This document shows positions 1 through 34,773 of a stretch of 34,773 bases of DNA, one piece after another. Made by a program: the position numbers and the translations under genes. How positions within the stretch are numbered: position 1 is the stretch's first letter; each line of letters opens with the position of its first letter. The notes under the pieces were generated by a model. It did no database searches, had not been told where the DNA came from, and saw only the letters and a list, made by a program, of their open reading frames with translations. The stretch comes from Fidelibacterota bacterium. GTDB taxonomy: Bacteria > Fidelibacterota > Marinisomatia > SCGC-AAA003-L08 > D37C17. The stretch lies in assembly GCA_002707645.1 (NCBI GenBank), contig PANN01000002.1, positions 37,863 through 72,635 of the forward strand, written 5' to 3'.

Positions 1-15
1 ATGTAAATTTTAATC

Positions 16-1203
16 ATGATATTTAAACTATTTATAACTATATATTTGACTTGTTCAGTTATTTTAGCCCATGGTGAAGATCATAATCATAATGATAATC
101 ATAAGCATAAAGAGCAAAAGTATGAACCTATTGGTATTGTAAGGGGCAGTGTCATTGACAATATGCTTGAAGATCCAAAAGCTTATGCGAATATATCAAT
201 TGTCAAAGAAAATTCTGATGACATTATTTCAGGTGGAATAACAGATGAAAGTGGGTTGTTTTTAATAGATAAAGTTCCGTTTGGTAAATATTTTTTAGTT
301 GTTCAATACATCGGATATGAAGATATGATCATAGATAGCCTGATAATTAAACCTCCAGATAAAATAGAATTAGATTTAGGGCAAATCAGAATTAATGCTA
401 GAACAATTATGTTAGAAGGAGTCTCTGTAGTAGATAAGTTGGCTCCAGTAATAGAAGATATTGCAAAAACAACCTATCCTGTAGCTGAAACTGCAAGAGC
501 TGAAGGTGGATCGGCAGATGAAATTTTAGAAAAATTACCTTCAATAACAGTAGATGCTGATGGTAATATTTCTCTTAGAGGAAATTCTAATGTAACAATT
601 TTGATAGATGGTAGAAAATCACAATTAAGTGTAGATATGATAAACGCAAACATGATTGAAAAAGTTGAGGTGATGACAACACCATCTGCAAAGTTTGATC
701 CAGATGGTATGGCTGGTATCATTAATATTGTTCTAAGTAAAAATGAATTTGTAGGAAGAAGTGGGAATTTAAATTTAAATCTTTCAGAATGGAATGGAAA
801 AAATTTATCAGGAACATTTAATTCATTCAAAGATAAGTGGAATATATTCTCTAGCTACAGTATAAGTGAAAGGCAAAAGCAAGGGAGAGGGGAACGAAAT
901 ACATTGTATTATGATTTAGATAATAATATTACATCTAATACTAGTTCAAAAGAATTCTCTGAAAAGTATCCAGAAAAAAATAATTTAAAAGTTGGAATTG
1001 AACACTACCCTAGTGATATAGGGCTATTAGCTTTTGATCTTACTTATATTGAGAGTAAAGGATTAGATACCAATACAGTTATTATAGATGATGATTTAGA
1101 AAATCCATTTGAAACAATTGAAAATGAAGAAAGTAGCGCGCTTAATTATGGAATTGGATATTTTATAGATGATCAAGAAAATAAAAAAAAATTTCTCTAT
1201 TGA
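16..1203 (+). CDS. TonB-dependent-receptor-like outer membrane protein, N-terminal part (frameshifted)
   Basis: N-terminal half of an outer membrane beta-barrel receptor. Residues 1-18 form a signal peptide ending in VILA. A His-rich stretch follows directly (HGEDHNHNDNHKHK). Residues about 38-110 look like a carboxypeptidase-regulatory-like beta-sandwich (GIVRGSV, then TDESGLFLIDKVPFGKY). A plug domain spans about 150-245, with EILEKLPSITVDADGNISLR, ILIDGRKS and SAKFDPDGMAGIINI, typical of TonB-dependent or OMP_b-brl_3 family receptors. The barrel starts near 255. The frame ends at a TGA just after nine consecutive A residues (1183-1191). The barrel continues in the +1 frame in the next ORF, so the two form one gene of about 860 codons if one A is removed. 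The His-rich stretch could bind metal, but the substrate cannot be read from sequence. No Shine-Dalgarno is visible before ATG 16. Confidence 0.85.
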   Translation: MIFKLFITIYLTCSVILAHGEDHNHNDNHKHKEQKYEPIGIVRGSVIDNMLEDPKAYANISIVKENSDDIISGGITDESGLFLIDKVPFGKYFLVVQYIGYEDMIIDSLIIKPPDKIELDLGQIRINARTIMLEGVSVVDKLAPVIEDIAKTTYPVAETARAEGGSADEILEKLPSITVDADGNISLRGNSNVTILIDGRKSQLSVDMINANMIEKVEVMTTPSAKFDPDGMAGIINIVLSKNEFVGRSGNLNLNLSEWNGKNLSGTFNSFKDKWNIFSSYSISERQKQGRGERNTLYYDLDNNITSNTSSKEFSEKYPEKNNLKVGIEHYPSDIGLLAFDLTYIESKGLDTNTVIIDDDLENPFETIENEESSALNYGIGYFIDDQENKKKFLY

Positions 1204-2593
1204 ATTTGATTATGATAATCATGATGGATCTGAAGTAAGGACAGGGTATACTGATGAAGTGGTTCAAGATGAAGGAATAGATAAAATATTTAGAATAGAT
1301 TATACTGCCCCAATAGAAAATAAATTTAATAAAGATTCAAAATATGAGATTGGTTTTAAACAAGATAAAGGAGATGATAAACATTATTCTATAATAGAAA
1401 ATGAAAATTTTAACTGGAACTACGATAACTCAATCTACGCAGCATATATAAATGTATTATATAATTTTACTGAAAAATTTGGGATGCAAGTTGGAGCACG
1501 TTTTGAAGATCAAGAAAAACAATCAGTTATTAATTTTGATGAATCAGATTGTTCTAGTTTAGATCAATTAAATTGTGAGCAAAGTGGTTTTTGTAGTTGG
1601 GATGATGGGATTTGCTCAGAAACATTGTTTGGTAATTTAATTAATAATCTTGGAGAAGATTTAGATGTTACTTACGAACATACTAGAGTTTATCCATCTA
1701 TATACTTTTTATATGATACACAAGGAAAAGGTAATTTTAAATTTGAGTTTGGAAGAAGAATAGAAAGACCATCACATTGGAGTTTAAATCCTATCCCAGA
1801 TTTAGAAGAGGCAGAAGCAGGATTTATTAGACAAGGGGATCCTTATTTAAGGCCTGAAGATATTTATAAATCTGAAATTAGCTATTCAAATAGGATTCCA
1901 ATAGGATTTTTAAAAGCATCATTATATTACTCAACAGTAAAAGATATGATTGATAGAGATAAAGATACATATTGTTATGGTTCAACATGTAATGATTCAA
2001 ATGACAATTCTGATCAAACGAATTATATGGTTTTATCTTGGGACAATGTTTCAGAATCAATTGATAGAGGGATAGATTTTACATTTATGACAAGACCTCT
2101 TCCAAATTGGGATATTATGATTAATGGAAATTATTGGAATAATATTTTAGATGGTGTTGAGGCTGATCAACAAGGAAATGAATATGGATTTTGGGGTATG
2201 ATTAATTCAACTATTAGATTACAAAATGATCAACAAATTGGTGCTTATTCACATTTCTCATCTCCGATGACTATATCATCTGGAGAAATAAAGGGTATGC
2301 GACGTTTTGATTTAACTTATAAGAAAAAAGTAAATAAGCGTTTTAATTTTACAGTAAAGCTTAAAGATGTATTTGATTCTGGTGGTTTTGATATTAAGAC
2401 AGATCAATTAATTGATTTAGATGGTGATAATATTTTTGATATTAGAGAGGTTTTGAATTCTGAATATAGAAGAGGTAAAAGGAATTTATCAGTAACTTTT
2501 GAATATCGTTTTGGAGATTTTCAAAAGAAAAAATATAAGCGTGAAAATCAAAGAGGCTATAATCAAAGTGGTGGAATGGACGTTGGATTCTAG
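1169..2593 (+). CDS. TonB-dependent-receptor-like outer membrane protein, C-terminal barrel (frameshifted)
   Basis: C-terminal barrel of the receptor that begins at position 16. The ATG at 1169 is probably not a real start. True coding most likely crosses from the upstream frame at the A9 run (1183-1191), giving ENKKNFSIEFDYDNH. Beta-barrel strands follow (KFGMQVGARFEDQ, VYPSIYFLYD, KFEFGRRIERPSHWSLNP), and the last strand is NLSVTFEYRFG before a charged tail ending in Phe. A Cys-rich insert (about 1540-1635, with four Cys and CSW) lies between two predicted strands, at the place where the family has an extracellular loop. A second Cys pair (YCYGSTC, near 1970-1990) sits in another loop. The MATE gene begins at its stop codon, overlapping by one base. 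Whether the break is a true mutation, slippage or an assembly error cannot be decided here. Confidence 0.82.
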   Translation: MIKKIKKNFSIEFDYDNHDGSEVRTGYTDEVVQDEGIDKIFRIDYTAPIENKFNKDSKYEIGFKQDKGDDKHYSIIENENFNWNYDNSIYAAYINVLYNFTEKFGMQVGARFEDQEKQSVINFDESDCSSLDQLNCEQSGFCSWDDGICSETLFGNLINNLGEDLDVTYEHTRVYPSIYFLYDTQGKGNFKFEFGRRIERPSHWSLNPIPDLEEAEAGFIRQGDPYLRPEDIYKSEISYSNRIPIGFLKASLYYSTVKDMIDRDKDTYCYGSTCNDSNDNSDQTNYMVLSWDNVSESIDRGIDFTFMTRPLPNWDIMINGNYWNNILDGVEADQQGNEYGFWGMINSTIRLQNDQQIGAYSHFSSPMTISSGEIKGMRRFDLTYKKKVNKRFNFTVKLKDVFDSGGFDIKTDQLIDLDGDNIFDIREVLNSEYRRGKRNLSVTFEYRFGDFQKKKYKRENQRGYNQSGGMDVGF

Positions 2594-4011
2594 TGCTTTC
2601 TTTTCTCCTTCCTAAGGATAAAAAATTATTTAAATATATTTTTGTTTTAGCATTGCCGGTCATAATCAGTAACACCAGTAGGGTTTTGATGGGTGTTGTA
2701 GATTTAATTATGATTGGTCATCTAGGCGCTAATGCTATTGCGGCTGTTGGTATTGCTGGTATGGTAGCTTGGACTTTTATTAGTTTAGGTATAGCATTTA
2801 GAACAGGGACACAAAGTTTTGTTGCTAGACGAGTTGGAGAGAAACAATATACTAAATGTGGTGCAGCTCTTTGGAATATGCTATGCTTATCATTTTTCAT
2901 AGGAATACCTATAACTTTTATTATATGTTTTTATATAGATGCAATCATATCTCTTTTTATAAGTAAATCAAATATTGATGCATTTAAACTTAGTATCGAT
3001 TATGCATATTATAATTTTTTAAGTTTATTTTTTCTTTATGCAAGTTTTGTATTTCAAGGTTTTTATACTGGAATTGAAAAAACTAAGATTCATATGAAAG
3101 CAACGTTATCTTCAAATGCTGTAAACTTATATTTGAATTTTGGTCTTATTTTTGGAACTGATAGGATTATTGAAAATTTAGATGGAACAGCATTTTCTTT
3201 TTTATCAAAGTTATGGACTTTTTATTATTTCCCAGAACTTGGAGTTAAAGGAGCAGCAATTGGAACAATGATTGCGTGTGTTTGGCTCTTTATTCATTAT
3301 TTTTTATATCTTTTTAAGAGCGATATTATGAAAAAGTTTGAGGTTTTTAACTTTTCATTAGATAAAAAAATGTTTAAAAGACAAATTGAAATTGCTTCTC
3401 CTGTTGCTATCCAAGAAACACTTGTTGCTCTAAGCTTAGCTGTTTTCTATAAGCTCATTGCTATTATTGGAATTTTTGAACTTGCTGCAACACAGGTAGT
3501 TTTCAGAATTATGCATGCCTCATTTATGCCTGCTATAGGTATAGGTCAAGCATGTTCAACTTTAGTTGGGAAATTCTTAGGTGAAAAAAACCCTGATAAA
3601 GCTGAATCTGCAATTTATGAAAGTTTGAGAGGATCATTTTTAATGATGGGATTGATGGGCATTTTTTTTATTAGTTTTGCAGATTATATAATACCAATTT
3701 TTACAAACGATATAAATGTAATAAGTATAGCTATTCCTGGTTTAAAATTTGTTGGATTTATTCAATTTATTGATGCTGTATGTTTTACCCTTTGGTTTGC
3801 ATTAACTGGAGCTGGTGATACAAAGGTTCTTGCTTTTGTTGATATATTATCTCATTGGTTATTGTTTATTCCTTTGGTGTATATTTTAGGAATTACATTA
3901 AATCTAGGATACTGGGGAGCTTGGATTGCTTTTGCATCACATCTTACTTTTATTGCCGGATATACTATATGGAGGCTTCAAAGTGGTAAATGGAAAGAAA
4001 TTATTCTTTAG
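2593..4011 (+). CDS. MATE family efflux transporter
   Basis: Inner membrane exporter of 472 residues with about 12 hydrophobic segments, the normal length for MATE (multi-antimicrobial extrusion) proteins, which are Na+- or H+-coupled drug and metabolite antiporters. The two MatE repeats are recognisable. The first has MGVVDLIMIGHLGANAIAAV and GIAFRTGTQSFVARRVGEK. The second begins near residue 255 with QIEIASPVAIQETLVALSLA and has IGIGQACSTLVGKFLGEKNP. It starts with GTG at 2593, overlapping the receptor stop by one base (TAGTG), so translational coupling is likely. It converges with the aminotransferase gene on the minus strand with a 4-base overlap. The substrate is unknown. Confidence 0.93.
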   Translation: MLSFLLPKDKKLFKYIFVLALPVIISNTSRVLMGVVDLIMIGHLGANAIAAVGIAGMVAWTFISLGIAFRTGTQSFVARRVGEKQYTKCGAALWNMLCLSFFIGIPITFIICFYIDAIISLFISKSNIDAFKLSIDYAYYNFLSLFFLYASFVFQGFYTGIEKTKIHMKATLSSNAVNLYLNFGLIFGTDRIIENLDGTAFSFLSKLWTFYYFPELGVKGAAIGTMIACVWLFIHYFLYLFKSDIMKKFEVFNFSLDKKMFKRQIEIASPVAIQETLVALSLAVFYKLIAIIGIFELAATQVVFRIMHASFMPAIGIGQACSTLVGKFLGEKNPDKAESAIYESLRGSFLMMGLMGIFFISFADYIIPIFTNDINVISIAIPGLKFVGFIQFIDAVCFTLWFALTGAGDTKVLAFVDILSHWLLFIPLVYILGITLNLGYWGAWIAFASHLTFIAGYTIWRLQSGKWKEIIL

Positions 4012-5150
4012 TTATATTTATCGTCTAAAGCTTCTAGTAGTTTGAAAATATCCTCTTTGGTATTATATGCTTGAATTGAAATTCTTAAAAACTCTTTCTC
4101 ATGCCATTTAAAAAAAGGAATTTGAATGTTATATTTTAAATAAAATTCTATTTGATCTTCTAAAATATCACTAGACTTGATTGGAATACTGCTCATTTGA
4201 CCTAAAAATTTATCATCTGAAATAGATTCTATTTTCAATAATTTATTTACTTCATCCCTTGCCCATATATTTAATTCCCTACATTTTTGGGATATACTTT
4301 TCCAGTTATTTTTTTCTAAAAAATTAATTGTATCAGGGATCGTTAAATAAGATGAGATATCATTTGTCCCTTGCCATTGAAGATAATCTAGGAACTGAGA
4401 ATGACTAGGTAGATCAGAATCATAACCCCAGCTAATAACAAGTGGCTTTATAATATTTTGTAATTTTTTAGTTACGTATAAAAATGCAGTTCCTTTTGGG
4501 GAGCACATCCATTTATGACATGCTCCTGTATAAATATCCGGGTTTAATTTTTTGATATTAAGATTAATATGCCCTGGAACATGTGCTCCATCAATGATAG
4601 AGATAATATTTTTTTGTTTAGCAATTTCACATATTTTTTTAATGGGAAATATTAATCCTGTCGAACTTGTTATCTGACTTAAAAAAATAATTTTTGTTTT
4701 ACTCGTTATATGTTTTAAAAATGTTTCAATAAAATCATTTTCAGATTCTAATGGTAATACCACTGGAACTTGAATATATTTTGAACCTGTTTTTTTTGAT
4801 ATATAATTCCATGTTCTATCTAAAGTTCCATATTCATGATTTGAAGATAATATTTCATCATCTTTTTTTATATCTAAACTTTTTATAACTGTATTTAGTG
4901 CTGTTGATGGATTTGGCATAAAAGCAATATCATCTTTATCGCAATGAATATAATTTGCTAGAGATTTTCTTGATTCTTTTAAAAAATCATAGATATCGTA
5001 ACCTAGATGTTTAGTTGGATTCATTTCTAATTTTTTCTGCCAATCAACAAGTGAATCAAATATAGGTTTTGGAGTTGCACCAAAAGATCCATGATTTAGA
5101 TGTGTAATTTTAGGATCTAACATAAACTGCGATTTTATATTTGGTAACAT
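4008..5150 (-). CDS. Class V aminotransferase, isopenicillin-N epimerase-like
   Basis: PLP enzyme of 380 residues in the class V aminotransferase/cysteine desulfurase fold, closest by motif to the isopenicillin N epimerase (CefD)-like subgroup. The N-terminus has THLNHGSFGATPKPI, typical of that subgroup. SIIDGAHVPG near residue 187 carries the Asp that contacts the PLP ring nitrogen. GACHKWMCSPKG near residue 212 carries the Schiff-base Lys. NHEYGTLDRTW near residue 100 lies in the substrate and cofactor region. No signal peptide is present, so it is cytoplasmic. The real substrate is uncertain: members of this group act as epimerases, desulfurases or lyases, and there is no beta-lactam gene nearby. 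It is a single gene, divergent from the GNAT gene across a 50-bp AT-rich gap (5151-5200) in which I see no convincing promoter. Confidence 0.87.
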   Translation of the reverse strand: MLPNIKSQFMLDPKITHLNHGSFGATPKPIFDSLVDWQKKLEMNPTKHLGYDIYDFLKESRKSLANYIHCDKDDIAFMPNPSTALNTVIKSLDIKKDDEILSSNHEYGTLDRTWNYISKKTGSKYIQVPVVLPLESENDFIETFLKHITSKTKIIFLSQITSSTGLIFPIKKICEIAKQKNIISIIDGAHVPGHINLNIKKLNPDIYTGACHKWMCSPKGTAFLYVTKKLQNIIKPLVISWGYDSDLPSHSQFLDYLQWQGTNDISSYLTIPDTINFLEKNNWKSISQKCRELNIWARDEVNKLLKIESISDDKFLGQMSSIPIKSSDILEDQIEFYLKYNIQIPFFKWHEKEFLRISIQAYNTKEDIFKLLEALDDKYN

Positions 5151-5200
5151 AGCTATTATTTTATTTTATAATTATATATAAAATATCACTATTATAATAT

Positions 5201-6166
5201 ATGATTACAATTAAAAATTTTACAGCAACTGATAATGAATTTATCGATCTTTCAAGGATTGATAATCTTGTTAATCACGATTCAATAAATCATCCTGATG
5301 ATGATAAAAATGATTGGAAAATTCGGGATAAAAGTATTATTCGAGATAGATTGTTGCTTTATAGTAATGATATACTCATAGGAGTTTTATATTATTCTCA
5401 AGGAAGAGAAAAAAATCATAGAACTTGTTTTTATACATTACATTTGGATCCTGATTATAATAATAAAGGATATAGAAAATTATTATACAATAAAATGATT
5501 AATAACATAAAGATTTTTAATTGCAATAAGCTACATACAAATATATATAATCATATAAATTATAGTGAGCATAAAAAACTGCTGGATAAAGAAGGGTTTA
5601 AACTAGTCCAAACTAATAGAGAGTATTCTTGTGACATAAGAAAAATTGATTTAAAAAAATATTATCCATTAATTAAAAAATTAGAATTGAGGGGTATAAA
5701 ATTATATGATTCTAAATATGAAATGAAAAATTGGTCTGGCCATTATCAAAAATTAGAACAGTTATGCTGGGCTTATGGCAAGGATATTCCCATGCCTGAA
5801 GGTATTGCTAGAGAAAGAGAACCTTTTGAAGAATTTATTAAAAATCAAGAAAACTTCGAAGAGAATTATTATGCTGCTGAAATTATTGCTGTCAAAAATG
5901 ATGAGTATATTGGTTCGACAGATTTAGAATACTATCCTAAAACGGAGCCTCAAAAGGCATGGACAGGTTCACTTGGTGTAATTAAGAAATTTAGAAGAAT
6001 GGGTATCGCAACAGCTTTAAAAATTGTAGCTTTTGAAAAGCTAAAAGAAAAAAAAATTTATGAGGTTAGAACAGATAATGAAATTAATAATCCAATGTAT
6101 AAAATCAATGAATCTCTAGGATTTAAACCCGTTCCATTTAGTCTAGATTATTCAAAAGAAATTTGA
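5201..6166 (+). CDS. Tandem GNAT-family acetyltransferase
   Basis: Protein of 321 residues with two GNAT (acetyl-CoA-dependent N-acetyltransferase) domains. The N-terminal domain (about 1-150) contains LHLDPDYNNKGYRKLLYNKM, a degenerate form of the acetyl-CoA pyrophosphate loop. The C-terminal domain (about 160-321) has the better motif, SLGVIKKFRRMGIATALK near residue 265, and ends with a typical NPMYKINESLGFKPV strand-helix. Such two-domain GNAT proteins often keep one active domain and one structural domain; here the C-terminal one looks active. No signal peptide is present, so it should be cytoplasmic. The acceptor substrate is unknown. It stands alone and is followed by a strong hairpin terminator. 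Confidence 0.85.
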   Translation: MITIKNFTATDNEFIDLSRIDNLVNHDSINHPDDDKNDWKIRDKSIIRDRLLLYSNDILIGVLYYSQGREKNHRTCFYTLHLDPDYNNKGYRKLLYNKMINNIKIFNCNKLHTNIYNHINYSEHKKLLDKEGFKLVQTNREYSCDIRKIDLKKYYPLIKKLELRGIKLYDSKYEMKNWSGHYQKLEQLCWAYGKDIPMPEGIAREREPFEEFIKNQENFEENYYAAEIIAVKNDEYIGSTDLEYYPKTEPQKAWTGSLGVIKKFRRMGIATALKIVAFEKLKEKKIYEVRTDNEINNPMYKINESLGFKPVPFSLDYSKEI

Positions 6167-6174
6167 ATATAAAC

Positions 6175-6205
6175 AAAAAGGGAACTATTATATAGTTCCC
6201 TTTTT
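6175..6205. terminator. Bidirectional Rho-independent terminator
   Basis: A perfect 13-bp stem (aaaaagggaacta paired with tagttcccttttt) encloses a 5-nt loop. The stem has a G/C block in the middle and A/T tracts on both outer sides, so it can work in both directions. It serves the GNAT gene on the plus strand and could also end transcription from the minus-strand gene at 6380-8143. Confidence 0.85.
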
Positions 6206-6261
6206 ATTAATTTAGATGTAGAGTCATCTAAACCTTGATTTAAGTTATTTAGATTACAAAT

Positions 6262-6363
6262 CTAGAAATTAAAAATAACTCCAAGGTTGTAATCATAGCT
6301 TAAATACGTCGTATCCAATTGATTACCTCCTTTCATGTTTGTTAAAAAAAATCTTACTATAAT
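6262..6363 (-). pseudogene. Possible relic of an outer membrane protein C-terminus
   Basis: In the 213-bp stretch between the GNAT gene and the PNGase-like gene, the minus strand has a short open frame of 33 codons, preceded by a TAA stop. It ends in YLSYDYNLGVIFNF followed by TAG. The alternating pattern and the terminal Phe resemble the last strand of an outer membrane beta-barrel, the signal read by the BAM machinery. There is an in-frame ATG at 6336-6334 but no ribosome binding site and no signal peptide. I read it as the remaining 3' end of a decayed porin-like gene; it could also be chance. The rest of 6206-6379 shows nothing else that I can support. Confidence 0.3.
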
Positions 6364-6379
6364 TTAATAAAAAATCTTC

Positions 6380-8143
6380 TTAATAATAAACAATAATATA
6401 TGAAGACATTGCAATTTCTGGGCAATATCCATCTCCTGCACAAGGAGGAGGACTTACACAAGAATTACCGCTTACTCTGCATGCGTTGTAATCTATAACA
6501 TTGTCATCACCTGCTATTATATGTTCGGTTATATCCATTATGTATGGTTTAACATCTCTGCCAGGGCACCATCCTGCTCTTCCGTAGCCCCAAGTTCCAT
6601 ATTGATTTGGAATTACACCTGTGGTTTGAATTGTTTCAGGATCCATACAATGAGTGTTAGATGAAGCATCAGGAAATGATTGATTAAACTCATATACTCC
6701 ACCATTAATGGAAAAAATATGTCTTGAATTACAAAACTCACAACAATTAAAGCATCCAGCACTTCCCCATCCATGGCCTGATATATATGAAACAAACTCG
6801 ACTTTTGTTGCATTTGATGGTACTGAGAAAACTTGAGCAGGTCTATTCTCATTGTAATCTGGATTAAATTGAACAGTATTATTCCATAAAGGATATATTA
6901 CTTGAGCGTATCCATCTTCATTTACACCGTTATATAATCTTAATTTAATTGTTAATAAACTATTTGGCCATCCAGATTCCTGGAATTTTAATATTTTTTG
7001 TTCATTTTCATTTGATCTAAGTATAGATAAAAAAGGACTAATATCAGTTAATGAATGCGGTTGTCGATCAAAAGGAGTTATCCATTTTGCTATTTCATAG
7101 CAATTTGAGCCATCTAAATCACAAAAATATAATCTAGCAATACGATCATAATCATCACATCCAGCATCACTATAATTCATATTAGCATCTGGACATCCTC
7201 TTAATAATTCGACTTCCATTTTATTATACTGTGAAAGTTCTTGTTGATTTGGGACATCAAATACTTGAGATATACTTGCAGCCCAGCCACCAGTATAATG
7301 TTCTCTTTCGAAAATTGTTATTTCATTATAGTTATTATTTGTTTCAGAAAATGTATTGTTTTCATAATCAAAATAAAGAGCTTCATGAGCTAAGTAATGA
7401 ATGTAAGTTCCTGAAAATGTTGCAGGATTACCTAGGTACCCGATTTCTCGTAGTTGTTGAAAACTATCGATTGCTAAAGCAAATTTTCCTGTTAATGCAG
7501 TTGATAACCAATTATTAAGGTTTGATGTTTTTTCATTTATAAAATGCAAATGATTATTCCAATGATTTTGATCTTCTAATGAAAATTCTTCTAATATTTC
7601 ATCATAAATTTCTTTCATCTGAAGCATATCACTTTCATACTGCGTTCTATTTGAAATGAAAAAATAGTGAACATTATTGGGAGATGTTGTTAATAATTGC
7701 TCCCTAGTACTAGATCCCCATAAAGCGCTTGAGGTACTAACATTTGCATCAAAATGGATAAAGATATAAGACTCATTACCTGTCCAATTTTGTTCTAAAT
7801 TCCATTCAGGATTTTGTGGATATAATATTTTGGAAACGACATTAACAATATCTAAAACATCAATAACATTATCATTGTTAAGATCTGCTTGATCTAGTTG
7901 TTCTTCATTCAAATTTGTATTGCCTAAAACTTGCCCTATAAGTAAAATGACATCTTGAATATTTATAGTTTCATCTAGGTTGACATCCCCTTGAAGTGAA
8001 ATATTTAAATCAGGAACACTAAATGATTCAGCTATGTCAAAATAATTCATACCATATGGGCCTTCTGAAAATTCATCAGATAAAAGAGTACTTATATTTA
8101 AAGCTAAGATAAAAAGAAATAATTTTGATTTTTTAGTAAACAT
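6380..8143 (-). CDS. Secreted PNGase F-like protein with dockerin-like repeats
   Basis: Secreted protein of 587 residues. Residues 1-22 are a signal peptide. Residues about 50-110 hold two dockerin type I-like calcium loops (GDVNLDETINIQDVILLIG and ADLNNDNVIDVLDIVNVVS). The C-terminal third matches the peptide-N-glycosidase F family, whose members cut intact N-glycans from asparagine: ISGHGWGSAGCFNCCEFCNS near residue 458, then PNQYGTWGYGRAGWCPG and DVKPYIMDIT. In the Flavobacterium enzyme a Cys-x-Glu-x-Cys stretch carries an active-site Glu and a disulfide; here C-C-E-F-C keeps that Glu. The middle (about 115-330) looks like an extra domain of PNGase F-related proteins. Likely substrates are eukaryotic glycoproteins outside the cell. 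The dockerin sits at the N-terminal end, which is less usual. It is a single gene, divergent from the DMT transporter over 90 bp. Confidence 0.82.
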   Translation of the reverse strand: MFTKKSKLFLFILALNISTLLSDEFSEGPYGMNYFDIAESFSVPDLNISLQGDVNLDETINIQDVILLIGQVLGNTNLNEEQLDQADLNNDNVIDVLDIVNVVSKILYPQNPEWNLEQNWTGNESYIFIHFDANVSTSSALWGSSTREQLLTTSPNNVHYFFISNRTQYESDMLQMKEIYDEILEEFSLEDQNHWNNHLHFINEKTSNLNNWLSTALTGKFALAIDSFQQLREIGYLGNPATFSGTYIHYLAHEALYFDYENNTFSETNNNYNEITIFEREHYTGGWAASISQVFDVPNQQELSQYNKMEVELLRGCPDANMNYSDAGCDDYDRIARLYFCDLDGSNCYEIAKWITPFDRQPHSLTDISPFLSILRSNENEQKILKFQESGWPNSLLTIKLRLYNGVNEDGYAQVIYPLWNNTVQFNPDYNENRPAQVFSVPSNATKVEFVSYISGHGWGSAGCFNCCEFCNSRHIFSINGGVYEFNQSFPDASSNTHCMDPETIQTTGVIPNQYGTWGYGRAGWCPGRDVKPYIMDITEHIIAGDDNVIDYNACRVSGNSCVSPPPCAGDGYCPEIAMSSYIIVYY

Positions 8144-8233
8144 ATTTTTTAACCTTTTAATTATTTAATAATATAATAAATCCTTAAATATTATGCCATT
8201 TTTAATATAACATGTTTTAATTTTCGCAACATC

Positions 8234-9094
8234 ATGAATTCAAAAATTACTTTACTTCTTATTCTTGCTCTACTATCTGTAAGTACTTCTCCTATAATTG
8301 GAAGAGCATTGGTCGGTGTTAACGCTGTCTCAATTTCATTTTGGAGGATGTTTATTGCTGCAATAATACTTTGGCTTTTCAGTCTTATAAAACCGCAAGG
8401 TAAAATGAAAGTAAGTATAAATATAAATAGAACAATATGTGCTGGGATACTGCTTGGAATTCATTTTGCATTATTTTTTGAAGCTATTAAAATTACAAAA
8501 ATAGCTAATGCTACATTCTTAGGAACTTTAGCACCATTTTTTACTCTCATCATAGAACTATATATTTTAAAGAGATATTATAGTAGTAAAATTTTATTTG
8601 GATTATTTTTAACATTGATTGGCTCAATAATTATTTTAGGTTATCAATTTAATATAGAGTCCCAATATACAATTGGAAATTTATATGCAGTTTTATGTTC
8701 TATTTGTATTGCTATTGCACTTATGATTGGAGAACAAGTTAGACAAAAAGAAGATACAATTGTGTATACAAGATTATTATATTTATCAGCATCATTTACA
8801 CTGTTTATAATTTCTATTTTGGTTAACGAAACATTGTTTAGCTTTAATAGGAATGAATTTCTTGGTCTTTTTTTTCTAGGACTTGTTCCTACAATATTAG
8901 GACACAATTCAATTTACTACTCTCTAAAATATGTGCCTCCTACAATTGTTGCAGCTTTTCCATTAGGTGAACCAATTATTGCTACATTCTTTGCATTTTT
9001 TATTTTTTCGGAGTATATTTCATTAAATATATTCATTGGGGGATGTATAACTGGAATAGGTTTAGTCTTAATCTCAATTTATAAAAAACAGTAA
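8234..9094 (+). CDS. DMT family transporter (EamA domains)
   Basis: Inner membrane protein of 286 residues with about ten hydrophobic helices and two EamA repeats, the standard form of the drug/metabolite transporter superfamily. Typical signatures are PIIGRALVGVNAVSISFWRM in the first repeat, ALFFEAIKITKIANATFLGT at the end of the first set of helices, and PTILGHNSIYYSLKYVPPTI with AFPLGEPIIATFFAFFIF in the second repeat. Substrates in this family range from amino acids to nucleobases and cannot be predicted here. The start ATG at 8234 lacks a Shine-Dalgarno. The esterase gene follows after 13 bp and is probably co-transcribed. Confidence 0.92.
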   Translation: MNSKITLLLILALLSVSTSPIIGRALVGVNAVSISFWRMFIAAIILWLFSLIKPQGKMKVSININRTICAGILLGIHFALFFEAIKITKIANATFLGTLAPFFTLIIELYILKRYYSSKILFGLFLTLIGSIIILGYQFNIESQYTIGNLYAVLCSICIAIALMIGEQVRQKEDTIVYTRLLYLSASFTLFIISILVNETLFSFNRNEFLGLFFLGLVPTILGHNSIYYSLKYVPPTIVAAFPLGEPIIATFFAFFIFSEYISLNIFIGGCITGIGLVLISIYKKQ

Positions 9095-9107
9095 AGTTAG
9101 TTTAACT

Positions 9108-10223
9108 ATGAATAGAATATTACCATTTATATTTATATCAATTTGCTTTTTTCAGGAAGAATGCCAAGATGAGCGTTATATTTCAGAAATATTTGATGTA
9201 GATATTATTTACGGAGTTCCATACGGTGAAAATATAAATCAAACTATTTTAGGATCAGAATATTTTGAAAGTTTATACATGGATATATATTTACCTGAAA
9301 ATGATTATTTCGATGAAAGACCCTTAATATTTTTTCTATTTGGAGGCTCTTTTGTAGGTGGCTCTAAATCCTCATCTGATATCGTTGCATTATGTACTAA
9401 TTATGCAAAAATGGGTTATGTTTCTGTTGCTATAGATTATAGACTATCTCAGCATTTATTACTTTTTAATGCTAATGAAGAAAATGCGTATAGAGCTGTA
9501 GTGAAAGCTATCCATGATTTAAAAGCAGCAATTAGATATTTTAAAATGAATGATGAATTATTTGATGATTATAAAATAGATGTAAACAGAGTTTATGCTG
9601 GTGGATATTCAGCTGGTGCAGTTACAGTTATTAATGCTGCTTATTTAAATGAATATGAAGAAGTTCCAGAATTTTTATATGATGATTATGATAGTATTGG
9701 AGGTTTAGATGGTTTGTCCGGTAATCCAGGGTATGACTCAAATTTTGATGGTATAGTTAATTTATCAGGAGCAGTTGGCAATAGAAATTGGATTGTAGAA
9801 AATGATATTCCAATTGTAAGTATGCATGGTGATTTAGATGATGTTGTTCCATATGATGATGATTTAATTACTTTATTTGGGTTGAATATGGCTGTAGATG
9901 GAAGTTTTATAATTCATGAAAGAATGATCGAACTTGGAAATTATAGTGCTTTACATACTTATCAAAATCAAGGACATTCACCTTATTCTAATATGAATTT
10001 TGAAACAGAGTATTCAAGTTCTTTTTTATATGAACTAGTATGTAATAATGATTTTTTAATAGGAGATTTAAATGGAGATTCTATAATTAATATAAGTGAT
10101 GTTGTTTTATTGATAAATATAATTTTATCTGCTAATTATTTAGAATCGGGAGATGTTAATAATGATGGGAACATAAATGTTCAAGATGTTATCATACTTA
10201 TTCAAGCGATATTAAATACCTAA
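9108..10223 (+). CDS. Secreted alpha/beta-hydrolase (esterase) with C-terminal dockerin
   Basis: Secreted hydrolase of 371 residues. A short signal peptide (1-16) leads into an alpha/beta-hydrolase resembling carboxylesterases and feruloyl or acetyl-xylan esterase-like enzymes. FFLFGGSFVGGS provides the oxyanion region, GGYSAGA the nucleophile (Ser168), HGDLDDVVP the acid (probably Asp244), and QGHSPY the His (His290). The C-terminal 50 residues form a two-loop dockerin type I-like module (GDLNGDSIINISDVVLLINI and GDVNNDGNINVQDVIILIQA). The substrate is probably an ester on an extracellular polymer, but this is inference. It ends with a 4-bp convergent overlap with the VOC gene. No cohesin partner is visible in the window. 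Confidence 0.88.
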   Translation: MNRILPFIFISICFFQEECQDERYISEIFDVDIIYGVPYGENINQTILGSEYFESLYMDIYLPENDYFDERPLIFFLFGGSFVGGSKSSSDIVALCTNYAKMGYVSVAIDYRLSQHLLLFNANEENAYRAVVKAIHDLKAAIRYFKMNDELFDDYKIDVNRVYAGGYSAGAVTVINAAYLNEYEEVPEFLYDDYDSIGGLDGLSGNPGYDSNFDGIVNLSGAVGNRNWIVENDIPIVSMHGDLDDVVPYDDDLITLFGLNMAVDGSFIIHERMIELGNYSALHTYQNQGHSPYSNMNFETEYSSSFLYELVCNNDFLIGDLNGDSIINISDVVLLINIILSANYLESGDVNNDGNINVQDVIILIQAILNT

Positions 10224-10645
10224 CTATCAAAAATCATCCTATCATTTTTAAATGATTTAAATTCTAAAATATTTCCACTTGGATCTTTAATAAAAAAAGT
10301 AGATTGTTCACCTTTTTCACCAATAAATCTTATATTTGGTTTGATTAAAAAATCAATTTTTTCATTTATCAATTTATCTGATAATTTATTCCATTTTCTT
10401 TTTGTTAAAATTATTCCGAAATGTCTGCAAGGAATATTTTCACCGTCAACTATATTACTATTTTGAAAGTTTATTTCATTATCTATTAAATGAGCTGATA
10501 TTTGGTGACCATAAAAATTAAAATCAACCCAACGATCATTTATTCTTCCTATTTTACACCCAAGAGTATTGGTGTACCATTTGATTGTTTTTTTTATATT
10601 TGTAATGGGGAAAGCTAAATGGAAAGGTCTTAGTTTTTCAGTCAT
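10220..10645 (-). CDS. VOC (glyoxalase/bleomycin-resistance) family protein
   Basis: Protein of 141 residues with the two beta-alpha-beta-beta-beta modules of the vicinal oxygen chelate superfamily. RPFHLAFPITNIKKTIKWY opens the first module with a possible metal ligand His9. CRHFGIIL opens the second with another His, and DPSGNILEFKSF carries the usual Glu near the C-terminus. These are the metal-ligand positions of many VOC dioxygenases and lyases, so the protein could be an active metalloenzyme. The pattern resembles small glyoxalase-like dioxygenase-fold proteins of unknown substrate. It is the last gene of a minus-strand group running from 12795 to 10220, only 5 bp after the Cys-rich lipoprotein gene. 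Confidence 0.87.
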   Translation of the reverse strand: MTEKLRPFHLAFPITNIKKTIKWYTNTLGCKIGRINDRWVDFNFYGHQISAHLIDNEINFQNSNIVDGENIPCRHFGIILTKRKWNKLSDKLINEKIDFLIKPNIRFIGEKGEQSTFFIKDPSGNILEFKSFKNDRMIFDS

Positions 10646-10650
10646 TAGAT

Positions 10651-11382
10651 TTAATTATCGACAACATTTATAAAACCATTTTCAGAACTTTCAGTATCTG
10701 ATTCATAATAATATTGATAACCTGATGGATTTTGAAAACCTATAAAATAATATTGTGATTGAGATGTTTGCCCAGTCCCAGCTGGTATAGTAACTTCAAA
10801 TTCATCCCAGTTTTGATTGTATGATAAGGGAGTATCCCAAATACATCCTTCATTTATTTGCTCACATAATTCTAAAGATTCATATGAAGAGCAATCATTA
10901 TTATTAAAAATTGAGTCTTGATTTTTAATACAACCAGGTTGTGAACTATTAATAGTTTTAATAGTGATTTCATGATTTGAATTATTTAGCCAATATATTG
11001 GAACATTAATATTCGTTTGATGCAGACTTGGATCAAAACCATTTTCATCAGAGTAGATAATAAATATATTTGAATATACGCAGCAATTGTCACATTCAAT
11101 TGTAGCTTCATCATTATAATTAATTGCAAGATTACTCATACATCCAGTACACGATGAATTATTTCCAAAACAAACATCACAACTATCTTTTGATAGGTTC
11201 CAATCACATTCATCTAAATCACAATCACAAGATTCATTGCATTGGGTACATTGGCCGCATTCATCTTCAAATAAATCATAATCAGCGCAATCAATAGGCT
11301 CAGTTAAATTATCCTGGCATGAAAAAAATAAACACAGAAATACAAATAGAGTATATTTATTTAAATTTAATAGATGTTTCAT
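10651..11382 (-). CDS. Cys-rich lipoprotein with possible degenerate cupredoxin-like domain
   Basis: Protein of 243 residues, not recognised as a named family. The N-terminus has a lipoprotein signal with lipobox FFSC (Cys22). Residues about 31-105 are Cys-rich, with CGQC, CDVCFGNNSSCTGC and AINYNDEATIECDNCCVY, related to the D-C-x-G/C-x-N-S-T-C repeats in the SprA N-terminus of this window. The C-terminal part (about 106-243) resembles a cupredoxin-like beta-sandwich (FDPSLHQTNINVPIYWLNNS, then HEITIKT). The region where blue copper proteins carry Cys, His and Met reads YYYESDTESSENGF, so the copper site would be lost. A CIWD-bearing Cys module interrupts this domain (about 10835-10945). The start overlaps the upstream hydrolase by 26 bp. 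Confidence 0.75.
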   Translation of the reverse strand: MKHLLNLNKYTLFVFLCLFFSCQDNLTEPIDCADYDLFEDECGQCTQCNESCDCDLDECDWNLSKDSCDVCFGNNSSCTGCMSNLAINYNDEATIECDNCCVYSNIFIIYSDENGFDPSLHQTNINVPIYWLNNSNHEITIKTINSSQPGCIKNQDSIFNNNDCSSYESLELCEQINEGCIWDTPLSYNQNWDEFEVTIPAGTGQTSQSQYYFIGFQNPSGYQYYYESDTESSENGFINVVDN

Positions 11383-12490
11383 AATTATTAATAATTTCTT
11401 CTGTCCAATTATAATTAGTCCCTTTTAAATATTCATCAAAAAAACCAACGATTGTATAGCTTAATCTCTTTGCAAATTCTTGATCAACATTTTTACCAGA
11501 TGTTATCATCCTTCCAATATTGCTAAAATGAGGTAAATCTGCAAAATCATTATGTTCTGTACCTTTAATTTTTAATAGATAAATATCTGAACTACAATTT
11601 GAGTAAAATTTATCTAATTTATCATAATTAAGAGTATCTTTACCCCAGCTCTCTTGCCCTATATAACAAAATGGAATTTTAATTCCAGTATTTATTATTT
11701 CATCTACAATAGGAACAAACCATCCATCTAGATTTAAACAAGCCGAAATTCGTGTATCATTCCAAGATGTAACAACCGATGTCGCGCCACCAAATGAATG
11801 TCCAAATACACCTATACTATTAAAATCTATAGAATTATAGATATCATAATCTTTCATTGTCTGCAATTTGTCAATAACAAAACTTATATCAGAAGCTCTA
11901 GTATTAATTTGAGGAAGTCTTACACTCCAAAATTCCTTTTCTGAAACTCCTGGTGGTAATTCAGAATCAAAATCTATGGTTGTTCCATCGTTAAAAATTG
12001 TAACATTTGCATCATAGGTATGATCAGGTGCAATTACTATATATCCGTTACTGACAAGTGCCTCAATAGCAATAGAATTTTGAGTTTTATAACCCCCAAG
12101 TCCATGTGAAAATATTATCAAAGGGAATTTTTTATTTAGAGGTCTTGCTTTATAATATGAATTTCCTTCAACATCACCAGCAGGCTTAACAAAACCTTTA
12201 GGCTTATCAATTGCTTCTGAAATTGAGTTTATTCTAATCTTAGGATAGTCCATATAGGGATAGAGAGAATCTGACTTTTCTGATGCTGGATACCATATTT
12301 GAACGGGTATTTTCCTAGTATCAATTTTATCTTTTGTAAACCATTCATCTCTAAATTTATCTTCCCAATCATATAAATCAGTGCCAATTATATAGTTCCC
12401 TTTGGGAGTAGGTAAGTCGTTAAAATTTAATATTAAAGCGCAAGAGTTAATAAGCAGCATAATAGGTAGGGATAGTAGCAGTTTCTTCAT
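11357..12490 (-). CDS. PAF-acetylhydrolase-like alpha/beta-hydrolase, lipoprotein
   Basis: Protein of 377 residues resembling the platelet-activating-factor acetylhydrolase (group VII phospholipase A2)/dienelactone-hydrolase-like alpha/beta-hydrolases. A signal with lipobox INSC (Cys17) predicts membrane anchoring. IQVWYPA-type sequence (VQIWYPASEKS) and FSHGLGGYKTQNS supply the N-terminal strands and oxyanion region. GHSFGG holds the nucleophile Ser232, NLDGWFVP the Asp255, and GTEHNDFAD the His313, the same order and spacing style as in PAF acetylhydrolases. The expected activity is hydrolysis of short or oxidised acyl esters of phospholipids; this is inferred from family. It overlaps the Mpo1-like gene by 4 bp upstream and the Cys-rich lipoprotein gene by 26 bp downstream, so all are likely one operon. 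Confidence 0.87.
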   Translation of the reverse strand: MKKLLLSLPIMLLINSCALILNFNDLPTPKGNYIIGTDLYDWEDKFRDEWFTKDKIDTRKIPVQIWYPASEKSDSLYPYMDYPKIRINSISEAIDKPKGFVKPAGDVEGNSYYKARPLNKKFPLIIFSHGLGGYKTQNSIAIEALVSNGYIVIAPDHTYDANVTIFNDGTTIDFDSELPPGVSEKEFWSVRLPQINTRASDISFVIDKLQTMKDYDIYNSIDFNSIGVFGHSFGGATSVVTSWNDTRISACLNLDGWFVPIVDEIINTGIKIPFCYIGQESWGKDTLNYDKLDKFYSNCSSDIYLLKIKGTEHNDFADLPHFSNIGRMITSGKNVDQEFAKRLSYTIVGFFDEYLKGTNYNWTEEIINNYETSIKFK

Positions 12491-12795
12491 AATTTTATTT
12501 TTCCTGTTAATATATCCTTAAACATTATCCAATCTCCTATAAAGCTATATAAGGGATATTTAAAAGTAGCCGGCCTATTATTTTCAATTAAAAAATGACT
12601 ACACCATGCAAAACCATAACCTGTGATAGGGGTAAAATATAAATATTTATAATTTGTACTATATATTGAAAATATAATTAATAAGATAACGGTTAACGAT
12701 CCTAACATATGATAAATTTTAGTTAAACTTTTTTTATGTTCAGATAAATAAAATGGATAGAATTCGCTAAAGGAGTTAAATTTGTTAGTTTTCAT
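12487..12795 (-). CDS. Mpo1-like (DUF962) membrane protein
   Basis: Small protein of 102 residues matching the DUF962/Mpo1 family. FNSFSEFYPFYLSEHKKSL at the N-terminus and YGFAWCSHFLIENNRPATFK with YPLYSFIGDWIMFKDI at the C-terminus are the family hallmarks. Two hydrophobic segments lie in between. The yeast member Mpo1 is an Fe(II)-dependent dioxygenase that shortens 2-hydroxy fatty acids by alpha-oxidation; the His residues in SEH, YHMLGS and SHF are the kind of residues expected to bind iron. It starts the minus-strand group and overlaps the PAF-acetylhydrolase-like gene by 4 bp, which suggests a shared role in lipid or acyl-chain processing, by inference only. Confidence 0.88.
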   Translation of the reverse strand: MKTNKFNSFSEFYPFYLSEHKKSLTKIYHMLGSLTVILLIIFSIYSTNYKYLYFTPITGYGFAWCSHFLIENNRPATFKYPLYSFIGDWIMFKDILTGKIKL

Positions 12796-12840
12796 ATTTA
12801 AATTTATGAAGAATTAAATAAATAAAAATTAATTAATTTA

Positions 12841-12845
12841 AAGGA
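12841..12845 (+). promoter_or_regulatory. Shine-Dalgarno of the SDR gene
   Basis: AAGGA lies 5 nt upstream of ATG 12851. It is the only clearly spaced Shine-Dalgarno I see in the window and marks the first gene of the seven-gene overlapping plus-strand operon; the downstream genes have no such site and overlap their predecessors. Confidence 0.6.
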
Positions 12846-12850
12846 ATAAA

Positions 12851-13639
12851 ATGGATTATTACAAAAATAAGACAGTTTTGATAACTGGGGCATCTTCTGG
12901 CATTGGGGAAAGTTTTGCTATTACTCTTGATAAATTAGGAGCAAAATTAATTTTGACGGCAAGAAGCAAGGATAAATTAGAAAAAATGGCTTCAAAAATG
13001 AATAATGCCATATCAATCCCAGGTGATTTATCAGACAAAAAATTTCCTCAACAATTATATGATTCGATAAAAGAAAAAAATATTGATGTTGATATTTTAA
13101 TCAACAATGCAGGTTTTGGATTTTCAGGTTTATTTCTAGATTCATCTATGAAGAATTATAATGAAATGATGAATTTGAATGTGTTTTCATTAGTTGCATT
13201 AACTCACTTATTTCTAAATGATATGGTAACAAAAAAAAATGGAGGGATTATTAATATTTCATCATTAGCTTCATTTCAGCCTATGCCTTTTTTTAGTATT
13301 TATGCTGCAAGCAAAGCTTTTGTAACTTCATTTACAGCAAGTATTTATGAAGAATATAGGAAATTAGGAATTAAAGTCCTTGGTGTATGTCCAGGATATA
13401 CAAAAACAAATTTTAATAAAAGAGCACAAATGGATTCAATACCAGTTGCAGGATATCTGATGAGCTCACAAGAAGTTGTTGACCAATCACTTAAAGCATA
13501 CCAAAGCGGAAAATTTTTAATTGTAAATGGTAAAATAAATAAGTTTTTAAGATTTATTACATCAGTAATACCAACAAAATTATCTTTAGCATTTTCAAGT
13601 AGTGTAATTAAAAGAGGTATCACAAATAAGCAATGGTAA
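12851..13639 (+). CDS. SDR family NAD(P)-dependent oxidoreductase
   Basis: Classical short-chain dehydrogenase/reductase of 262 residues. TGASSGIG near residue 12 is the dinucleotide-binding loop, NNAG near residue 88 is the family structural motif, Ser138 sits in ISSLAS, and Tyr151 and Lys155 in YAASK complete the catalytic set. The sequence resembles the DltE/YqjQ-type subgroup that acts on lipid or small ketone substrates. It is not a UDP-galactose epimerase: it lacks the extended-SDR form. It is the first gene of the long overlapping operon, has a real Shine-Dalgarno, and overlaps the MFS gene by 7 bp. A minus-strand reading frame over its 3' half is only a shadow. Confidence 0.92.
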   Translation: MDYYKNKTVLITGASSGIGESFAITLDKLGAKLILTARSKDKLEKMASKMNNAISIPGDLSDKKFPQQLYDSIKEKNIDVDILINNAGFGFSGLFLDSSMKNYNEMMNLNVFSLVALTHLFLNDMVTKKNGGIINISSLASFQPMPFFSIYAASKAFVTSFTASIYEEYRKLGIKVLGVCPGYTKTNFNKRAQMDSIPVAGYLMSSQEVVDQSLKAYQSGKFLIVNGKINKFLRFITSVIPTKLSLAFSSSVIKRGITNKQW

Positions 13640-14895
13640 CAAATGGTAGTCAATTAGATAAGAAAGATTATCTTAGTTTATCTTTACTGTTTATACTTTC
13701 TTTTTTCCTATTCGCAGATCAAAATTTAATGGGCCCTAATTTGTCACAAATTGCCGGCGAATTTGGATTCAATGATATAGAAAGAGATATTAAGCTTGGA
13801 GGTGAAATATCTTTAGTCTTTTGGCTTATAGGAGGATTTTTTACTTTATTTTTTGGATATTTTACTGACATAGCTTCAAGAAAAAAACTTTTAATAATTT
13901 CAATGTTATTTGGTGAAATTCCATGTTTTTTAACTGGATTTGTTCAAAATTACCAACAATTTTTTTGGTTAAGAGCATTAACAGGAATTGGTATTGGTGC
14001 TATCATTCCAATAACATATTCATTATTAGCTGATTATTTTCCATCGAATATGAGGTCAGCTGCAACTGGTTATTTAGGGTTGGTTGTTGGCCTTGGTATT
14101 GGAGGTGGACAATTATTAGCTGGGATAACTGGTCCAGAATATGGTTGGAAGATATCGTTTATAATTGTTTCTGTACCGAATTTTATTTTCTTGCTATTAT
14201 ATGCAATATTTGCCACTGAACCTAAAAGGGGAAAATCAGATAAAATTTCGGGTGATATAACGCGTATTAACTATTCTGTTATTAAAAAGTTAGTTTCTAA
14301 AAAAACAAATATACTAGTTTTTTTACAAGGAATAGCTGGGACAGTCCCTTGGTCAGTGTTTTTTGTTTATTTAACAGATTACTTAGCTCAAGATATTGGA
14401 TATAGTGTTCAGATGGCATCATTAGTAGTTTTTATTATAGGTTTATCTGCTATGATTGGAGGTTTTGCTGGAGGATTAATTGGAAATAAGTTATATAATA
14501 TTAACCCTAAATATCAACCTCTTCTATCAGCAGTCTGTACTTTCATTGGGATGGTACCTACTGCTTTTTTAATAAATTTAAATCCTGTAGGTCAGAACGC
14601 AAGTGTGACTTATCCTCTGGTTTTAGGTGTTTTTTCAGGATTTTTTATAACCATTACTGCACCAAATATGAAGGCAGTTTTAATGAATGTTAATCATCCA
14701 AATACAAGAGGTATGGCTTTTTCAATATATAATTTAGCAGATGGATTAGGAAGAGGTTTTGGACCATTTATTATTAGTTTTTTTATACTTCAATTTGGAA
14801 GACAGTGGGGTTTTAATATAGCAAATGGGATTTGGTTTTTTTGTGGTATTAGTATTTTATTGATGATGAAAACTTATTCAAGAGATCAGATATGA
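13633..14895 (+). CDS. MFS transporter
   Basis: Major facilitator superfamily protein of 420 residues with about 12 hydrophobic helices. GYFTDIASRKKLL between helices 2 and 3 is the MFS loop motif (G-x-x-x-D-x-x-x-R-K/R). WLRALTGIGIGAIIPITYSL is the helix 4 signature seen in Spinster-like and organic solute carriers. The start ATG lies within the SDR 3' end and the stop overlaps the GH1 start (ATGA), so the genes are translationally coupled. Its place before a glycosidase and galactokinase suggests uptake of a sugar or glycoside; that is inference from context, since the sequence itself does not define the substrate. Confidence 0.92.
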   Translation: MVTNGSQLDKKDYLSLSLLFILSFFLFADQNLMGPNLSQIAGEFGFNDIERDIKLGGEISLVFWLIGGFFTLFFGYFTDIASRKKLLIISMLFGEIPCFLTGFVQNYQQFFWLRALTGIGIGAIIPITYSLLADYFPSNMRSAATGYLGLVVGLGIGGGQLLAGITGPEYGWKISFIIVSVPNFIFLLLYAIFATEPKRGKSDKISGDITRINYSVIKKLVSKKTNILVFLQGIAGTVPWSVFFVYLTDYLAQDIGYSVQMASLVVFIIGLSAMIGGFAGGLIGNKLYNINPKYQPLLSAVCTFIGMVPTAFLINLNPVGQNASVTYPLVLGVFSGFFITITAPNMKAVLMNVNHPNTRGMAFSIYNLADGLGRGFGPFIISFFILQFGRQWGFNIANGIWFFCGISILLMMKTYSRDQI

Positions 14896-16274
14896 TATTT
14901 TTTATTTATGGAGTGATTTTTTATTTTTCTATTATCGTTTTTTTAAAAATAAATTATCCCGAATTAAGGTGGAATTGGAATTTAGAGGATGATAAAAAAT
15001 TAAATTTTCCGAAAAATTTTTTTTGGGGGACTGCAACGGCATCACATCAAGTGGAAGGTAATTGTACAAATAATAATTGGTATAAATGGGAAAATAATTT
15101 TGATGATGAAGGAAGTCCAAGAATTAAAGATAATCAGAAATCTGGATTAGCATGTGATCATTGGAATAAATATGAAGAAGATATTTTAATGTTAAAAGAA
15201 TTAGGGGTATCTCATTATAGACTATCTCTTGAATGGAGTAAAATTGAACCTAAAAAAAATAAGTTTGATGAGATTATCTTAAAACACTATTCAAAAGTTA
15301 TAGATGCTTTATTAAAAAATAATATAACTCCATATATAACTCTTCATCATTTTACAAATCCTATTTGGTTTGATGAAATAGGATCTTTCGAAAAAGAAAA
15401 AAATATTGATTATTTTATTGATTTTTGTGAATTTGTTTTTAATAGATTTAGTAATAAAGTAAGTAATTGGTGTACTATAAATGAACCTGAAGTTTATTCT
15501 GTTATGGGTTACTTTGCAGGAGTATTTCCTCCTGGTAAAAAAGATGCTCAAGTAGCAGCTGAAGTGCAGAAAAATTTGTTAATTTCACATACTAGAGTTT
15601 ATGATAAGCTTAAAAGTTTATCTAATGGTAAAGACTCTAAAATAGGAATTGTAAAAAATGTAATGCAGTTTGATCCATCTAGAAGATGGCATTTGCTAGA
15701 TTGGTTAGCTTGTAGAATAACAGATATAGTTTATAATAAAATGTCTTTATCCTATTTAAAATACGGTAAAATAAAAATTAATATTCCCTTCTTTATCAAT
15801 CTTGATTATTCAAATAAAGATGCAATTGGTAAAACAGATTTCTTCGGACTTAATTATTATTCACATGTCCATTTGAAGTTTCAGTTTGATAAACATGAAT
15901 TCTTTATAAATACTTATCCAAAAAATGATATAATGACGGATATGCCTTATACTATTTATCCGGAAGGTTTATATAGGGCTATTCATAGAGTTAAATCTAT
16001 TGGAAAGCCAATTATAATTACTGAAAATGGTATTGCAGATAGCAAAGATGATAAAAGAGGATTATTTATTAAACGCTATATTTATGCTATGAATAAGGCA
16101 ATTCAAGAAGGTGTTGATGTAAGGGGCTATTTCTATTGGTCTCTTATGGATAATTTTGAATGGGCTGAGGGATATGATATGAAATTTGGATTATATGAAG
16201 TTGATTTTAAAACTCAAGAACGAAAACTAAGGCAAGGTTCTAAAGAATTTATAAACATTATTAATGAATCATAA
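14892..16274 (+). CDS. Glycoside hydrolase family 1 beta-glycosidase with N-terminal anchor
   Basis: GH1 enzyme of 460 residues. The N-terminal family signature is NFFWGTATASHQVEG. TINEPEV carries the acid/base Glu198 and ITENGIAD the nucleophile Glu378, so both catalytic residues are intact. YFYWSLMDNFEWAEGYDMKF near the C-terminus is the aglycone/galactose 4- and 6-OH recognition region of GH1. Residues 1-20 are very hydrophobic and precede the barrel, acting as an uncleaved anchor or signal peptide; most GH1 enzymes are cytoplasmic and lack this. Expected activity is beta-glucosidase/beta-galactosidase. The start overlaps the MFS stop by 4 bp and the stop overlaps the nucleotidyltransferase by 11 bp. 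Confidence 0.93.
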   Translation: MIFFIYGVIFYFSIIVFLKINYPELRWNWNLEDDKKLNFPKNFFWGTATASHQVEGNCTNNNWYKWENNFDDEGSPRIKDNQKSGLACDHWNKYEEDILMLKELGVSHYRLSLEWSKIEPKKNKFDEIILKHYSKVIDALLKNNITPYITLHHFTNPIWFDEIGSFEKEKNIDYFIDFCEFVFNRFSNKVSNWCTINEPEVYSVMGYFAGVFPPGKKDAQVAAEVQKNLLISHTRVYDKLKSLSNGKDSKIGIVKNVMQFDPSRRWHLLDWLACRITDIVYNKMSLSYLKYGKIKINIPFFINLDYSNKDAIGKTDFFGLNYYSHVHLKFQFDKHEFFINTYPKNDIMTDMPYTIYPEGLYRAIHRVKSIGKPIIITENGIADSKDDKRGLFIKRYIYAMNKAIQEGVDVRGYFYWSLMDNFEWAEGYDMKFGLYEVDFKTQERKLRQGSKEFINIINES

Positions 16275-16992
16275 TAAAGTATTAGCATTAATTCTTGCAG
16301 CAGGTAGAGGAACAAGAATGAAATCTGAAATTCCTAAACCTCTTAATTTAGTTTACAATAAACCTATAATATCTTGGATTATTAATTCTTTTAAAAAAGA
16401 AAACATTGATATTGGACTTATAATTAATCCAAAAGATGAAGACCATTTTAAAGATTATAAAAATCAAGTTAATTTTATATATCAAAAACATCCAAGAGGC
16501 ACTGGACATGCTGTAATCCAGGCTAAAAAAATCATTAATAAATATAATAGTACTTTTGTATTTGTTGGTGATAGTCCTTTTGTAAACAAGCATATTATTT
16601 CTAGAATGTATAATTCACACTTAGAGAATAAGTCGCATTGTACTATTTTAAGTTCAAATTTTATTGAAAAAAAATTTCCATATGCTAGAATTATTAGAAA
16701 AAATAAATCAATCATTAAAGTTATAGAGCAAAAAGATGCTACTGATTTAGAGTTGAAAATAGATGAATTATTTTGTTCACATTATTTATTTGAATCTAAA
16801 CTTTTGTTAGATTATCTTAATTGTCTGAAGCCTCATAAAAATAATAATGAAATCTATTTAACTGATATTTTAAATCATATTTTATTAAATAAAAAAAATA
16901 TTAATTCTATTATTATTAAAGATTGGAAGTCTCTTGTTGGATTAAATACTAAGGAAGATATATCTTGGATAGAATCACAAAAGATAAACTAG
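16264..16992 (+). CDS. GlmU-like sugar-1-phosphate nucleotidyltransferase
   Basis: Nucleotidyltransferase of 242 residues matching only the N-terminal pyrophosphorylase domain of GlmU. LILAAGRGTRMKSEIPKPL is the nucleotide-binding loop with the catalytic Arg and Lys. KHPRGTGHAVIQA is the uridine-contact motif of GlmU-type enzymes, and FVGDSPFV carries the metal-binding Asp. The left-handed beta-helix acetyltransferase domain of full GlmU is absent, so this is a dedicated sugar-1-phosphate uridylyl (or other nucleotidyl) transferase. Since galactokinase follows with a 28-bp overlap and no galactose-1-phosphate uridylyltransferase (GalT) is seen, it probably activates the kinase product (Gal-1-P or GalNAc-1-P) directly with UTP. 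That pairing is inference. Confidence 0.85.
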   Translation: MNHNKVLALILAAGRGTRMKSEIPKPLNLVYNKPIISWIINSFKKENIDIGLIINPKDEDHFKDYKNQVNFIYQKHPRGTGHAVIQAKKIINKYNSTFVFVGDSPFVNKHIISRMYNSHLENKSHCTILSSNFIEKKFPYARIIRKNKSIIKVIEQKDATDLELKIDELFCSHYLFESKLLLDYLNCLKPHKNNNEIYLTDILNHILLNKKNINSIIIKDWKSLVGLNTKEDISWIESQKIN

Positions 16993-18140
16993 TATCTGAT
17001 TACAAAAAAATATTTTTTAATAAATTTAAAACTTACCCTGATATCATTAGCATTGCGCCAGGGAGAGTGAATATTATTGGAGAACATACTGATTATAATT
17101 TTGGTTTAGCAATCCCTACAGCTATTAATAAATGGATTATTACAATGATATCAGATAGGAATGATAATCAATTTAATATTCATTCAGTTAATTATGATAA
17201 AATGATATCGTTTTCATTTAACGATTTAACAAAATCTGATGAGCTCTGGGAGAAGTACATAAAGTCAACTATTTATATTGTAAATAAAAAATATAAATTA
17301 AATAATGGGTTTGATATGTTGATAGGAGGAAATATTCCTATTGGTTTTGGTATGTCAAGTTCTGCTGCATTAGAAGTCTCCATTGTTTCGGCTATATTAG
17401 ATAAATATTGTGATAAATATGATCAGTATGAAATTTTAAAAATTTGCAATGTAGTTGAAAAAGAAATACTAGGTATTCAAAGTGGAATATTAGATCAGTA
17501 TGCTTCAATTTTTTCTAAAAATAAAAAATTTTTGCTGATCGATTTTAATAGTAATACTCATGAATATTTTGATTCAAATATTAAAAATTGTTCTTGGGTT
17601 TTAGTGAATAGTATGATTTCAAGAGATTTAGTTAGTTCAGATTATAATATTAGAGTTTTAGAATGTAATGAGGGATTAGATTTAATTAATAAATTAAAAA
17701 ATGAAAAAACATCTTTCAATAAATTATCATTAGATGATATAGAATTAGTAAAAAAAAACAAGAAGCTTTATTGCAGATTACTTCATTTTTATTACGAAAA
17801 CAAAAGAGTTAGAAGTATGAAAAAAGAAATCTCAAATGGAAATAAATATAATGTAGGACAGTTGCTTTTAGAATCTCATTTTAGTTTATCAAAAAGATAT
17901 GAAGTTAGTTGTAGAGAAATTGATACAATTATTTCCATGTCAAAAAAACATCCTGGTTTTTATGGTGGTCGAATCATGGGTGGAGGTTTTGGAGGATGTA
18001 CAATTAATTTAGTAGAGAATAATTTAAAAAAAGATTTTATTTCATATATAAAAAATGAGTTTTATAAAAAATTTGAATATAATATTAAAGTAGAAGAGGT
18101 TTTTTTTTCAGAAGGTCTTGATGTTTTAACAGATTTATAA
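16965..18140 (+). CDS. galK: Galactokinase
   Basis: GHMP-family sugar kinase of 391 residues, normal for GalK. APGRVNIIGEHTDYNFG near residue 28 is the galactokinase signature. GNIPIGFGMSSSAALEVS near residue 120 is the ATP-binding loop. SGILDQYAS holds the catalytic Asp177. GGRIMGGGFGGCTINLV near residue 330 is the C-terminal GHMP motif. It phosphorylates galactose, or possibly N-acetylgalactosamine in a salvage variant, at C1. The start ATG is inside the preceding gene (28-bp overlap) and the stop TAA shares one base with the next ATG, so it is embedded in the coupled operon. No galE or galT accompanies it in the window. Confidence 0.93.
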   Translation: MDRITKDKLVSDYKKIFFNKFKTYPDIISIAPGRVNIIGEHTDYNFGLAIPTAINKWIITMISDRNDNQFNIHSVNYDKMISFSFNDLTKSDELWEKYIKSTIYIVNKKYKLNNGFDMLIGGNIPIGFGMSSSAALEVSIVSAILDKYCDKYDQYEILKICNVVEKEILGIQSGILDQYASIFSKNKKFLLIDFNSNTHEYFDSNIKNCSWVLVNSMISRDLVSSDYNIRVLECNEGLDLINKLKNEKTSFNKLSLDDIELVKKNKKLYCRLLHFYYENKRVRSMKKEISNGNKYNVGQLLLESHFSLSKRYEVSCREIDTIISMSKKHPGFYGGRIMGGGFGGCTINLVENNLKKDFISYIKNEFYKKFEYNIKVEEVFFSEGLDVLTDL

Positions 18141-19585
18141 TGATAAAGTTTACGAACTTTATTAAGTTACGAATGATGATAAATATAAAAAAAATAATAG
18201 TATTAATTTTGTGTGGATTAATTTTTGCAGAATCTAAACAGATTTATGCAACAATTCAGATGATGGATCAGGTAATGATTTTGGACGCAGAAAATTTAGA
18301 AATTAGCCAAAGTATAAATACTGATTTTATGGAAGATTCACAGTGTCCAAATTTAAATAATGAAAATGATTGTTTACTCTCCAGTAGTTGTGAGTGGATG
18401 ATGGGTGAATGCATGGAAAGTATGTTAGGAGGTCTTGATGTACCTCATTTTGTTACTCTAGATGAATTAAATGGATATTGGTTTATTACTGCAATAGCAT
18501 CTGGTTTTATTGCTCAATATTCTTTACTTGATAATACATTTATAGACTCTTACTTTGTTGGTGATGCACCAGCATTAATTGCAATTGATTCTATAAATCA
18601 AGTTATATATTGCACAACTGTTGGAATGATGTTTATGGACAGTATGAACGGTATGATGCCTAGCTTAGAGTCAAATACTATCCAAGTATTAAATTATTCA
18701 CCAATAGGATTATCTCAATCAATAAATCAAGAATATATTATTGATTCTACAGCACCTCATGGTATAGCTATTAATGAAGATGGAACAGAAATATATACGG
18801 CAAGTAATACAGCTGATTGGATTTATAAAATAAATACTCAAAATGGTGAGATATTAGGGGTTCCTATGGATCAGAATGTAAATAACACGCCTGATTTAAT
18901 AATGCAAAGATTAAAACCAATACAATGTTTATCTACAGGTAATAGATTATTTATCAGTTGTTCTGCTGGCAATTGGATTAATCCTTCTACACAAGAAACA
19001 ACAGTAATTGAAGGAAAACTCCAAATGTGGAATTCAGATTCAATGGAGCTTATTGATACAATAGATTTAGGTGAGTATTCATCACCATGGCATATTGTAA
19101 AATCCCCTTTAGATCAGATTATTTATGTTGTATTAGGAGGAAGCGACACCTACGAAACAGAAGGCCTTGCATCGATATCATATGAAAATGATAACCTTTC
19201 TATTAATTGGATAACAAATAATTCTTCTTTTGATACTTTACATGGTGTAGATGTTTCCGCAGATGGTCAAAAAATTTATGTATCTGGTAGAGGCGATGGA
19301 AATATTCATATTTTTGATTATAATGGAAATTATATTGAAAATATATTTTTAGGACAAATGACAATGCTTGGAGGGATAGCTGTAGAAAAAAAAGATTTAC
19401 CTATCATTGGAGATATTAATAATGATTTAAATATAAATATTTCAGATATTATAAATTTGGTAGATATAGTTTTATATCCAACGATGTCTCATCCATATCA
19501 AGTTTATGCCTCAGATTTTAATCAAAATGAGTCAATTAATATTTTTGATATAATATTGTTAGTTGAAAATATTTTATCAAATTAA
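18140..19585 (+). CDS. Secreted beta-propeller (YVTN-like) protein with dockerin
   Basis: Exported protein of 481 residues from the first ATG; starts at 18173 or 18176 (MMINIKKIIVLILCGLIFAE) would give a more normal signal peptide. The central part (about 35-400) has repeated blades of the YVTN/lactonase-like propeller type, for example HGIAINEDGTEIYTASNTAD and GVDVSADGQKIYVSGRGDG. A Cys module near 18332-18415 (four Cys with CEW) interrupts the first blades. The C-terminal 60 residues are a dockerin type I-like pair (GDINNDLNINISDIINLVDI, then SDFNQNESINIFDIILLVEN). It follows galK by a TAATG overlap and precedes PhoX by another. The function is unknown: propellers of this sort bind or scaffold rather than show obvious catalysis. 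Confidence 0.78.
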   Translation: MIKFTNFIKLRMMINIKKIIVLILCGLIFAESKQIYATIQMMDQVMILDAENLEISQSINTDFMEDSQCPNLNNENDCLLSSSCEWMMGECMESMLGGLDVPHFVTLDELNGYWFITAIASGFIAQYSLLDNTFIDSYFVGDAPALIAIDSINQVIYCTTVGMMFMDSMNGMMPSLESNTIQVLNYSPIGLSQSINQEYIIDSTAPHGIAINEDGTEIYTASNTADWIYKINTQNGEILGVPMDQNVNNTPDLIMQRLKPIQCLSTGNRLFISCSAGNWINPSTQETTVIEGKLQMWNSDSMELIDTIDLGEYSSPWHIVKSPLDQIIYVVLGGSDTYETEGLASISYENDNLSINWITNNSSFDTLHGVDVSADGQKIYVSGRGDGNIHIFDYNGNYIENIFLGQMTMLGGIAVEKKDLPIIGDINNDLNINISDIINLVDIVLYPTMSHPYQVYASDFNQNESINIFDIILLVENILSN

Positions 19586-20931
19586 TGAGTATTTCACGTA
19601 GAGATTTTATAAAAAATATTTCAATCGTCACAATTGGATTAACTTCATTCTCAAGATTACTGTCTTCAACATCAATTTTATTGAGTCCTAGCTCATTAAA
19701 CTTAATAAAAGATCCAAAAGGTGTCCTTAATTTACCCGAAGAATTTTCATATTCAATCCTATCAAAGTTAAATGATAAAATGGATGATGGATTAAATGTT
19801 CCAGATAAAGCAGATGGAATGGGTTGTTTTAAAATAGATGATGATCATGTTGTATTGGTTAGAAATCATGAAATTGGTCATATCCCATTATTAGGCAATG
19901 CTTTTAGATTAAAAAACCCCTATGGTAAAAAAATGAAAAGGTATATTAAAAAGAAAAGTAATTATTTTTACGATTCTTCCTTAAATAAAACCGAATGTTT
20001 TGGTGGAACTACATCCTTAACTTATAACATTAAAACTAAAAAAGTGATTAATCAGCATTTAAGTTTAGCAGGAACTTTAGTTAATTGTTCAGGAGGAAAA
20101 ACACCTTGGGGAACATGGATATCTTGTGAAGAAACTGTTAAATCAAAAGAAGGTAAGATATTAAAAAATCATGGTTACAACTTTGAAGTATTTCCAAGTT
20201 CAAAAAATAAATTAACAAAAGCTATTCCATTAAAAGAAATGGGAAGATTTAGGCATGAGGCTGTAGCTTTTGATCTAAATAAAGGGTATGTTTATCAAAC
20301 AGAAGATAGAGAAGATGGTTTATTTTATCGATTTATTCCTAAAGTTAAGAATAATTTAAAAAAAGGTGGAAAACTCCAAGCCTTGTCTTTATCAGATTTT
20401 AGAAAACCTGATTGTAGGAATTGGAAAAATGAAACATTTAAAGTTGGTAAATCATATCAATGCGAATGGATTGATTTAAACGAGGTAGAATCACCTCAAG
20501 ATGATTTAAGAAAAAGAGGCAGAAGTAAAGGGTGTGCTATTTTTGCTAGGGGTGAAGGAATGTGGTATGCCGATGACTATGTTTATTTTGTTGCTACTAC
20601 AGGAGGTAAAAATAAATATGGACAAATTTGGAGGTATTTAAATAATAAAATCGAATTGTTTTATGAATCAAAAAATAAAAAAACAATGTATAAGCCTGAT
20701 AATATCACTATAGCTCCATGGGGCGATATAATTGTATGTGAAGATGGAAGAGGTCATGATAGATTAATTGGTATTAAACCAGATGGAAAAACGTATGTTC
20801 TAGCTGAAAATATTTTAAATACATCAGAGCTTGCAGGTATAGTTTTTTCACCGGATGAAAAAATATTATTTCTTAATATTTATAAACCAACAATGACTCT
20901 TGCTATTGAGGGTCCTTGGAATCAACTGTAA
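19585..20931 (+). CDS. PhoX-like (DUF839) alkaline phosphatase, Tat-exported
   Basis: Protein of 448 residues of the PhoX/DUF839 family. A twin-arginine signal, SRRDFIKN, opens the protein, so export is folded, via Tat. Family features are VLVRNHEIGH near residue 90, CSGGKTPWGTWISCEET near 170, GRFRHEAVAFDLNKGYVYQT near 220, and ELAGIVFSPDEKILFLNIY with EGPW at the end. PhoX enzymes are Ca/Fe phosphomonoesterases common in marine bacteria. Some DUF839 proteins have no proven activity, so this is a family-level call. The start overlaps the propeller stop by one base (TAATG), and it is the last of the seven overlapping genes. Downstream genes begin after 23 bp. Confidence 0.88.
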   Translation: MSISRRDFIKNISIVTIGLTSFSRLLSSTSILLSPSSLNLIKDPKGVLNLPEEFSYSILSKLNDKMDDGLNVPDKADGMGCFKIDDDHVVLVRNHEIGHIPLLGNAFRLKNPYGKKMKRYIKKKSNYFYDSSLNKTECFGGTTSLTYNIKTKKVINQHLSLAGTLVNCSGGKTPWGTWISCEETVKSKEGKILKNHGYNFEVFPSSKNKLTKAIPLKEMGRFRHEAVAFDLNKGYVYQTEDREDGLFYRFIPKVKNNLKKGGKLQALSLSDFRKPDCRNWKNETFKVGKSYQCEWIDLNEVESPQDDLRKRGRSKGCAIFARGEGMWYADDYVYFVATTGGKNKYGQIWRYLNNKIELFYESKNKKTMYKPDNITIAPWGDIIVCEDGRGHDRLIGIKPDGKTYVLAENILNTSELAGIVFSPDEKILFLNIYKPTMTLAIEGPWNQL

Positions 20932-20954
20932 AATCATATTAAATTAGAATAATT

Positions 20955-21155
20955 ATGGATAATAAGAAAATAGAAGTAAAGATACAATCAAGTTGGCAGT
21001 ATTATCTAGATGTAATAAAAAAAAAGTTAATTAAGCCAATATTAGGTATTTTAATTCTTTTGGGAGTTTTATATATAGGTTTTTATATTTTATTATTTTT
21101 ATTGCTTTTTTTTGGTATACGCTATTTTGTTAATAACCTTAAAAGAAAAATATAA
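20955..21155 (+). CDS. Small membrane protein of unknown function
   Basis: Protein of 66 residues: a basic N-terminal helix (about 1-28), then a long hydrophobic stretch (about 29-57, ILGILILLGVLYIGFYILLF) and a basic tail. It is likely a single- or double-span inner membrane protein. I do not recognise a family. It is in the same direction as PhoX and the SRPBCC gene, with 23-bp and 8-bp gaps, consistent with one transcript. No Shine-Dalgarno is visible. Confidence 0.6.
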   Translation: MDNKKIEVKIQSSWQYYLDVIKKKLIKPILGILILLGVLYIGFYILLFLLLFFGIRYFVNNLKRKI

Positions 21156-21163
21156 TAATTACA

Positions 21164-21664
21164 ATGCATAACTTTCATTGGTCAGTTAGAAGTCGTTTAG
21201 ATGTTCAAGATACTCCATTAAAAATATGGGAAGTGATTTCAACAAAATCAAATTTAGAATTATTTCATCCTTTTTGTGATAAAAACCCCGTATCAAAATG
21301 GCCAGGTCAAAATTCATCAGATACAATTTATTATTATAGTGGACTAGTTCTTCAAAGAAAACTAGTTCATTGGGATGATAATGTAGGTTATGATTTATTT
21401 ATTGGTAAAAAAGATAGTCCACAGTCTTTTGTTTCATGGAGAATTGAAGATTTTGGTGATAGTTCATCTTTGATAGTATCAATTTATCCTTATATGTATA
21501 ATTCAGGAAGTAAACTTATTAACTGTATACCATTTTATTTTTTTATTAGACCAATGATACAAAAATATATTAATAGCGTTATGGCTGGTTTAGAGTATTA
21601 TATTGAAACAGGAAAAGTGGTGTCAAAAAACCAATTTGGAACGCATAGTTTTTTTTCTAATTAA
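21164..21664 (+). CDS. SRPBCC/START-like domain protein
   Basis: Protein of 166 residues with the layout of the SRPBCC (polyketide cyclase/START-like) fold. The N-terminal strand WSVRSRLDVQDTPLKIWEVI is followed by a helix-like NLELFHPFC segment, then a run of beta strands (IYYYSGLVLQRKLVHWDD, FVSWRIEDFG, SLIVSIYPYM) and a long C-terminal helix (MIQKYINSVMAGLEYYI). Such proteins bind hydrophobic ligands or act in aromatic or lipid chemistry; no specific ligand can be named. It converges with the DUF4174 lipoprotein gene by 8 bp. Confidence 0.7.
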   Translation: MHNFHWSVRSRLDVQDTPLKIWEVISTKSNLELFHPFCDKNPVSKWPGQNSSDTIYYYSGLVLQRKLVHWDDNVGYDLFIGKKDSPQSFVSWRIEDFGDSSSLIVSIYPYMYNSGSKLINCIPFYFFIRPMIQKYINSVMAGLEYYIETGKVVSKNQFGTHSFFSN

Positions 21665-22097
21665 TTTTTTTTGCTTCTCTAATCCTCATAGGCATAGAAT
21701 CAACTTTAGATAATATTTTGTCAATAATAATATCTGAGGGGTAAGTTTTTTTTATTGATCCATCTTTCCCAATTAGAATATATTTATGCTGTTTATTAAT
21801 ATTTTTTATTTTTTTTGTAATTGATTTATGAAATTTATCGTTCATTAAAGTATTGTTAATAAACGAATTATTATCTTTTATTAAAAGAATTAAGATATCA
21901 CGTTCTTCAAATTTCAAAGAAAATTTATTAAGTTTTTTTGTCGCTTGTTTTTTGTCGTCAATTATGATAAGAATACGATTTTTCCACTTGAAATAGTTTA
22001 TATTTTCAATTTTTTTTTTTGGAGTATTTTTTTTTATGTTATTAATAATAGGTATACATCCAGTAATAAATAATATAATTATTAAAAAAAATTTCAT
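21657..22097 (-). CDS. DUF4174-like lipoprotein
   Basis: Protein of 146 residues. It has a lipoprotein signal with lipobox ITGC (Cys14). The rest matches the DUF4174 family layout: WKNRILIIIDD opens the fold, FEERDILILLI follows, then the hallmark KYILIGKDGSIKKTYPSD and DSMPMRIREA near the end. The fold is thioredoxin-like without the CxxC pair; the function is unknown. It lies directly downstream of the SMR exporter gene (stop and start adjacent), so it is co-transcribed with it. Confidence 0.8.
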   Translation of the reverse strand: MKFFLIIILFITGCIPIINNIKKNTPKKKIENINYFKWKNRILIIIDDKKQATKKLNKFSLKFEERDILILLIKDNNSFINNTLMNDKFHKSITKKIKNINKQHKYILIGKDGSIKKTYPSDIIIDKILSKVDSMPMRIREAKKIN

Positions 22098-22424
22098 CTA
22101 ATTCAAGTTTTTTGAAAATATATTTAAAATTATAACACCCAAACCAATTAAGCTAATCCCAATTATTGATCCAAAATCTAAGGTTTGATTAAATCTAAAG
22201 TATCCAATTATTGATAAAAGACATATACCAATTCCTGACCAAATAGCATATGTTATACCTATCGGTATTTCTTTTAATGTTAAAGATAAAAAATAGAAAG
22301 TAAAACTATATCCAATAAATGTGATTATTGATGGTATTAATCGTGTAAAACCTTGACTTTCTTTAAGTGATGATGTGGCTATAACTTCTGCAACAATCGC
22401 AATTGATAAGTAAATCCATTTCAT
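22098..22424 (-). CDS. SMR family small multidrug exporter
   Basis: Protein of 108 residues with four transmembrane helices, standard for EmrE-like small multidrug resistance proteins. AEVIATSSLKESQGFTRL in helix 1 holds the essential membrane Glu (position 13), and GITYAIWSGIGICLLSIIGY is the helix 3 signature. The family exports quaternary ammonium compounds or guanidinium as a proton antiporter; the subgroup (EmrE versus Gdx) cannot be assigned with confidence. The DUF4174 lipoprotein follows immediately. Confidence 0.92.
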   Translation of the reverse strand: MKWIYLSIAIVAEVIATSSLKESQGFTRLIPSIITFIGYSFTFYFLSLTLKEIPIGITYAIWSGIGICLLSIIGYFRFNQTLDFGSIIGISLIGLGVIILNIFSKNLN

Positions 22425-22494
22425 TTTCAGCCTTTAAATAAGTTTAGAATTTATATAATGAAAATTATAATCTATTATAAAATATAAAAAAACA

Positions 22495-22527
22495 AAAAAA
22501 CCCTCATTTAAAATTTGAGGGTTTTTT
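22495..22527 (-). terminator. Rho-independent terminator after tRNA-Phe
   Basis: A 12-bp stem made of an A6/T6 outer part and ccctca/tgaggg inner part encloses a 9-nt loop. On the minus strand it lies 8 bp after the 3' end of tRNA-Phe and ends in a T run, so it should terminate that transcript and insulate the SMR gene. It is symmetric and may act in both directions. Confidence 0.82.
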
Positions 22528-22535
22528 AATAATTG

Positions 22536-22608
<73 letters not shown>

Positions 22609-22657
22609 ACTAACAAAAAAATCTATATAAAGTAATTATATAGGTACTTAAATTATA

Positions 22658-23278
22658 ATGATGAAAGTGGTTATTGCAACACATAATAAAGATAAACTTA
22701 AAGAATTAAAAAAAGGTCTTATTAAATTAGGTATTGAATTGCTTGATTTATCATCATTTCCCGAAATTGGCGAGATAGTTGAAGATGGTGAAACTCTTAA
22801 AGAAAATGCTTTTATTAAAGCACGAGAAGTATTTAAAAAAACTGGTTTGCCTTCATTGGCAGATGATACTGGCCTAGAAGTGGATGCTCTTGGAGGAAAA
22901 CCTGGTGTTTATACTGCAAGATTTGCAGGTGAAAATTGTTCATATTTAGATAATGTAAATAAAATGCTTGATGTAATGAAAAATATTAAAGCTAATGATA
23001 GATCAGCTGTATTTAAAACTGTAATGACATTTGTCGACGATAAAACGGAACTTTTTTCAATTGGTGAAGTAAAAGGTATGATAGCCTCGGAAAAGAAAGG
23101 TCTTGGAGGTTTCGGTTATGATTCCATATTTTATGTGGTGAACGAAGGAAAAACATTTGCTGAAATGTCTATAAAAAAGAAAAATATTATATCTCATAGA
23201 GGTAAAGCGATTAAAAATTTAATCCCTAAAATTGAGTCTTACATTAAGGCTGATACAAATACAAAGGAGTCTGCCTAG
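22658..23278 (+). CDS. rdgB: XTP/dITP diphosphatase (RdgB/HAM1)
   Basis: Protein of 206 residues matching the RdgB/HAM1 family, which removes non-canonical purine nucleoside triphosphates. VVIATHNKDKLKELKKGL at the N-terminus binds substrate, SLADDTGLEVDALGG holds the general base Asp, GVYTARFAGE follows, and LGGFGYDSIFYV near residue 148 is the nucleotide-recognition motif. The start is ATG 22658 or 22661. It lies 49 bp after the start of the divergent tRNA gene. The giant sprA frame begins 15 bp after its stop and in the same reading frame, so only the TAG at 23276-23278 separates the two. Confidence 0.94.
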   Translation: MMKVVIATHNKDKLKELKKGLIKLGIELLDLSSFPEIGEIVEDGETLKENAFIKAREVFKKTGLPSLADDTGLEVDALGGKPGVYTARFAGENCSYLDNVNKMLDVMKNIKANDRSAVFKTVMTFVDDKTELFSIGEVKGMIASEKKGLGGFGYDSIFYVVNEGKTFAEMSIKKKNIISHRGKAIKNLIPKIESYIKADTNTKESA

Positions 23279-23293
23279 CGTCCCACTGCTAAG

Positions 23294-26200
23294 GTGAATT
23301 ATATATATTCAATAAACTATTTAAAGGTAATTTTTTATCTTTGCACTGCCTCTTTTTTTAATTTTTTAGAAGCAGAACAGGAGATTAACGCTTCATATTA
23401 TGATAATTGTGGTATATATGATAATAATCCACAGAATGATTGCGTTCAAGATTGTTCTGGAATTTGGGGAGGTGATTCTATATTTGATGAATGTGGAGTT
23501 TGTGGTGGTAATGGAAAGAGAGATAACGAAAATTGTGATGGAGAATGCATTGTTCAAATAGATTGTTTTGGGATTTGTGGAGGATTAGCACGTTTAGATG
23601 ATTGTGGAAAGTGCGATGAAGATTTTTTAAATGACTGCAAAAAATCTTATTTTGATAATTGTGGAAATTTTGATGATAATCCCGATAATGATTGTGTCAA
23701 AGATTGTTCAGGGATTTGGGGTGGATTAAATATATTTGATGATTGTGGAATTTGTGGAGGAAATAATTCAACATGTGGAGATTGTTCCGGTGTAGCATAC
23801 GGGAATGCCTACTATGATAATTGTAATGTATGTGACAATATACCTGAAAACGACTGCAGTAAAGACTGCAAAGGTATTTGGGGTGGTGAAAATAAGGTAG
23901 ATAATTGTGGAGTTTGTGAAGGAAATAATTCAACATGTGCAGATTGCATGGGAAACATAAATGGTAGCGCTTATTATGATAGTTGTAATATTTGTGATGA
24001 TAATCCTGAAAATGACTGTGTAAAAGATTGTAATGGTGAATGGGGAGGTAAATCACTCATCGATGAATGTGGAAAGTGTGAAGGAAATGGTATCCCTGAT
24101 GGGTATTGTGATTGCGATTTAAATACTTTTGATTGTATGGGAATATGTGGTGGCGAACACTTAGAAGAGGACTGTTTTTTAGAGGATAATCCTTCTTTAT
24201 CATCGAATATTGATATTGATTTTGTAGATGATATATATTTTTCAAGAACAATTAACTACTATGTATTTATAAAAAATGTATTTGATCCATTCTATAAAGA
24301 AATTAAAGGATTAACATTTGCATCAAAATATAGGCCTAGTTCTTATCATGGATTAAATTTTACAAAAGAACTCAGAAAATTAAGTAAAAAAACTGAGCTA
24401 GGCTCTAATGGAACAACAATTATATCTTCTTTAAAGTACAATGAAAATGATATTCTTCAGCCTTCTATATCTACCGTTGATTATTACAAATCTAGAATCA
24501 TTAATAATAATCACTATGAAAAAATGCAACAATTAGCATTTAACAAAATTAGTCCAAATATAAAAAATTCTAGAAATTCAAAAAAACTTACATTGGTCAG
24601 TCAAGATATAGGAGAGACAAATGTTGCTATTAATTTAAGCGGTCAAATAGAAATTAGGGGCGAATTAGAATTTACGGATACTCAAAGTAGTTCATTGAGT
24701 AATCAAAATAATGAATCTTGGAATTTAGACATTGATCAAAAACAACGTTTTGATTTAGAGGGTCGAGTTGGAGATAGATTAACTATTAGTGCCGATCAAA
24801 ACTCAGAATCAGATTTTGATTTTGAAAATTCACTTTTGTTAGAGTACAAAGGTTTTGATAATGAAATTATAAATAATATTCAAGCTGGTAACATTGGTAT
24901 TAGTCTTAGCGAAGGAACTTTATTTAGTGTAGGTATGGGTAAAAGAGCAGGTGTATTTGGTGTGAAGATGAGTAGTCAGCTTGGACCAATTGAATTGAAT
25001 ACAATTATTGGTAGAGAAAAAGTTAAAAAAGAATCTTTTTCTTTAGGAAATCAATCTGAAGGTTTAGATAGATATGATTACCAATTTATAAAAGATAAAT
25101 ATTTTTTTATTGATAAAATTTTTAAAAATAATTTTTATCCTTTAAATGAAGACTATATTAATCAAATTGGTTCAAATGAATATGTTATTAAAGATTTTAA
25201 ATTATATAAACGAGCTCAAACAAATGAAATTGAAACAGATATTTATGAAGGAATTGCTTATATTGATCCCTTAAATAAAGATATTGGAACTCCTGAAAAT
25301 AATATATGGATTGAACTTGAAGATCAGTATTCTGGAAATGATTACTATATAAATAAGTATTATGGATATGTTAGATTAAATTCAATATCAACAAGTGATT
25401 TAATTGCGGTGCACTATACAATAGGGGATTTAAATAATGATGGAACTATTCTTGAATCTTCTAATCCTATTCAAACAGGAACAGACTATCTTATTCAAGA
25501 TCGATGCTTATTATCAGGTCAAAATGAATGTGATGAGAATACTATTAACGGGTGTTCTGAGATAGAGGCTTCAACCTTAGAAGTTTGTAATGAGGAAAAT
25601 AATCTAAATTGTTGTAATTATATTGAATATAATGACGTATTTGGCTTTTCTGCTGATCCTTTAATTTTAAAAATTATAAAAACTGAAGGACAACAAGAAC
25701 CTCCAAGTCCTGATAATCCAAATGGAAATCCAACATGGGATTTAATGATGAAAAATGTATATGATATAGGATTGTCAAATTTTAGTCAAGGAGATGAACC
25801 ACCAGAAGTTGAGGTTGTTCATATTGGTGGTCAATTAGGTACCGAGACAGCTAGTTCAAATGGAAATACATTCTTAAGAATTTTTGGTATAGATAATAAG
25901 GATTCTCAAGGTTTTTTCATATCTAATGGAGACGGAAAAGTAGATAGTTATTTTATTAATAGCTGGGGAGATCTATTCTTACCATTTGATATGCCTTTTG
26001 CATACGACCCGGAAGCATACTTAGGTAATCCACATTTAGATTTAGCGAATATATTTGATGGTGATTTAGAAAATATAAACATTGAAAACTTAACAACTAT
26101 AAGAAAAAATGGTGATGCCGGACCAGAATTTACTCTTTACAGGTATGAAAATGGACCTGCAATGTATTTTAGTAGTAATGAAACAACAAAATCATCAGAA

Positions 26201-29200
26201 AAAGAATTTGTTATAAAAGTAAAGAATGTAAATCAAAATACAACAATAAATCTTGGCTTCATGATAGTTGATGGAAGTGAAACATTGACCGATGGTTCAA
26301 CTCAGCTAATTAAAGGAGTAGACTATTCTGTTGATTACTTTACGGGAACATTAACTTTAATTTCGGATAGAGCTAAAAATAATTCTCAAACTTTGAGGAT
26401 TTCTTATGATAGAAATGAGATTGTATCATTTGATCAAAAATTAATTTTTGGAAATTCATTTAAGTATGAGATAAATAATAAAAGCAATTTATTTGGAGGA
26501 TTATACTTTTATAAGCAATCAATAACTGATAATAAGGTTGAGATTGGTTATGAGCCTATGGAAAATATGATTTGGCATCTTGGTGGAAAATATTCAAAAG
26601 AATTATTAAATTTAAATAATTCAATAAATAATAGAGGATTAGTTAATTTAGAAAAACCTTCTGAATTTAGCTTTTCAAGTGAGGTAGCACAAATATTCCC
26701 TAATCCAAATCCTATTGGGATTGCTTATATAGATGATTTTGAATCATCCAAGAGATATTCAACTATGCCAATTTTAAATTCTGCTTGGCAAGAATCAGCT
26801 CCACCCTTTAAAATAAAAAACTTTGATTGTCTAAGTGCATTAACTGAATCTGATTGCATAGAAATAGATGAATGCGAAATTAATTATAATGAATATAATG
26901 ATTTTTTAAGTTGTGATATTGTTTTAGAAAAGTACGATATTTATAAAAGAGAAAATTTATTTTGGTACAATCCTTATAATGATATTCCAACAGAACTTAT
27001 ATGGCCTGATAAAGAAGTTGAAGATGCTTCTAAGGAACAAACACTTTGGTTGGAAATACCGGAAGATAAAATTGGAGGTAATAGTGATAACCCTGATGAT
27101 AATAGATGGTGGAATGGTATAACAGCTTCATTATATGCCTCTGACCAAAATCAATCAAACAATAAATATTTAGATATTTGGCTTAATTATGAAGGATTAG
27201 TAGGTTTTGAAAATCACTATAATGGTCTTCCAGAAAATCCAGTTTTAGTTAATAGAAATAATCTTAAGCTTAATATTGATATTGGTATGATTAGTGAAGA
27301 TACAAATGATAATGGTGTTTTAGACACAGAAGATTTGGTTCCAGAATCACTTATGATCATGGGTGATGGTTTATTGGATGCGGGAGAAGACAAGGGCATG
27401 GATGCCTGTATAAATGAATATGAAAATGGTTGGGGAGGATGTCTTTGTTCTGAATTTAATCATGGTACTAATAATGATAATACCTATAATAGCTGTATTG
27501 ATACAGAGCAACTTACTTTTTCACAAATCAAATCTGAAATTTTGAGTGGTAATTCAAGTTTTAATAATGTTATTAATATAAATGTAAACTCGAATGATCC
27601 AAATAATGATGACTTTAGTTATACTTCTGCAAGTTACGATTTTAGTAACTATAATGGAACAGAGAACAATGGTGCAATTATAGAAAATAAATATCCAGAT
27701 TCTGAAGATTTAAATGGCGATCAGTTTATTGATGATATTAATTCATACTATTCTTATACAATAGATTTAGATATGGATAATGATGATATTATTCAAAGTG
27801 AAATATTATCAACAAATTGGAAACTTTTTAGGATTCCATTAAATGATTTTATTGCAATTAATGAAACCTCTGGCTATAATGCTGATTGGACAAATGTAAA
27901 AAATATTAGGCTATGGATTGAAGGTCAATATGCAGAAAATGATACTTATGGATTACTTGGAATTGCTTCAATTGAGATTGTAGGAAATGAGTGGGAAGAA
28001 CTAGGTATAGTTGATAATGAAGATATTGGCCAAGTTGGATATTTAGAATCAGAATTTACTCCTAATGAAAATGTAAGTATCCAATTAATAAATAATCAAG
28101 AAAACTCTGATATATATACACCTCCAGACGGGGTATCAGGAAGTAATCAGAATTTTGGAACAGGGGGACTTGGTAGCTTAATAGTAGATAAAGAACAATC
28201 ACTGGTAATTGATTTTTCTAATGGTTCAGATAATAATGGTGGAATTAATTTAGATAGTACGGCATTTATTAAGAAAAATGTTAGTTATTCATCGTTGGAC
28301 GCTGAGAAACAAAATAGTTTCTTTGTATATAAAAATTTAGAAATGTATTTTAATGGAAATGAATCAAGTGTTGGTCAAGATTGGTATGAGGAGTGCAATG
28401 GATCAGATAGTGAAGAATGTACAAATGTTGAGTTATGTTTTAGATTTGGTAAAGATGAAAATTATTATGAAATAAGAAAACCATTTAAATCTATTGAAAA
28501 TGAAGAAGTATTAGATCCAAATGGGTGGCAAAATTTAAAAATAAATTTAGATGAATTGACAAGATATAAATTAAATAGACAAAATTTAGAATCTTATATC
28601 GATGATGGAATTGATAATTGTGACGACTTATATGAAACTGGAATAATTAATTCTTTAACAAACCTTCCTGGTTGTCTTAATGAGGAAATAATTGAGTTAG
28701 GAATTACAACATCTAAAATTTGTGATGAAATATCTGGACTATCAGTATTTAATGAAGAACAGTTAAACTATTGCAATGAAAATGACTGTTTGAATTTTAT
28801 AAGTAGTGAAATATGTATTGATGAGAACTATGACGAATTAGGCGTTTATAATCCATATATTCTTGATCCTAACGGTGATAATTATTCTGTTCCTGGTTTA
28901 GAGTGTTGTGATTCAAATATTGATAGTCCAGATTTCTGTATTCCAGATACAAATAATGTTGATAATCCAAATTATTATTGTCCCGATTTATCTGATAATT
29001 TTTATTTAGCAACAGAAGGTAATAATCAGTATGATTGTATTGATGAAAACAATGAATCTTGTAGTGAAGATGATATCACTATTTATGGTGAATATGTGAT
29101 TGATGATTGGGATCAAAACAACTTATATACAATACCAGCATCATACATTCCAGAAGATCAGGTTTGGTCTTGGAAGGATTACTGTCAAACTAATGATAAT

Positions 29201-31594
29201 TTGAATTCTGAAGAATGTGATGATTGGACAACGGTTGATATAAGTACTGTTTGTGAAGATTGCAGTGAATTGAGAGTCAAGGGAGAACCAGCTATTAATA
29301 AAATGGAATATATTATGGTTGGTATTAAAAATAATGCTCCTGGAACAATTTTTGGAAGTGTTTGGATTAATGAACTGAGAATGACAGGTGTGAAAAGACA
29401 AAAAGGAACAGCATTTACAACAAACTTTAAATTCAACTTAAGTGATATTTTTAATATTGATTTAGATTTTAAAAGTGAAGAAGCTGATTTCCATCGCTTA
29501 GAGCAACGATTAGGCTCAGGTGATCATTCCATTAATTATTCTATAAATTTTGGTTTTTCTCCTCATGAACTATTTAAAGAAAATTATTTTCAAATGCCGC
29601 TTAATATTAAGTATTCTAAAGGCCTATATTCTCCTTTATATAAGCCTGGTTCAGATATTATTCTAGGTGGTTTTAGTGAAACTCCTAATGAATTAAAAAA
29701 TATTAATAATTCAATTACTTTAAGTACATCATTAAATACAATGTTAACAGATTATGCTCCTGGGAATTTATTTTTCAAGCACTTTTTAGATAATTCAAAA
29801 TTAACTTATTCCTATAAATGGAATCAATCATCTAATACAACAATTTTAAATAAAGAATCTGTATTGCAAAATATTAATTATGATTATTCTTTGACATTTA
29901 GCAGAGATAATAAATGGTACCCATTTAAAGGTATATTCAATGATAATACAGAAAACACTGATAATAAAAAATACTTTGCTAACTTTTTAAAAGATTTAAA
30001 TTTTTATTATACTCCTCAAAATATAAATTTTAATTCATCTTTTGTAGATTCAGATAATTATACTATTCAAAGAGATTTGTATGGAGGTATTGTTACTGAT
30101 GAAAAAAACATTGATTTAAATAGAAGCTTTTCTTCAAATATTAATATATTTGATAACCTAGCATTTCAATACTCTGCTAATATGAAAAATAATTTAAATG
30201 ATTACTTTTCAAATAATACAGCTTTAAAAATTTCAGATTTTTTTGATTTATCTTTTTCGCCAGGTATTAAAAAAAGCTATAATCAACAATTATCATTTAC
30301 ATATACTCCTGAATATCTTAAGTGGCTTGGACCCCGTTTCAATTATGTCCCAACCTATAATTGGGTTAGAGATGCTGTAAGCGGGGAATCTTCAACAGCT
30401 GACATATCAAGTGATAATAGATTCTCAGTTTCATTTACACTTTCATTTACTCAGTTTATTGAGCAATTTTACGAATCAGATAAAAAAACATCAGGTAGTT
30501 CATCTAGATCAACTAGTAGAAGGCGTTCTTCTACTTCTTCAAATAGCTCGAATTCAAACCAAATATATATTATCAAACAACCTCATTTTAAAACTATTTT
30601 AAAATTTTTACATGAAATAGGACAAAGATTTTCCAGTATAAATATTAATTATTCATACAATACTACGAACAAATACAATAATATCTCAACAGATATCAAC
30701 CCAAATTATAAATTTAAGTTAGGTATTATTGATAGACCAATTGAAGGTAGTCTTTTTGCAGGTTCAGATGGAATAATTATATCATCATCCAACACTTTTA
30801 ATCAAGAATTAAAGTTTAGTACTTCAATTCAATTAAGTCCAAATTTAACATTATCTAATATTGAATACAGAGTATCTTTGTCTGCTAATAACCAAAGTGA
30901 TAGTGGCTATAATGAAACACAATCTGAATCATATTTCCCTTTAGGAGCATCAGGTAAAAATGGATTTCCAATATTTGGTTGGTCTGTTAATTTAAGAGGT
31001 CTAGAAAAGTATGATTTATTAAGTAATTGGTTTAAAAGTTTTAGTATGAGTCATACCTTTAATGGAGAAAAAAATAAAATCAGTCAAGATTTTATTGTTC
31101 AAAAACTTGATTATAAGAGAAATTTTGCTCCTTTATTGAGATTTGATATGACGACTAAAAAAATACCTTTAGATATAGATTTAACACTTAATAATACTTT
31201 AAATATTACAAATGAAGGTGGTCAAATTGAACGAACAACTAATAATCAAGTTAGTTTAACTTTTGGATATAGAAAAAAAACAGGTTTTAATATGCCTGTA
31301 TTTTTTCTAAGAGATTTTCAAGTTGAAAATGAAGTTAATTTAAGTTTAAAGATAGGTTATGATAATAGTAATACCGAGTTCTCATATTTTGAGACTAATA
31401 ATCTAAATCAATTTGAAGTTATTGCATATAGTAATTCATATAATTTACAGCCTAAAGTTACATATAATTTTAGTAAATTTGTTGAGGGGGATTTGTGGTT
31501 TAATTATATAGTTTCAGATAATCATACCTCTGGTAGAAAAAAAGAAACAGATATAGGATTTCAAGTTAGAATATATTTTGAATCCTTTGATTAA
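23294..31594 (+). CDS. sprA: SprA/Sov-type T9SS outer membrane translocon with Cys-rich N-terminal domain
   Basis: A 2766-residue protein of the SprA/Sov family, the very large beta-barrel channel of the type IX secretion system. The GTG start comes just before a signal peptide (about 1-27, ending FNFLEA). Residues 35-294 are Cys-rich repeats, which are unusual for SprA. The family core begins near residue 430: GQIEIRGELEF, FDLEGRVGDRLTISADQ, then SDFDFENSLLLEYKGFDNEI and IQAGNIGISL. IAYIDDFESSKRYS (near residue 1145) and LNIDIGMISEDTNDNGVLDT are also SprA hallmarks. The C-terminal barrel has LSFTYTPEYLKWLGPRFNY and ends FQVRIYFESFD. Cys-rich inserts occur near 25500-25630, 26825-26930, 27400-27500 and 28390-29270, and a Ser/Arg-rich linker near 30480-30560. 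It is followed at once by QC, cargo and PorV-like genes. Confidence 0.9.
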   Translation: MNYIYSINYLKVIFYLCTASFFNFLEAEQEINASYYDNCGIYDNNPQNDCVQDCSGIWGGDSIFDECGVCGGNGKRDNENCDGECIVQIDCFGICGGLARLDDCGKCDEDFLNDCKKSYFDNCGNFDDNPDNDCVKDCSGIWGGLNIFDDCGICGGNNSTCGDCSGVAYGNAYYDNCNVCDNIPENDCSKDCKGIWGGENKVDNCGVCEGNNSTCADCMGNINGSAYYDSCNICDDNPENDCVKDCNGEWGGKSLIDECGKCEGNGIPDGYCDCDLNTFDCMGICGGEHLEEDCFLEDNPSLSSNIDIDFVDDIYFSRTINYYVFIKNVFDPFYKEIKGLTFASKYRPSSYHGLNFTKELRKLSKKTELGSNGTTIISSLKYNENDILQPSISTVDYYKSRIINNNHYEKMQQLAFNKISPNIKNSRNSKKLTLVSQDIGETNVAINLSGQIEIRGELEFTDTQSSSLSNQNNESWNLDIDQKQRFDLEGRVGDRLTISADQNSESDFDFENSLLLEYKGFDNEIINNIQAGNIGISLSEGTLFSVGMGKRAGVFGVKMSSQLGPIELNTIIGREKVKKESFSLGNQSEGLDRYDYQFIKDKYFFIDKIFKNNFYPLNEDYINQIGSNEYVIKDFKLYKRAQTNEIETDIYEGIAYIDPLNKDIGTPENNIWIELEDQYSGNDYYINKYYGYVRLNSISTSDLIAVHYTIGDLNNDGTILESSNPIQTGTDYLIQDRCLLSGQNECDENTINGCSEIEASTLEVCNEENNLNCCNYIEYNDVFGFSADPLILKIIKTEGQQEPPSPDNPNGNPTWDLMMKNVYDIGLSNFSQGDEPPEVEVVHIGGQLGTETASSNGNTFLRIFGIDNKDSQGFFISNGDGKVDSYFINSWGDLFLPFDMPFAYDPEAYLGNPHLDLANIFDGDLENINIENLTTIRKNGDAGPEFTLYRYENGPAMYFSSNETTKSSEKEFVIKVKNVNQNTTINLGFMIVDGSETLTDGSTQLIKGVDYSVDYFTGTLTLISDRAKNNSQTLRISYDRNEIVSFDQKLIFGNSFKYEINNKSNLFGGLYFYKQSITDNKVEIGYEPMENMIWHLGGKYSKELLNLNNSINNRGLVNLEKPSEFSFSSEVAQIFPNPNPIGIAYIDDFESSKRYSTMPILNSAWQESAPPFKIKNFDCLSALTESDCIEIDECEINYNEYNDFLSCDIVLEKYDIYKRENLFWYNPYNDIPTELIWPDKEVEDASKEQTLWLEIPEDKIGGNSDNPDDNRWWNGITASLYASDQNQSNNKYLDIWLNYEGLVGFENHYNGLPENPVLVNRNNLKLNIDIGMISEDTNDNGVLDTEDLVPESLMIMGDGLLDAGEDKGMDACINEYENGWGGCLCSEFNHGTNNDNTYNSCIDTEQLTFSQIKSEILSGNSSFNNVININVNSNDPNNDDFSYTSASYDFSNYNGTENNGAIIENKYPDSEDLNGDQFIDDINSYYSYTIDLDMDNDDIIQSEILSTNWKLFRIPLNDFIAINETSGYNADWTNVKNIRLWIEGQYAENDTYGLLGIASIEIVGNEWEELGIVDNEDIGQVGYLESEFTPNENVSIQLINNQENSDIYTPPDGVSGSNQNFGTGGLGSLIVDKEQSLVIDFSNGSDNNGGINLDSTAFIKKNVSYSSLDAEKQNSFFVYKNLEMYFNGNESSVGQDWYEECNGSDSEECTNVELCFRFGKDENYYEIRKPFKSIENEEVLDPNGWQNLKINLDELTRYKLNRQNLESYIDDGIDNCDDLYETGIINSLTNLPGCLNEEIIELGITTSKICDEISGLSVFNEEQLNYCNENDCLNFISSEICIDENYDELGVYNPYILDPNGDNYSVPGLECCDSNIDSPDFCIPDTNNVDNPNYYCPDLSDNFYLATEGNNQYDCIDENNESCSEDDITIYGEYVIDDWDQNNLYTIPASYIPEDQVWSWKDYCQTNDNLNSEECDDWTTVDISTVCEDCSELRVKGEPAINKMEYIMVGIKNNAPGTIFGSVWINELRMTGVKRQKGTAFTTNFKFNLSDIFNIDLDFKSEEADFHRLEQRLGSGDHSINYSINFGFSPHELFKENYFQMPLNIKYSKGLYSPLYKPGSDIILGGFSETPNELKNINNSITLSTSLNTMLTDYAPGNLFFKHFLDNSKLTYSYKWNQSSNTTILNKESVLQNINYDYSLTFSRDNKWYPFKGIFNDNTENTDNKKYFANFLKDLNFYYTPQNINFNSSFVDSDNYTIQRDLYGGIVTDEKNIDLNRSFSSNINIFDNLAFQYSANMKNNLNDYFSNNTALKISDFFDLSFSPGIKKSYNQQLSFTYTPEYLKWLGPRFNYVPTYNWVRDAVSGESSTADISSDNRFSVSFTLSFTQFIEQFYESDKKTSGSSSRSTSRRRSSTSSNSSNSNQIYIIKQPHFKTILKFLHEIGQRFSSININYSYNTTNKYNNISTDINPNYKFKLGIIDRPIEGSLFAGSDGIIISSSNTFNQELKFSTSIQLSPNLTLSNIEYRVSLSANNQSDSGYNETQSESYFPLGASGKNGFPIFGWSVNLRGLEKYDLLSNWFKSFSMSHTFNGEKNKISQDFIVQKLDYKRNFAPLLRFDMTTKKIPLDIDLTLNNTLNITNEGGQIERTTNNQVSLTFGYRKKTGFNMPVFFLRDFQVENEVNLSLKIGYDNSNTEFSYFETNNLNQFEVIAYSNSYNLQPKVTYNFSKFVEGDLWFNYIVSDNHTSGRKKETDIGFQVRIYFESFD
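23396..24175 (+). repeat. Cys-rich repeat domain in the SprA N-terminus
   Basis: Codons 35-294 of sprA encode degenerate tandem repeats. One full unit reads roughly YYDNC-x3-D-x-xPENDC-x-KDC-x-G-x-WGG, then D-x-CG-x-C-x-G-NNSTC-x-DC-x-G. The DC-x-G-x-WGG element appears four times and the CG-x-C-x-G-N/G element about six times. Conservation is at the protein level and only partly at the DNA level. Similar DC-x-G-x-WGG repeats occur in surface proteins of marine bacteria; their fold and ligand are unknown, but spaced Cys, Asp and Asn suggest disulfides or metal/Ca binding. Confidence 0.88.
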
Positions 31595-31598
31595 GTTT

Positions 31599-32498
31599 AT
31601 GATAAGACTCTTTTACATATTATTTTTTGCTATTATTCAGGCTCAACAGATTCCATTATTTGATGGTGATATTGCATTTAGCTATCTTAAGAAACAATGT
31701 GACTTTGGGGAAAGATATCCTGGAAGTCAAAATCATATTGATCTTAAAAATTATTTAGTTAGTTTTTTATCGGATAAATCAGATGAATTGATTGTCTATG
31801 ATCATGAAATAAATCATCCATATAATAAAAATGAAAAAATCATTTTATACAATATCTTAGCAAGATACAATTTAGATTCACAAAATAGAATTTTGTTAAT
31901 GGCTCATTGGGACACAAGAGAAATAGCAGATAAAGATTCAAATAAAATGAATCAAGCAAAACCGATAATAGGTGCCAATGATGGTGCAAGTGGGATATCA
32001 ATATTAATGCATTTGTCAGAAATATTTTCTAGCTATCCTTTCAATAATATTGGAGTAGATTTACTATTTGTTGATGGTGAAGACATGGGCAGGCACGGTG
32101 ATTTAGAGAATTTTTCAATAGGAACTAAACTATTTTCAAAAACGATGTCAAAACCAATTCCTAAATTAGCTATTTGCCTTGATATGGTTGCTGATAAAGA
32201 TCCAGAATTTAAAATTGAATATTTTTCATATATACAAGCTGAAAAAGATGTTTTAGAATTATGGGATTTAGCAAATTCATTAGGTTATAGCGAATTTGTA
32301 TATGAGCTTTCACAGCCAATTTATGATGATCATAGAGCTTTGTTTGTTGAAACAGGTATACCATCTCTCGATATTATTGATTTTGATTATCCTTATTGGC
32401 ATACTCTAGAAGATACTGTTGATAAATGTTCTCCATACACATTGGGTATTGTGGGTACTCTTGTTTGTGAATATTTATATAGGAAAGAGCATGATTAG
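31599..32498 (+). CDS. Glutaminyl-peptide cyclotransferase (M28-type glutaminyl cyclase)
   Basis: Zn-dependent glutaminyl cyclase of the M28 fold, 299 residues from ATG 31599. I prefer this start because the upstream TTG at 31578 overlaps sprA, while ATG 31599 begins the signal peptide (MIRLFYILFFAIIQA) 4 bp after the sprA stop. MAHWDTRE, GANDGASG (Asp128), LLFVDGED (Glu161) and DYPYWHTLEDTVD (His268) supply the metal ligands and the active site. The enzyme turns N-terminal Gln of exported proteins into pyroglutamate. Its own predicted cleavage site (QA, then QQIPLF) leaves Gln at the N-terminus, matching the Q-rule reported in Bacteroidetes. Its place next to sprA suggests it modifies periplasmic or T9SS client proteins. 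Confidence 0.9.
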   Translation: MIRLFYILFFAIIQAQQIPLFDGDIAFSYLKKQCDFGERYPGSQNHIDLKNYLVSFLSDKSDELIVYDHEINHPYNKNEKIILYNILARYNLDSQNRILLMAHWDTREIADKDSNKMNQAKPIIGANDGASGISILMHLSEIFSSYPFNNIGVDLLFVDGEDMGRHGDLENFSIGTKLFSKTMSKPIPKLAICLDMVADKDPEFKIEYFSYIQAEKDVLELWDLANSLGYSEFVYELSQPIYDDHRALFVETGIPSLDIIDFDYPYWHTLEDTVDKCSPYTLGIVGTLVCEYLYRKEHD

Positions 32499-34371
32499 TA
32501 CAAAATGGTATATATTATTTATTTTTATATCTCTATCTTTTAGTAAATATTTAACAGATTACAAAGTTGATAACGTAGAATCAAATTTTGAATATCGAAA
32601 TAGAGAATTAACTAATGGTTTATCAAGTCAATCAATAGTTGATTTAAGGATATTAAACAATCAATCTATTATTATTGGAACATCTGGTGGATTAGGATTA
32701 CTTGATAGCAATATGAATTTTTATAGCTTTAATGATGATAGATTGCCTGATGGTGGAAATCCTGCTTTGGAGGTGTATGAAAATGAGAATTTAATTATTG
32801 TTTCAGGTGTTGAAACTGTTAATTTTTTAAATGAAGATGTTTCAAGTGGAACTGGAATTTCTTGGTCAACTGATAACGGAACCTCATGGAAATATATGCC
32901 CCAGCCTCAAGATATACTTCCTGTATGTGAAGAATTGACATGTGATAACCCTCTAAATTCTCCCGAAGAATGCGATTGTTCTCCTGCTGCCTCAGGCTGT
33001 TCATGGGATGTTCCTTCACAAACATGCAGTCAAGTGGGTAATAATATTGTAGTTAGCTGGGGAGGTCAAAATCTATCAAGCTTGGCGATTCAAACCTCAG
33101 CAAAAAATGTTACGTATGACGTATCTGCTGATACTATTAATAAATATATATATACAGCAAATTGGGCTGGCATGTTAAGGAGATTTAAATATACTGATGA
33201 CAATCCAATTTGGGAAATTATCCCTTTACCAATGGATAACCAATTAACTGCAGATTGTGGCTCTTTCCCTTCAAGTTACGTATATAATCCAGTAGACCCA
33301 CAAATTAGTGGTAATTTGAATTATGGAGGAAATCATAATCATAAAGTATTTTCAGTTTATACAGAATTTTATGATGGCCAAATGTATATTTGGGCTGGGA
33401 CTGCAGATGGTGTAAATAAAGGAATAATAGATGATAATGGATGTATTGATTGGGTTCATTATACTTCCTTAGATGGTCTAGGGGGTAATTGGATTATAGA
33501 TATTATTCCTCAATATATAAATAATAGTGTAAATCCAAGAATATGGCTTGTTTCATGGGATAGAGAAGAGACGGCACCACATCCTAATTCTTTAACTTAT
33601 ACTGATGATAATGGTATTTCATGGATTACAGTAGATCAATTTAGTGAAGAGTTTATTGATTTAAATAATAATAATATTTACGACCAGGAAGATAGTTTTG
33701 ATGATTTTAATAATAATAATAATTATGATGGAGCTACTCCTTACAGTCTATATTTTTCTAGTGACGTTTTATATGCTTCAACAAATAGAGGTCTATTCTA
33801 TGCATCTATTGATAATGTTTTAAATTGGGAAAGACTAGAATTTCCAGATCAAATTTTGGATATTTTAGATTATAATCAAAATTCAGAAGCAGGAATTTTT
33901 ACACAGACTAAAGTATATACATCTTTGAATAGAAATCAGACATTTTTTATTGGAACACCTCAAGGTTTAATATGGGTCGAAGCAGAAAATAATATAAATA
34001 ATCCATATTTATGGAGTGAAGAAACATGGGATTCTTTCATAGCCTCAAATCAAAATATAGTGGATAAAAATAAATTACATATTTGGCCCAATCCATTTTT
34101 TATTGAAAATATTTACACTAACGTAGATTTTCAATTTAAAACAAATAATAACAGCGGTAAAATGAAAATTTATGACTTTTCGATGGATTTGGTGGACTCC
34201 TTTGATTGTGATAAAATAAATGATTATGGAAATTTAGAGTGCACGTGGGATGGAAGGAACAAGAATAATATTAAAGTAGCAAATGGAGTTTATTTTTGTA
34301 AGCTTAAAACAGGCAATACTGAAGTATGGGAAAAACTTATGGTTATTAATGCATCGAAGGGTCATTATTAA
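32491..34371 (+). CDS. T9SS-type exported protein with FlgD-like C-terminal sorting domain
   Basis: Exported protein of 626 residues from ATG 32491 (an upstream ATG at 32419 would only extend it into the cyclase gene and would displace the signal peptide, ILFIFISLSFSKYL). The bulk looks like a beta-propeller with blades such as VDLRILNNQSIIIGTSGGLG and YIWAGTADGVNKGI, resembling two-component-regulator-type propellers. A Cys module lies near 32920-33040 (seven Cys, CSWD). An Asp/Asn-rich EF-hand-like stretch is near 33655-33730. The C-terminal 95 residues match FlgD-like Ig/T9SS type A sorting domains: HIWPNPFF, MKIYDFSMDLV, CTWDGRNKNNIKVANGVYFC. It overlaps the cyclase gene by 8 bp and is a likely SprA client. 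Confidence 0.83.
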   Translation: MISTKWYILFIFISLSFSKYLTDYKVDNVESNFEYRNRELTNGLSSQSIVDLRILNNQSIIIGTSGGLGLLDSNMNFYSFNDDRLPDGGNPALEVYENENLIIVSGVETVNFLNEDVSSGTGISWSTDNGTSWKYMPQPQDILPVCEELTCDNPLNSPEECDCSPAASGCSWDVPSQTCSQVGNNIVVSWGGQNLSSLAIQTSAKNVTYDVSADTINKYIYTANWAGMLRRFKYTDDNPIWEIIPLPMDNQLTADCGSFPSSYVYNPVDPQISGNLNYGGNHNHKVFSVYTEFYDGQMYIWAGTADGVNKGIIDDNGCIDWVHYTSLDGLGGNWIIDIIPQYINNSVNPRIWLVSWDREETAPHPNSLTYTDDNGISWITVDQFSEEFIDLNNNNIYDQEDSFDDFNNNNNYDGATPYSLYFSSDVLYASTNRGLFYASIDNVLNWERLEFPDQILDILDYNQNSEAGIFTQTKVYTSLNRNQTFFIGTPQGLIWVEAENNINNPYLWSEETWDSFIASNQNIVDKNKLHIWPNPFFIENIYTNVDFQFKTNNNSGKMKIYDFSMDLVDSFDCDKINDYGNLECTWDGRNKNNIKVANGVYFCKLKTGNTEVWEKLMVINASKGHY

Positions 34372-34372
34372 A

Positions 34373-34773
34373 ATGTGGTACATCTTAATATTTCTTAATT
34401 TTTGCTTGTATGCAAATTATTATGGTGGATCTCCAGGCGCTAATTTTAATTATGGAACTAATGCTAGAGAAATTTCTTTGTCAAATTCTTTAGTCAGCTC
34501 GTATAATAAGGGATTTGTAGCATTAAATAATCCTGCTTTGTTACCAAAAATAAAAAATAATGAATATGGATTTTCATATTTTATAATGTCACTTGATAGA
34601 TCCGTTCAATCAATTTCCATTGCTAGACCACTTCCACCATCTGCAGGAGTTAGTTTATCTTTCTATAGAGTTGGAACAGATAATATTATTGAAACTAATT
34701 CTAGTTTTGGTGACCAATTGGGGATTTTAAATTATTCTCAAGGATTTGGAATGCTTTCTTTTGGAATTGACCT
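34373..34773 (+). CDS. PorV/PorQ-like outer membrane protein (partial, cut by window end)
   Basis: Open frame from ATG 34373 to the window edge (133 codons, no stop). It has a short signal peptide (MWYILIFLNFCLYA), then GANFNYGTNAREISLSNSLV and ALNNPALLP, the pattern of the PorV/PorQ (UPF0164) family, in which GANFLKLGxGAR and a WNPAGL-like motif are normal. Barrel-like strands follow (EYGFSYFIMSLDRS, AGVSLSFYRVGTDNI, GMLSFGID). These proteins are 14-strand barrels that work with SprA in the T9SS: PorV shuttles cargo, and PorQ is another accessory. Which one this is cannot be decided from the visible part. The gap to the preceding gene is 1 bp. Confidence 0.78.
   Translation, partial: MWYILIFLNFCLYANYYGGSPGANFNYGTNAREISLSNSLVSSYNKGFVALNNPALLPKIKNNEYGFSYFIMSLDRSVQSISIARPLPPSAGVSLSFYRVGTDNIIETNSSFGDQLGILNYSQGFGMLSFGID

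Follow-up and report, generated by a model that had tools for sequence, protein, structure and literature searches.

Cysteine-rich segments in exported proteins of the window

The window, i.e. the whole stretch of 34,773 nucleotides analysed here, contains genes for a TonB-type receptor, a lipoprotein, a beta-propeller, SprA and an exported protein with a sorting tail, here called the T9SS cargo (Table 1). A sequence-only reading had described the same compact Cys/Trp pattern in these five proteins, and the residues that it gave were confirmed at their positions for all five segments. The reading frame of the receptor is broken at a run of nine A (window 1169-1203), either by a sequencing error or by a real lesion; in relatives it is a single frame of ~860 residues.

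Two further elements were observed in these genes. In the N-terminus of SprA (window 23294-24200), Cys repeats of the DxCGxCGG type extend over ~250 residues; they form a distinct Cys-rich element, and a similar region is found in the SprA of G006, a genome of another genus. A dockerin-like C-terminal segment, which may be a sorting or anchoring tail, is present on many exported proteins in this lineage (window ORFs 18140-19585, 9108-10223 and others; loci L021 and L162) and had many matches across relatives. The literature searched contained nothing of relevance to dockerins or Cys-rich proteins of Marinimicrobia.

Table 1. Host genes in the window and the cysteine-rich segments that they encode.
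Feature	Position	Strand	Remarks
TonB-type receptor gene	16..2593	+	two ORFs, 16-1203 and 1169-2593
Receptor module CSSLDQLNCEQSGFCSWDDGIC	1550..1615 (first to last Cys)	+	profile match; predicted extracellular loop
Lipoprotein gene	10651..11382	-	host of module variant
Lipoprotein module variant: upstream Cys, then CSSYESLELCEQINEGCIW, without fourth Cys	10837..10935	-	iE 4e-4
Lipoprotein, first Cys to Trp	10837..10893	-	
Exported beta-propeller gene, dockerin-like C-terminal segment	18140..19585	+	module host
Propeller module CPNLNNENDCLLSSSCEWMMGEC	18344..18412	+	inter-blade loop; profile match
sprA gene (PF14349)	23294..31594	+	host of doubtful Trp-less insert
SprA Trp-less four-Cys insertion CLSALTESDCIEIDECEINYNEYNDFLSC	26828..26914	+	genus-specific; pattern-only support
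SprA, first Cys to EI	26828..26881	+	
Exported protein with FlgD/T9SS sorting tail	32419..34371	+	half-module host
Cargo half-module with extra Cys CDNPLNSPEECDCSPAASGCSWDVPSQTC	32941..33027	+	genus-specific insertion
Cargo tail CSPAASGCSWDVPSQTC	32977..33027	+	

Recovery of three of the five segments as one family

The four-Cys, one-Trp segments appear to be copies of one clade-restricted, previously undescribed extracellular mini-domain of ~23-28 residues, hereafter the module. Its consensus is C-x2-(L/Y/I/F)-x(4-5)-C-x(4-6)-C-x-W-x(4-12)-C, with 7-8 residues between the first and second cysteines (C1 and C2), 4-7 (mostly 5) between C2 and C3, a C-x-W step, and 4-12 residues between the Trp and C4. 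Position C1+3 is hydrophobic, and the core contains four cysteines without a CC step.

The pattern C.{4,12}C.{4,8}C.W.{3,12}C was counted in 1098 ORFs of the host genome (1.2 Mb, 79% complete), of which 1.19 of 1.20 Mb was covered, leaving out the tails of contigs C21 and C27 (~13 kb). It occurred 16 times, against a mean of 0.87 and a maximum of 4 in 30 composition shuffles. The majority of the matches were on two contigs, C8, to which the window belongs, and C19; the richest copies map to C19, outside the window, where a single protein can have as many as 6-7 modules in tandem.

A profile built solely from genomes outside the host genus was searched against the host genome and recovered ten copies at E <= 0.01, seven of them on other contigs, including the C19 copies. 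Within the window it matched the propeller (iE 2e-7), receptor (iE 0.007) and lipoprotein (Table 1) segments. Three control proteomes (full shuffle, Cys-fixed shuffle and reversed) produced zero matches even at 0.1, so the profile performed far better than expected for random Cys-rich sequence. The T9SS-cargo segment was not recovered, with an E of about 11 under the iterated profile, and the SprA segment was found with neither the leave-genus-out nor the iterated profile. When other hydrophobic residues were allowed in place of Trp, the pattern showed no genome-wide excess (7 vs 4.6 expected), while its occurrence within SprA proteins is improbable by chance.

On the basis of profile recovery and pattern statistics, three segments were counted as solid and two, those of the cargo and SprA, as doubtful relatives. 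The claim of a pattern shared by five proteins thus holds for the receptor, propeller and lipoprotein, the cargo having half of the motif and SprA no Trp. Cross-genus recovery above the controls indicates that the modules within the clade, with the exception of these two segments, belong to one family. Both doubtful segments fall in gaps of all homologues outside the genus, and some SprA and cargo homologues from other genera have other Cys-rich inserts at the same sites.

The lack of the last Cys in the lipoprotein, pointed out previously, was real and corresponds to a recurring variant, also found in a 1440-residue protein, in which an extra Cys lies 9-14 residues upstream. This upstream Cys is conserved in the lipoproteins of the congeners G003 and G002. 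The loss of C4 is accompanied by this extra Cys, which keeps the number of cysteines even and fits paired cysteines.

Insertion sites in the receptor and propeller

All four genus members (G000-G003) have the receptor module at the window's site. It is absent from this site in the G006 and G012 receptors, and the G010 receptor has a Trp-less Cys-rich insert there. The G006 receptor carries a module, CLYYDNEPSCTLDPKCEWKEDIC, in another loop, where other receptors have a short loop, and its four cysteines are the only ones in the protein. According to TonB-receptor topology, both insertion sites would be extracellular loops. The portability proposed for the module is thus seen in the receptor as the use of one loop in the host genus and a different loop in another genus.

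The propeller showed 0-4 modules at a single inter-blade site. Of 20 orthologues that could be aligned across both flanks, eight had no module, seven had a single one (including one that was poorly read), three had two, G005 had three and G006 had four, and the flanks 'DF' and 'NTPHF' were intact whatever the copy number. An AlphaFold model based on eight sequences kept the blades and placed the module between strands 54-60 and 102-108, with the module itself not resolved (residues 65-98, pLDDT below 50). These clean insertions, missing from homologues and varying in copy number or loop, indicate that the segments are not old family-specific parts of their hosts.

The nearest folds to the propeller were YVTN and BtuG-like surface propellers, and its named relatives were all Candidatus Neomarinimicrobiota MAGs. 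Apart from the module, features of the propeller include invariant His residues, stretches rich in Met (e.g. MMPMNGMNDMMP in relatives) and a weak likeness to lactonase-type nitrous-oxide reductase models.

Tandem duplication and proposed spread between genes

Tandem copies within one protein shared up to 97% DNA identity, and the array in G006 is a duplicated two-module unit (96% DNA identity between copies 1 and 3, 86% between copies 2 and 4). Between host families, DNA identity was at background, being 0.546 within the same genome and 0.542 between different genomes. No direct repeats flanked the module at the two sites checked, and inverted repeats there were weak. These observations suggest that the spread between genes was old, rare or blurred by divergence, and that copying from gene to gene is to be read from the insertion sites rather than seen in the DNA. 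The statement that the module has spread among surface proteins is consequently true on the time scale of the family, and DNA comparison revealed no recent gene-to-gene copying.

Background-level identity would also agree with convergence, in which exposed loops of this clade readily gain Cys pairs and the modules of different families are unrelated by descent; the shortness of the motif and the other Cys-rich inserts at the SprA and cargo sites of other genera point the same way. Nevertheless, the fixed spacing, the hydrophobic C1+3 and the C-x-W step argue for descent, as does the recovery of the receptor, lipoprotein and propeller copies by a profile from other genera that found nothing in the controls. 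We consider convergence unlikely.

Rickettsia palindromic elements are short in-frame insertions in unrelated genes. A mobile DNA element of this kind, with the peptide as a tolerated by-product, would explain in-frame insertions in unrelated genes as well as presence or absence between relatives. It was rejected given that host genes share no DNA repeat, the two sites have no direct and weak inverted repeats, and cross-gene similarity is not above background. In contrast to those elements, there is no DNA-level repeat family here, conservation falls on the Cys and Trp of the protein, and the hosts that were read look exported, which together make this origin highly improbable.

Composition and predicted structure

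Every complete module had a net charge of -2 or lower (mean -5.2). Lys+Arg amounted to 0.5% of module residues, compared with 6.3% in the remainder of the same Cys-poor hosts and 10.9% across the ORFs of the host genome. An AlphaFold model from 13 aligned modules (pLDDT 84.5) comprised a helix (11-16) and a beta-hairpin (strands 20-23 and 26-29), and a Foldseek search with the 32-residue module model returned no significant structural neighbour. We infer with fair confidence that the four cysteines form two disulfides and that the module folds independently; by analogy, the pairing would most likely be C1-C3 and C2-C4.

A DsbA-like oxidoreductase was present in three congeners. DsbB was not found in 24 genomes, and VKOR was not found in the host's family and was rejected as the oxidant. 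The missing DsbB and VKOR, together with the Met-rich propeller copies (MMGMCMES), would be compatible with four cysteines, plus Met in the propeller, that hold a metal such as Cu(I) and form no disulfides. This reading is quite improbable, since the receptor and hydrolase copies have no Met, there is no CxxC pair, the setting is exported and the compensating upstream Cys fits pairing.

In many relatives, the first catalytic position of DsbA-like Thioredoxin_4 proteins is an in-frame TGA, in the context TDFQ or MDFQ followed by [TGA]-P-[YH]-C. An internal TGA was seen in the DsbA-like proteins of ten relatives, four of which were read (L271-L274, in G001, G003, G010 and G008, respectively), and the codon probably specifies selenocysteine.

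Other hosts and distribution

The total census comprised 118 modules in 67 ORFs, which formed about 20 host clusters by masked BLAST. In 18 homologues of a PETase-like hydrolase, the module is located directly after the signal peptide and is usually followed by a Gly-rich linker. Modules also occur in FG-GAP and LRR proteins, in a dockerin-tailed protein of roughly 280 residues (281) that has two, and in a multi-module protein that has 5-7 along with acidic linkers. The N-termini of the hosts that were read look exported, except in cut ORFs or those with unclear starts; an automatic signal-peptide rule recognised 4/10 module ORFs of the host genome. PETase-like secreted hydrolases with an N-terminal module, a linker and a dockerin-like tail are common in this Neomarinimicrobiota family (L021:8012-9181 in G000:C19; homologues L224-L238 and L246-L248).

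A 30-module profile was used to scan 245 genomes of the phylum Neomarinimicrobiota at a cut-off of 1e-3. Twenty-two genomes were positive, including the host: 17 from the same family, four from elsewhere in the order and one from elsewhere in the class. Family f4, from the same order as the host, had the module in 0/10 genomes. By profile matching among these 245 genomes, the module is confined to one family and its near kin. The outlier G158, from another order, encodes a protein closely similar to the 281-residue host with two modules (L142, G158:C11), for which horizontal transfer or MAG contamination are possible explanations. No relative of the multi-module protein was found in plasmid and phage records.

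Possible role of the module

The module is a discrete, portable and clade-restricted unit of exported proteins. In our assessment it is probably an undescribed, disulfide-paired folding mini-domain that decorates exported proteins as a binding or contact knob and is duplicated in tandem at its sites. Two disulfides enclosing the conserved Trp and a core of helix plus hairpin would allow the unit to fold alone and to tolerate insertion. Three arrangements were observed: behind a signal peptide on a Gly-rich linker in the hydrolase, as arrays of 2-7 tandem modules, and as one or more copies within a loop of the propeller and TonB receptor, folds that are otherwise intact. Copy number at one site grows via tandem duplication. 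In the least certain step, exported proteins would be decorated with a rigid, strongly acidic and nearly Lys/Arg-free knob. Its putative role would be to position the host protein through binding or contact, as other Cys-rich extracellular repeats do, with cations, or basic or sugar-bearing partners, as ligands and resistance to trypsin-like proteases as a by-product. More tentatively, and with rather less than an even chance, the four-Cys/Trp modules could form a new family of independently folding mini-domains that originated in a single Neomarinimicrobiota lineage and acts as a general-purpose binding part, having entered loops of outer-membrane receptors and propellers repeatedly and independently. 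In that case they would be the bacterial equivalent of the small Cys-rich repeats of eukaryotic extracellular proteins.

The binding or contact role is itself proposed with low confidence, its main rival being passive armour: a disulfide-braced, Lys/Arg-free cap that shields loops and linkers from proteases or phage, spaces domains and binds nothing. The near absence of Lys+Arg, the insertion into exposed loops and the copy number of 0-4 among close relatives, expected of a dispensable part, are all consistent with such a cap. Moreover, coat formation in trypanosomes does not require the analogous four-Cys regions of the VSG C-terminal domains (PMC12226131). On the other hand, Trp conservation and an N-terminal location that is fixed across the 18 hydrolase homologues suggest more than filler, and protection does not need an acidic composition; passive armour is considered somewhat unlikely.

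Shuffling of small Cys-rich modules among surface proteins is commonly seen as a eukaryotic habit. The module is an instance of the same habit in a widespread lineage of uncultured marine bacteria; it ranks among the smallest such units, and its clean insertions include those into loops of outer-membrane proteins. The 0-to-4 series of the propeller and the two receptor loop sites offer natural experiments on the accommodation of a foreign module by a fold. The module could also help in annotating the exported proteins of SAR406 and might be of use as a tiny display scaffold.

Comparison with known cysteine-rich domains

Neither Pfam nor NCBIfam has a model covering the module, in agreement with the earlier remark that no named domain is known for it. 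The Trefoil (P-type, PF00088) domain has 6 Cys with an adjacent CC pair, and resembles the module in a C..C....C(C) step beside an aromatic residue. Weak Trefoil matches were obtained in 4/30 modules (best E 6e-4) and none in whole proteins; membership was rejected on account of the four cysteines, the core without CC and the sub-threshold matches.

A loose similarity to PSI/plexin had also been suggested, and persisted as a weak match of one 30-residue segment (best E 0.0056). Like the PSI/plexin repeat (PF01437), the module is small, extracellular, rich in Cys and marked by a C-x-W step, but it is about half as long and has 4 Cys. PSI has 8 Cys in four disulfides, as in RON (PMC3405059), a pattern that the module does not follow. 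Two whole proteins scored 15.1 and 14.8 bits (E 0.03-0.04), under the Pfam gathering cut-off of 23.1, and PSI membership was rejected on cysteine number and score.

The Paramecium surface antigen domain (PF01508) is comparable in its tandem arrays and matched two adjacent modules with an E of 0.0086; its membership was rejected at 16.9 bits against a gathering score of 21.2. It differs in being eukaryotic and in building whole proteins, and to our knowledge it has no loop insertions. Cys repeats recur periodically in the secreted surface antigens of Paramecium (PMC9788069). Among PDB entries, the best match by sequence, which was not significant (E 0.13), was a VSG C-terminal domain (PDB 2JWG). 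The C-terminal structured regions of T. brucei VSG share with the module four conserved Cys and a conserved aromatic residue within ~30 residues, but are eukaryotic and fixed at the C-terminus. Judged from these comparisons, the module seems to act like small Cys-rich extracellular modules, with membership rejected for the trefoil, PSI and Paramecium families.

Follow-up and report, generated by a model that had tools for sequence, protein, structure and literature searches.

A cysteine-rich repeat module between signal peptide and SprA core in a lineage of Fidelibacterota

The window, by which we mean the whole stretch of 34,773 nucleotides analysed here (Fidelibacterota bacterium, GenBank assembly GCA_002707645.1, contig PANN01000002.1), carries a single uninterrupted GTG-started ORF of 2766 amino acids (23294-31594, plus strand). 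The ORF contains, in this order, a predicted signal peptide, a Cys-rich module, an N-terminal segment shared with module-less relatives and the SprA core (Table 1). The initial annotation had placed a Cys-rich repeat region ahead of SprA in one protein, and the translation bears this out: the repeats are in frame with a sequence that matches the SprA/Sov family model (NCBIfam TIGR04189) with 532 bits (cut-off 200) and Pfam SprA_N with 49 bits. A hydrophobic segment equivalent to the predicted signal peptide is present in all same-genus relatives. A profile made from twelve family SprA proteins found Flavobacterium johnsoniae SprA (6h3i) with 504 bits, in four stretches starting at chain residue 55, and the window protein aligns with residue 55 onward from about its own residue 372. 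By this homology the core is assigned a putative barrel and cap architecture.

Table 1. Features of the sprA locus (window coordinates)
Feature	Position	Strand	Basis
Ham1-family NTP pyrophosphatase, upstream neighbour of sprA	22658..23278	+	Pfam PF01725, 205 bits
SprA signal peptide, predicted (residues 1-29, GTG start, ...FLEAEQ)	23294..23380	+	sequence; boundary by eye
Cys-rich repeat module (residues 35-294, 260 aa, 38 Cys)	23396..24175	+	translation, Cys count
Repeat copy 1, 84-residue variant unit (residues 35-118)	23396..23647	+	autocorrelation and alignment by eye
Repeat copy 2, 54 residues (119-172)	23648..23809	+	autocorrelation
Repeat copy 3, 54 residues, 8 Cys (173-226)	23810..23971	+	autocorrelation
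Repeat copy 4 and tail (227-295)	23972..24178	+	autocorrelation
SprA N-terminal segment common to module-less family members (residues 297-430)	24182..24583	+	alignment
SprA core (barrel and cap inserts, by homology)	24584..31594	+	TIGR04189, SprA_N, profile match to 6h3i
M28-family peptidase, downstream neighbour	31578..32498	+	PF04389, 84 bits; synteny
Probable T9SS cargo/surface protein, FlgD_ig / Por_Secre_tail-like C-terminus	32419..34371	+	FlgD_ig and Por_Secre_tail scores

The probable cargo protein at the downstream end of the locus matched FlgD_ig above the cut-off (29.4 bits) and Por_Secre_tail below it (21.7 bits). Elsewhere in the window (6380-8143, minus strand) there is a gene for a protein with a peptide-N-glycosidase F C-terminal domain and a dockerin type I domain.

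The window protein belongs to the same translocon family as F. johnsoniae SprA and Porphyromonas gingivalis Sov (TIGR04189; PDB 6h3i, 8gl6 and others). It differs from them by 260 extra Cys-rich residues between the signal peptide and the N-terminal segment, and by 33 further cysteines in the core. The core cysteines are clustered between residues 738 and 1990 (about 25505-29263). In an alignment of twelve sequences C1372 and C1841 are invariant, and C1383, C1987 and C1990 nearly so. The order-level outgroups and class members compared have 0-20 cysteines in the whole protein.

The module holds 38 cysteines, slightly fewer than the 45 or so estimated by eye in the initial annotation, against 3.5 expected from the Cys frequency elsewhere in the protein (Poisson P 2e-26). 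Asp, Gly, Cys and Asn make up more than half of its residues. Matched against itself, the module aligns best when shifted by 54 residues (32% identity), which is the length of the basic unit; the four copies start at residues 35, 119, 173 and 227. Searches of Pfam and NCBIfam found no family that covers the repeat. Structure prediction for the module together with the N-terminal segment (residues 29-480) had a mean pLDDT of 40 and was discarded. For the repeats alone the mean pLDDT was 65, which is modest, and a PDB fold search with this model returned no match below E 2.9; the top row of that insignificant list was ADAMTS13. At the sequence level the repeats have a single likeness elsewhere, local and 25-35 residues long, to the ADAMTS Cys-rich domain (ADAMTS5 9rwm, PF19236) at the motif C-G-V-C-x-G-x-N-S-x-C (phmmer E 0.0036). 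This likeness is marginal, is confined to one motif and does not support common descent. No ADAMTS_CR_3 or TSP-like domain of Pfam exceeded the cut-off, one of 28 repeat segments matching with E 0.035.

The same fusion was found in three other assemblies of the genus: L033 and L035, both intact with 2769 amino acids, and L034, which contains unresolved bases (Ns). Between the window and L033 all cysteines of the module are identical (38/38), compared with 149 of 218 other residues (68%), and across the four genomes of the genus every resolved module cysteine is retained. Pairwise dN/dS was 0.12-0.23 for the module and 0.03-0.10 for the SprA core. Sequence change is quicker in the module than in the core (about 0.15, compared with 0.04-0.09), so the module may be dispensable for transport. 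The gene order Ham1 - SprA - M28 peptidase is kept in nearly all relatives checked, and Ham1 lies upstream in most loci of the class; this conserved neighbourhood identifies the window SprA as an ordinary chromosomal orthologue. The source genome is an incomplete MAG (1.2 Mb, 79% complete), which would leave room for a misassembly, a frameshift or a non-coding 5′ extension as the origin of the Cys-rich N-terminus, but the independent same-genus assemblies that share the fusion, the low dN/dS, the full retention of resolved cysteines and the conserved neighbouring genes make this explanation negligible.

About 110 SprA frames were screened, taken from the family, the order and the class and from 80 further loci spanning Bacteroidota, Ignavibacteria, Gemmatimonadota, Zixiibacteriota and others. 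Ahead of the core, only the genus of the window and G006, a member of the sister genus g4, showed a segment rich in cysteine (30-44 Cys, the lowest count coming from the N-containing L034); the remaining frames had 0-4 cysteines there. The module is thus not a routine feature of SprA homologues, in agreement with the earlier expectation that SprA elsewhere lacks such a domain. The array of G006 is longer, with GCxDPxAxNY...DDGSC units mixed in among the same repeats, and two further g4 genomes (G012 and G016) have one unit of the latter type each. SprA proteins of g1 and g4 form one clade (SH-aLRT 100), in which all seven members carry a Cys repeat of some kind after the signal peptide. Of this tree we use the topology alone, a genus-10 sequence (L053) having entered its Cys-rich group by mislabelling. 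Because g1 and g4 are a single clade, the Cys-bearing N-terminus may date to their common ancestor and have grown later. In summary, the window SprA is a real, lineage-restricted variant of the SprA/T9SS outer-membrane translocon. Our search of the literature available to us returned no relevant report of SprA in Marinimicrobia/Fidelibacterota, nor of the repeat motifs tried.

Some SprA frames in the screened set were unusual in other ways. The frame of L039 (G007, 1346-11167, plus strand) encodes 3274 amino acids, about 900 residues more than its relatives, with 25 cysteines and without the repeat module. G012 has a second SprA (L070, G012:C9), which is Cys-free and Bacteroidota-like and probably lies on a contaminant contig. 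G023 has two copies (L053/L054), one of them near genus g9; these contigs are probably contaminants too.

Of 171 genomes of the class searched with the module, 31 contained the repeat; SprA carried it in no genomes beyond those already identified. The window's own genome contains it in about ten other frames, including lipoproteins. One of these proteins, L075, bears the type A sorting domain of T9SS as well (TIGR04183, 36.5 bits). A repeat-bearing protein of a relative, L185, also scores above the TIGR04183 cut-off, so both rank as sorting-domain cargo. The repeat is a common secreted module of the order, T9SS cargo included, as the initial annotation had supposed when it ascribed this repeat type to secreted proteins. 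Over stretches of 35-230 residues, the D-C-x-G-x-W-G-G / C-G-x-C-x-G repeats of secreted proteins and lipoproteins of the order share about 36-68% identity with the module. Their hosts are exported proteins, whereas the repeat module of the window sits on the translocon.

Several repeat proteins have features of their own. L075 (53-2470, plus strand) has, besides its Cys repeats and T9SS tail, a right-handed beta-helix and a sub-threshold spondin-like TSP1 match. L074 (own genome, C20:13302-13898) and its orthologue L189 are exported-looking proteins of 637-639 amino acids, conserved in the genus, with the Cys repeats in mid-protein and flanks without Pfam match. Three proteins, L214 (G018:C36), L215 (G009:C17) and L216 (G008:C55), have 2620-3029 amino acids within the fetched stretch and 209-231 cysteines from these repeats. 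The large repeat frames (2300-4700 amino acids; G008, G009, G018, G005, G001) were considered as possible SprA fusions, but none matches the SprA core HMM.

Other T9SS components were sought with family models. A PorV-family carrier (NF033709) was present in 24 of 24 genomes and C25 (PorU-like) peptidases (PF01364) in nine of nine. In none of 24 genomes, drawn from the genus, the family and the order, did GldL exceed the cut-off. GldM, GldN and an over-cut-off GldK were absent from eight family and order genomes (G000-G003, G006, G024, G025, G030) and likewise from the genomes of L110, L154, L097 and L095 (two Neomarinimicrobiota, one Gemmatimonadota and one Ignavibacteriales); these absences depend on cut-offs, which divergent motors could escape, and the searches for GldM, GldN and GldK were positive in both Bacteroidota controls. 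The window's genome thus has no recognisable GldK/L/M/N, unlike the canonical Bacteroidota T9SS. The suggestion that the module marks a distinct T9SS variant held in part: the motor proteins are not recognisable in the genus and order, but they are equally missing in relatives with a module-less SprA, so the module does not mark the missing motor.

In F. johnsoniae the N-terminus of SprA lies in the periplasm, takes on structure within a SkpA trimer and touches SprE, and its deletion abolishes Type 9 transport (PMC10994853). In the window protein the module lies upstream of the retained N-terminal segment. By homology it is most likely located in the periplasm, beside the translocon. Skp homologues were found in two genomes of the genus (G001 and G002) and not in the window's own genome, which is 79% complete. 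Cysteines are known on periplasmic parts of T9SS-linked outer-membrane proteins from the GldK-PorG and GldK-SprF disulfide linkages (PMC12635249). That linkage uses two cysteines in a C-tail and requires GldK, as opposed to 38 cysteines in a repeat array. A link of the GldK type was set aside for the module because no GldK was found above the cut-off.

The interpretation that we prefer, with somewhat less than even confidence, is that the orthologous SprA of an uncultured marine genus of Neomarinimicrobiota (SAR406) gained a Cys-rich array which forms an oxidised disulfide domain in the periplasm and acts as an interaction or scaffolding arm at the pore entrance. The array would have been drawn from the secreted repeat family of the order and inserted between the signal peptide and the shared N-terminal segment. 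After Sec export its cysteines would be oxidised, giving a compact or rod-like, disulfide-stabilised domain. This domain would stand on the periplasmic face of the translocon, next to where SkpA and SprE attach in Bacteroidota, and could serve there as a protein-interaction or scaffolding arm.

A less probable, but still serious, explanation is domain accretion, in which a repeat common among extracellular proteins became joined on behind the signal peptide and has since persisted as a spacer, stable and harmless, with little specific function. The repeat is promiscuous, occurring in many unrelated proteins of the order, the array of G006 is built differently, G012 and G016 make do with a single unit, and the SprA of most relatives has no module. 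In F. johnsoniae, moreover, a strain with Twin-Strep-tagged SprA was taken as the wild-type background (PMC10994853). A mere spacer is harder to reconcile with the purifying selection on the module and with the complete retention of its resolved cysteines across four genomes.

Docking of cargo is conceivable because cargo bears the same repeats: the SprA repeats could bind those on T9SS substrates waiting in the periplasm, such as the sorting-domain proteins L075 and L185. We consider this doubtful. F. johnsoniae cargo is recognised via its C-terminal domain, by PorV and SprA (PMC10994853), and relatives with a repeat-free SprA commonly possess the repeat too. The anchoring role suggested alongside docking in the initial annotation is likewise conjectural.

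Exposure of the module outside the cell, as the adhesion module envisaged in the initial annotation, is less probable still. Repeats of this kind are typically found in surface and secreted proteins, and classical autotransporters display N-terminal passengers. Against this, the solved structure of the extended F. johnsoniae translocon places the SprA N-terminus in the periplasm, where SkpA and SprE hold it (PMC10994853), and the window SprA keeps the N-terminal segment that lies between module and barrel. A periplasmic placement makes adhesion unlikely. We regard as very improbable a T9SS-like translocon without a GldKLMN motor in which the disulfide-rich periplasmic arm of SprA would do part of the work, scaffolding or energy coupling, that falls to the SprE/PorKN assembly in Bacteroidota.

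It is through docking on the SprA N-terminus that the periplasmic half of the T9SS translocon is tied to the pore. An additional domain conserved at this point, in a phylum in which searches did not detect the known motor, is a natural variant with which to ask what periplasmic components SprA depends on. It also bears on how the translocon is assembled and powered outside Bacteroidota.
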